A stretch of 64,000 nucleotides of DNA from Paragonimus westermani (lineage: Eukaryota > Platyhelminthes > Trematoda > Plagiorchiida > Troglotrematidae), in contig QNGE01000143.1 in assembly GCA_008508345.1 (NCBI GenBank), forward strand, positions 70,885 through 134,884, written 5' to 3'. Made by a program: the position numbers and the translations under genes. Under the pieces are notes generated by a model. That model ran no database searches. It saw only the letters and a program-made list of their open reading frames with translations, and had not been told where the DNA came from. Shown here in pieces: positions 1 through 64,000 of this stretch. The first letter of the stretch is position 1. Each line of letters begins with the position of its first letter.

Positions 1-2
1 AA

Positions 3-203
3 CGTCATTCTGAACTTTACAGTGCTGATTGCTTTACTCACGCTTTTGACAATACGTACACGACGGTACCACCGCAGAGGTTGCTGTCTATTCATAGCCG
101 AGATGATTTGACCACTTCAGCTGACAGACGACTTGGAACGCCAACCTATTTCCTTTCTCTGAGCACTAATGCTACAGCTTCCGAAACAACCTGTAAAGTC
201 TAA
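3..203 (+). CDS. Possible partial exon at left window edge
   Basis: A reading frame entering from the left edge stays open for 66 codons to TAA at 201-203. Its product is polar and mixed in composition (for example LLSIHSRDDLTTSADRRLG), unlike the hydrophobic junk of most non-coding frames here. A possible donor, CT|GTAAAG, lies at 193, so it could be an internal exon ending at 192 rather than a terminal one. It lies on the same strand as the serine-rich exon at 2669 and could belong to that gene, but the phase at 192 (one base left over) does not join directly to the frame at 2669, so another exon would have to lie between. No family is recognised. An open run of this length is only modestly unlikely by chance. 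Confidence 0.25.
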   Translation, partial: RHSELYSADCFTHAFDNTYTTVPPQRLLSIHSRDDLTTSADRRLGTPTYFLSLSTNATASETTCKV

Positions 204-1341
204 ACTTCGAAGTTAAATTTAATATTACTGTCTCTCGACAAACAGATTGAGAATAACACAACGTTATGAGCAAGTTGTAATACTCTGCGTTTCAACCACC
301 TCGGGTGGTCTTCCTCAGGAGTGTTGTCAAGCATGCCAACTAGATCAATCACCGCGTGTTCAGTGTTCGTTGTCTTTTTTTGTCTAGCATCTAGCCATCG
401 AGAAGTCTTCCGTGAGATTTTTTTCCAGTATCTATTACCAATTGTGCTGCAACGGCATCTACCACCTACCATGCCTGTAAACTTTTGCGCCTGTTGATGG
501 TGTTGATTCAGAAAAAGTGAGAGTATCAGTCTGCATCTTGTGCTTGTCTGGTAGGCGTGCATCACTGTTGTGGCCGGTGGGATTTCTGTCCGGTTGCTTA
601 AATACCAGATGTGAAACGGGCGGAAGCACTACGCTAGTCTGTGTATTTTAGTAGCAGAGAATGCCCTATATATATATTCACGCCGTTTATTGCTGCACAG
701 TCTATCGGGGACCAGATCTAATCAATAGACGAAGGGTGTTGAGTCCCACGTTGTTGTACACTACATATACACTTTATGCTTGTCCCAAACGACCTGTGCT
801 CACCCCAATTTTATGGGTGTTCCTTATCAATATCTGAGGGACGTGACAGTAGTTGAAATTGGCCATCTGACCACCATTTGGTACCACTCAGCCTGTTCAT
901 CTTAGGGCTCATATCTTTGGTGTACCGATACGATCAAGGCTACTTGTTGACGGTAGTGGACCGTTTAAATCGGTTGCCACTACTATCAGTAGTAGCTTAG
1001 ACAAGGACTACTACATATGTATGCATCATTAATTTTGGCGTTTCATACTAACTGAACGTCATAGAGGTCTTCATTTGTGTACATTGATTTATCTTCCGGT
1101 TTTCAGTTTAAACTGTAACAGGTGTTTGCGTCCAATGAATTTAGCATCCGGGCCAGGGCAACCTATTGAAAATGCGAATAGGATAGGAGGTCCATATTAA
1201 TTTGAACTTCCGATCTAAGGAGTGAAACATGAGAACCGGGGATTGAGCCATGTAAATTGAAACTCGTTGCAACAACACTATAATCAATCGCTTTGTTGCA
1301 TAATTACTAGAAATGTGGGCTGCAGAGGTTTTAATGGTTAC
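204..1341. other. Non-coding stretch, no secure feature
   Basis: No secure gene. A minus-strand frame at 200-565 is open for 121 codons. It has an AG-preceded segment and a charged stretch (TPEEDHPRWLKRR) that could be a decayed coding or transposon fragment, but there is no recognisable domain. A short TA repeat occurs near 667. Confidence 0.4.
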
Positions 1342-1505
1342 TTTGAAGGTTAGATCTAGGAAATGGTTCACACTGTGCGACGATCGGTACACTTTGTTAC
1401 TAGTGGTACTGCCAAAAGTCACGGTTGTATATGGGTCAGGGATACTGTCAGGACGCTCAAACTTAGACACTTGGACATTTGACGTTTTTACCCAAAGTGT
1501 CTTCA
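1342..1505 (-). CDS. Candidate exon resembling part of a C2 domain
   Basis: On the minus strand a pyrimidine-rich acceptor (CTTACTGTCTTGCAG) ends at 1506. The frame after it is open, with two bases completing a split codon and then 54 codons, to a possible donor AAA|GTAACC at 1341. The product contains IPDPYTTVTFGS followed by NKVYRSSHSVNHFLDLTF. C2 domains have a similar layout: a DPYVKV-like strand, a turn, a basic strand, then NPVWNETF. This is a pattern resemblance read by eye, not an alignment. Only one of the Ca2+-binding acidic positions (the D of DPY) is evident, and the usual NP-W is replaced by NHFL. The donor is weak. The gene would run leftward, opposite to the serine-rich gene. 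The rest of the domain was not found. Chance remains a real alternative. Confidence 0.3.
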
Positions 1506-2668
1506 CTGCAAGACAGTAAGAGGTGTCAGTGAAAAATAACTACTGCTGATTTTTCGAAGTGTAAAATCTGATCTATCCCGGTCCAAAACTTAGAGTATCC
1601 AGAGATCGTTGATTTTTCAAACATCGGTGACTTCGTCGATGTGATCACCAGCACCTACTTCTGTCTTTTTAGATCATCAAGATGAACAAACGTCACATCA
1701 TGTCAGGATCTTGATAGATAACCCACTCTACTGTTTTTGTGATCATTGAGCGGTAGACATTTTTAGGAAGCACATGCTTACTGAGATGTGACGGTTTGAT
1801 CAAATTCAGAAGATAGAAGGCGGTCTATGGTTTGCTGATTTGGATTTTCCACTGTTCATGCATGTATATTCTAAAATTGTGCAGTAATTTCTTTGGCTTC
1901 GTACATCCGTTTTTCTGTGTAATCACTGACTACAGTTCCCCAGACAATGTGTACAGTGTTTATGCTGCTAAAGGCTGCTTTCCAAACTGTATTTCTGAAC
2001 GTTTGTGTCATGTTGTACACACGCTGCTTGGCATGGTCAGAACAAGTTTGCACATTTGGGACATCATCTCAGATTTTTTTGTAATACTGATCTTTCTCAG
2101 TGATTGAGGACTAGCTTTTAAGTGTAAGAAATCTGTTCGTAGTCTACACAAGCCGTCTGCTTGTATTCATTACTGTAATTACCATTAATTGAGGAATTGT
2201 CATGTTTGAATTCCTATCATTCTAGTTTGCTTGCTCCGTTCTGCCGCATGTTGGTATCAGTACTTGATTGCTATTTACTCGTAGGGCACGAACATCTGTT
2301 CGGCAGGTTGTTGACCACCTAATTTGATCCTGTAATGTCCTGACAACTAATTTGGCCATATGGCTCATAGAGTACAATGAGAAGTGCATATCCCACAGCA
2401 TGTGTTCTGTGTTATCCCTGTTAATCGAACGGATAGTACTGGCCTAGTTCATAATGAAACCAATGCGTGTTTTCCTGCTGTTTATCAAACCTTCTCAGCT
2501 TTTTCGTTTCTAACAACATGGCATTCACTCACCTCTAACTTCCTGTTAGTGGTCAGTGAATGCTGCTGTTTCTCACTTGACTGCATCTCTTTACCGCCCT
2601 GAAAGAACGTTCTTCGTGATCTTTTTCTTCGTATTAGCGTTGTGTTTCTCTACCTTTTTATCTGACAG
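1506..2668. other. Non-coding stretch upstream of serine-rich exon
   Basis: Probably intron or intergenic. The part at 1832-2107 is unusually poor in stops in several frames on both strands, with no recognisable product. It ends in the strong acceptor of the next exon: a pyrimidine-rich tract from about 2640 and AG at 2667-2668. Confidence 0.4.
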
Positions 2669-4195
2669 GAAACGAGTTCATGTCAATCACAGTTCGAACG
2701 AAACAGTCCGTCTGCTCAACCAAACGACCATCACGTTGCTTATACTGAAACACAAATTGACCGTGGGATTATTGTCAAATGTGAGGACGTGACTACCGGC
2801 AGTGTCCAGAATAGTTTGTGCGATATCAACACCATATTCATGCCCTATTTGCCAGATATGAACGCTGCTGCTCCTGTTGCGGTACAGTCTTCATCTTCTG
2901 CTGCCCTGTCAGACCAAAATAATTCTATGCTGATTAGCCCGTCAGATGCGCAGTCATCACTTGCCTGTTCTGCACCACAGACGGTCTACTCTGGACTGAC
3001 TTTTGCCTCCTTGTTCCCGCTACAGCTTGTTAATCAGCTCTCTCCTTCTACAAGTTTCACATCTAGTGAGCAACTTGGATCACATACCTGGTCCTCATCA
3101 GCCCCAAACCCTGTCTACATTCTTACTACCACTAACGATTCAGTTGGCTCACACAAAGACCCAGATGTGCTAACAAACAGTGCAGTTGATTTGCATTTTG
3201 TCACTCTTCCTATGGACAATCAGACTTCATCCTCCGGTTCTAGACCTTGTGGGAAATCTTTTGAAGTGACTGAACAGAGTTGCTCAGAGGCTGGTCTTTT
3301 GTGTCCCTCCTACCCCACAGACATTCCCCTCAATTCCCTGTTGAATGTAACAACTATTTCTGACACTCCGTGCACCGGAAGTGTCGACTTGACTCATATT
3401 TGGCGACCCGTGGAATGTGAGCTAAGTAGCCCCTCGTCCAGTCGGAATATCACTGTGGTTTCTGATAATAACCATATCGGACTCCTTCCTACCTCTGGAC
3501 ATGTTGATTTGGCTCACGACTCGACCTCTTCGTCAAACAACGACCATTCGAATTCGTTTGATCCATCGGACGCGATGTTCAATTGCGAACCGAGCACGAA
3601 ACCTGCAGGCAGCAGCTGGTCGCCACGGTTTCCTTCGCCTGTTTCTGAAACAATGTCTCCTCGTTCCACAGCCTGTCCATCCCCACCAATTTCGCAGTCT
3701 GGGCTGACCAGTTACCATTCTGAAAAGCGGTCCGATCAGCCATCGTTTCTAGGTGATTGTGTTCACGGGCCTCGGTCACAAGCAGTAATGTCTGTGTCCA
3801 CCGGATGTGAACCTCAAGCGTCATCTTCACACCAACGGAACAGCTGCGGTCAGTTCGGTTTTCCTTCAGATACTTATTCCAGCCACAACCCTATCCCAGT
3901 TCATCTTATTGTGTGTAGTTCGGATTCCGGAGATGCGCAGTTTTTGTCTCCCATATGGAGCTGTCCAACACCACCGGAGTCACTACAATCTTATTCGAAT
4001 TCAATGTTGTCTCCATCAGAACGTCATCCCGATGCCAATGTGGATCAGTGTTCTAATTTTTCTGTGGGCTATCTGATCGGTCAGAATTCCACCTACGGTC
4101 CCTTGGGATCATCGGGTGACCAACTCAACTGTACACTTTCTACATCTGTCCCCTCCGAGGTACAGTATTACGGGTTCGATAGGTCGATTCCGTGA
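2669..4195 (+). CDS. Serine-rich terminal exon, probable nuclear regulator
   Basis: This is the only long coding region in the window. A strong 3' splice site (pyrimidine tract, then CTGACAG) ends at 2668, and the frame from 2669 is open for 508 codons to TGA at 4193-4195. No convincing ATG precedes it; the first internal Met is far into the exon, so translation is expected to start in an upstream exon. The product is rich in Ser, Thr, Pro, Asn and Gln, with short serine runs (SSSSAAL, STSSSNN) and SP/TP sites (LSPIW, PTPPES). It has no membrane segment or folded-domain signature and is predicted to be largely disordered. V36-K37-C38-E39 (counted from the exon start) fits the sumoylation consensus psi-K-x-E. 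Such tails are typical of transactivation regions of metazoan transcription factors, but no DNA-binding domain is visible here, so the family is unknown. No AATAAA occurs in the first kilobase downstream. A donor GAG|GTACAG at about 4159 could alternatively splice the last 11 codons away. Confidence 0.82.
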   Translation, partial: ETSSCQSQFERNSPSAQPNDHHVAYTETQIDRGIIVKCEDVTTGSVQNSLCDINTIFMPYLPDMNAAAPVAVQSSSSAALSDQNNSMLISPSDAQSSLACSAPQTVYSGLTFASLFPLQLVNQLSPSTSFTSSEQLGSHTWSSSAPNPVYILTTTNDSVGSHKDPDVLTNSAVDLHFVTLPMDNQTSSSGSRPCGKSFEVTEQSCSEAGLLCPSYPTDIPLNSLLNVTTISDTPCTGSVDLTHIWRPVECELSSPSSSRNITVVSDNNHIGLLPTSGHVDLAHDSTSSSNNDHSNSFDPSDAMFNCEPSTKPAGSSWSPRFPSPVSETMSPRSTACPSPPISQSGLTSYHSEKRSDQPSFLGDCVHGPRSQAVMSVSTGCEPQASSSHQRNSCGQFGFPSDTYSSHNPIPVHLIVCSSDSGDAQFLSPIWSCPTPPESLQSYSNSMLSPSERHPDANVDQCSNFSVGYLIGQNSTYGPLGSSGDQLNCTLSTSVPSEVQYYGFDRSIP

Positions 4196-6189
4196 TTTGC
4201 TCATACGCGCACGGTCGAGTATGTCATCCACTTTCTCCACATGTTTTAATCGACAGATCAGTATGTCACTTCGTTTTGTTCAGTCGGATTTTTTGCTTTC
4301 GTTTTTTCCTGTCCGGAACTGCTTGATCAACGTATATATTTTCAAATCAGAACTAGTTCTTCTAATTACCTGTATTGTAACTCGGACAACTTCTGACCTT
4401 ACAGTTTGCAGTTATTTTCCTGAAAATGTCGCAAAAATGCACTCAACATTTTTTGAAAGCGCATGCTCCGTTTGCACTTCATTTGAGAGGCGATTAGAAA
4501 TGCGCTGTTCCGATAGACATTAATGGTCTGACTACGGCTGTACATGGTTGGTTTTTATTCTGTTCGCTCTTTGCGCCATCAATGACTTGTTTTCACAGCA
4601 TCTATATGTACAGATTTAAACAAAAATCGAGACAAGGTGTTTTACGGCACTTAACTGCCACCGCAACCAACATTCGTAAGTGGTGGGGGTGACAAAACGG
4701 CGATAAGTTTTAATTGGTGTTCAGTTTGTTCGGTTCTATATTTTGATTACTATAGAGAATGACATTTGGTATTGCACTTACGTTTCCTCACCATTCGGTT
4801 ACCTATGTTCATGTAACCTTGGGAAAGATTGCAACCGGATGGCTGGTATAAATTCGTCATTTGGTTCTAAGGAACACACACCTGTGTAAGTTCACAACCA
4901 TATCACCTAAAGAGGTTGATCTCGAACATTGTGAAATTAACACCAACCCGTTCAAACAAATGGTGTATCACCAATTTGGGACATTTAGAATTAGCTGATT
5001 CAGCAGTGTTCAGACTAAGCATGCTGTATGGGATCAGAACCAAGTCGCGTTGAATCTAGAACATTTGCTTACCTAATTACGCAATGTGTCACTTCGACTA
5101 TGGCGAACTTGATTCGCCCATTGTTTGAAAATGCTACCTAGTTAAGTGTAAATACGCCGAAACAATACTGTCTATCTAGCTGAGTAATAGTTCAATCGCA
5201 ACTTATGCTAGTTTTCTGCTTTGTCAACCAGCCATCCTTCGATAGCTCTCCTTAAACAGATTATCGGAGTTAACTCGCTGACGTTGTTACATGCTGTGGA
5301 ATTTACCCAATTGTCACTAAGCCAGTGTAGCTGGATAGGTTAGACTCACCAGGACGTCTCCTGTTGCTCGCTGTCATCTTTCGGTTACTTGGTCACAGCA
5401 ATTCCTGACAAACATGTTGATTGTATTTGATAGTTTTCGCCAACTGCTGTCCGTTTACCCTGTGTGGGTTTTACTGGTTTGCTCTTGTTGAGAGACAAAC
5501 TCGTTGAAGGTTTGAACTCGGTGTACGTTGTCTCGCACGGAATGTTATTCTGCTACATCGTAAACTTGGATGATCCTGTAGGTCGTGGATCACTAGGTTC
5601 TGAACTTAACGTGACAAATGTAGTAGCTTTATATTACCACCAAATTTATCAATGCATGTCAGTTTGAGAAGAGAATACGTGGCGAAAACATCCAATCCAC
5701 TGCCTGTCTAAGCTTCAACACAGAAGACAATCTAGTAGTGAGCCACTCCAACGCCATTCTGTGACTCAACTTCATGATTAGATAAACATCTTGTTATGCT
5801 TCCTGCTAGTCGCCAACATTTTCGTTCCGTATTGGACCACTGAGGTTAAAACTTGTGACATTACGTGTCCTCTTGATGTTAATCCGTTATAGACCTTGAG
5901 TGCACTGATTCTTCTCGGAATGAGCTAGCCGAAAAGTTTATGGAAATACGATCACTGCGACGCATTTTGAGTGATACTCAATTGTTAGCCAAAAATCACC
6001 TACCACCTGCCAGAAATGAAAATATGGCTGAACAAGTTTCATGAATTCTGCACTTTAAACTGGATAGAAGTCGTAGTGTTGGTGTCATCGATAGAAGAGT
6101 TGTTCTGCTTCCTCTCAAGTTGATCGAGTAACCTGAGTTTCAGTCATAAGCGAATGTGACTTGGCGTTCAGATATGACAATTCAGTCGC
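4196..6189 (+). other. Presumed 3' UTR and intergenic DNA
   Basis: The first part is presumably 3' UTR of the serine-rich gene, but no clear polyadenylation signal was seen before 5200. A minus-strand exon-like piece at 4782-4842 has a strong donor (GTAAGT) and 20 open codons, but its acceptor has no pyrimidine tract, so it is not called. Confidence 0.4.
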
Positions 6190-6376
6190 AGTTGTCAACA
6201 CGGTTGGTGCATTAAGACGTGGTCGGAGATTTGGTCCTGGTGGTGGCACTACTGACAATCCCTAACAAGAGTAGAACTCGAGTCCAGTACCTCTTTTCGA
6301 AAAGGGCTGACTGGAGGGTCTATGGAAAAGCTACGAAAGTCTGTGGGAGACGTTCACTTTATGAGGGACGTGATCT
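6190..6376 (+). mobile_element. Decayed hammerhead inverted-repeat element, plus arm
   Basis: This matches the plus-oriented arm of the family. It has a remnant of the tRNA-like head (GTCAACACGGTTG), stem I GCACTA at 6246-6251, then CTGACAA, then AACTCGAGTC, then CTCTTTTCGAAAAG and the GGCTGACTGGAGGGTCTAT tail. The hammerhead core is broken: G8 is A, and the GAAA segment reads AGAA. Confidence 0.75.
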
Positions 6377-7360
6377 TTTAATGCTGATGAACACCTATTA
6401 GTCTGTATTCAGTCACCATTTTGATGGATGACCAAATCAGAGGTGTCATTATTCCAACACAGTGGAATATCTCGACGCGGTGGTGAGGTATGACCAAATC
6501 CCACTGCAAGTGGATTGCGCACAACACGGGTTACCGGACAAGCCACCGTTCGACGAAATCGGAGCAACGGGCTGGAAGTGGCGGAAACCCACAACAAAAA
6601 GCCCCATTCACGCACAAAACCAGACAGAAGTGCACATGACGTGCAGGTGAAAACCGCCACTTCGTTGTGAACCGAAATTCCGACTCATAAACGCATGCGT
6701 GGCGTGAGTACTTGCGCGTTGGACAGTAAAGATTGTGCTTTATCAAACGAATTTTTGTTACATCATGAATAACAATCACTTGCTGCAACCAGCTCGATGT
6801 CTTCTCATTACTTACGCACATGGTTCGAAGTCAACTATTATTCCTGGAGCTGCTAGCAATCCGTAGTTGTGACTATTGCAAAGTAGCAACTTTATCTCTG
6901 TTAAACCCATGCATTTTGCTTTCGGGCCTCTGTGTTCTTCGAAAATATTTCTTCTGATCAGGGGACTTAGAAAATATGACAGTTTTGTGAGGTAAGGTGT
7001 TGTGTGATCAAGAATCCCAACAGATAGTTTGTCACATGCAAGGTAACAAGTCATTACTGTCGGGTGGCCAGAGATTTCGGTTGTTTGAGACGAAACGCCG
7101 CCTGTATTCGATCGTTGCTGTAGCAATCCGATAGCATTTCCTGCCCCGCCTGAATGTTTGGAACGCGGATTAGAGCTCATTATCAGTACATACACGTTTC
7201 ACAACCGAGGTTCGTACTCCGACACAAGTGCTTGTGAGACGATCTCACCATGCTAGTTTAGCGGGTGTCAGCAGTTTTATGGATGAGGTACTTATCAGGC
7301 CAGTGTAGTTCATTCTATTGTTTAGCATATTGATAAAGCAAAATGTCCCTATTTAAATAT
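6377..7360. other. Non-coding stretch, slightly GC-richer block
   Basis: Nothing recognisable. 6460-6660 is somewhat richer in G and C than its surroundings and open in several frames on both strands, which may be decayed repeat DNA. Confidence 0.4.
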
Positions 7361-7530
7361 CCACGTTTGATTGCAGCTTTCGCATTCAGGTAGACATTCT
7401 AGCCATCCTCTTTCGAAAAGAAGCGACAAACTCAAGTTTCGTCTTCACAAGTGCAGGTAATCGAGTGTCCAGTTATGGTTCGACTGGAAATCGCGATCAA
7501 CTATAGGTGATGTTCCACTTGAAATATAGT
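7361..7530. mobile_element. Internally deleted hammerhead inverted-repeat element
   Basis: 7361-7448 matches the minus-oriented arm tail and hammerhead region (GATTGCAGCTTTCGCATTCA, then CTTTCGAAAAGAAGC, then AACTCAAGTTTCG). 7489-7528 matches the plus-oriented arm tail (GCGATCAA, GGTGATGTTCCACTTGAAAT). The promoter heads and centre are missing, so two opposed tails are nearly juxtaposed. No intact ribozyme remains. Confidence 0.65.
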
Positions 7531-8488
7531 CTGTTTCGTCACATTGTGCACTCAAGGTGTAACTGGTGACGCAGTGATCAACATGACAGTTTCATAAACA
7601 TTTGGATTGCAGATCAAATCCCAATCGTACACGTAGATGTTGCCGAGGGGTTCTAAAAATAACGAAACTAAGATATAGAAATTCCTTCGTCAGGAACAAG
7701 TTAAAACGTTCATAAACGCATTGCTGATTGTACACTTCCCACTCCCCCGTGTACTGACAAGCACAAGCTTTCCAATTCAACGAGTAGAGGTGTGCGGACA
7801 GGTGTTGTGCACGTTCCTTAATAGGATAGACTACTTTTACGTAGTAAATTCAAGGAAGGATGGAACCTTGTCCTCGTTGCATTTCCATTCCCCGTAGGCT
7901 AAACTTATGCAGCCAGTTGTAGGTATGGAAACTAACGGGCGTGTCCGATTGCGCAACTGAGATCTAACTTGGTCACTATATGGATCTGTCTACCTTGTTG
8001 TTGGTGGTCAATGAAATCAATAGGTTGTACAGATGAGGTTAATATTGTTGATGGAATGAGGGAATAGCCCGAGAAGTAAATTGGACATCTATTCAGGTTA
8101 AATATCTGCAAGTGGTCTGGTGTTTTAACTACGAACATTCAAATAACTTCTCGGAAAAAGGTGATGCCAGATGGGAATCGGTCTTTTCAAGATCCACAGT
8201 TGTATGGTATGCGGCTTTTTATTTGTCATTCTCAAGATCACGATACAACAATGAGAGTTGAATGCCAGAAGGTCATATTATGGACGTCTGAACAAAACTC
8301 ACTCGTATAACATTACGAAGGTCACCGGAGTGAAATAATCTTTTCCATCGTATGCCTTTTAGTTGAAACCGAACGTAAGATTCGTTTATTCTCTCGAAGC
8401 CTCCCAAATACTGTTTGTTACCTGCCGTTTGTCCGAATTCACAACATTCAATAATTTAGGGATTGAATTGCGTTATTTGGAACATGCA
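7531..8488. other. Non-coding stretch
   Basis: No gene, RNA or repeat recognised. A strong minus-strand donor (GTGAGT) near 8302 follows an 18-codon open stretch, but it has no convincing acceptor. Confidence 0.4.
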
Positions 8489-9003
8489 TTTTATAAATTG
8501 AACACAACTGATCACAGATGTCTCATCTCTGTGGACATTCCAATCAGCCCCTTTCTAAACGGTGCACTAAATTCCAGTTTCGCTGTTGCCGGAGCTTGTC
8601 AGTAATGCATATCTTTGCCAAGGCCGGGACTAGGACTTCAGCCACGATTTCGTGAGGCGACCGTGTTCTCCACTGCACTATTGACTTCACAGTAGGCACG
8701 ATTGAATTAAACTGTGCAGATGCTCAACCACATTCGCCCGAGTAATGCACATATTGCGCGATCGTTTTGAGGGGAGGGGGGAGGCACGGTAACTCACAGA
8801 AATCATTAACTTGTTGAGCATGGCCGAATTCCACATCCCAGGTATGGCATGGATGGGCATGACTAACGAGTTCTAATGTGAGTGAAACTGAAGTCTGGTG
8901 GTTCTTTTCAAAAGGAGCTAACTGGAAGGACCAGGAGAACGCGACAGCCATGATCAATTGTGAGAGATGCTCAACTTATATCAACAAAATCTGCCTGCTA
9001 GTA
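8489..9003. mobile_element. Near full-length hammerhead inverted-repeat element
   Basis: Both arms are present. The minus arm runs from tail (about 8489) through a hammerhead-like segment at complement 8564-8608 and the reversed tRNA-like head (8620-8680: GTGAGGCGACCGTGTTCTCC, then ACTGCACTATTGAC) to the inner segment (AGTAGGCACGA). The centre (8735-8800) contains GAGTAATGCACATATTGCGC and the GGAGGCACGGTAACT block. The plus arm has lost most of its head and resumes near 8850 with a second hammerhead-like segment (CTAACGAG, GTGAAAC, AAGTCTGGTGG at 8864-8901) and the tail to about 9003. Both ribozymes have core changes: G8 is A on the minus arm, and CTGATGA is CTAACGA on the plus arm. No clear target-site duplication was seen. 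Confidence 0.75.
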
Positions 9004-10879
9004 ATGAAAGTGTGTTTTCTTACATCGTCTCGTGTGGGTATTTTAAAGTACGATAACTTTCTTTCTCTCACTCAAACTTGCTGCTGTAAAAATGACAAGA
9101 AGGTATAAAGGACATCACTTGTTTCCGAAACACCACAGTTGGCTCTTCCACTTTCTTGGGGTTGAGGTCTTCCGGTCCTTGCTGCGTAGCTGTTTTGGTT
9201 TTACAAACATCGAATTATTGATGTCAAGACAAATAAATCTGTTGCCTGTTGGGTGGTAGGATATTTTCAAAATGTACTATAAGTAACTATGCTTAAAATG
9301 TTTCGTTGTGTCTCGTATTAAAATATAGATTCAAAACGTAAGTTTGATTTCGTGGGCGGTTTCCAATACATCGACGTACACTTTGCTGGGGTCACAGTTA
9401 AGTAGAGTAGAGTCTAACTGTTGTCGTCTGGTGCACAGTACTCGCAGTTACAGGCGAAACGGATTTCGAGTAAAGTTGCACTAAATGGTTTTAAATGTGA
9501 ATTGTAACAATTACGTCCACATGTGGAATTTGAAACAACGACTTTCATCCATCTAGTTCATCAAGACGACACAAAGACATACATTGTGAGGTATAAGCAA
9601 TTTGTTTTTGTTCAACAACCGATCACAAAATATTCAATTGTATGTGTTAATTTTCTGCCCATACATACGCCACCAAAACTGCAGGTGAATTCGTGGTGGA
9701 CGCGGAAGATAGAGTGTTTGGAGAAGAGATGTTCAAATCAATAGAGGACTGTCCTGTGGGTGAACAGTACTAAACACAATTCCGCCACGGACTAGGTGCG
9801 ATCAATATCACATATTAATTTTCGACGTAATATCGTTAGAGATGATCTCTTTTGTAAAGTAGGCTGATGAAGACGTTTTCCTTTGGCACTGATTATGTTC
9901 GCGAATTGGCCATGCACTCCTTTCAGTGAATTTGAGCAAGGTTGACTGAATATCCATTGGAATGTCGTTTGTTTAGTGAAGAAATATTCGCACTAAAATA
10001 GGCGTGTGAGCAATGGACTCAAATAAAGAGAACTGTGAATGCAGCCGACTCCAGGTAGCTTTTCTGTGAACAGACCGACTAGGTATACAGTCTAAGCATT
10101 GAATTTGAAATGGTGCATATGTTGGCAGGATGACCTAAAATTGCTAACGGAAATGACTGAGCACATCCCCAAGTAGCTAGTGCAGTTGACTATTCAACAA
10201 TGATGACTCAACTAGTCGGTCTGCAAAAACCCGAACAGAAATCCGGCGTCTACGATCTTGAGACACTTAATCGCAACAATCAATGTGAATTATCCCACCA
10301 GTTGGTTCACGGTCTTAGTATACAGTCGCAATACAAAGAATTTGGGTTTTTCAAAAGCGTTGTCAATCCAACATAACACACCGGCTCTCTGTTAACAGAA
10401 TATGCTGATGCAATCATTCTCATTGTCGCGGTATTGAAACTGGTTACCCCCACCCCGATATGCACTCATGCGATGTTAGCGAACCGAATTCTTACGTCTT
10501 GCAATGTCGTCTTGATGAGTTTTATGTTACTCATAACCATGAGCCTTATCTAGTCTGTTTTTCCTGTTGGAAGAAATTCCCGAAAATCCCGATTACGCGG
10601 CCACCGTTTTGTCTATGCAGTTTTGCCAGTCGATGTTATACGACTATGGTTTGAAAGCTTTAAGTTACCATAGTTACCGTGACACGTAGGGAACACTTTT
10701 AATGGGAGAATATGGTGTCGTTAGCCTTTGAAATCACCGTACATGCTGGATGGCACTATTTCGATTGACAGTGGAATGTGATTATTTAACAGCAATAGAA
10801 GTCCAATACTTATCGGTTACGTTGGTGAATTCCAGCATGAACTGCTTGAGAAATCCAGTTTGGACAGTCAGACCGCTGA
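9004..10879. other. Non-coding stretch
   Basis: No secure feature. A strong donor-like GTAAGT at 9334 follows a frame closed by stops. An AATAAA-type signal near 9232 has no associated coding region. Confidence 0.4.
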
Positions 10880-11000
10880 ATCATTTGGTGGGTTCTATCT
10901 CAGCTGGTAGACTACTTGTCGCGCTCGTGCACGCCATTTATGTCACTAGTTCTGATTCAATCGAAGTTGAGACTTTTTACAGTTGCGTCTTTTCTAGCTT
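10880..11000 (+). mobile_element. Second tRNA-headed SINE family, copy A
   Basis: This shares its order and many bases with 62340-62455. It has a box A-like TATCTCAGCTGG at 10896-10907, then ACTTGTCGCGCTCGTGCACG, then CCATTTATG, a degenerate box B-like GTTCTGATTCAATC, and a downstream GAAGTTGAGAC with TTGCGTCT. The match to tRNA promoter order suggests a tRNA-derived SINE head. It is degenerate and no end is sharply defined. Confidence 0.6.
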
Positions 11001-14000
11001 ACAGTTCAATTTAGCATTATGGCAGTTATAAAGTATGAAATTGGAGTAATCATGTTTGTTTGTGTGGGAAATTAGCATATTCAGCTAACAAGGTATGAGC
11101 GTACTGAAGCTTACATCTGGAAGGAATCGTGGATTTTTACAGAGTTGTTGGCACAAAGTCCGTTAGTTTTGTCAGTGATATATTACCAGTTTTTAATTAA
11201 AACCTTTTTATTCTGTACTATATACACCTCAAGTTGTCTGAGAATGTGAATATTATCAAGTATGCTACCTGTCCAACTATAGAGGTTCTTCAACAATTAG
11301 TTATTCTCTTCATTATCCGACCACTAAAAGATACTTGTCTTATGTCGAGGGTACTTTTGGAAAACTCATTTTGTTCATCACAATAATGACCTAGAAAGAT
11401 TGTCTCTAACGGTGAACTGATTAATGGATCTCATGTGATAGCTTTTTTGCAACCGATTGTTCAAGATAATAGTCACACATTTTTATATCTATCAGAATAA
11501 ATGTTAGCTTATAAGAACAGCTGAAATATAGGCCTACAATTCGTGACAAATTGTGTTCAATTCTGGTATGATTGGCCGTTTAAAAGTGAGAATTTGAAGG
11601 TATGTATGAAACACTCAAGTGTCTCGATGTGAATAGCTGGTCAGTTCCGTGACAGGAGAAAGATCTACTGCTCAACCTTGTTTGCACATTCGCTTTAATG
11701 CTCCAATTAATAATTCGGGAAGTAGTAATTCAGATTTTCAAGGTTGTAGCTAACACAAACTAGATATGTGATGTGTTGTATGAATGATATTTTTCAGCTC
11801 CAGTTAAAAGGTTGTTAGGAGTTCGCTTACAAAATTCTGAAAGTTGATATTAATCCGTTCTTCCTTAACTCATTCCACGTTTAACACAGTTTTACAGTAA
11901 GATTCACCTTGTGTATGTTCTCAGAGATAAATGAAAATTTTCAACTATCCCTCGCCCAGATAGAATTTTAACAAAACCCGATTCTATTCCCGTAAAGCTT
12001 ACTCAACGATACAATAAATGATAATTTGAACCTTCCTCCTATTTCAACAGTACATTAGTAAATCCAAATTATTGCAGCTGTATTTTTCTCTCAACCATTG
12101 CACGGTGTATACTTTCAAGTGTTATTGCTGAACACATGATGAACTTGAAGGTTTTCGATAAAATTGTTTCTTAGCTTGCATTTATATGTATTTTCTCTAC
12201 CAACTAGATGTAGCCTATTCGAAGCCTGCACGATCTCTTTCCAGTAAATCCAATGCAAGCACAGTTATGGAGAGCAAAAACTGAGATTTCTGAAGTAATC
12301 CCGTTAATTATCTTTAATTCGATTCCATGATCATTTGATCCAAGCTAAAATATAATTGAGAATTCACCGAATTAGTTTAAAAAACTTTCAAGCAATCCGG
12401 TGGGAATGTAAGACAATGCAGAATCGGGTGACTATAAAAACCATTGATGTCATGAGTGTCAAAAATGCTGTTGCAAGCGATCTCATTGTTCGGTCTGGTA
12501 TTGATCTCAATGATATTTGTTAAGGACTTGATTCATTAACCACTCAAAGTAGCGGACAGCATTTAATAACTTCTCAAGATTTGAGCTTCCTCGTAACCAT
12601 CGGAAAATCTAGGCTGTAAAACCAAGTTGTCGAGTTGATTTTGTTAGTCCCATTTTTGCCCTCTTCTTTACAAATTTCCATCACAGCGAACCATAACAAA
12701 CCGAAATTGATTCTTACTTTCAACTATGTACTATTGCCGTGCTGATTTCAGATTAACGAAGTGATTTAACTGTTCTCCATATCGCATAAAATTCATCACT
12801 CTCAGCTTTGTAACAGGTTCATTTGATCTGAAGAAGGATTAGAAGTGAAAAATCACTAGAAAACTCATAGAACCAATTGTCCGTATGATGTTCTCAAAGT
12901 TATTTTGTGATGAGCACTTTAAAACATGCACGCCAGTTGTCAGTTGCATATTGCGAAGGTCTAGCCTGAAGGATGTACATTGTGGTAAACTCGGTCTTAG
13001 TGACAATGCCGGTTTGTGAATGAACGTCATGACGTCTGATTTGCTTCACGGAAAAATCTCCATGTTTTGTAACCTTTACAAATCAGTACTCTAACTCAGA
13101 TCTTGTTCATTTTAATAGACTGCATTATTACATGATTGTTTGGTGGTTTATACTTTCAGCTAGAGGTCTTTTGAGGCACGCTATATAGGTTGTATCTTCA
13201 TTCATCGTTTAACCCTTCGTTCAGTTTGGTTGTGCAGTAAGAATTGTCAACATCAATATTCAACAAACAACACACTATTACACACTCAAGACACTGCAGG
13301 AATACGTTTGCTGGAAATTTAACTTTTAAGGGGTTTAACTGAAGTGAACGTATCCATCGAACCTGAACAGGTAAACAAACAAAGGTGTCAGAATCTACAG
13401 ATTGAATTAAGTCCGCCTGAAAACAATGAGAAATAAATAAAAACTGACCTGGTCTTGACATCTCACCAAGATGATGCACTGAATTGGGAAGCGGAAAGCT
13501 GAAAACATACTTTATTGATTGCACAGATCACACTTGATAGCAGATTTCCATTCACACGACCGTTCCGGTCAGTCGGTTCGAAAACAGTAATTGACCTCGT
13601 GATTTGTACCTGTTAAAACCTATCACTCTTACCTGTTTGCCGTAACCGAGAATTGATCTTCGACCCATGAAGTAACCGTGTCGCTGACCTTACAAAAGAC
13701 AACTTTGTTTTATCATATTTGAGCGCTAAACCATCGTAGCCTGTCTAAATGATAGCATTTTGGTACAGATTTTACTTCCGTCTTGAAGAATTCTACCCGT
13801 TCTATTAACATATATGCTTACTATAAGTGGCACAGAAAATACCAGCCTACACAAAAGGTAGACAAGAAGGGATGCGTGATTTATGGGTGAGTGATTTGAG
13901 TGTAGTAGACAGCACGATCAGATTCGCCGTCTAATTAATGCTTGTACACAAATCGATCATTGTGGAAGGTCACATTCGCCATACAGCTCTGTGGCTTTCC

Positions 14001-15006
14001 AACACCAATGCTATCGGTTCTCTGCTTCTAACGTTTATTTCACTCGATAAAGCCATTCTAGCAACACACGCAATTCAAACACACAATATAAACAGAACTA
14101 CTTAATATTCATTAGTTTAAGGCTCAACATGAAGCTATCCTCTCAATGACTATATAGTAAGAGCAAATAATTGAGTGTTAATCGAGTTGATCTGTAACCC
14201 GAATGATTGTTTCCTAGTGTAAAGCTTGAAACCGATCACATTTCACCTTCTTCGGATTTACTTGTTGAGTCATAAGTTTGTAAAACGATTCCGGAATTTC
14301 TACAACAAACAAGTTTACACTTGACTACAATCTGTCCGTAAGCTAATTCAAAAATTCATTTTTCACCCTTAAGACATTTAAGTTCCCTGCTGTATAGAAA
14401 TTGGTTAGTTCTTTCGATAGCGTTTATCACGTTAAACGGTTCATATGGTCCATTATTAGAGACTGAGGGTTCATTTCAGTGATTCGTTGAATTAAGGTTT
14501 CCGTTTACAAACAGAAAACTACAAAATATTCCGAAAAGCTTTCTCGGCTTTCCATGAATGATCAGTGGATCTTAAATAAGTCATTTTATCTGTCTACTGA
14601 GTCTTGGGTAGTGTACCTAACACCCAGCCTTACACGATATTCTGTGCAAGCGATGCTAAGCTGATTTCATCTACCGATATAAGCTAAAACACCCAGCTTT
14701 AGCTCAATACCGGGGAAGAACGGAATATTCACAAGAATTTCGGCACAGGCTGTAGAAGAAACTCAAGTTCCGCGCCTCAAATTTACTGATCGGAAAGAGT
14801 TCACGTCCTCGGTGGTATTTCGGCTTCAACATATACCCAGTTTCAATATGTTTCAGGCATTCGGCAACATAACTACAAACGCGGATGGATAACTAATATG
14901 ACAGACAGTAACGACAGGTAGCGTAATTGAGTTCCGGAGCCATTTCTACAAACATCGATAGATCAAAACCGGTGAAAGCCCTATGTCAAGTTTTGTTGAC
15001 ATTGAT
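11001..15006. other. Long AT-rich non-coding stretch with one weak exon pair
   Basis: No secure gene. On the minus strand, an AG-bounded 50-nt piece (13498 to 13449) and a following open frame from 13416 are separated by a 32-nt GTCAGT...TTTTCAG segment (13448 to 13417). Reading is open across the join if spliced. Upstream on the same strand a strong donor CAG|GTAAGAG lies near 13630. No protein family was recognised. Confidence 0.35.
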
Positions 15007-15168
15007 CAGGATATCCACTACTGACAAGCTCTAATGAGAGCGAAACTCGAGTTTGGTGCTTCTTTTCGAAAGAGACTAGCTGGAAGGTCTATCTGAATGC
15101 GAACGCTGCAATCAAATGTGAGTGGTGTTCAACTTGAAAGTAAACCGAATTCCCGACCACTTATCAGT
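15007..15168 (+). mobile_element. Truncated hammerhead element, single plus arm
   Basis: This is a well-preserved plus arm beginning just upstream of the ribozyme and running through the tail to TTATCAGT. The hammerhead (15015-15059) keeps stem II GCTCT/AGAGC with an AATG loop, GAAA and the palindromic ACTCGAGT. Core G8 is A (CTGACAA), the cleavage triplet is GTT instead of GTC, and stem I has one mismatch, so it is predicted to be weak or inactive. The tRNA-like head is absent (5' truncation). Confidence 0.9.
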
Positions 15169-17524
15169 GATCGTATCAGTCAGAATACAACGAGAGCAGT
15201 CAGAAATGTTCCGGGATGAGTTTCAGGGTACGAAAACACTACAGGTGAGATAAGGGGAAAAATAGTGTTCACTGTAAGAAAACGGAACACCGTTGCACAA
15301 ACTAAAGTGTTCAACACTGTTGTGCTCGCAACCACTGCGGAACAGTTAGCATTAACCCACTGTTCATCGGTTAAAGTGAGCCCCTGTACCTGTGTACAAA
15401 CCCTTTCACACATGAATTACAGTCTGGCAAAGAGTGGTCGTTGGTAAGCATCACCAAAATTTCACAGAACCAAACGATTGTACCACATCGCGCGGATAAC
15501 TATTCGATTAGGGTTAACAAAATTCCGACAGAAGTTGTTGAAACTATCACAGCTTTTGATAGAAGTAAGCATTTCAACATCATGTTCACAGGGTATGGCA
15601 CCGTGATATTAGGTGAAAACCGAGACAAAATCTTTGCGGATTGTATCAACGGTGGTTGGTCGTTTATCGCTGACTAACAAGAACAATAAGTTGGAACATG
15701 ACTGTCAAAAAAACACGATTCCATGATGGCAATCAAGAGAAAACAGATAGATGTGGACGATAAAATCTTGCGAAACGAACAAAATCTAACTGTTGTATTA
15801 ACCAGTAACCACAACTTTTGACGATTAGAGCGGAGGACCTGAGACTAATCCGTGTGTTAGACAAGATGAATCTTACGGCGACTAAGACATTTAATTAGAT
15901 AGAAGATAAGTAGTTTAAAGATTTCTAAAAATGATTAAGGCGAATCTCGGGATGTTCTTTGCTGGTCAATTTCATGATAGAATAAATCGTGCATGTAGCC
16001 TCATAAACATTGCTTGACATGCAGTGACAGTGATGCAGTCTTTCTGTACGTGGCAATGAACAGTTTCTTGTGTTATTGAAAGTGTTCACTCCGTGTTAAA
16101 TGGTTGAAGGTAACGGATGCCCGCAGAAATGTGTGATGGTTCTTTGATTCAATCAGAGATTTACGGTTTTACGTAAAGGATCTTCTTTTATGGTACTCAC
16201 ATAATTTTGAAAAGAGTGAAGTCTCACAAATTATGCCGCAACTCTTGATAGATATATTGATCATTTTTTCAAAAATAAAACACTGGTTAGTATCAGTAAA
16301 GGCGGTCAAACTAATCTGAACCATAACCAATATGTTGACCAGAGTACACTTCAATCACCATACCATGTAATCAATAGATATAACGATGACCGAATCCATG
16401 TCCCAATAAATTGGTATTCATTTTTGTGCGGATCTGGGTATTTGTGAGTTGACCTATACAATTGTCTTTGTGTACGATGTTTCAAGCTAGAACACACAAA
16501 ACCAGATGAATATGGCCTGTCATAGAGAGGCTTCTTGTAATTGTCCTTTCCTTAATTTCTGTGAAAAGATTGAGTACATTAACTTCTCATATTAGAAGCA
16601 CTGTGTACACATCGAACAAAAGCAGGTTATTTTGACGTTTCATAAGGGTAAATAAAATAGCTGACAGTTACATAAGAACAGCACGGAATTTGATTTGTTA
16701 TGTACCGAATACCATTAGCACCTGAGTATAAATTTGTCTGAGTTAGTGTTTTTAAGGTAAACGGTCACTTGCAGTTTTGTGCTTGTTCGACTGAAATCTT
16801 TAGCAATATTAAACATTGTTTTGTGTACATCTGATACGAATGTATTCACTATATTAACCTGAGCCTTGAGATGTGATGATTTTGCCATACCAACTGAAAG
16901 ATAATTGTTAGGATAGTTTATACTATCGTCTTGTATACACGTGATTGATTTTCATTCAGCATTTACAGATAGGCTAGTGACATATAACGAGAACAAAAAT
17001 CGGATTAAGCGTTTGATTGCAAAAGCCTGTTTAAATGTGAGTGAGGTTCACCTTACCAGACTGTGTACTGTCCTGTGCTACCAAATAGGGTCTAGTTTTC
17101 AATCAGTATCTAACACGAGGACTTCACACACACAGTAAAATATTAACAGACTGCAGAAGAACGAGCGGTGGTTACCGTAGGTCATTAGAAAGTTTCCGTT
17201 GGAAATGAAATTCTGTGAGTTCGATGACCTAATTTAAGTTTGGTTGAATTATACACGCCTGAAAACGGTCACCCTCGTTACATTACAGAATGCTGTGGCC
17301 TATTGAGTCTAGAACAAACGTTGTGAGATTGTACTTACATATTATTGTCAAACAAATTTACGCTGTTTCCGAGTGAAACACAGGGAACCGCAAATCTTGC
17401 AAGTTGGTGGTTTTATGTAAGCCATTATCAGGTGACAAATCTAGCCATTACTGTTTGTCTCATTCAAGCGGTTTTCTTTCCGAATAAATCAGAATCCACA
17501 TCTGAAGATAGATCAACCGTTGAC
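15169..17524. other. Non-coding stretch
   Basis: No secure feature. The plus frame at 15441-15677 is open for 78 codons with a mixed polar composition, but it has no splice signals or recognisable family. Confidence 0.4.
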
Positions 17525-17700
17525 TACATATTAGACACCACCGAACTGTCAAATCTGAACAATCCGCCGCTTTCGCTTTTGACCAGTGATTGCCTCTAGA
17601 GGAGACACAGTGACTATCTTGTTACCTCCAATCGGTAACCACGCGATTAGGACTTCCGAGACAGATCGAAATCCCCGATCACGTTGAATCTGCTGTGCGA
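17525..17700 (-). mobile_element. Fragment of hammerhead element, inner and centre part
   Basis: It matches the reversed inner segment (TTAGACACCACCGAACTGTC, then AAATCTGAAC), the centre (CTCTAGAGGAGACACAGTGA, CTCCAATCGGTAACC) and a following decayed tRNA-like head (CGATTAGGACTTCCGAGACA, then GATCGAAATCCCCGATCACG). It lies immediately left of another copy starting at 17711, so one element may have inserted beside or into the other. Confidence 0.7.
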
Positions 17701-17710
17701 TATTTCAGAT

Positions 17711-18289
17711 CATTGATGAGTAGTCGGGGACTTGGTTTGCTTTCAAGCTGAACACCACTCACATTTGATCTCAGCCTTCGCATTCAGATGGACGTTCCAG
17801 CCAGTCTATTTCGAAAAGATGCACTAGACTCGAGCCTCGTTCTTGTTAGAGCTCATCAATAATGCATGTTCTTGTCGCGGTTGGGACAGAAACTCTGGTC
17901 ACGCTTTCATGAGACAGCCGTGTCGACCTCACATTAGGCACGACCGAAACATCAAATCTGAACACTTGTGAACAATGATCAGGTTGCCCGATCTACTGGA
18001 GAGGAGACACATTAACTGTCCTGTTAACTCCAATGCATAATCCTGGGACCATGAGTCACGAGGCGGGTCAAAATTGTCGATCTAACTTAACCTAAAATCG
18101 TGGATTGGGTTCGAAACTCGGTCGTCGCAAAGATGTGTACTGCTGACGAGCCCTAATGCGAGCGAGACTCGAGTCTAGTGCGTCTTTTTGCAAGAGGCTG
18201 GCTGGAGTGTCCATCTAAATGCGAGCGCTGCGATCAACTGTGAGTGATGTTCAACTTGAAGTTAAGCAAACCGCCGATTACTGATCAGT
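17711..18289. mobile_element. Full-length hammerhead inverted-repeat element
   Basis: This is the best complete example of the layout. The left end GATGAGTAGTCGGGGACTTG is the reverse of the right end (CCGATTACTGATCAG). The minus arm holds a tail, a hammerhead-like segment at complement 17821-17865, a reversed tRNA-like head and the inner segment (CATTAGGCACGACCGAAACA). The centre carries GAACAATGATCAGGTTGCCC and GAGGAGACACATTAACTGTC. The plus arm has a decayed head (GGGTTCGAAACTCGGTC) and a hammerhead-like segment at 18137-18181. The minus ribozyme has C3 changed and GAGG for GAAA; the plus one has GAGA for GAAA. Both are predicted inactive. No clear target-site duplication was seen. Confidence 0.9.
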
Positions 18290-19892
18290 TGTCATTGAGC
18301 TTCTTTCGTTTAGCCTGTACTGGTGTATTACGTCCATCACTGTAGTATTCGGTATCGAAGGTCCAACCTTTCTAAAGGCATGCCATAGATTAAGGACGAC
18401 GAAAACAATTTAAATTTGTTTTGGAAGAAAATTTAAAAATATTGGCTCTCTGTTGGTTGACCGTTGGTCGCTGGCGGTTTAGATCATCACGCCTTAACAC
18501 AGACGAACCCGACCGATGCTGTTCTCGATGCCAAAGCATTTGCCAGATTCGTCTGAAGTTCAGGCTATTGTGCAAAGTTCACATTTTGAGGTGTCGGTTT
18601 AATGCTTCGGTTTTGACTATCCTGCTTAAAAGACGATATTCAAAGTGTGTTGCATAATTACCAGCAATGAGAAGTTTTATTTGACCGTAAATATCAAGAT
18701 GTATGTACGTTCTGTTAACACTGCTAAGTGCAATCCTCCAGTGCAAAACGATTAATCTCATGAAATTCATGTGCGTTGCGTAGATTTCTAACCATTTTAC
18801 ATTTTTGACCGTTCACGGTGACACAGCTTCACGGATTCAATTATTGGGAAAAGGCAACTAAATTTTTGCATACGGCTAAGCTAATGGACAAAGTTGGAGC
18901 AATAAATGCGGTCATTTAAGCAGTTGCTCCCACTTCTAAACGGTTCGGTGAATTTGATTGCAACTAGGGACTGTGTAGAGTGATCAGTTCGTGTTTTGCG
19001 ATTTGACCGAATATGTTAGCTTGTGGTAAGCAAAAATATCACTGGAAGTGTTCAGCGCGGTTCGGATAGTTTTAATTTCATTTTATGTGAGTTGACGGAT
19101 TATGTGAGCTGTGATCATCGTTGATTTAAACTTAAATTATACATAGTACTGAGCCCATTCTCCAACTCAGTTTCAACCAGTTACGTATGAATTTGTTTTA
19201 ACACTGATACCCCTTCTCGATTTCTATCCATAATGTTACAGCACATGGTCGGTTTATTTCATTCTGGACTTATCAAGTGACTTTATGGATACTGTATGTT
19301 AGACTGAAAAAAAGGAAACGTTGCGTTTGATTTTTAGCTTGTTCAGATGGTTGAGTTTTTAATAGATTTAACCAAATTCCCGATTAATACTGATCACAAG
19401 TGCATCCTTTTTATTTGCTGAGGTATCGTGTTCCTCAACTGCACAACTTCAACGCTCAGTGATCAGAAGGACTGATCTAACTGGTAGACCAGTTGGAGTG
19501 TTTCTCATGCAAGTCAAGTGCTGAATACCATGCTTGGTTTGTTGATGTTCCCATATCAGGGTTGAATAGCTAGTCGGGTTCAAACTGATTCGACCTACTT
19601 CGTATCATATCAGACCGAAGTGATTTGTCTGTCGAACCGTCGACTTTAATCGATCATCCATTAGTAGTTTGAAAGTTTTGTTGGGTGTAACAAATATAAC
19701 GTCGGCCGAGCCCTGCCAAAACAATCTGCTTGACGTAATGAACATGGAGTAGCCAGCAGGTGAGAGAATTATCTATCGTCAACTTCCATTGATGAGGACT
19801 AAAGTGAACACACACGTCCAATGTGGACGCCACAGGAATCCATGCCCAGGCAAATAAATAATATGCCAGAGAATTCCTCTAAGCCTGGTTAT
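18290..19892. other. Non-coding stretch
   Basis: Nothing secure. Small AT-rich inverted repeats occur near 18400-18440. Confidence 0.4.
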
Positions 19893-19987
19893 GGTATTGA
19901 TATGTTTGCCGAGCTTGGCATTTAGGTTGCAAACGTTTCATCACCAAGCGAGGTGACATCATCAGTGCGTAAGTGTTTCACAGTATA
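19893..19987 (+). repeat. Single-arm relative of the 33 kb foldback element
   Basis: It is nearly the same as the left arm and loop start at 33007-33100: GGTATTGATATG, GCCGAGCTTGGCATTTAGGT, GCAAACGTTTCATCACCAAG, then GAGGTGACATCATCAGTGCG and TAAGTGTTTCA. No inverted partner follows. The extension past the arm shows that the repeat unit is longer than the foldback arm. Confidence 0.85.
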
Positions 19988-22923
19988 GATTTGGTTATCC
20001 TGGTTAATAGACAAATACTTTGAATAAGACAAAATCTGTGGACCACTGCGAGGAAAGGATTTGAAGAAACTTAAAATGCGGTCATGATAAAATACCGACA
20101 TAGAACTGAGCGAATGAGCATGAAAAACTCAAAAATCTCCAGCCAGTCGGATAGTTTTTCAAAGCAGCATACTGTTGACCTGGTCGAAGTTCGAAAACAA
20201 CCGTAAGTAACCGGTCAGATTTGTAATCAAAAGGCCAAACGACAAAAGGCCAGATAGATCTAATCGGACCTCAGGTCAACGGTTCAACGATAACGTGGAG
20301 TGATCAATCACATTTCAAGTCAGTAGGACACCCTATCGTTGTATAGGTACACGTACATTTACCAGCCTCCAAAAACCTCACAGTCTCATATTAAAAACTT
20401 AGATTCTTGCGCATGGATAATGCCACCTTGTTTGATGACGAGGACCTTACAGTCGAACTGCCAAGCTGGACGAACAATCACACACCGGAACCATCTGTTA
20501 CATCTGTATTTTCAAAAGTTACAAAACGAACACTGAATGTATTGGTTTTGGGCTAACAGTTCTACCAAACTTTTCATTTGGTGAGAGCAGGGTTACTGAA
20601 CTACGTTGAAGTGGCTGGCATACAGCCAAAAGTAATACACACGTCATTCGATTATAGATTACACACGGGTGGCGCGGTGCTTTTTTAAAAAGATGCGGTG
20701 GTAGACAGTGGAATTCAGAAATTCAAAACTCTTCGATTCAATAAACGGTTTTTTTAATCCCGTGACAAACAGTAGTACGTAACTATACCATCGATGCAAT
20801 AGGTGTCATCCGATGGACAGGAGTCAAAGACATTGGTTTTCACTAATTATATCCGAATTTCGATCAAGATTATCACCAGGTATGATTTGTAAGCGTGATG
20901 TTAGTGTTGTAGTGCACGAACACCGGCTTCAATTCAGAACACGGGCATCATGGTGAACTGCGTCCAGTTAACTCAATGAAAACCAAACTGAATATGGTTG
21001 CCACTAAATGTAGTCGAAATTTACTTTAAAATTTAACCAACATCTGCTAAATTGCCTGCAAATCAATAAGTGTAACTTCTTCCACATGGTTATTTTGCTC
21101 GTTTTCTTCTAAACTTACCGGTTTCAAAGCAGCTGGAAAATTTCTGAGTTTTTGAATACCACTATGAATTGAATCATCGCGGACGCAGGATGACTTACAC
21201 ATGTTTGATCAGCTTATTGTTACTCACAGAGAATATAGGTATGTCATGGAAACCGTCATGTCTCTTGTCTACTTTGAGTTCCGGTAAGCGTCAACTCTCT
21301 TTTTGATTACAACTTTTGTAGATACGAAGTGTGTTTCAAGGTGCATGATTGATATCTCGGCATATATTACCTTGTAACTTGGAAGGACAAAGCAACGTAA
21401 GAACAAAGCCTATCAGTGGTTTTGTAATTATGGGAATAAACAACAAGAGATGATTGATTTCCATTTAACTCGTTTTTCCCATACAATCCAAAGGTCATTT
21501 ACGTATAGGCCATAAATTACAGTAAGAGAAGACATGCTTAATGCAAGAATAGTGCATGGGCGAAAATTATTCTCAAAACTTCTACACCAAGTTTGTTTGC
21601 ATCTTGTGCAGTAAGACTGGTAAAATGTGAGTTCCAAGGACAGTTGCTTGTACACGTCAGGTGATCCAAATTTTTCACATCACGATTTACTTTAGAGGTG
21701 TTAAAACCGCAACCACCAGATATCGTGTTGCAGAAATCCGTTTAAGTGATGCTGTCATAAAATTAGGGCAGGGTACTGCACACGTTAGAAACTGGACTAA
21801 AACTGCAATTAGGACTGAATAAAAACTGTTTCGTGACGGCTGAGTAGTGGGAGAATGTGGATTGCGACATTTTGAAAATGATTCAGAACAGTTAACGTCC
21901 TTTACAAATAATGTTCTTTAATGATCAATAATAGTAATTGAAAGCAGAATGTAATCAAGGAGGGCACAAGATCTCGTGGGGTCATATACTGAGACAACTT
22001 ATTCACTTACAGGCTAGGTTGTTGGAAAATGATGAGAGTCGACGGTTTACGACGACAACATGAAGGCTAGTTTCGTGAGCGACACAACACACACTGACCA
22101 CCTGGCTGCTGCCTACAAAACAGTCCAAATCACATAGAAAAGAACTTTGCAACAAGCTCTGGGCGAGAATTCACGGAATGTGTTCAAGTTGCTGGAATCC
22201 ATATATTTGGCTGGGCACAATTATTGGAATATTTGATGTACCCATCTCAGACATATAATGGCAACCAGTGTCGTCTGTTTTGCAGTCTTCCCACGACACC
22301 AACGCAGAGCCATAAGATCACCAGTGGTCAGAGGCAGATTAATGAATATCACAATGAACAATCCATAATCTAAGTATGCATGAAGGAAGTTGGTGTTTTG
22401 ACCAATTGTACAGTCTGCCTGTTATTGTGAAGCCGTTATGGCAGTGATGGTAGTCCGGGATTACGTTGTTTTAGTATACCAAACAACTGATTAGAATTGA
22501 TATAGAAATCCATTAGAACAAATTTAATCAATTTCAGCTTATTTATGCAAGTACACTCACGATACTGGACGAATAACGTAGGTTTTCTTTGAATATAATA
22601 TAAATCAGGTTTTATTCAGAGCTAACTCTTGAGTGCTGATAGTAAAGTTGAGCAAATGACAGTACAAATCAATTCTGTGTCGAATCTCAATCTGCGCACG
22701 AGTGTCAACCATCACTCATACACATTGTCTTTCAGTCCACGACAAGCTGTTTCAGGACTGGATTTTTCTCCGAAAGAAAGCTAGTTGAATTGCCCAGAAA
22801 ATGCTACGTCTCACCCTTTTGGCATCTGGATAAACTCTTTAAATTTACCAAATTTTATTTAAGATTTTCGTCTCTTGTTTTACACACAATGTATCTTTGC
22901 TGATCCTTCTGAAAAATTCAAAC
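19988..22923. other. Non-coding stretch with one weak exon candidate
   Basis: The only coding-like piece is 20084-20202 on the plus strand: ATG, then 39 polar, basic codons (containing QSDSFSKQHTVDLVEVRKQP) running into a strong donor CC|GTAAGT. It lies just right of the repeat at 19893-19987, so it could instead be repeat sequence. Nothing else was recognised. Confidence 0.35.
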
Positions 22924-22935
22924 AGATAACTGTTT
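22924..22935 (+). repeat. Left target-site duplication, AGATAACTGTTT
   Basis: An exact 12-bp direct repeat with 23358-23369, immediately outside the two ends of the inverted-repeat element. Confidence 0.85.
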
Positions 22936-22964
22936 TAAAGTTGACCAACACTCACATTTGATCG

Positions 22965-23122
22965 CACATTAGGCACGACCGGATTATCAAATGTGAACGC
23001 TCAACCACTCTCGCTTGTGAGCAATGATCAGGTTGCCTGATCGTCTCGAGAGTTACTGCCTGTTAACTTCAATCGGGAGTGGTTGAGCGTTCAGATTTGA
23101 TAATTCGGTCGTGCCTAATGTG
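22965..23122. repeat. 46-bp inverted repeat with 66-nt loop
   Basis: 22965-23010 and 23077-23122 are reverse complements at 44 of 46 positions. They are the inner segments of the two arms (CACATTAGGCACGACC against GGTCGTGCCTAATGTG at the outer ends). A transcript through here would fold into a long hairpin directly upstream of the promoter head. Confidence 0.93.
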
Positions 23123-23129
23123 AGGTCAA

Positions 23130-23184
23130 TGGCGCAGTGGTTAACACGGTTGCCTCATGATTAGAACGGCCGGAGTTCGAATCC
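23130..23184 (+). promoter_or_regulatory. tRNA-like RNA polymerase III promoter, boxes A and B
   Basis: Box A TGGCGCAGTGG (23130-23140) fits TRGCNNAGTNGG-type box A, and box B AGTTCGAATCC (23174-23184) differs at one position from GGTTCGANTCC. Their order and spacing are as in tRNA genes. Downstream lies the ribozyme, so a polymerase III transcript would include it. The head is not a functional tRNA: the cloverleaf pairing is not maintained. Confidence 0.8.
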
Positions 23185-23202
23185 CGACCATGGCAAGGAT
23201 AT

Positions 23203-23247
23203 GCACTACTGATGAGCTCTAATGAGAGCGAAACTCGAGTCTGGTGC
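23203..23247 (+). ncRNA. Hammerhead ribozyme, intact core
   Basis: Stem I is GCACTA (23203-23208) with TGGTGC (23242-23247), six pairs including one G-U. The core CTGATGA is at 23209-23215. Stem II is GCTCT/AGAGC with loop AATG (23216-23229), followed by GAAA. The palindromic ACTCGAGT then gives a minimal stem III, and the cleavage triplet GTC ends at 23241. All invariant positions (C3, U4, G5, A6, G8, A9, G12, A13, A14, H17) are present. Predicted self-cleavage lies between 23241 and 23242. The very short stem III matches minimal hammerheads of metazoan retroelements, which are known to work best as dimers. Confidence 0.93.
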
Positions 23248-23357
23248 TTGTTATTAAAAGAGACTGGCTGGAAAGTCTATCTGAATGCGAAGGCTGCGAT
23301 CAAATGTGAGTGATGATCAACTTGAAAATAAACCAACTTCCCGACTACTCATCAGTA

Positions 23358-23369
23358 AGATAACTGTTT
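23358..23369 (+). repeat. Right target-site duplication, AGATAACTGTTT
   Basis: Exact partner of 22924-22935, immediately after the end of the plus-arm tail. Confidence 0.85.
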
Positions 23370-25417
23370 CTTAATTGTTTACTCAAATTCCAGAATATCT
23401 CATCAGAGTTAGTTGTATGAACCTGTTTCCCAATTGTTCAATAGTTTGCGGCAAATTTTCCCACAAATTACCTGGGGATTCTTATTGTCTACTGCAACCA
23501 TGTGTTTTTGTTTACTGTGTTCGTCCTCAATACTCCCGATTTTGAACTACACTCTCTCCGAACGTCTATACAGTGGACTGTGTTTCATCTTTTGTTATTG
23601 ATGGTTAGCTGTTACTTCTTACGCCTCGAATCGTTTCATTGTCAGCTCACTCACATGAGGAACATCCGACATCAGATCACTTGCCTCTCAAATTGGGAAG
23701 TGTAATTTCAAGAGCATTGCCAATGTGACAAGGGTGCCAACCACAAATTCTTGAGCATATATTTGCAAATTAAGAAATAACATGTGATCACAACCTGTGT
23801 ACTGTCTCTTCATCTGCTCGTTTTGAACAGAGGGATTGGACTTGAGTTACACTACTTGTCTGAGCACATTACCGTAACACATCCCTTGTTATACCTGTGA
23901 GTTTAAATTCAATTCAGCCAGGCGGCCAAACGATTACATTTGGTCACAGCTGTACTCTCTTATAAACTCGTTTAGTTCCGTTGTTTTCAGCAACCTTTCA
24001 CGTGAACTAACAGTGGCTGTCCAAGCGTACATTTGAAATCCCCGCATTATCTTCACGACAAAATAGACAGTTGTTAACGAATTTAATGAACACATTTGTT
24101 AAAAAACCCAACATGCTATGTGGATGAAATATTCAACTTGACGAACTTGTCACCACTGGGGCCAAACATGAGTTTTAGCCAGACTGTGACGTAAAAAAAT
24201 GCTGCAGAGCGAAAAATACTGACAAACGTTGTTTATTTTAAATCGAACTGTGTGAAACCTTATGCTGTATTCTAACAAGGCACAGGACAACCAGAATAGC
24301 AGCTTCTTTTGAGAAGAATACCTCAAGCGATTGATGATTAAACCGGACATTTAGATTATCCGGGTTGAGTAAAATCGGACATTGTAAAGTTACAACAGAA
24401 CATCAGAGCAGGGATTTATTGTTAGTTTTAAGGCGCTGGTTAGAAGTTACTTGCGATCTTCATAGGTAACTGTGTATATTGTAAAGTTTACACACGGAGA
24501 CCAAAATGGACTTTTTTTTGGAAATCACAAGATGAATGTGCTAAAAACGGTATTCGAATCTTTGGCCTCCATGTAACGTGTGAAGTTCCCAACCACGTTA
24601 GATTCATTTGCTTATTAGAATCTAAAGAGAGCAAAATCGGTCGTTGTGTGTTGACGTCAGATTGGGTAAAAATGCATATTTAATAAGTTCCGATTTCCGA
24701 ACCAGTCACCAGTTAGACCGTGTCCATCCGACAGACAGGATCAAACCAAGACACATTGATTTAACTCGGACCTGTTCGCAGTTGCTTTGATTAACACCAA
24801 ATTTATGAGTTAAACTGGAAGTACGACTTTATTGTCGCACCTATGAAGGTAAAATACATATTCAGATTTCGATTTTCCATATGTATTGTTTAACTTTGAT
24901 CTGAGGTTAATAAACTGAGAAAAACTTATTTTTTTAGTTGTATATAAGCTTTTCCATGGAAGTCAGCCGTTCCCCCATTTTGTCTGTCTCGGCAGTGTGA
25001 CGTGGAAACCATGCATGCAAATGCGTATATAGCGTCAACTGGGTACCGTCTGCAAACCTGGAGAGCATTTTGCATGGGGCAATCACGTGACTTTGCCAGA
25101 GGTCAATTTATGAAGCGATCTGTTCAGCTTCATCCAAACCTTGAATAGTTTTGATCCTAATGTTGAGGAATGCACAGTGCATTAGTCTCAGTTGGTTAAA
25201 CCCCGATCTTCACGTTAAAAGCATTTCATGCAGACAGTTAACCTCTTCTGGACCACGACTAACTATGCTCAAATTTTGAAACAATGACTGATAACTGATG
25301 GTAAGTGGACAGTCCGTAGTCTCCATTTGCTAGGTTTATTAATGAGGTTGATTACCGGCTTCAAGACTATTGTGCCGTAACTGCATTAATGACCAGACAC
25401 GGAAAACTGTTCTTGAT
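23370..25417. other. Non-coding stretch
   Basis: No gene recognised. The plus frames at 23413-23705 are short, hydrophobic and overlap each other, typical of chance. Confidence 0.4.
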
Positions 25418-25790
25418 AGTAGGGAGGGGGATTTGGTTACGACAAGTTGAACACCACCCGCAGCTGATCCCAGCCGTGGCATTCCCACAGATTTTCCACC
25501 CAGCCGTTTTCGTAGACTTGCATGAGGCTTGAGTTTCTCTGTTGTTAAATCTCGTCAGTAATGCACATCCTTTCCCTGGTCCGGATCAGAACTCCGTTCA
25601 CACTCCTGTGAGGCAATCATGTTCATTACTGCACTACTGACCTCGCATTGGACACGGCTGAATAATCCTACATGAATGTTCAAGCAAATTCGTTTGTGAG
25701 TAGTGTCCAGGCTGTCCGAATGCTTCGAGGTGGGGGACACGGTAACTGTTCTTTCAACTCCAACCGACGACTTCACAATTGCCACTTTTC
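25418..25790 (-). mobile_element. Decayed hammerhead element, minus arm and centre
   Basis: From the left end (GTAGGGAGGGGGATTTGG) it shows the reversed tail (CAAGTTGAACACCACCC, GATCCCAGCC), a hammerhead-like segment on the minus strand (25529-25575: CTGACGAG and AAAC kept, stem II lost), a reversed promoter head (CCGGATCAGAACTCCG, GTGAGGCAATCATG), an inner segment (CGCATTGGACACGGCTGAAT) and a centre (GAGGTGGGGGACACGGTAAC). The plus arm is not recognisable beyond about 25790. Confidence 0.8.
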
Positions 25791-28700
25791 TCCAAGCTGA
25801 AACCACGGAAAGGAAACGTGCTGGGTGATATTTTGGTTACTGATGAGTGGTAGATTTTGAGATTATGGGTTGAACATAATTCACGATCGATCACGGGTTT
25901 TCATAGACAAATACTTGCCACTCACTATACTTCAGATTGTAGCATCAAACTCGAGTTACGCTTTAGTTAGGTCTTATTTGTTGTGTTTATGCTTATCACG
26001 CCTGAGACTCGAACTGCGGCTATGCATTCACGAGGCCATCGCGTTTGCCAATGCATCACTGAATTCGATCATTTCCTTTTGACTACAGCAAAAACTGCTT
26101 CATATTCTTATTAAGAATCAGTGTTATAGTTTTTGATTACAGCCCGCAATCTTGTTGCCGACACGTTTCAGCCAGACCAAAATCTCTGACTTTCTCTCAA
26201 CCTAACCGTTGGTAAATTTGTCTGAAGGCGAAAGTTGTTGTTGTGTGTGAATGAAGTTCACTATTGCCAAACCAAACCGTGGACTGCTGGCTAATGAGTT
26301 TTGGTTGCTATCCAGACTCGCATAAACATGTCTGAACTCGTCATGTTTCATGTCGCATTTACTTTTCGACAGTTTGAAAACGTGTTGACACCTGATATTC
26401 AACCAGTGAATGACATTTCGCGTTTTGATCAACCTTCAATGATGGTCACCAAAAGTTGATTCGCCATAAATCGTTCTTCGTGATTACAGCAAGCCGTTTC
26501 TCATAGTTTTGCTCACTTGTGTTTTCTGCGCTTTAATGATATTCTTCATTCGAGTGGTCATTTGAAACACCACAAAATAGAGGTCAAGTTGAAATGGAGA
26601 AGTTTATAACAGTGTGTGAATTTGAGAGGTTAATTATGATTCTTTTGAATAATAATGTGTATGCTATTAGCACTGTGCCTCAAAGTACTCATTCAGTCCT
26701 GACAGTGATTATACGGAGCAATTCTGTCTTCGTTTACTCCGAAAACTAGTGGTTTTTGTACACCGGTAATTTTTCACAGAATCTAGGAGCCAAGTAGCAT
26801 CTCTTGCGCAGTTTTGTTTAATTATTTTCTGTTACTAGACTATCCGAATTTCACTTTGGTGCCATTTTTATGGGGATTAACACCATAACAAGCACTAATT
26901 TCAGCACTCTTAACATTCACAGACCGTTAAAACCCATTCAGCTGAAAATCAGTAATAGTTGTTCTGCACAGTTTGTTCATGAAATTAATCATTCTTTATA
27001 TCATCAAAGTTTAGTGGCGGTAATTTTACCCTTCTGAGTACAAGCCAAATATACCGCAACTCAGAAAAATTTGGACTTATTCCTAGACGTGAGCTGATTA
27101 TTATGATACAGATTTTACTCTAGTGTAAAGTTTATCACTTCTTCCACAATAATTTTCAACTGGAATTATGTGCAATTTGGTTAAATGTAACAATGAAAAG
27201 TTTAGGTGAAAATAGGGTGCACAATTCAGTTGACAGCATTACTTGATAAGAAACATAATGCTGAGGTTCAGCTTCTAAGGTATTTTGATAGGATGTTTTC
27301 GTATATCCGATGATTTCGAACAGTGGGTGTGCTGTAATTAATTGTAGATAGAAAGTAAATTTGTAAAAATTATATCCATTCAGTAACTTGAATTTTTTAC
27401 GGGAATCACTGGAGTCATAAGAATGATACAAAGTGATGGAGCGACATGAATACTCAGGTGCAATTGAATACCTGTTGAGCTGCTTAAAAAAAGTGACAAA
27501 TTGAGAGTAGATTGACTTCACCAGAAAGAATTGGCAAAATAGACAGTTGCGAGAGTGAAATTGGAAAAAAGCCAGAATATGACGAATCGATTGTGTTGTG
27601 AGGGAGGCGTAACTCAACTAGTGCATAGAAAACATTAAATCCACGCAGTTCAGCAAACAGCAAAAAGTAACTGACTAGAGATAGTTGTCGACGGTTGAGC
27701 ACAATTTCATCCCGCTAGAGTGATTCTGTTATCTGAACCACCTGATGACCAGTTCTGTCTGAATTTTTGAAATTGTACTTCGAGACTTCGTTTGACGTCA
27801 TTCACTGGTGACGTTATCAGTATGGATTATGATGGGGTGTTCCACGTCAAACACATCGCATTTTTGATAAGTGGATCATTTTGTCATAAAACAAGTGGAC
27901 CATCTGTGAGCTGGTGATCACGCATACTGTGACTGGTGGCGTATTTGATAGACATTTTCGGGTGATTGAGACAAGTCACCTTTAAGGATATACTCCAATT
28001 CAGGAAATCTGTCAAGGAGTGATAACGAGCGAAGTGGTGTGATTCGTTTAGTTGTTTTCTGGTGTAGTATATCAAAATGGCAGCGTCTCTTACTAGATAC
28101 AGTACTCGAGCCTATTTATTCAGCCTAAAGTGTGGGTTCTTCGGAGAATCGCGCATTGTGGAAGTGTTCTCAGTCTGCTTCATCTCAAAACCCCCGTAGG
28201 CACCTCAATGTTGAACCGACTTGCTTGACCGTTGAGATATAGCCTGAGTCAATCTAAGATGACTCATACCGTTTTTTAAATAACAGTCCAACTTTGTCCC
28301 CAACGCCTAAGAAATTTAAAAGACTACTTTACATTCGAACAATTTACTCTCAGAAAGTTAGCTACATGTCTTTACCGTAGAGACTGACGCAGGAATATAC
28401 AAGCGTATCAAGTTTTTGCAATTAAACATTGTGAAGTCTACACACACGCAAAAAGCGTTCGTTTTCACGATAAAGCTGATTAGAAAAGTCACTAGGGAGA
28501 GCTGAGTACACAAGGCCACGGGAATTGGAGGTGAACATCCATTACCACTAAACTGTCGAATGTATTTGTTTGACCTTGAAACAACCTATTAGTTAGCACG
28601 GACTGCTGGAATATTCTCAACACCGGATCGAAGATGCTTGGCGTGGTTGATAAATATTCTGATAAAACACAACATTAATTTATGAAGACACGTCAGGGGA

Positions 28701-31700
28701 AACATCGCAACGGGTCGGTACATATTATTCCGAAGGTCCATAATCAATTTGGTTCATATTAGGGAACAGATTTATTCAAGCTAGTATGACAATATTTTTG
28801 TGCACGAACGTACTAAATTTACTGATTCGCACAGAAGATTTTTTGTAGTCACTGAGAGGACGCTAGACTATGCTGTTAGACCACCCTCCATTACGCTACC
28901 ACACAAGCCCGTTGTTGATGACAGTGGGGCAGGATGAGCAGCTTTCAATCAAATACACCGATGGAAGAAGGGCTACAACAGAGCCAAATGAACTTTCTCC
29001 CTTGCCACTCAAAAAGTCCGGCATTAATTCACATCTAGGTTAGGTACATTGCATTTATATGAAAATGTAATCTATAGTGAACACTTAGTTGACAAAAATA
29101 ACACGGTAAAAACTTATCTGTTTGTGCTAGACTATTGTTAGGTTTTAGAAGCCATAAGCAATAATTCTCAAAGTAAGGTTTGTGGAACTTCTAACAAGTG
29201 CTTATGAGAAACAATAGCGATTTACTCACAACAATTTTTTACCTGTTTTGTGTAATATACACAGTGGCGTCTGCAAACATCTAGACGTCTAATCTGCACA
29301 CAGTGTTTAATGGCAAACTCATTGGAATATAAATAGGTTTATGGTCATTTTGTAAAGGGCACTGGAAGTGATTCATATTTTCTGTTCAGAACAAACAAAT
29401 GATTTTTCCGGTTTTATTTTCTATTAACGCGGTTTGATAAGTTTTTCAAAATTAACATGCTCTAGCGGTCAGTTGCTTTTAAGCATGCATGTCTCAGTTG
29501 CATGGAAAGTAATGTAATGGGTTAGAAATTCCAGTAAGTTTTTGTAATTTTTTGCCTCTGTATATCTTCTTTCCGCTTGTTGACGTGCAAGCAACGGTTG
29601 ATTCATTTGCAATTTATTAAGCGAACTTTTGAGTTCAATTAACATTTTGAATGGCGACCTAAACTCATAAGTATGAAGTATGCTTAGTGTTATGTAAAAA
29701 ATAAACATTACATTCACTGAGGGACACTGAATTGTGCCTGTTTATCCTTCTGTAAAGAAAGCTTTGTCACTTGGATATTTCAGTACGAAAACCAATTTAA
29801 GTTTGAGGAATGTTTTTGCCCGTTTTCTTGTTTACTGCACATTATAAATCAGTCGCCAAGTATGAAGGGTTAACGTTGCGCTGTGTGGCAATTGGATGCT
29901 ATACCTTGATGAATACCCTACATTTTCGATAGTGGGCGTTGTTAATTCTGCCATTTGTGCTGTTTTGCCCGAGTGCTCCATATTTCCAACATAGGAATTG
30001 TTTTTACACTAGTGAATTACTGGTTGAATTTGTGCTAAAAATAGCAACTTGATTGCATACAGAGCAGGTTAATCAATGCTTTTTGTCGCTTGTCAAGTGT
30101 TCCATTCCTTTTTGAACCGTAAACAGTTTTACGCAAGCTAGCCGGTTAGTACTTACTTAGGTCTCCCTTGGGAAGCCAGCTTAACATGCAACGACATTGT
30201 ACATCGCAAGTTGGAGTCTGAGAACTGCCAAATTTAATCAAGTCAATTAAAAGTGATTTGTAACGCAGTGCTCTTTAGATTGAGCATGCTATGTACATCG
30301 TTGAAACCATAAAACTACTCCTGTGTAAAGCAAACAAGTCGGAGTATAAATTTCGAACAACTGTTTCTTATTCGCTTGTTCCACCTAACAGATTTCTCAA
30401 CAGGTACAACCTGTGGGTTGTGTTCTACCCTTGGCCGGCATCGAGTTGCTCGTCGACTTTTTGGTATATGGATGAATTTTTCCAACAGTATACGAAGATG
30501 GTCAAATTATTATGTTGGAACATCTTTTGACTGACCGACCTTCTTTCAATTCTGATAAATTTCCAATAAAGTTCTAACATCAATTTTCATGTCGACTTCT
30601 AACAATTTAGGTAACCGTTGCGTAAACATATATTTTTGTGAAAATACCTCAAAGCACTGACGACTGCGTGAGTCATTTATTCATCACTCACTGTTAAACC
30701 ATACACATTCGTCAAACGATTAACGATGGTGTGGTGAAAACGGTTGTAGATTCAGCTAAATTTCCGTGATTTTTATAAATGGACAATAGCTTAATCCGCG
30801 TAACCATCTGTCTTCAACCGTTCCTGGAATTAAGTTTTTCTAAAGGTTTTACTTTTCAAAGGTTTTAAAGTGAACTCTTGTACAGTTTATTTACTCTGAT
30901 GTTTTACGTTGTCCAGGAATGAGCCGGAATCTAAATTTAGCGCTAGTGCAAAATATGAACTCCGTTGTCCTAACATCAGGTGCTTTTAACAATTGTAGAA
31001 ATCTAAAATTTGTTTTAACTGCATGATATAGTGTTATTAGCGGTTGAGGCTTTTCTCAGAAATGATATACTGTTTATTCCATGTTCCACTGCGTAATTCG
31101 GCAAAGTTGCAATTGCTGCATTCTCCGCGTCATAGTGATAACGTGGTTAGGTAAAGGTGAACAACTTGAGCGGAGAGGTTTGTATGGAATACACGACATT
31201 CCAAATAAACATAAGCTCTTGTGCTACTGTCGATGGTTTGGCCAGCCCGTTTTGGAACAAAGCTTTATTGTCAGGCTTCGCTTCTGTTGGAGTGCGACAG
31301 AGATATGTACCTCCATACCTGTGGGAAAACATGAGTTGTTCGTTGACACATTTTATATCAAAACTTGCGTCGGAACTTTCAACGCACCCTGTAAAAAATC
31401 AATGCTTCATTATTTTGAAGTTACGCTAGCTGGTTATCAATAGATCTATATGGAAAATCTGTTCGGAACTGTTATCGTGAAACTGAAAATTTGGTTTTGC
31501 CAATGAATCGCGGACTAATGAAGACTTACACGTTTCCTTTAATTAAAACGGCCTGAAGGTGTGTGAACTATCTGCTATTTCCCTCCATATCATCGTCCTT
31601 AAATGGACGCTGTTTTTTAACCTTCTCTGTTCTCGTCTTGAAAATTCAGAGTTTCAGATTAACTTGAGACAATGCTTGAAAGTAGAGATGAGGGACACGA

Positions 31701-31864
31701 AAAAATACGGCAACTTGACGTGTGCGCGCTGATTTTACTATTTGTTATACTTTACACAGGTTTATTCTCTGCGTGCCACAAAGAGTAAAACGATTTCCGC
31801 TTATCGACAAGGAGGCTGGATCACAACCTTACATCATGCACGACGGAACTGTTATAATTGAAGT
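25791..31864. other. Long non-coding stretch
   Basis: No secure feature over 6 kb. A minus-strand frame at 27156-27617 (153 codons, rich in Phe, Tyr and Ser) has no splice or domain signature, and about one frame of this size is expected by chance in the window. A minus frame at 29469-29717 encodes a helical, charged stretch (LNKLQMNQPLLARQQAERRY) but lacks a donor. Plus frames at 31081-31443 overlap each other with no recognisable product. Confidence 0.4.
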
Positions 31865-31955
31865 TTAACTCAATCCCCTCGTGAGTAATACTTTGATTGG
31901 CAAATCACCCCGGGGTAAGATACACTAAGTATTCTGTTAACTCCAACGGACAACG
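31865..31955 (-). mobile_element. Probable fragment of hammerhead-element centre
   Basis: CCTCGTGAGTAATACTTTGA and then AAGTATTCTGTTAACTCCAA match the family centre (CTTGTGAGCAATGATCAGG ... AACTGTCCTGTTAACTCCAA) in order and spacing. The arms are not recognisable. Confidence 0.45.
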
Positions 31956-33006
31956 TCTCGTTCATTCACACCGAAGGTGAGTTCGTTGGTACTTACGCAA
32001 TTAATCATATTTAGCATAATCCATCAGATTTCATAATGAAACACTGCAGACTATCACCAACCATTACGGATTTGGGTGCTACTGAAAATGGTTACATCGG
32101 TTTGAGACGCCTAAGATCAAAAATCAGCCACCTTTGCGGAACAATTGCAAAGTTTCTTGTTCTTTGGATAATGACTAGTTTCTTGGCAATTTTTAAGCTA
32201 TCAACTTTCAACCCGATCGTGGCAATAAAGAATATGCGGCGATAAGGAAACAACGTGAAACTCTTCCGAGCGATGCAAAATTTCTACAAGTAACTTCATC
32301 GGTTCCGGATAAATTAGAACTGAAGAGTACCTAATTTACTCGTGTACACTAAGAATCTTGGCCACATTTGTTCAGATAACGGTCTAGCAAATACTATGAA
32401 CGGTTCCAAGCAAGCAAGCAAGCGGTGTAGATAAATAACGACAATATTGTTGTTGAGAAACGTGTGAAAACTATTACTGAACTTTAGATATGCAGCAGAC
32501 TATTAGGTGCACTTCACACAATTCCCACAGTATCTGGCATGATTCTTCTTCACTGTCAAGTTGCTAGATTCTAGTAATGAATACGCCGCGACTCACACAT
32601 TCAAATAGTTAACACAGTTGATAACTTTGTGCATCAAAGCAGAAAATGTCAATTTTTTTACCAGTATTTCTCCTGTCACTTTTCCACGTGGGAAGAGGTG
32701 ACGACCAAAGTCTCTAAAAGCCACAGCGATTCGTGTACACCAAGTCATATCCTCAGAAAACGTCTGATAAGTGAGTAAGTAGTATTTGGGATAACACACG
32801 AACGATATAACATCTTTCAAGCGTTCACTTGTTCAGTAACCATTATTGCGGCGAATTAATTAATCTAGTAACAAATATTTGTCCCGTTCGCTCTGCCTAA
32901 TTACATATATTCGTTCAGTGGTTGATATGGTTCTATAGCTCATTGAGGAAACACAGTTGAAACTTACATTGAAGGTAGCCAGAGCAATAAAACAAAACAG
33001 ATTATT
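31956..33006. other. Non-coding stretch with short CAAG repeat
   Basis: Contains four tandem CAAG units at 32407-32422. No gene recognised. Confidence 0.5.
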
Positions 33007-33189
33007 GGTATTGATATGTTCGCCGAGCTTGGCATTTGGGTTGCAAACGTTTCATCACCAAGCAAGGTGATATCATCAGTGCCTAAGTGTTTCAGCGTAT
33101 AGTTTTGAATGTGGCGTGAGTGATATCACCTCGCCTGGTGATAAAACGTTTGCAACCCAAATGCTAAGCTCGGCGAACATATCAATACC
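33007..33189. repeat. Foldback element, 69-bp arms and 45-nt loop
   Basis: 33007-33075 and 33121-33189 are reverse complements with four mismatches in 69 positions. The arm starts GGTATTGATATGTTCGCCGA and ends AAGGTGATATCA. The 45-nt loop starts with a segment also present in the single-arm copy at 19893. The structure could be a non-autonomous foldback element, or two head-to-head copies of the 3' end of a longer retroelement. No coding capacity or target-site duplication was identified. Confidence 0.9.
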
Positions 33190-36100
33190 AAAACCATCAA
33201 CCCGAGCTACAAACAACACCACCGCTGTCCCACACAATCAGAAAACTGATTTTTTCTGTCTTTTTCGGATTACCTAGAGGAAGTTTGCATTCTTCAAGGT
33301 GATGAAAGGTACTGTCTCGTGGAGTATCGCCACTCAATAATATCTCAATGCTTCACAAACCAACACATCAGTGGTAACATTTCGCAAGATAACTTCATCT
33401 TAAATAAGATGCATTAGACTCCAGCTGTGATATGAAAGAACCTGGAATATGACTGCCTACAATCTACGAATTTAAAAACGAGTAGGTTTGCAGTTATGGA
33501 GCTGAAATCTTCTAATTAAACTCTGGCGAATAATCTGTTGACAATGAAGCCGCTGAAGTAGATTTCACTTTGTGTCACTCTGGAGGTGTGAATCCGAAGA
33601 CCTTGTCCAGTAGAAGAGTTCCAATTTTTCTGGATAATTGTCTGGAAGAAATGAAGGAAACGGATCCCAAAGGCACTTTGTAGATTGAGCACAACACACC
33701 TCACTGTATCAGATCAGCCGAAAGCAATAGATAGATATCAGAGGGTTGACCAGTGAAAACCAAATGAATGGGAGACCACACGTTTCACAAGTGACGATTA
33801 TTAATGACAAATTACAGTCGCCTTCACTATTTTACTGGATAGTCCATTAAACATTTTCGATTACTTTGTAACTTAAGTACCGTTTTCCAAAGTCAAGCAT
33901 TCCAGAACCTATCGGCTTTGATTGGAAACCTTTCACAGTATGTTAGTATGAGTACCGTATATATTTGAATCAATCGAACTAATTACCACTTTCTTCAGAA
34001 GCTTGGTAGAGCTATCGAAAATTATTTTGTCTGAAAAATTTCTGGTCAACATCTCACGGTCTTTATGCTCACTTGCACATCTTCGGGTATTTTGTGGAGC
34101 GACCCAATAATTTTTGAACAGAACCCAAGAGACACCATGAAGTGGTCGGTCATTTTACTTGAAGTATCTCGTTCCGATTGGATTTCGTAAATGCACTTAC
34201 TAGGTTTTGATCTTCGTTTTACATTGTGCGGTTAAACGTTACTTCCGTTGCTTTACCCGGATGGTGAATGCGCGCACGACTGAGTGCAAACAAATTATTT
34301 GAGCCTTAATAATTTTTGGCAAAAATGGAACAGGTTTCAAAAACCAACATCTCCATATATATATTCTGGATTGTTGAATGTTGCAGTAAACATACTAAAG
34401 AACTATTTTCTAACGAATGTAAACCATGGTCGCTCTATCCATGTAACGAAAGGATCAATTAACACTTATCGTATACAGCCATCGTGAGTAAAAGTTACTA
34501 ATACTAACGAAGTCTCAGTTGTTTTCCATTTGAACGCCTCATCGTTTAATTATGCTTTAAATTGTAATTCCGTATTGTCATTTAATTTTACATAACTGTA
34601 CAACTCAAACAAAAAACTTACCGAAAACAGTTTTGTTTATTGAAAAACCAAAAAATCAAACAATCTCTGTCAAAACTAACACGAAACTTGTTTACCGTAT
34701 ATCAACTGCGATGCATTAGACCAGAAAATGATCTAAGCTATTCGGCTAATGAGAAATTGCCATATTTACTATTGTGATCAGATGTTTCCTAATCCTAGGC
34801 AGAAAAAGATGTATATGTTTTGATTTCCACAATTTTTGCCGTTCGAACGACTCTTCTTTTTTTGTACAAAAAACCAGTTTGTGTATTCAATGGTTTCATG
34901 TGTATGCGGCCGACATCTCGCAAGTGCTGTCTGTCGTTTTGACGAAGTACCGGCTTGATAGAACTATCGAACATGTACCCGTGTTTAACTGTTCATTGCC
35001 GGTTTAACCGATTTGCTTGGCAAACAAATTTCAATTATTTTATTTGTTCATGAAATTATGAGCAACAGAGCGAACGTTTATTCGACTGATTCTTAAAACG
35101 AGTTTGGACACAAAGACAGAAGTTTTAAATTTTTCGTAGTTCTCCAGTTTGCTCATCATCAACAACATACTAACAGGCACGATGAAAATGATAGTTACTC
35201 CTAAGCTTGTTGAAAAATGAAACTCTCACAGCAGGACTCAAATAATATTAATAGACCTGAGGTAACGCTCTGTTTTGTCCACCACAAATCAAATGCAATC
35301 TCAACAGCTCTTGATCAAGAAGTTCAATAGCATCTAAACTTCACGTCATATATTTACAAAAATATGGTGTACCTTTTCATTTTTCTCATAGGAGACAAGT
35401 TCTTGACTGAAAATGCTAACATTTACAGAAAGTGAGTAACATTTTACCACATTCATATGAACGCATGCTAAATGATTTTTGTAACATAATTAAACTTCCT
35501 GTTGTATGCTTTCGTAAAATTCGGTTTTTTTGTGATATCGGAACGTGACGACAAGAATAATGAAGCAAGACGTCCAAATTCCAAAACGCTCCTAACACTG
35601 TGAGTTTTAGGGTTTGCAGCTTCTGAAAAATTTGCTTGAAAACGGTAACAAAATATTTTGGAGATGTAAGGATGCAATTCTCTAAGTGAAAGATTATTCA
35701 CACGTAAAGAAAAGTACACAAATTGACGATGCAACCGATAAATGTTAGTTCTATTCCGCTGCCCCTGGGTTTAATACATTTTACTAAACTTTTACACAAG
35801 TTTCGGAACCTACTATATGTAGGTGTGCAAATTCAAAGCTGCACGTGACTTGCGCCAAAATTTTCTTTGGTCGGTTGAAAAAATAACTAGTACCCGAACC
35901 TTCCAGAATGAATATATCACTGTCCAATACATTCCACATTCTGCCAGAGTATATTTAACAAAGGTTGAAGCAGACTCCAGGACCAAGGAACAGCAAAGTT
36001 CAGCAAAGCTTCACTCAATGAACAACGATTGTGGAGGTTAGCCAACTTACTGAGTCATCAAAATCGATGTACTTCCATGCTAGTAGAGGTATTTCCCTAC

Positions 36101-36281
36101 GTAAATGCTGTACTAGGTCAGCGAAACTTTCGCCCAATTCGTTCTGGGACTGTGATGAGTACTTGCTCGTTTGCAGGTCGATCAAAGTAGGGGTGATAGA
36201 TTTTAGCTTATGAATACAAGGAAGCTCAAGAGCTAAAACAGTACTTCACGCAATTCTCTACAACCCTGTTGACCGTGATCC
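33190..36281. other. Non-coding stretch with one weak open frame
   Basis: No secure gene. The plus frame 35823-36041 (72 codons to a stop, polar, with a preceding TATGTAG that could be an acceptor) looks somewhat coding-like but matches no family I recognise. Confidence 0.35.
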
Positions 36282-36430
36282 CGTGGTTTGATGGATAAAT
36301 GTCTGTACCTTAATCCGTCGCCTAACGACGGGCCGTGGGTCTGGGTCCCGACGTGGGTGGTGCCGATGAGACCTGGCTAGGTTGCGAAAGCTGTCTAGCA
36401 GTTTGGTGGCACTCAATGGCACCAAATATC
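36282..36430 (+). mobile_element. Third tRNA-headed repeat with hammerhead-like remnant
   Basis: 36282-36352 resembles a tRNA head: GTTTGATGGATAAATGTCTG in the box A area, a perfect CCGTCG/CGACGG hairpin with a 5-nt loop (36315-36331), and GGGTCTGGGTCCCGACG in the box B area. Directly after it, GTGCC (36360-36364), GATGAG, GCGAAA (36384-36389), GTCT and GGCAC (36408-36412) occur in the order stem I, core, core, cleavage triplet, stem I. The first core reads CCGATGA rather than CTGATGA, and the candidate stem II does not abut GAAA, so any ribozyme is decayed or coincidental. Confidence 0.5.
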
Positions 36431-39400
36431 CACGAAACAACTCCCCGTTCGCTATCTCATACTTACTATGCTTTTCTGGCCGTTTTACATCGGTCACAAG
36501 GTCTTGGTATATCACAGCGGTGTATGTCAACAGTGAATTAACAATTATCAACATGCACACCTTACTTAAAGTCGGAGCTTGCCTCGAAAGCACCATCCGT
36601 TGTTGTGGTCCTTTGGTTTTTGAAAGTACAAATGAGAGAAGAGTAAAAAACTTCGATAACTGCTGCTTTCAAGAAGTCTGGCTTTTCGGAATGTTTTAAG
36701 AATTGGGGCGTGTATACATTGTTACGTTTAAACTTCAGCTGATGTTCGTCATGTAAAAATGTTGCTTGACGCGTGTATAAAATGGGAGTTATAAATTCCA
36801 AAAACCTGTCAGCTTTCCCTTCCATTAGTCATTGATTTGTCCATATTGTTGAATGGGTTTTTTCTGTTCCAAACATGACCAGCAAACAAAGGAACAGAGT
36901 GGAAAATTCAAAATTCAAGTATTCTGAACAGTTCTATAGAAAGAACTGTCAGGTATTACCAATTTAATTACGCTACATAGTAAGAAACAATCGGTAACAT
37001 GGAACGTTTCCCGTAGTGTAGCGGATGATTGTCAATTCCATACCGTGACTCAATCAATTCTGATATCTGGTGAGGTCCACGGCAACCTAAGGTAGACATT
37101 CGGGACTTATAAGCAGAGTTTTAATCTTTAAACCAAATTATCGCAAAAGTTACGGAAAACTTCGGGCACGGTAATTCATTGCGATGTAACACAGTCGTGA
37201 ATTCTGTGATAAACCTCAACTAGTGGCCACTGAAGTGACGTTATCCGGCCGGCGAATCTTGGCCTTATTGTTCTCTAACGAGGCTTCGTCTTACTTCCAG
37301 ATCTCTCAGTAAACCCCACCGGCGAAACGCTTCTGCAATCTTGAGAACAGAACTCTGCTGTTTTTAACACACCTATGACAGCACTGTTGTACACAGTATA
37401 ATTGAGCGTCACTAGTTTGAACATCATTGACTGAAGTCTTTGACACCCTGTGGCTCAATTCTGATAGTCAAAGAGACTTCGTTGTGCATTAACACCAACA
37501 GAGTTATAAGTAGAGCATTTTTCGTATCATCGCACTGTCATAATCATAGCGCATCCTAACACTTGGAATAACCGAGAAAACGTTACTAGGTTGAACTAAG
37601 CAGTTGTTGTCGAATGGCTAAAACGGAATTTGCTAAGCCCGGTCTCAATTTCGTAACATATGATTCATTGTGTCCATTGTAACATCAGAGAAACTTTCAG
37701 CAGCAGGTTACAACGGGTACAAGTTCTATAAAATAAGAGGGCCAATGTAGATGGTGATAATTTAATAACGGCCGTATTATGAATAAACAGGTTGCAAACC
37801 TAGAAAATCATGCTCATCCACGTAATGACAAGGTTCAACCTGCATTTGGTAAAATGAGTTGCAACTTGACAGAAAGGACGTCACTTTTCTCCAATAACAT
37901 TTCCGCAGCGAGCACGTTTGGGAAGTTTTCGTTGCTTGTCAACTACGGGATTACTATCAATAGTTTCACATTTACGAAATTACAAGCGTCAAGCTTGTAC
38001 ACGTCCGTAATTCGACGAATAGCGTTATTCTGCGCAAAAGAAATGCTTGACACTGGCTTTCTTTGTATAAACATTTTTGTTGCTCTATTTTTGAGCTGTA
38101 AGCCCCTGAACTGCACAGAAGCTTACAAAAATCAGTTGATATGGCTGAATAAACCAGTATATCTGTGTTTCCCTATTACGGTTTCTCGGAAATTGAACAA
38201 TCTTTCACCCAGTTAAACCACTACTGATTCACTTCGAAGGAAAACGATTGAGACTCAGTTAACGAACTGTCTTATATAAGTGTCAAATCCTCAGCTTCAC
38301 TCGCTTTTGGAACCAGTTAGGAGAAATCAATTTCTTGTCAAATAGTAACATTCCGTTTTCCTTATCACGGTCTTTGCTTTATTGCTTGTGGGGCACAGCT
38401 GTCAGCCAGTAAACATAATGAGTATGGCCCTTCAAGCAAGATTTTGACACCCTACAAAATTAAGCGTTCGGAAAACATATGATGTTTGGTTAATCCACTG
38501 GAGGCAAGAACGCTGGATTGTTTGCTTCTGTTTTAATCAGCCTGATATTGTTAATTGTTAAGATTCATGGCGTACTCGAATGGTTGTTCATTCAACTTCC
38601 TAACTAGGATCGACCTTTCGCATTCAGTACACTCAACTAATGAATGGTACACTTTTTCACCTGACTGTTAGTGAATCTGTGGGAGTTGTGGCACATCCAA
38701 GTGTGTTTCTGCTGCCAGATCACGTGCGTGCACCCACACGCAACCATCTCCTTTCTCACATGACAATTTTGACAGATCGAATGAATGACTCATCCGCGGA
38801 GGCACTTGTTCACCTACGATTTTTGCTTAACCGTAATGGGCTGCAGACGTGTGACTAATGATGTGAAGTACCCAACACCAATGCCAGCTGACATTGTTCA
38901 CCTAGTCTAAGTGGCTGCAGTTTGGTTAGAGTGGACCCTTTGACCAAACGGGATACCAAATTATACGTAACATTTTTGTGACCGAGAACTTGACAGAGAC
39001 TCACGGATTTAAGATTAGAAAGTTTGTTTCAAACCAACGATGCGAAAGCTCGTTAAGTAACCTAACAACACAAACCAAATTGTAGCCTACCTCGTTATTC
39101 TGATTGATGTTGGTTTTTGGGTTTCTGTGACGTTTTATGAAATAGTCCGTTAATCAACTGTTCCCCCAAGTTAATTCTGATGGCACAGTTAATATGCAAT
39201 ACAGCCAACTGTACAGATTAGGCGTCCTTTGGTGAGGGATGTTGATTTTGTTAGAGTCCGTTACGTTATTTTGAGATTGTTGAACCCTGACTGATGATGA
39301 AAGGTGGCCCTACGCTTCTCTCTCTCCTCTAAATAAAACTCTTTATTCATCTTTGTTTTTACATCAACTGCTCTTACCGTTTGATTTACCTTTACTTTGT

Positions 39401-40279
39401 CCGAGCCCTGTAAACTTCTAAACACCAAAATAAGACATTTTTTTCTCCCATATTTTTTCTGGAGTAACTTTTGATTTCCATCGTTTCTCGATGCATAAAC
39501 AATTGTTTTACTCCGACCCAACCAGTGATTATCTGTTTGAGTGGGCTCAACCTCGTTTTATCGCTTACCATTGTTGAGCGGTGCCTAGTTGTCGATTTGC
39601 TATACAGGCACGTTCATTGTTTGGTTTCTGAGGATTTTCACGTCCCATATGAGAGATTTAATTTCCTTTTACATTGACTCAACGAGTACTGTGTCAAGTC
39701 CAGTTATTACGATCGCCTTCTCGTTACTCGTTTCGAGGATATATTATCTCTGTCGTTGAATATTGAGGTAGGCATTTAGCGGATCAACCGATTACGCACA
39801 ACTCGGTGTGAACTTGACTCGTTAGCGAACCATTCAATAAGGAATGCTACCACATCCTCATGTAAATTCGGCGTAACTGCATGCACAATTATTCATGTGG
39901 TGATATGACCACGTTTCCTCTCATAAATTGAGTTTTATTCATCAGCCTCTCCTGTGCACAGATTATCTAGCTATAATAGAACATCATTGTGTTTCGCGTG
40001 TTATTGTGATGTTGGATTGGTCATGGTAAAGGGGTGTCTCAATCTGTTTGGTGAGCTTTACTTATTAAAAGTGGTCAGACAGAACTATGTTGCTGATGAA
40101 TAGTGAAGCAGTTGTTTAATTACAAGTTGCACATCCCCCATATTAGATCGTAACTTTTGTATTCACATGAGTTCCAGTTCGTTTCTTTCAATGAGGAGCA
40201 CTTGGTCCGCTTTTTTATCGTTTAGCATATCAGCAGTTTTATTCCTGGACACTGTTGGGGATTGCACTCTGACCAGACT
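36431..40279. other. Long non-coding stretch
   Basis: No secure feature. The plus frame 37779-38216 is open for 145 codons with a polar first part and a hydrophobic second part. It lacks splice signals and a known family, and its length is within chance expectation for the window. Confidence 0.4.
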
Positions 40280-40441
40280 TAAACGAGGCAACCATGTTGA
40301 CCATTGAGTCATTGGTTTCAATTTGGGCAGGACTAAATGATCATATCTGAAAGCCGAAAACTTTCTGCTTAGGAGGAGTGCTGTGATTGTCCGATCGCCT
40401 CTACAGAAGACGTAATAACTGTTGTTTTAGCTCCAGCGGAT
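40280..40441 (-). mobile_element. Decayed hammerhead element, minus inner arm and centre
   Basis: AAACGAGGCAACCATGTTGA, then CCATTGAGTCATTGG, GGCAGGACTAAATGATCATA, TCTGAA, GTCCGATCGCCTCTACAGAA and ACTGTTGTTTTAGCTCCA follow the reversed promoter head, inner segment and centre of the family in order. No ribozyme remains. Confidence 0.7.
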
Positions 40442-42926
40442 TAATTCGCGATCAGGATTTGTGAAAGAACTGAGCGCCGAAAGAGACATTTTGTCCCGTT
40501 ACGCGGTACGTAATGCAAACGTGCATTAACGTGATGGAGACTATCACGAAAGTCAAAAGAACCTTATCCGTGATATAAAGATTTGCTTGACCTTATAACA
40601 CGTTACTTTTACAATACAACCTAAATTCATCCCCAGCTCGTCTACCTGTCACTCTGAAGGATGTGGGTTTTTACATTTTTGATCACCTGTGATTATTCAG
40701 TTCAGGTTGAAAAGAATGTTGAGTATAACTGACATTTGTGTAACAACGTATTTTGGCGTAAAAATTCTTCCATAAGTATCACTACACGTTCACAAGTTAT
40801 TGATGATTCAAACAGAAAATCTATTTAAGTTTCTTTCGTCATGGCAAACCTGATGTCTTCAAACTAATTAACTGAGGTTCGGAAATTTGAGTCCATATAA
40901 TAAGTTGAACACTCAATGAGCACGATCTACAGTACACTCCTATTCGCGATCTCGTGAAGTGAATGGAAGGATTTGGGTTCGTTATGGAATTAACTTGCGC
41001 GCCACCAAGTCACTTGATGGAACCAAATAATACATCTACACGACGTACTTATGTTTTGCTTACAAGGGCTAGAACAGATAAGTGCAGCAAGGGTTACATA
41101 AAGTCCTAAAATCAATAGTTTATAGATAGGTGTATGTGGACTTTTGTCGCATATTGTATGCTGGCAGTCGGAATAGGCTAAGCAGCTAACACGTTGATGT
41201 AAAAAGAAACGAGTTGCTTTTGTCATTCATGAACTACAGAAGAAAATTTGAACAAATCACTTGCGAATTCCACCGAAAAAGGTTTCCGTTGCAGGCGAGC
41301 AGTGACAAATTAAGACGGGCTTCAACACACAGCACTCAATTCAACGTATGTGTTTTGCTGAAGAATATCTCAACAAAACCCCAATGCTGTACATGTATTC
41401 ATCCCGTGGACAAATGAATCACGGTGTGTGTCGTAAAGTTATTCGCCAAAAACTGTAAAGCGAAGTATGAAATCAAACGCTGGTTGGATGTCCCAAGTTG
41501 GGCATATCCAGGAACAAAGGAACTGTAAGCTATCAGTCATTCTGTTTACCTTATTCTCTGGCTGTTCACGATTTGACTGACCAATACTTTTTCAGTTTGG
41601 TGCGATCCTTAAATGATTCCAAGGTTTGACTTCGATTCCGATTCTGTACGTCGTTCTTTCATGGGAGTGTTTCTCCGCATCAGAGGGGTTTTGTTGATTG
41701 GTGTGTTTCAATTATTTCCGTAAAATTGAAACCCCTGGCTTTTATTTGAGAGCACTAAACGAATAAATCTTCATGATATCATTCCTACCACCCCTAATTT
41801 GCAGCTTCATACATAGTGATATGGAAGCATTTTTATAGAATCCAACATTGCCAACGCCAAACGTAACGACCAGAATGTTGCAAGATTAGGGGAAACGGTT
41901 TAATTTTTCATATCAAGAGTTGAATTCTCAAGCACCCATAAAGAGTGCAAAACTTTCTAAATTTTTCTTCCGCTGAAAAAAGCTTTTTGGCGGAATTCTT
42001 CACCACATGAAATTATCTTTAGGGATGCATTCGTTGAAGCCTGTAGTGACTTCACTCGATGTGAGTCTGCCAGAAACGATTCGGAGTGCAGTTTTGTAAA
42101 CCTTGTATTCAGTCCAAGCGTGGTAGAATATTCAAAAGAAACTCGATTCACTGGATGCCAACCGACTAACTGGAAATCGACTAAAGCTGCGCAGAACACT
42201 AATGTGTTCAGATTCACAAACTAGAATTTCTCGGCCTCGCGACATGCTCAAAGCAGACTTTTGTGGACAAGGTGATACAGGGGACTTTAAACAATCTGAT
42301 TGAGATGTCCGCTTGAAATTTCGTTCGGCTGTTTCAATCTATTTACAGCTGTTTGGTTTCTTTAGTCTTCACACTTGTTGAGTCCGTCTCAATTCGATCA
42401 CCCCAATCACACCGAGTTCCGGGTACAACCATGACTAATGGTATGCATACCTATCCCAAGGTAGCAAAGTGAACCAGGTGGGAACATGTAAAACTGAAAC
42501 AACAGTGAGAAAAATGACAGCATTCTCGAGGGAACCGTTTAAACAAGCAAAGAAAATGAAAAACCAGTCACAAACACTATGTGCACAGAAAGGACAAGAA
42601 TATGCGGATTCATGCGCTGACACCTTCCGTAATTCTAGGTGCTCCGTATTGTTCGTAAAGAGCCCTGACAGTCATGGGAAGGTTACAGTGCAAGAAAACA
42701 AAAGAACTTGTGATATGGTACAGACAGATCTGTTTATGCATTGGTGATGGATGGTCGTTACAACAACAGCAATATAACACTTGTTTCTTATTACCGAATG
42801 ATGCAGTGATATAGATTTTTACTGCAAAGAAATCATAAAGATTTGAACCTATCATGTCCTTGTGTAAAGTTTATCGTACGAAGAGAAACTCAAATCAAAT
42901 CCTCTTTTCAATCTATGTTTACAAAG
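40442..42926. other. Non-coding stretch, possibly intronic at right end
   Basis: No secure gene. A plus frame at 42469-42747 encodes a polar, basic product (92 codons), but splice sites are unclear. It precedes the exon candidates at 42927 and 43100 and could belong to the same gene. Confidence 0.35.
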
Positions 42927-43046
42927 TACCTTGCCGTGAAATGGAATACGTGCCATTCGGATTAGTTCAGTTAACGAACAGTACCACAAGAAAGATTTTA
43001 GTCCTTCAGTATGTTACGAAAGAAAGTCAGTCATGTTGGTTACTTG
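42927..43046 (+). CDS. Candidate exon, first of a phase-matched pair
   Basis: It opens after CTTTTCAATCTATGTTTACAAAG, ends at a good donor CTTG|GTAGGT, and is 120 nt long. Reading 2 nt, 39 codons, 1 nt, the product includes MEYVPFGLVQLTNSTTRKIL and then VLQYVTKESQSCWLL, with the alternating hydrophobic pattern of beta strands. The frame is also open upstream to an ATG at 42854, so the exon could instead be a first exon. The phase (one base left over) fits the next candidate at 43100. No protein family was recognised. The AAAG acceptor is not the preferred YAG, which lowers confidence. Confidence 0.3.
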
Positions 43047-43099
43047 GTAGGTGAAATGATGGTTTATTTGAAGTTAATGAGAAAGTTGTAATGTGACAG

Positions 43100-43183
43100 T
43101 TGATGAAGGTGCTCATTCATTAAGTCAAACATCTAGGATGGCAAGCGTTAGAAACCATTTTGCAAGGACTGAGATTGTCCAAC
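43100..43183 (+). CDS. Candidate exon, second of a phase-matched pair
   Basis: 84 nt between ATGTGACAG and a strong donor CAAC|GTAAGT. Reading 2 nt, 27 codons, 1 nt gives DEGAHSLSQTSRMASVRNHF followed by ARTEIVQ, polar and plausible as coding. If joined to 42927-43046 the intervening intron is 53 nt (GTAGGT ... TGACAG), short as in trematode mini-introns. The acceptor lacks a clear pyrimidine tract. No family was recognised. Confidence 0.3.
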
Positions 43184-46100
43184 GTAAGTTTGCATCGTTT
43201 CCAACCAGATTTATGGGAGACTATTATATTTGGTGTATTGCCTCCATTTACCACAAATTAGTATCGGGCGCATTCATAGGGTTGACCACTGTACACTTTG
43301 GACGTCACCTTTGAGACTGCGTCAGCCACTGTTTTCGAGGAACTAGTGATAGACCGAGATAGATTTTGAATTCAACGGACCCCAGACTGCGCCAATGGAA
43401 CCATTACTGACCCGAGTTATTAAAGAAGCTACCCTTACCAAGACGCGTTAATTCGCGTCAAAACATTTTGCAGGTTTGAAAGATTACTCGCAAAACGAAC
43501 GAAATATACTGAGGGTTCAAAGGCCATTGGGCTCATCAAAAATTGTCTGCACACAGTAATCGGTGCTCCTGAGTGACGTAAAGAGACTACCATGTCTACT
43601 TTAGAAAAACGTTCGCATCCATACGAAACTTTGGGCGGAATTCTCTGGACAGAATTTCGTAATGCGCTTCGGCTGATGGACTGGATTTGTCTTTACAAAA
43701 CTTCCGGGAAGAAAAGGCTACCAAAAGATGAAAGGTGCGAGGAAACATTACGGGTGTTCAAATTATAACTTCGTGCGATCTAAGTGTTGTAAAAACATTT
43801 GACTAGGCGTGTACAATTATTGCTGCTCAGATAAATTACTTCCTTACTTTCAGTGGATACAACGTATCTCCTGGTCAATAACTAGATACCTATACAGGTC
43901 ATGTTATGTGTTAGTTACTGTAATATTCTGGAAAATGAATCCTCAAACAGTTATTTGGATTGATCATGAGTTTCATGAAATTTAAACGCCTACAAAATGC
44001 ATGCTCCAGTCTCCATATGATTATGTGTTCACTCAGGCATTATACTCTTAAATTACCTGTATACGCGTTTTGGTGTATACGATATATTTTGAAACTATAA
44101 CGGCATTCTCTAATTTTGATTAATCCCAGTAAATATTTCCAATGTGAACGATTAATTACTGCCGACAGAGAACAACTGCTTTCAACTTGGTGAAGGTATG
44201 CTCACCTGTTAAGAACAATATGCTCAGGCCAGTTGTTCTCTCTCTACAAACGTCTTGCTGTTTTGCTCAAACTTAACGTAACTTAGGTTTTATTGCCTCT
44301 TTTCAATTTGTTGATGCGCATGTCCAACAGTGCGTGTAGTTCATCGAAGAACTTTTTAACACAGTTTGTTTTAAAAATAAATTCACAGTTGCAGAACATT
44401 AGTTAAAGAGCAGAGCAAAATCAAGTGATATATAATAAATTCACTCGCATTTTGATCCACTGAATCCAATTACATTTCTCTATCCACTAATTCGTAAAAC
44501 AATAATTAAAAAATCATATTATTTGATGGATAGAGTGGCTTAAAAAAGGCTTATGTGTGAAAAGTGGTTGGTAAGTTTGAATTTCGTCTTCGCATATTAA
44601 TGCTTCTAATAGTTGAACGAAACTTTATATGAATAAAGTTATCAAGTGAAATTTTTGGAATTATCGCAAAAACAAGATAGATACAAGTTGTAATGAAATA
44701 AATTATGAGAGTAAAAGTTTCGAGAATTTGTGATTCGAGGCATACTGCTAGATTGAGGATTAAACAAAATCAGGAAGTCAGCGAATATGTAGCTGTCGGA
44801 TAGAATATTGAACTTCAAACAATTGATATGGTTTACATTGGTTCCAGGCTGATATACTCAACGGATCTATTGCGGATTCCATCAAACATGTAACTTATTG
44901 ATATGTCGATTATTTTAACAATACACTAAACACTTAAAAAGAATATTTGTAAACATTCCGCGTTATCATAAGAAGAGGGAGTAGTCACCAACATCGTTAG
45001 TGTTTTTTTGTTTGGATAAACTTAAACCTGGAAACCCTTTAACCCGTCTTTAACATTGATGTAACCCTGTAACTCTTGCAAAGTCATTTCCAGAGAAACG
45101 TTCCACCACAGGGTAATTCATGTTTAAAAATTTGTTGCACCAGAAAGTGCGAAGTTGAGTTTGCTGGTTCTAGTAATATGGTCAATCTTTTCACACCTAG
45201 TTCTGAACTCCTGGTACTGATTAATCGTATTATCTGTGCACCGATAAATCCATACATGCGGTCGCAAAAATCACGCTACAACACCACTGAGTCCGCAGTG
45301 GATTTGAAAAATATACCCAAACGAACTGTACTGTCATTTGATATTGAACGTTTCCGAAAGGTTTCACTTCAGAACCTTTCAAAAACCAGCGAACTACGGC
45401 CGATTTCTCAGTTTGGGTTCAGAACTCCTAGTATGCTTCAAAATTATGGTTGACTTATTCCAGATCAGAACTGCGTTATTGCGTTGCATCAGTAATGCTA
45501 TTTGTAAACAACGAAATATAAAGTTAATTGCAGTAATTTATGATAACTGGTGACTTGAAAAACAGAAAATCACTTCTGCATTGTGGATGGAAAAACCGAG
45601 ATAAGTAATCTTGAGTCCCATATTTCCAAAAGTCTACGGAGCTTACGTAGACCTGAAAAGACTGGGGCGTTTCAATAGATTACGAAACGTGCACACTTTC
45701 CAGTAGACAATTCAGCTTTAAATGAGACTGTAAATTTGTCTCGACAAAGATTATTGATGGAAAATAGTTTACTCGAAGAATTACATTGAAACTGCCCATA
45801 GGTTGACTATGGCGTACGATTCGGATGGACTCATCTCACCATCCGCGACAAAAAGAAATTTTGGACTATCGCTTCGACCAATAAGTCAACTCTGGTTGTG
45901 ATTCTGATACACGGGTGCGTACCACTGCCTGTAGGCTGTCTGTTGAACAATTTCTGCAATGTCGCTCCATGTTCTGAACAAGCTTGCTTGATTGCAAACA
46001 CATCATGTCTTTTTGTACGTTTTATAGGTAAGTATCGGCCAAAGCAATAAGCTGTTTTCATGTAAACCTTATGGTATAATACGTAGGGAACCTATTCTAG

Positions 46101-47788
46101 AAACACACCTTTACTTCTCAGTTAACTGACTTGTGAAGGTACTACTAACGTACTAAGTATGGTTCTAAAAGTCATCATATATTATGCCAAACTTTATTCT
46201 CAACTTTTGCTATGCTTCAAAGGCGAGTGTGAGATATATATCTGAAAGTAAATACTTATAGTGAGTGAAACAAATTTATATGCAGTGAAAATATGTCATC
46301 CCAAGATGCGTTCTAACAGGGTAGACGACATCCATTCAAGACTGTGGGCATGTAAGTTTACTCAATAAAGTATGGATCACCTTAGTATTGCTTATTAAAC
46401 AGATAAATGGCATTCGATGGGTAATTGTGATTTTATGAATAAACGGAAAATATTTTGAACCCAAGATTTAACGAATGGTTTTTCGCAAATCACCCAACGA
46501 TTTTGTTTGATAAATTCACATAAAAATGTGTTCATAGCTGTTGATTATTTGCAGAGATAGTGGTAAACAGGTCCAGTTGAACTATAGAAATTTCCTACTA
46601 AACCTCTTTGTCCGAAGCATATCCTGCCAACCTACGTCACACAATTATGTAAGCCTGTTAAGATGACTTTTCATCAAACTTTCATGTTATCATATTTATA
46701 TGCACTTTGTCGAGCTCTGGCGGGAATCCTATTTGTGACTTTTCTGTCTCTTGTTCTGTTGTGTGAATAGCTAACCTTTAGATCACTTTACATTTTTATG
46801 AAATTCCCCGTTGGAATTTGCAGTCAGTGTACGTAATTTCTTGAGTGATGTACAGACTCGCAAGCGCACTGTCTTCTGACTGACTGTAGCGTGCACCTGA
46901 AGCTGTAAGCTTTAATTAGCTGCAGCCTGTCAAATTACTGAACCGACATATTGACATATTTGGTTTCTACTATTAATAACTATCTCCGTTGAATGTTGAT
47001 CTTAAAAGTTTAAAGAATGTGGATTGATAATGCTTAGAAAACAGGCAATCACAATAGCCATTTCTGATGGATTCCTGGCGACTAAACTGAGTGTGATTGA
47101 CAGTCTAGTGATAAAGTTTCCTTTCATAAATGTATTGCTTGATTCACAATTACAGTGTTTCCATTTCTCACCGACATTTTTTCAATATCTCTCAACCTAG
47201 TTCTACGGTCAGTCAGCTTAATTGCTTATTACAACTTTTCCTGTACAAATAAATGCAGAGATATGAAACCACCCTCGTCAGTATACGCTCTATATGTCAG
47301 GAAAAACCATTTATGTGGTCAGCTTTAGTACGCGTAATATCGCTTGTTACCGTAGCCAACCCTTCCTCGTTTGCTTTCGACATGGAACGAATCTAGGAAC
47401 AGACAGTTCTGCTGAATCGAATCAGTTGCTACAAATTTATGCGTACCTGGTCACAACTACTTCTTATGGCCCTCAGCGCTCGAATTAAATATTCAGACAT
47501 TGAGTGGGGGAGACCGTGAATGCACGAACATAGCTAACAGAACATGTTTTTGGATAGAAGTTTGCATTATTAACTAACGTTTGAGAAATTCTTTGATTGG
47601 ACATTACGGCCTGCTCGACATATAAGGTCAACGGACTAAGAAATCCAATTTTATGAGTAGGCAGATTTTAATGGCGTGTAGTACGGGCAGAGCGATGGGA
47701 AAGTTCGGATTGTCGAACTGATTTGGGGTAAAATGATGAGCTCGTTAAGATACTAAACTCGTGAAACCTCAGGCCCTCCTCTTCTCAG
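43184..47788. other. Long AT-rich non-coding stretch
   Basis: No secure feature. 44000-45000 is notably AT-rich. The plus frame 45076-45453 (125 codons) has no domain or splice signature. Confidence 0.4.
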
Positions 47789-47818
47789 GTTATCACAGCA
47801 GAATCAAGACTGACTGCG
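47789..47818 (+). CDS. Candidate 30-nt micro-exon
   Basis: A strong acceptor (CAGGCCCTCCTCTTCTCAG) is followed after only 30 nt by a strong donor (CTGCG|GTAAGT). In phase 0 the insert reads VITAESRLTA; it is also open in one other phase (YHSRIKTDC). The length is a multiple of three, as in the symmetrical micro-exons of schistosome micro-exon genes, but no companion micro-exons were found and this could be chance pairing of splice-like sequences. Confidence 0.25.
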
Positions 47819-48481
47819 GTAAGTTAACGTTTCGTTTACTTCTACCGGCCACAAATTCAGTATATACAGAATACATACACCACAAACAAAAGAGCAAAGC
47901 GGGATTAGATTCACACACAGACAAAGATCCATATTGGGATGATTAGAACAACCTTGGACTGGTCTGCCTAGACTGGGTGGAGTAGCTGCTCAGAACACCA
48001 CGCCATCGATCGGCAAATACATTATGACCTCAAGCCATCAGGTCGACCAAGACAGTCTATTTGTTGTGTCGTTATGCAATTCGAGACCAAACTTATTGGA
48101 TTTTGGAGATGTGATTCTTATCAAAAATGATCAGCAGGTATTGTGTGTACAAAAGTGATCAAACTGCCCTGCGTGGTTGCCATGGTTTTGATTTCACATT
48201 ACATAGTTTGATTGCATGTTTTTTGGTCGGCGTTCAATGCAGTTTGTTTGCTGTATACGAACTGCATGGTCTGCTTTTTACCAGTAAGAGTGAAGGAACT
48301 GCCAAAACTTCCCACCACATGCTGTTGAGTTGCAATGGATTTGAGTTTCCATCGAAATCGAACCGCACTATTATCCGATCGCAGCTTTCACACTCCCGTA
48401 TGCTGAATTGATCGTGCTCAGTAAAAGGTCTAGATAACAGTGATGAACACCTCTGCCTCGTAAAAATTTGCTAGAATTTTT
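47819..48481. other. Non-coding stretch
   Basis: Nothing recognised. A 94-codon plus frame at 48127-48411 has no supporting signal. Confidence 0.4.
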
Positions 48482-48590
48482 AATTCCGGCCGTGGCAAAG
48501 TTGTACACAACGGATGAGCTTCAACTAAAATAAAATTTGAGTCTAGTGCTTCTTTTCGGAAGCGGCCAACAAGAAAATTCATGAGAATAT
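48482..48590 (+). mobile_element. Decayed hammerhead element, plus-arm fragment
   Basis: AATTCCGGCCGTGGCAAAG (end of the promoter head), GGATGAGCTTCAACTAAAAT (decayed core and stem II), TTTGAGTCTAGTGCTTCTTT and TCGGAAGCGGCC match the family in order. GAAA and stem II are destroyed. Confidence 0.7.
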
Positions 48591-51500
48591 GGTAACCTTA
48601 ATCAGTTTGCGATGTTGCAGAAGTTGTATAAAAACTGCGGTTCAACGAAGAACACAAAATTCATTGCTGTGATATGGCAATTGAGAAAATCGTGATTTTG
48701 TCATGAAAGCCGAAAAACTAATTTAACCGGAACCTTCTTCATGTCACCATCGCGTTCGTTTAGTCCGAGTGCCATGAGTGGATATATGATAAAAAATCAT
48801 CTCACTTTTCAACAGTCAGATAGCTCATACTAGATCCAAGCAATAGCCGGAGTAATTGCTGGTGAAAAGCACATTAGCGGCACGTGTAATCGTTTTGTGA
48901 ATTTGAAAACCGGAAACTATAGTGCTAAACAACATGATCACTTATGAGACAAGTTCAACGACAAACAAACAACAGCGCAAGTGAGAATACCTTAATTAAG
49001 CTTGGAAAATCGTATTTGTTCATATATTACCACTATGGAAAAAATACACACAAGAAAGAGTGGCCACGAAATGAGTTGACCAATTCGCTGATTATTCATT
49101 AACTGTTATTGACCTCCATGTTTATATGAGGAAGATTAAACAAATTTTGGTGAATAAGGCTTTTTCTGGAGAGCAGATAAACACACCACTACTGCACTTT
49201 TACTCATACTCGACTGTGCGTCATGTTTATTGAATCAGTGACCTTGCAAGTTTGCATGCATAGTTTCAAACAACCTTCCGAAAATCTATTGTATTAAGAA
49301 AAAGAAGCCGTACTTTTCGATAACACCTAAATAGATTTATCATTTCCTTCATCAGTATTTTTGGGGCGATGGCTTGTTTGACATCAGTGGATGATATGTC
49401 ATTTTCTTGCATCCTCCAAGTTAATTTTCCAGTCATTGTATTTTTTGTTGAAGCTGTTGGTCGTTTCGTGTATGTCAATTGATCGTGTAGTACTGACCGC
49501 TATTTGACTGGCTAAAGTTCATTTGGTACGCCGGGCTTCCAGTTTTTGATGCAATGCCGAAAATTGAGTTCCTTAAGGCATATTTGGTTTGCTTGTGCAA
49601 ACGCGGTCTTGAATTTGCCTCTATCTTACCTTACCTAACGACAATGATGAACTGTTTTCATCAAGTTTGTGTTCTCTTTCTCATAACTACCAGCCGGTGG
49701 TTACGATCACTTTCTTGCTTCGTGTTCCTTGAGATGTTCTCATCTTCATCTGTATCTGACTATCCTGACCTATCAATCTCCTATTGACCGTTGGCCACTC
49801 CGTGAGGTCGTTCCTGGTTGCTCCGTTGTGAATGCATTTTCTGTTGAATAATTACTACATACGGCTAATTCACAGTGTTGTTGGCAAGACATTGTTGCCT
49901 TAAATTCTGTCAACAGTATCTTTAGTTGATCCAATCGCTATAAGCAGCTAGGGAACGAACAGGAAACAAAAAGATGGTGACAATAAAGAAGAGCCAAGCC
50001 AGAGTATTTCGTATTTTCGCATTTCTATCATAAAAGTTGTAGATAGTTCTGATGAATTCCACCCGCTCTATTAGTCCAAATGAATTCCAGATTCACAAAG
50101 TGACTAACCGTGGAGACAGATGGATTCAGGAATACGCTACAACTAATAATAGGTTCTGTTAACTTTCAGTTCCCTGAAAATGAATGCATAGTGGTCACGG
50201 ATGGCGCTTTAACTTCGAAAAACAGTGAGCTTTTTCTAATCTACACGTCTTAAACATGAAAACTACGTATACTTGAAAGAATTTAAAAGATGCTCAATTC
50301 TTTGGCGATGGCGGAATACAAAACGATGTACAAACACTACATATCATATAAATTCTAACCGCTTTTCTTACATTTCATCGGACTGGCAAGTTAGTCCTGT
50401 CAAACTAGTCGACTGAATGAGTCATTTAAGAACTGTCGATTAAGTGCAACTGATTAAATAGCCGCGAATCTCCTGGAGTGGTTTGTCAGTCTTCAGACTC
50501 GACTGGCACACAACGTTGCTTGTTCACCATATAGCGATGTACATTGGCGGGCGTATCTGGCTTTTATCGTACGCCTGAAATTGCTTCTAGTCGAGCCGAT
50601 AATCATATTCGGCTGCCGTTACACAATTCATCAAAGAGGACGCATAAAATTATAATCATTTTCACTTATTCCCTTTGGTTTTGAGCTTGCTAGTTGACCA
50701 GTGAATGATATTAAATGTCGGTAGGTTGTTAGACTGTGAGTGGTGAATTTCTGGTGCCTTACTGACTCTGATAACTGAGCACCCCTATGCCAGTTTTGAA
50801 TACTTCGAACGCTTATCGATTCACCGCATGTACTACTTTCGCCGTTCGATTAAGAATTGTGAAACTATGGGTACATTCACCTTGTTCGAGATATGCGTTA
50901 TTGCACAATTTTTTGAGAATAAAAAATTCCAGCTGGATAGTTACTATGTTGCACAGACGTGCCAAGTTTGTATGGATTTTTTATCTGTTTTCAAAAAATA
51001 AGTCAAGCCTGACAGATCTGTTGGTAATGCAGACCGATTAACAGTGCGATCAGGCTTACTTATGAATGAGAACCGGATAATTCACAGCTTAACGATAAAG
51101 CTGAAGTAATATCTATCCGCTTAGTGCATTGGCAAGCTGAGTTGATAGAAATTTTTAATTTCGTCAAATGTACGTAAATTGCAAAGCAGGATTTCAGTAC
51201 ACAGGATTTTAGCCCTCTATTTAAAACTTGTTATAGTTTGCCAGAATAACTTCGTTATGTTTGAAGATGTTAGCGTCCAAGCAAATGTGTCATTCTTCGC
51301 AGCCCGCTGGAAATTCGTAGTATACAAAAATTCCGTATCCTTGAAATAAAAATTAGAAATACTCGAGGTAAAAAACGGACACATGCTCCACTGATTGATT
51401 GCTGTTATAAGATAACTAAGATTTGCTTATGAAAAAATTCTTGTTCGCAAATCAGATGCGCTAGAGTTTGGCAGTTTGGCAAACTTTGTCCATAATTTCA

Positions 51501-54500
51501 AAAACTGGGATGTATTCAGCTGCGTGCATCACAAATCGAGTCCAGGTAGAATCCAAAAAGAACTCCGGTTCATTCGTTGTTAGAGTATCAGCATTGCCAG
51601 ATGATTTTTGTTAGCTAAAGGAACATAAATCCAATCTTTTTAGCAAAACACTTATTGCGATGGGAATTTTTTGCTTATGGTTGAGCACGGTGGATTTCAT
51701 TAGTGAATCATGTGGAAAATGCTTTTATCATGTTATGATAATTAAAAAGCATTGTGAGGTGAATTATTGGAAGATTTTTCGTACTTTCACTACAGACGTT
51801 GACCGTATGAAAACACCATCATTCAGGCCGGAGATATCACGTAACGATCAATAGTGTATGAACAGCTCTCTTGTGATTCGCCATAAGTAGAGAACTTTTA
51901 CGAAAACAAGACTGTGTTAAACTCAAACCATTTATGAGCTACTTTTCAGAGTGGGACGTTGTGAACGCTCGCCATTTCAATGTTCTTACCTGGACCGAAC
52001 GTTGAACAAGACAGGCGACACGCTGTGAGATTTAAGTGTAAGCGCAGAATTGAAACAATCACGATTAATAAATGAGGGTGTGTTAATCGAATACGGATGT
52101 CGTGTTTTATCACAACCATATTTTTGCTGGAACCTCGGTGACCTTATCTGATGAAGAACGTCTTTGATAGCAGTTGTTCAGCGTACGGTTAATTCTGTTG
52201 CAAACCAGCAAACTTTTCAACCTTATTAAGTTGCAGACAAAAATAACAAGTGTGCTCAGAAAACACTGATGAGAAATAAATATCCCTAAAATTCTCAGTG
52301 GCTCAAAGCAGAATGAACAAACTCAGTGGGCCGGCTCATTGGGCTCAATAGAACGATATTTTCTATTTTAACAACTGATACACAGCAAACTGGTAAATGA
52401 CGTTATGAACAAGCTGAAGGCTGCCTTATCACGGCTGATTCAAACCACCAAGGGACCAGTTCTACATTATCGCAAACACAGTTTGTCTACCTATTCTGTC
52501 TCTCACGTTGTCCACTGGTTTACTTGCAGTTGCACTAACGTCTACACAGACACAAAAAATCAATCGTCTTAGCAACTATTAGAACACTTCCCGAAGTAAG
52601 TAAAATAACAGATGACGGTATTATTGAATCGATGACTCGGTTACGTGTGGTTTCACATTATCGAATGCCATACATATCAAGACAACAACATGTTGACCCA
52701 TTTAGTCCATTGAAACTATTGTTACGTAGTAGAACCTGAGATTGTTGACAATATGTGAAATTGCACTGGTCAGAATTCACAGGCCAGTAAGGTGTTGACA
52801 AAACTGGTTGAAGCAAACCATCGGGTTGCCCTAGTATTGATAAAAATTCTTCGTGTGAAAGTATGCTTGTCCATTTCTTGCCTGCCTTTGTGTGTCTGTA
52901 GCATTAATTCTGACTGTTTTACGTTTCAGCTAATGAAGGTAAACGAACTTATTGTGAAGTCTGTCTGACTTCCGCTGTTACTGAATATCTAAGACAAAAG
53001 ATATGTTTCAGAGTTCAGAACCAATCTACTGGGAGCCTCCGCGATAACGGTTATCTTTACGGTTTTCAACATAATGTAGATTATAGTTTAGTCAAATTGA
53101 TCTGAAATGCAAAGTTTCAGTCAAAAACATATTCCAAAACTCTATTTCCGTGTTCTAAATTTGCCAGCGAGGAGGTTCAGATCAGTAACATTTGTAACGC
53201 GAGCTGAATCTCATCGCCATTTTAGCGGTGTTTCTCAAGTGTTAACGGGTTTTACTCAATAAGATCAAAGGGGTGAAATAACTAACAGACCTACACATGT
53301 TTGTTCTTCAAACCAGTAATTTCACCTGGTCCCTTTTCCCGAGTAAATCATGCTGTCAAAATTGTTGATGGTTTTGTCATGTGCACCACAGCCAATGGTG
53401 CGTTGGTCACTAAAGTTCTTTCTTCCTTTTCTCCTTTCCTCCCCGTCTCTTCTTCTTAACACCTTTCAGCGGATATATAACACTAGGGCATCTGAATTTC
53501 ATTCCGTCATCACGCTGCCATCTAAGTTCACGCATGGGGAAATTGACGCGTTCTGTTTTTCAGCAGTATACAATGAGATTTGTTGCAAGTCCTTCCCCAG
53601 CTAAAACGTTCAGGAAATAACTAAGCCACGATATCCCGGGTAAAGTCCGGTCACCCTCCCTGGACATTGATTACCTTTCTAAATAAAACAACTATTGTTT
53701 CGCATATTTCAACAGCTTAAGTGAACACTGGTCAGCTCCCGACATCGTTATGTACACTGGTGGATGTAATATGCAAGCGAACCACCTCTTAGAGTGGTCT
53801 GTGTCAGTCGTCAACATACCCGTTCTAAAAACCATGTCTGAAATGTAAAAGCTAGCTGCCTCGTGCAGTACAATTGACAACTGGTTGCGGTGAACTTGTG
53901 TACGTTGTCTTTTTGCGTAAACTGAAGGCTAGAGGAACGTGGATAAAGTAGATTGAGACCAATATTTTGCATTAGTTTAAGACAAGTTCTATTCAGATCA
54001 AAATGATGTAAGTTATTGCATCATATCACAATCGCTTATTGTGACCAGCCTCTCATTTTATGACCTTTTATTCATTATCAGTTGATGCATTCCCAAAACG
54101 TTGTCTAGTAAGTCTGTTAGAACTAGTTCGGACAACTGACTGTCACTATGAAGAGAAAGAGTGGCTTACACTGAAACGTTGGTCTAACGAGTTGTTTGGG
54201 TAAGCTCACTTACGAAAACCACAAGCATAGGTTGAAAGCTGTCACATTTCTGATGTCGAAAGCAAATTTCCGGCGGTGCTCATTCAAAGTCCCTTTGAGC
54301 TGCCTCACAATGGTATGACCTGCTGGCGAATGGTCTACTCTTTTGTCCCGAAAATTAAAGTTGACAAGTTTGTCAAAGAAAATATGGCTTTTGTGGTAAT
54401 TTTTCGATTAGTTAGTCTGCAGCTGCACAAAATAGACAGGACAGGTGAAAATACTTCTAGAGATAGACGAAGTCTTTTCCAAATGATTCAGAACGCTATC

Positions 54501-54975
54501 ACAGAGAACGTGCAATTAGGCTGCTAACTGACAAATAAATAAGCAGCCGATTATTGAAAACTGAAGCCTAATAACAGGTTGCCATTTCCATCAATACACA
54601 ATGAAAGTCTAAAAAGTTGCCGGCGGTACTATAGTTTAGACGAGAAAGAATATTAGCTTAGAAATATTGATCTTCTTTGAAGGTGACGAACCGCGTGAAG
54701 CTATGTTACATCAGCAGAATTGAACAACCAGATAAGTATTTTGTTACCAATGTCTGAAGAGTTGTATTCAAATTAGGCGTGAAGTAGATGCGAAACTTCT
54801 TGCTCCTGAGTTTCTTCGTTTGCTGCAAAAAGTGGTTGAGCATTTCTATTCTGTTTATGTCCTTCAACCTCGAAGCCATCTGTTCAGTGGATTTTTGATG
54901 GATGAACAAAAACAACCATAACTGTAAATATGACTATATATCGTAAAAAATTGCAACTTAACAGCAAGTATTAAA
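48591..54975. other. Long non-coding stretch
   Basis: Over 6 kb with no gene, RNA or repeat I can support. All open frames are under 95 codons and lack convincing paired splice signals. Confidence 0.45.
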
Positions 54976-55010
54976 ATATGCCCATATATGCCCATATATG
55001 CCCATATATG
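54976..55010 (+). repeat. 10-bp tandem repeat, CCCATATATG, about 3.5 units
   Basis: Three exact tandem copies of CCCATATATG at 54981-55010, preceded by a partial unit. The unit is itself partly self-complementary (CATATATG). Confidence 0.95.
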
Positions 55011-57032
55011 ACGGCACTCAAATCCGGCGTAAGTAATAATGTGTATGTTATTCCCTTCCTGGGCTTGCGTGCAAAGTTACTGTACGGTATTAAATAGACT
55101 ATCCGGTTCGCTCACGTCCACAAAATTTCATACTTACCAAATGTTTCGTTAACCACTTAAGGGAATGTTACGGGAATTCAAACGCAGATATTCGGTCGGT
55201 TGTGAGTGATATTCATTGAAAAGATAGCAACAGAACTTCTTACAGTAGTTAACATCCGCCACCTAGTTAACACAAACATGGAATATAAGTTCCACAGAGG
55301 AGACTTTTGCGAGCCATTTTGCCAAATTGAGAAGATGGAACACGATATCACATCTTTTCTCCTAAGTTAAACGTCGTTCATCTTCTAATGACAATCGCCG
55401 GAGCGCTTTTTTTTGTAATGAACGCTGATAATGAATTTTTTGAATTTTTACATCTTGTCTTGTACAGTGCTGTGGTACCTGTCTGTAGGTATAATTTGGA
55501 GAAGCCAACAGAAGTTGCGAGATGAAGTGGTTGACAGATTCATCAGTGCCCTCACTTTTTGTAAAAAATTTATAACGTGTAGTATAAACGTGTTGTCGTC
55601 CTATCCATACGCTGCCTGGTGATCCCGGCACGGATGATAAATCTTGTTTGATGTTTACTCGTTAGCTGTCAAAGTTTCGTTGCTTTCCCTGACTACAGTA
55701 ATGACGTAGCAGCTAAATTTTTAAAATGCCACTCACACTCTGTTTATTATCAAGCACGGCGGACATGTAAAGACGAGTTGTGAAAGGAAATCTTCTACTG
55801 TAACGAGCGTTCAACAATAGGCTTTTTGTGGGTAGGTTCCGAAATGGGGAAGGTGCACTGGGAGAATTTACCGTAATCCAGCTAATTTACGCCTATCGTC
55901 AAGTTGTGATACTCACCGCTCAACAGAATGATGACGGACAAACAAAACGGTTTATTGCTAAGTCAACATGGTCGGGCACAGAGCACTCAATCTAGCACAA
56001 GACAGTACGCAATGTATGAACACGGGACATGAGCACAGTTGGTTCCCACGGTTGATAAGATGGCCGATCGTAATAGCTATTGATTGGCTGATGGACAGAC
56101 ACATAACGCTCATGAATCAGCCAGTTACGCATCATGCGAAAGTTAATTCTGATTCCCGTTTATTGCAGTAGAGGTTTCTGGTTCATTAATTCTCAGTAAA
56201 TCTAAAAAAAACTGTGGTACAGACCTTGGTATATTCAAAACGTCTATAAGATTTATTTACCCAACGGTCGCTGCTCTGTCATTCTAACAACGTGTATACA
56301 ACAGTTATTTTGCTAAAACATTGTACGCTGCATATGATAGTATCGTAAAGGCTGCTGAATCAAAATGCCACAAAGTAGGAGTGAACAGTTAGCTCCCGCT
56401 ACAAAAGCGTCATTCTAAATGCTAGCCTGAAGCTAAAGCTACCCAAAAAATTGTACAGCCACATTCAAACGCGATGGGTCTCTGGTGTTTTTAGTAGGTC
56501 ATTTCGATGATGCTTTTGTCCTGTCGCAACAGCCGCATTCAGTTAAATCTAGAATCATTCCATTAGAGTTGCGTACAGTTGGTGTAACATCCATCCAGTC
56601 AGTGTTCCTTATATTTCGTGACAAAAAGAGGCTATATTCGCCTACACCTTTGATGAACGACACAAGACAAACTAATTTTGATCTCCTCTGCTGAATTTGT
56701 GAGAAGTTATACAGTTAAATTCCGTTTAACGTTGCCTCTCAAAAATGTCTGTAATACTGCCATGTTAGAATCAATTTTTCCTAATGTATTTCAGTATCTC
56801 GGTGAATAAAATGTTCCAACCGAACAGCCATAATGTGCACCCAATCCAGGAGACAAAACAGTGGTCTACAAAGCTTTAACAGAGTAGAATGCCCTGAATC
56901 TCTATACACGCACATATCAGTCCTACTGACATATCCGTTACATAAATCAAAGTCCTCAGTACCAAAAACACATTGTTCAACAGGTTCAACGTGAATTCAA
57001 GAGAAAAGGACGTGAACGTTTTCACTGCCCAG
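55011..57032. other. Non-coding stretch
   Basis: No secure feature. Overlapping 60-90-codon frames near 55360-55630 on both strands show no recognisable product. Confidence 0.4.
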
Positions 57033-57209
57033 AGTGCATATCCTTGCCACGGCCGGCAGTTGAACTCCGGCCATTCCAACCATGAGGCAACCGTGTTAAC
57101 CACTGCGCCATTGACCTCACATTAGGCACGACCGTATTATCAAATCTGAACGCTCAACCACTCTCGCTTGTGAGCAATGATCAGGTTGCCCGATCGTCTC
57201 GAGAGGAGA

Positions 57210-57389
57210 NNNNNNNNNNNNNNNNNNNNNNNNNNNNNNNNNNNNNNNNNNNNNNNNNNNNNNNNNNNNNNNNNNNNNNNNNNNNNNNNNNNNNNNNNNN
57301 NNNNNNNNNNNNNNNNNNNNNNNNNNNNNNNNNNNNNNNNNNNNNNNNNNNNNNNNNNNNNNNNNNNNNNNNNNNNNNNNNNNNNNNNN
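57210..57389. other. Assembly gap of 180 N
   Basis: The run of N lies exactly between the two inverted arms of the hammerhead element, where a palindrome would hinder assembly. The plus-arm promoter head should lie inside it. The true length is unknown. Confidence 1.
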
Positions 57390-57404
57390 CCGTGGGAAGG
57401 ATAT

Positions 57405-57449
57405 GCACTACTGACGAGCTCTAATGAGAGCGAAACTCGAGTCTAGTGC
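57405..57449 (+). ncRNA. Hammerhead ribozyme, intact core
   Basis: Stem I GCACTA/TAGTGC (57405-57410 with 57444-57449) has six Watson-Crick pairs. The core CTGACGA keeps all fixed bases; position 7 is free in hammerheads. Stem II is GCTCT/AGAGC with loop AATG, followed by GAAA, the palindromic ACTCGAGT and the cleavage triplet GTC ending at 57443. The A-U pair in stem I replaces the G-U of the 23203 copy, keeping the pairing. TTTT follows at 57453-57456, a potential polymerase III stop. Confidence 0.93.
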
Positions 57450-57552
57450 TTCTTTTCGAAAGACACCGGCTGGCTGGAAGTCTATCAGAATACGAACATT
57501 GCGATCAAATGTGAGTGATGGTCAATTTGAAATTAAAAGAATTCCCCGACTA

Positions 57553-60501
57553 CTTATCAGTAATCCAAAAATGTCTACTTACATTTAGAATTGCCAATTT
57601 CTGTTTCTTCATATTAATACTCTTCGAGCTGTGCAAAATTACTGAAAACTGTGCCAAAACAGGTGTGCTTACACTTACAAAGCGAGCTTCATCCCATTTT
57701 CTGATGTAAGAATGAGGACGGTCTAAGAAAATAGAGTTTCACGTAATGAATTTTTTATGCATGATGAAATAGCGGGTTAGATGTCACTTGTGCTTGATGG
57801 CTGTTTTCACAGACTGAAATGATGTTTGCTGTTTGTCTCTTTCGAAGAGCGGCATGAAAAGTTTCCCTTCGAAGCAACAAATGGTTCTCTACAGAATAAC
57901 ATCGATGACAGCTACTTAGGAGGTTCAGAAGTAGAAAAATACTCCAGGTTTGAAAAAATCCCTGCGGTGATAGAAAAGATAAACTCAGTGGTGGCACATG
58001 GTTTTGTATGCAGTTCAGCTGCTCGTCTCATGATCACTTGCCGATTGTTGTTGAGTTTTCCGATTCACAGAAGCAGGTTGGCCCAATGCATTCGTCACAG
58101 TTTTTGTTTTTTTGAAACCGCAACTTAATTCTCATTAAAGCTTTTTCATCCCCACGAAAATATGTTGTTTGTTACGCTGAATATAGAGGAGTTTAGAGGT
58201 TTTATTGCTTACCTGTCAAGTACTAAGAAAACATGGAAACCTTACGATGTTTGTCCACTTCCTGGAAGTTGTAATCACTTATAAAAACTCAAGCTGCAAT
58301 CCAAATTGCTGAGATTATGGTCCAATTTACAGGTTAGATAGGACAGTATGAGCAGAATCACAGTGCAAATAACCAACTGTGCTCAGAGGCAAAGCAACAA
58401 AGTGCTAGTGGACCATGGAGTTAAATCAAGTGGCTTGGTTGTTCGTAGTAAAATGTAATTTGTAGAAGGTATTTCCCGATGGCAACAAATTGTCTGTTTC
58501 ATAACGAGGGTAGTGAGGGTGTTACATCTTCGCCATAGAAACGCATCNNNNGAAACGCATCAGAGGTCGCGCTTAAACAAATCAAAACGCTTTCAGCCAG
58601 GTGGTGTCCTTCGTAGAAGCTACCATTTTGGAGGTCCGGTTTGTTAGACATGGCCTTTGAACTTGTTTAAAGCTCCTTAGTAATGTAAAACTGTGTACCA
58701 GTAAGCGGTTCAAGTCATGATTATGTTTTTACAAGATAGATGTGCTGAGCGCTGATTTGCGGAGCTAAAACTCCGCGTGAGCAAAAATGTATATTTAAGT
58801 ATCAATCACATGTGAGGTAGCTGAGAAGAGATACAAGAAGGGAAATAAGATTGCAATCTAGTATGAACTGATAATTTCCGCATATGGCGCTCGACATTGG
58901 TAATCGTGATGTCTACGTGTTACTGTTATATGCAATTAAGTGATTTTGTTCTAGTATATATTTCCTTGGCCAACTATTTCACAGCCACTTGAAACTCGAG
59001 CAAGCGTGAACCACTTGACACCGACGACTGCATATACATGTCCTGTTTGTTTATCGAATAAAAACTCCTTTCACCACTAGAATGTTTGGCTCAAAACGCC
59101 ACTATTTTATTTGAGAGAACCTTGTCCATATGTAGATATGGAAAGGTCGACCTACACCAGATCTCTACAAAACTGTCACCAGACTCCCCGTATTTATGGT
59201 TGTGACTTTTGTTTCAGCAACTTTGTGTCTAGAACTTAACCGTACGTAAATTTGCACGTTTGTTCAAAATGTAAAACAGACTACACAAAAACTGTTCGAA
59301 TTTGTCTGGTTGCACTCAGGATTGTGTTGATAAAAGTTTTAAAATTATTTAGAATGAATTAAATCTCAAAATATGTAAGACTAGTGAAATGTGATTACTG
59401 CAAAACTCGAATTGTTTTCCTTTAACAAAGTACAAAAGGTCTCATTTTGGTCAAGATTTTAAGTCCGTTATAAAATGATGACTGCACTTTATATGTCTGA
59501 AAGAATTTTATCGGAAATTCTCTCATCAAACTTTAGGCAGAAACGTCTTTTTTTTGAAGAAATTCACTAGGCCATGCTTTAGAAGACAAATTTTGAGGTT
59601 AGTATTTTGGGAGCTGCAACAGTGATTACAATGTGTACATGTCACAAGACAATCCGTGTGTACCTCTTATGACCATATGACCCTCTGTTTCATTGCTTTG
59701 ATTCGTTTCATCGCAATTTTTGTCTGGTGCAGCTGGGACGAGATGAAACAGATTGTTGACAACCCACATCACAGTGCTGCCAGTTCTAATAAACGTCTCG
59801 TGAAACATTATTTCAAGCAACACTCCAGTCTGATTTTTACCGTTCTTTCAGGATTTGCCAGTACAATGATTCGGCTAAAACACAATGGAATAGATATCTT
59901 TTAGCGATATATCATCTCTACCTGCCAAACAGTTCAAAGAACAGTTCAAGTGATGGACCGGATAATTGTTGACTTCAAGTTGATTTGATGTCCCAACTTT
60001 TTCAAGCAAATCGTAGTGCAACAAAGTGTAACAAAGTGATGAAGTTGGAAATATCTTCAAAGGAAACTCCATTGGATTCAAATTGTGAAGAGTACTACCT
60101 TAGCAACAGCTGAATTGTTATCAGTGCAGTCCGCAATATAATGACTTACAGTTCAATTTATTAATATGTCGAATCATAATAGGGATCGTGAAAAACCAAC
60201 CAATGAACACATACTGTAGCAGATAATCGCAATTTCATTCACCGTTGTGTGTTATTTCGTTTAGTTTCCAACCTACAGATTTGTGTTTGCAGTTTACCCA
60301 AAAACTAACTAGAAAAGAAGTTTGGTTTTAAACTCTTTTGAACTGAGACAGAGTTGAATCGACCGTAATAAGAGTTCGAAATCAAACGTAAACTTAGCTG
60401 AGTCATTTGTGAATGAAATATTAACTTCCGTCCAGTTTAGAATTGAAGCGAACCACAAAATAATGAATTTTCTTTCGGGTCATTTTGTCTATCCATTGCA
60501 G
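57553..60501. other. Non-coding or intronic stretch with weak exon candidates
   Basis: Two coding-like pieces lie on the plus strand. 57823-58127 is open to a stop with a charged product (LFVSFEERHEKFPFEATNGS) but has a poor acceptor. 59733-59904 follows a good acceptor (TTTTTGTCTGGTGCAG) and encodes WDEMKQIVDNPHHSAASSNK and more before a stop. Neither gives a recognised family. They could be upstream exons of the 60.5-63.3 kb gene candidate. Confidence 0.35.
58548..58551. other. 4-N gap flanked by a duplicated 10-mer
   Basis: GAAACGCATC occurs on both sides of the gap (58538-58547 and 58552-58561). This looks like two contig ends that overlap but were not merged, so about 14 bases are probably artefactual. 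Confidence 0.9.
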
Positions 60502-60605
60502 ACAAAACTGAGTCTGTGGCTCAGTGCAGATGTCGTCAACTTTCCGACAAATGCACGGAAACTCAGTTTTTGTCAAAGCCATACATGCTATTGCAATTTC
60601 TCAGG
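60502..60605 (+). CDS. Candidate exon, first of a phase-compatible series
   Basis: A good acceptor (CATTTTGTCTATCCATTGCAG) is followed by 104 nt and a strong donor (CTCAGG|GTAAGT). Reading 2 nt then 34 codons gives TESVAQCRCRQLSDKCTETQ and then FLSKPYMLLQFLR, a polar, cysteine-containing segment. A second frame is also open over the exon (QTKLSLWLSADVVNF...), so the frame is not certain. In the preferred frame the exon ends in phase 0, which fits the start of the candidate at 62113. No family was recognised from this exon alone. Confidence 0.4.
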
Positions 60606-62112
60606 GTAAGTTTGTTTGAGGTGTGTGTGGTTATATATCAGAACTCACCGGAAACATGTGATCAGTTTTCGTGGTTTTGTCACTCAGCGTATAGGTTTAT
60701 TCGGTAAGTCGCAAACGTATGCTATCACTGAGGCGACTGACAGTGCACTTTGAGGATAATAACGGATGGATGACAACCGTGAAACTGTTTGTGCGCTTCC
60801 GGTAAATTATGATAAATTCTGTTTACGTGACCTCACCGTTTTACCACGCCAATTACCAAGGACTTTAGAACTTTAATCCCGCACGCTATAGTCTTGTCAT
60901 GTGCGGCTTTTCGGCATTCTCTTATCGGATGGAAACTTAGTCCACGTTAATATAACTATCTCAAAATGGTACTTCATCCGTTTTCCGTGAAGTTTTGAGC
61001 TTTGCATATATTCTACATTTTTATACAAAAGCGGCATTCCAAAAACTGGCTGTATGTCTCGAGACCTTATCTGACTGAAAGAAAAAAGGTTAACCATGCA
61101 TCTGCTCTACAAAAGACAGAAACCATGTCTTCAGTATGTCGGTGGGATAAGCACGAGTCTACATTCGACTCATTACCGAAATGAAGACTTCCCAGAATAT
61201 CAACAAACCACCAAGGCTGCCTTCGACATTGAAGTCTTCCCGTGTCTTTAATAAAGTTTGTCAGTCAAACAATCCGCCATCGAAACCTTCCAACGTTAAA
61301 CTGGTTTTATCACTAAAGGCAGCAGTAATGACCATTGTGAGCATCATGATGTTCTGGAATTCCAGATAATGCTATATTTCTCCGATTCGAATTGATATAC
61401 TGCCTGCGCTACAGTGACTAAAGGTATGCACATCAGCTACAATGACAGCGTGTCATTACATATTTACGGCACTTATCACAAAGATTAAGTGCTAATTTTA
61501 ACCCAGAGTGCAGCAACAATCTTTGCGAAACTTTAGGATTTCCTACAGTGTTTTTCACTCGTTATTACGTTGTTGCAGGTCATTGTTTTTTCCCTTCTGT
61601 TTTTTTATACCTGCCTTCCGTGTAACACATGTGGAACTATGATGAATAAATTTCGACCGGTTATACCAGGCAGGTTATTTACCTCAACTTTTTCATTCAT
61701 TTCACAGTGTGAAAGGTGCAGAATTCAAAATTACCGCAGATATGATTTAAGACAAAAATTAAGCGGACAGTCTATGGTTTGAATTAATTCCTATTCCTGA
61801 CCGATAGAAATTTTTTAAGTTGTGATATTCAGAAATTTATTGCTACAGATATAAGTGAGGAGAATATTAGTTACTCGTGACTAACGCAGCAGTTTTCTTA
61901 AGTTAGCTGAGATCCACTCGTGAAAAATCTACGATCCAGCTGGATCCGAATCGGCGACAGAAACAGCATGCCTGAAGGCAGTCATTGCTCTAGAAGGTTG
62001 GATATAAGTCCTTCTTGGAAGCTCGGATATTTCACGTTCAGACTCAGTCACCCAACAGTCTCATTGTCTCATATGGAACCTATCAGATGATCCAGCGGGT
62101 TGATTGCCCCAG
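60606..62112. other. Presumed intron
   Basis: Contains two weaker coding-like frames on the plus strand. 61181-61369 is basic and proline-containing, with a hydrophobic end (AAVMTIVSIMMFW). 61570-61782 is cysteine-containing. Neither has paired splice sites good enough to call. Confidence 0.35.
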
Positions 62113-62299
62113 CAGAATTTCAAATTAGTTTACACTGTAAACCACCAACGTCAATTAACTTCTGTAATTGTGACCGGTTTGACAGATTTAATTTCACTGC
62201 CCGACAGTGGTACAGGGGGTTTCAAAGTAAACATTTTGGAACTGCCAGGACATTCAAGGCAGTGGATCATTCGGCTGATTTCGCTTGAAACAGTGAAAT
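62113..62299 (+). CDS. Candidate exon resembling start of a C2 domain
   Basis: It opens after GATTGCCCCAG in phase 0, runs 62 codons plus one base, and ends at a strong donor AAAT|GTGAGT. The product starts QNFKLVYTV, then LTSVIVTGLTDLISLPDSG, then FKVNILELPG. Synaptotagmin-type C2 domains begin with the same layout: L-x-Y-x(6-7)-L-T-V-x-I-x(3)-x-x-L, a short loop, then PYVKIxLxP. Here the Asp residues that bind Ca2+ are not at the expected places, so a Ca2+-independent C2 domain would be implied. The resemblance is by eye only. The domain should continue into the exon at 63203, whose sequence is less C2-like. The acceptor has a short pyrimidine tract. Confidence 0.38.
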
Positions 62300-62339
62300 G
62301 TGAGTGACTGAGAACAGATGTGAAATTTCTCTTATCCAG

Positions 62340-62455
62340 ATTTGGCTTGGTAGCTCAGTTGACAGAGCACTTGTCGCGTTCATGTACGCCGTTTATGCCG
62401 GCGGTTCAAAATTAGCGAAGGAGCAGATGTTTCGCAACTGCATCTCACTTAGATT
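62340..62455 (+). mobile_element. Second tRNA-headed SINE family, copy B
   Basis: Box A TAGCTCAGTTG is at 62351-62361, then AGAGCACTTGTCGCG, CATGTACGCCGTTTATGCCG and a decayed box B (GCGGTTCAAAATTA). The downstream GAAGGAGCAGATG and CAACTGCATCT are shared with copy A at 10880. It lies just after the candidate exon at 62113-62299, within the presumed intron. The right end is not defined; related sequence may extend further. Confidence 0.65.
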
Positions 62456-63202
62456 AGGTAAATTATTGGTACGTATACAATATACTTATGAACACAAGTG
62501 GGCTAGGTCTTTGGTAGTCAATGTCGATCAGGCTGGGGCGAGGAGACAGAGGAATAATTCTTTACAGGATAGACGACCGCGCTTGGCCGTGACAACACGG
62601 ATTCACGAACGAACTACTTTTTCGCGCACACACCGGCATACCGTAGTCATTCACTGTGGCATTGGCAAACGTCAAACGCTGTAGCCTTCCAAGGAGATCA
62701 CAACCCGCTTACTTGTGCAATTAGAAAAGATCCAGTCAAATGTTAGCGGCTTGATGATCAAAAAATCCGAACGGTATGATAATAATCGAGCACATTTTGT
62801 ACTTCATTCACGGGGTTACAAGGTAACAACGCAAGGCGAGGAAAAGTTGTTGAACTAATAAAACGCCGGTAGTATCAAATAACCTTGTGTTTTATCTGCC
62901 GGTTTTTCGTTTGGTGATTCTTGGTGGCTTAGGTGGTTGCAAAACAAAAATATCTCCAGGTGGTTTTCAAAAAGTGGATTAGGAAAGTGAAAATTACCTT
63001 AATAAAAAAATACAGACAGGCTTACAATTATTTGGGTAGTTCATGACTGACAGAAAACTCATTCTCCACTGACAGGCAATGTGGATCATTGTGCAGTATC
63101 GTCTCTTTGCCAGACCATTGTTTTAAAATTACTCAGCTGTTTTAATTTGGTTCCTAATGATCCGAGAAAACCAGTTTAGCTCTCCTCTAACTTTATTAAA
63201 AG

Positions 63203-63304
63203 GTCATTCTCTATCAGTCAGTTTAGAGCAGCATCCGGTAGAAGCATTGTGTCAAATACCACAATTTCCAGTTGACCGAGAAAATCAGTTCACCGGATGC
63301 CAAC
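63203..63304 (+). CDS. Candidate exon, third of a phase-compatible series
   Basis: An acceptor with a pyrimidine-rich tract (TCTCCTCTAACTTTATTAAAAG) is followed by 102 nt and a strong donor (CAAC|GTAAGT). Reading 2 nt, 33 codons, 1 nt gives HSLSVSLEQHPVEALCQIPQ and then FPVDRENQFTGCQ. The starting phase matches the one-base overhang of 62113-62299, and the reading frame stays open across the join. No family is recognised from this exon. AAAG is a less favoured acceptor. Confidence 0.35.
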
Positions 63305-64000
63305 GTAAGTGCATTATCATCGAAACATTCATCAGGATTGATTATCTTTCCTAACACACTTTCCATCTTTTTTCAAATCAATGAAGAAGTTCCGCTGAAC
63401 TGATGTTTCACGTTAAAAGGTAAAACTTAATTCTTAACTTTTCAAAGAATTTTTTAAAGGCAAGAGATTGCAGACAAGAATAGTTGTTAGCTTACAGATG
63501 GTCGATCTGGTCAAACGGATTACTTTCTCACTCAAGCACTGGGGGTTACAAAAAGATCGGTACTTTTTGTGTTGAGCCACTTAAGTAGCTGATAAATTTG
63601 GAGAATACCTTTCTGAATGCTGCACCCTCAAATACTTCAGTCAAGCCGGCATGTTGTGCCAGGGTAACAAACATCACAATTAATATTTTCATATACCTGT
63701 GGTCTGATAAGTTGAATTTCAAAATAACATCAAACTAACGAGTGCTCACATTGCTTTGACACATTATAACTAAACAAGAGCCATCACTGATGAAGTCATT
63801 AAACGATGTGAAAATCACTTGTTGCAGTTTTGTATCTAGAAAACGAAATATCCCGATAGGTTGTAAGTAAGGAATATATTGAACCGCTGCCAAACTCACT
63901 CATCAGTATAATGCCTACGTGTTGTTAAGAACTAAGCAACCTTTCAGTCGAACTGGATTAGTCTGAAGTACTAACCGCCGTGTCAGTGTTTGAACAGAGT
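63305..64000. other. Presumed intron or intergenic DNA to window end
   Basis: No further exon or repeat recognised. Confidence 0.4.

What the first reader, a model, noticed from the sequence alone, without database searches (positions are those of the whole stretch)
17711..18289. Inverted-repeat element with one hammerhead on each strand
The two arms are mirror images from the ends through the tail, the ribozyme region and the promoter head, with a shared centre. Sm-alpha elements are described as directly oriented units. A head-to-head pair with outward-facing promoters and ribozymes is unusual, and I do not know of it as a described class. A read-through transcript would carry one sense and one antisense ribozyme and could fold into a long duplex.
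Basis: partly seen in the sequence, partly recalled or inferred. Interest (0 to 1): 0.85.

Follow-up and report, generated by a model that had tools for sequence, protein, structure and literature searches.

The report
Two-headed insertion of a ribozyme retroelement
The back-to-back pair of ribozyme-bearing repeats is real, but it is an old, broken example of a recurrent product in this flatworm genome: the repeat seems to insert by copying its RNA from both sides of one DNA cut at once, as Penelope-type retrotransposons are thought to do, which hints at the enzyme that moves this class of repeat.

Summary
The inverted pair is real but smaller and less symmetrical than described. Arms 17714-17858 (-) and 18144-18287 (+) align at 115/144; family similarity goes on to about 17909 and 18095. 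The centre is left-arm sequence only, and the left arm runs on as a direct tandem to 17517. Both hammerhead cores are mutated; neither arm keeps an A box. The unit is a 428-position repeat: C', M, Pol III-like head, type I HHR, AC-rich tail. In an unbiased sample (window + 200 kb) 8 of 33 clusters are head-to-head, 0 tail-to-tail; random placement gives 0.65. Of 27 pairs examined, 19 from a biased choice, 10 are flanked as a whole by 9-15 bp duplications; 18 have one outer end in each of two tail classes about 30 nt apart, none has two short ends. Junctions vary. This resembles the published insertion pattern of Penelope-like elements. Best explanation: single insertions by target-primed reverse transcription from both target strands, driven in trans by a PLE-type enzyme. 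The arrangement is known for PLEs; I found no report of it on Sm-alpha-like elements. No autonomous PLE was identified.

The parts
17517..17705 (-). partial second unit (unit positions 1-201: C', M, first bases of head), joined head-to-tail to the left arm
   Evidence: unit model E 1.2e-44; 142/188 identical to family consensus
17708..18082 (-). left arm: unit positions 25-428 (most of C', M, head with A-box deletion, HHR, tail)
   Evidence: unit model E 1.1e-104; 300/366 identical to consensus
17821..17865 (-). left hammerhead, core mutated (UUGAUGAG, CGAGG)
   Evidence: alignment; weak Rfam hit E 0.52
17708..17740 (-). AC-rich tail of left arm, from the proximal inferred RT start site to the unit end
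   Evidence: mapping of unit 396-428; consensus positions 397-426 are 73% A+C, positions 1-396 44%
18083..18092 (.). junction of the two arms, 10 bases assigned to neither
18093..18292 (+). right arm: unit positions 227-427, 5'-truncated inside the head (B-box-like 18108-18118, no A box), HHR, tail
   Evidence: unit model E 2.2e-51; 157/195 identical to consensus
18137..18181 (+). right hammerhead, core mutated (CGAGA)
   Evidence: Rfam RF00163 29.2 bits, below gathering 34
22936..23357 (.). younger head-to-head pair of the same family (left arm with internal deletion, right arm with intact HHR core 23209-23233)
22924..22935 (+). 12-bp target-site duplication AGATAACTGTTT, left copy (repeated at 23358-23369)
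   Evidence: p 0.0007 of 2990 random pairs; p 0.0002
8491..9005 (.). head-to-head pair: - arm unit 90-395, + arm unit 230-420
57033..57565 (.). probable head-to-head pair; centre hidden by 180 N (57210-57389), so not counted as a pair
25413..26066 (-). direct partial tandem: unit 191-428 then unit 1-423
5892..6361 (+). direct partial tandem: unit 299-424 then unit 1-392

Best explanation
The locus is one old insertion of a non-autonomous, hammerhead-bearing SINE-like retroelement (unit about 428 nt). Shown on young relatives, not on this copy: head-to-head pairs can be single insertions between one pair of duplications; their outer ends fall mostly in two tail classes about 30 nt apart; their inner ends are variable. 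Inferred: an enzyme of the Penelope-like kind cuts both strands of the target with a stagger of about 9-15 bp. Each freed 3' end primes reverse transcription on element RNA inside the AC-rich tail, one almost always at the distal site (...CUACUCAUCAG) and the other usually at the proximal site (...GUUCAACUUG), sometimes further along a tandem RNA. Each cDNA runs a variable distance towards the RNA 5' end and the two are joined. The result is tail'-HHR'-head'::head-HHR-tail between target-site duplications. Tandem RNA (or an RNA circle) as template would explain the left arm running on into a second unit. At 17.5-18.3 kb the pair has since decayed: intact HHR cores and A boxes are lacking, so no function of this copy is expected.
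For: Unbiased census: 8 HtH, 23 single, 2 direct, 0 TtT among 33 clusters (46 arms); null HtH mean 0.65, maximum 4 in 2000 placements. Of 27 HtH pairs (8 from that sample, 19 from loci chosen by similarity): ends S/T 18, T/X 7, T/T 1, X/X 1, S/S 0; duplications at p<=0.01 flank 10 of 27 whole pairs (4 of the unbiased 8), against 3 of 29 single or direct loci, 2 of which are the element's own tail sequence by my reading. In all 10 duplicated pairs one arm ends at or within a few bases of ...CAACTTG and the other of ...CTCATCAG; L046 and L015 are the loosest. Duplications are 75% AT, background 57%. A pair of about 100 bp made of tails only (L024) has an 11-bp duplication. Within-pair arm identity is above the between-locus mean in 9 of 12 pairs tested. 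PLE precedents: head-to-head inverted pLTRs, 31-bp optional tail on one, 8-10 bp TSDs (PMC3846280); an Anolis PLE protein cuts and extends both strands, starting at two adjacent internal RNA sites in an AC-rich stem-loop (PMC11167929).
Against: No autonomous PLE was found: PF01541 gave one match at E<=0.001 (150 of 281 candidates scored), which reads to me like the host gene SLX1, and 23 ORFs scanned held no PLE; no dedicated RT search could be run. The finding's own pair has no clear duplication (p 0.67; taken from 17708 a 7-bp match, p 0.06), an end at unit 201 that the two-site picture does not predict, and arms less alike (0.701) than the mean to other loci (0.749); two other pairs behave so too. 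Arm identity above the independence value (12 of 12) is no support, since the between-locus mean exceeds it as well in 11 of 12. The in vitro paper reports no difference in start site between strands, whereas here the two ends usually differ. No strong stem-loop is predicted in the tail (z 0.41 to 1.52). 17 of 27 pairs show no duplication at p<=0.01.
Confidence: 0.65

Rival explanations
1. The arms are the terminal repeats (pLTRs) of an unseen full PLE of this genome, not of a separate non-autonomous family; same insertion mechanism.
For: PLE pLTRs carry minimal type I HHRs and occur in partial tandem and inverted.
Against: A Pol III-like A/B-box pair in the consensus head (2 mismatches; 2 of 500 shuffles as good), though in single copies only 6 of 13 checked arms keep it at that place with 3 or fewer mismatches; tandem units of 428 positions without room for an RT ORF; no PLE domain among the 23 ORFs scanned.
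Confidence: 0.15
2. Snap-back or self-priming: one cDNA folds back and is copied, giving a hairpin-derived inverted repeat (self-priming, on an antisense template, is proposed for PLEs).
For: PMC3846280 argues for self-priming from palindromic junctions and says head-to-head is the commonest arrangement (passages).
Against: Outer ends fall in the two tail classes and usually one in each (18 of 27); a fold-back copy would be expected to end anywhere. Junction overlaps are no longer than in simulated junctions without microhomology (8 of 26 at -5 or below against 31% in simulation; L046, overlap 59, was left out of the 26).
Confidence: 0.11
3. Twin priming as in L1: one RNA, an inverted upstream piece beside the 3' piece.
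For: Gives inversions inside one TSD (recalled).
Against: In most pairs the two arms overlap on the RNA through tail and HHR (e.g. L002 unit 7-397 and 232-426) instead of being consecutive pieces.
Confidence: 0.03
4. The palindrome itself is the copied unit (MITE or foldback-like element, the reader's inverted dimer class).
For: Inverted arms, flanking duplications.
Against: No conserved centre: inner ends differ from locus to locus; 23 of 33 clusters are single arms.
Confidence: 0.03
5. Separate insertions that landed next to each other, or rearrangement of tandem arrays.
For: The family is dense in the window (24 hits in 64 kb).
Against: 8 HtH and 0 TtT within 25 bp against null means 0.65 and 0.71; duplications flank whole pairs in 10 of 27.
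Confidence: 0.03

Closest known systems
Sm-alpha / Sj-alpha SINE-like elements of schistosomes
   Same: Trematode host (ORF 2666-4195 matches Opisthorchis and Dicrocoelium proteins); type I HHR with very short stem III (my reading of the sequence); Pol III-like boxes in the consensus; many copies (5840 first-look candidates, 40 scored)
   Different: Head not recognised as a tRNA by Rfam or ARAGORN, whereas Sm-alpha elements were picked up as tRNA-Gln-TTG-like (PMC2770079, passages); head-to-head pairs are not mentioned in the passages read. No direct sequence comparison was made
Non-LTR retrozymes of animals (PMC7229834, PMC7761336)
   Same: Type I HHR repeats of 150-450 bp in dimers and more; no ORF; TSDs longer than 4 bp
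   Different: Here often dispersed, 5'-truncated and inverted; circRNA not tested. Those papers suggest PLEs as mobiliser from shared HHR type, tandem copies and co-existence, and the review says the repeats show no motif pointing to a partner; here there is an insertion signature
Penelope-like elements (PLEs)
   Same: Head-to-head inverted terminal repeats, partial tandems, ~31-nt optional tail on one side, short TSDs (8-10 bp in the passages read, 9-15 here), AT-rich targets, type I HHR
   Different: No RT/GIY-YIG ORF in the unit; small unit with Pol III-like head

Membership tests
Sm-alpha family | sequence homology to S. mansoni Sm-alpha | not tested
   no Sm-alpha sequence at hand; only the Rfam HHR models were compared
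Sm-alpha family | type I hammerhead inside a SINE-like repeat | tested here: met
   RF00163 at 57405-57449 above gathering score; intact-looking cores in several copies; cleavage not tested
Sm-alpha family | Pol III boxes / tRNA-like head | tested here: inconclusive
   consensus A/B boxes matched by 2 of 500 shuffles; no tRNA hit
Non-LTR retrozyme | tandem repeats of 150-450 bp with type I HHR | tested here: met
   unit of 428 positions; head-to-tail joints at three window loci; L003 has units 1-428 and 8-428 plus 58 positions in a row
Non-LTR retrozyme | self-cleaved circular RNA | not testable with these tools
   needs RNA
Penelope-like element | ORF with telomerase-like RT and GIY-YIG endonuclease | tested here: not met
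   428-position unit without such an ORF. So it is not filed as a PLE
Penelope-like element | head-to-head inverted terminal repeats, one with a ~31-bp tail | tested here: met
   18 of 27 pairs S/T, 0 S/S; the finding's own pair is not of this kind (ends 201 and 427)
Penelope-like element | short TSD around the whole insert | tested here: met
   10 of 27 pairs at p<=0.01; not for the finding's own pair
DNA transposon (MITE/foldback) | conserved palindrome as the repeated unit | tested here: not met
   variable inner ends, 23 of 33 clusters single

The most novel reading that the evidence does not exclude
Sm-alpha-like hammerhead SINEs and animal non-LTR retrozymes are satellites of Penelope-like elements. 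Each insertion is a paired event in which both strands of one staggered cut prime at dedicated, different sites of the AC-rich tail (a distal-class end is present in 26 of 27 pairs), so palindromic pairs are the default product and single arms are those in which one side copied little or nothing.
Probability: 0.4. Interest if true: 0.75.

Novelty: new variant of a known kind. Interest (0 to 1): 0.6.

Why it matters
Which enzyme moves animal retrozymes and Sm-alpha-like elements is open in the papers read: the review says the repeats carry no motif that would reveal the partner (PMC7761336, passages). The two-site tail, the head-to-head pairing and the duplications form a sequence-level signature that can be scored in any genome. 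A short non-coding element also shows a PLE-like insertion pattern in clean form and favours two-ended priming over self-priming. If such pairs are as common genome-wide as in the sample, they put self-complementary sequence at very many places.

Tried and rejected
The 63% blastn self-match over 590 nt runs through the centre, but the unit model assigns the centre to the left arm alone. A first arm model had wrongly started the right arm at 18014. Junction microhomology looked present (overlaps to -19, and -59 at L046) but simulated junctions show as much (L046 left out). Hidden short partners of single arms: of 25 chains tested (two of them beside the N run and so not testable) three reached p<0.05 (0.003, 0.010, 0.047), so most singles look single. 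A tRNA origin of the head was not supported. The exact HHR pattern had no match in viral contigs, and the locus none in plasmids. A tail stem-loop was not supported. 18 of the 19 open frames of 150 aa or more in fetched loci were scanned for domains; the one left out overlaps another. Papers: PMC7229834 (part 2 of 6 and passages), PMC11167929 (parts 1-2 of 4), PMC3846280, PMC7761336, PMC8490949, PMC6155905 and PMC2770079 (passages only); one search fetched an unrelated paper by a guessed id, not used. Nine paper searches were made; by title and start of abstract none listed a report of inverted Sm-alpha-like pairs, which says nothing about papers not held or not opened.

Full report
Observation. 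The locus was read on the + strand and modelled on both. The repeat finder gives an inverted repeat of 117 nt, 82% complementary, 285 nt apart. A profile of the repeat family, built from window copies only, resolves a unit of 428 positions: C' (1-112), M (113-192), a head with A/B-box-like motifs (193 to about 260), a type I HHR (271-315) and a tail (to 428) (the part names are mine). Five shuffled windows gave no hit. It finds 24 stretches in the window at E up to 0.01. At the finding the left arm spans 18082-17708 on -, then continues head-to-tail into 17705-17517; the right arm spans 18093-18292 on + and starts at unit position 227. The mirror symmetry thus covers the last third of the head, the HHR and the tail. 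Both HHR cores carry changes (left CGAGG, right CGAGA for CGAAA), and neither arm has an A box.

Is it more than chance? The window and 20 stretches of 10 kb taken at one fixed position in 20 large contigs (200 kb, of which 20,148 N) hold 46 arms at E below 0.002, in 33 clusters: 8 head-to-head, 2 direct, 23 single, 0 tail-to-tail. Random placement with random strands gives 0.65 head-to-head on average and never more than 4 in 2000 trials. The pair at 57 kb is split by 180 N and is counted as two singles; the arms at 7361-7524 face each other 48 bp apart and are counted as singles.

How are pairs made? I examined 27 head-to-head pairs: 8 from the unbiased sample and 19 from loci near the top of a search with the inverted query (6 from L002-L008, where L003 and L006 are one place, and 13 from 20 further places fetched), a biased choice. 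Duplications flank the whole pair in 10 of 27 at p<=0.01 (5000 random position pairs), 4 of them within the unbiased 8. Among 29 single or direct loci that passed the filters 3 reach that level, and two of these are the element's own tail by my reading. The outer ends were classed as S (unit 385-408), T (415-428) or X (elsewhere). Pairs are S/T 18, T/X 7, T/T 1, X/X 1, S/S 0. In all 10 duplicated pairs one arm ends at or within a few bases of ...CAACTTG and the other of ...CTCATCAG. A T end is missing from one pair only (L011:600-1029, ends 211 and 373). The X ends of the seven T/X pairs are 58, 67, 93, 112 and 201 in tandem chains, and 353 and 382 in two arms that may be eroded; the finding itself is X/T (201/427). 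Inner ends differ between loci. Of 26 junctions (L046 left out, overlap 59) 9 carry 4-23 unassigned bases, and overlaps are no longer than in simulation. A pair of two tails alone, about 100 bp, has an 11-bp duplication (L024).

Sequence relation of arms. Of the 14 pairs then known I tested 12 (L011:600-1029 and L024 left out). Within-pair identity is above the between-locus mean in 9 of 12; the three exceptions are the finding (0.701 vs 0.749), L020 and the 8.5 kb pair, all diverged. It is above the product expected for independent arms in 12 of 12, but the between-locus mean exceeds that too in 11 of 12, so this second measure shows nothing.

Comparison. PLEs are described with head-to-head inverted pLTRs, a 31-bp tail optionally on one of them and 8-10 bp TSDs (PMC3846280, passages). 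A purified Anolis PLE protein cuts and extends both target strands and starts at two adjacent internal RNA sites that bound the tail, in an AC-rich stem-loop; weak priming, likely from the RNA 3' end, was also seen (PMC11167929, parts 1-2 of 4 read). Here consensus positions 397-426 are 73% A+C against 44% upstream, but no strong stem-loop is predicted. The duplications are 75% AT against 57%. That paper saw no strand difference in start site; here the two ends usually use different sites, which it does not predict. Two 2020 papers name PLEs as candidate movers of animal retrozymes from co-existence, tandem copies and shared HHR type (passages).

Function of this copy. None expected. If transcribed through, the region would fold into a long hairpin (MFE -269.9 kcal/mol for 17708-18292, no shuffle control); whether that matters is not tested.

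Host. An ORF at 2666-4195 matches an Opisthorchis viverrini and a Dicrocoelium dendriticum protein, the only two hits (28-29% identity), so probably a trematode; the assembly has 823,446,929 bases in 9701 contigs. No autonomous PLE was identified: PF01541 gave one match at E<=0.001 among 150 scored of 281 candidates, which I read as SLX1-like, and 18 ORFs from fetched loci plus 5 from the window held LTR-type reverse transcriptases, other domains or none.

Noticed in passing
57210-57389: A run of 180 N lies in the centre of a probable inverted pair, as expected if the assembler stumbled on a palindrome or the stretch is withheld.
   Followed up: no
9210-9375: Weak Rfam hit to SCARNA7 on + (28.7 bits, E 0.0069, gathering 65), just downstream of the 8.5-9.0 kb pair.
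   Followed up: no
2666-4195: Open frame of 509 aa without Pfam domain at E 0.01; its best match, from Opisthorchis viverrini, carries zinc-finger Pfam domains (domain names of the accessions recalled).
   Followed up: partly
17517, 31825, 22959: Three window copies stop at unit positions 196-201, close to the presumed Pol III start of the head, and L011:600 at 211; a recurrent break there is unexplained.
   Followed up: no
L021:1048-5174: LTR retroelement, Ty3-like by my reading, with reverse transcriptase, RNase H and integrase domains.
   Followed up: no
L003:1005-2084: One full unit, one nearly full unit and a fragment in direct tandem beside an inverted arm; the facing hammerheads read CTGAGGAG and CGGACGAG.
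   Followed up: no
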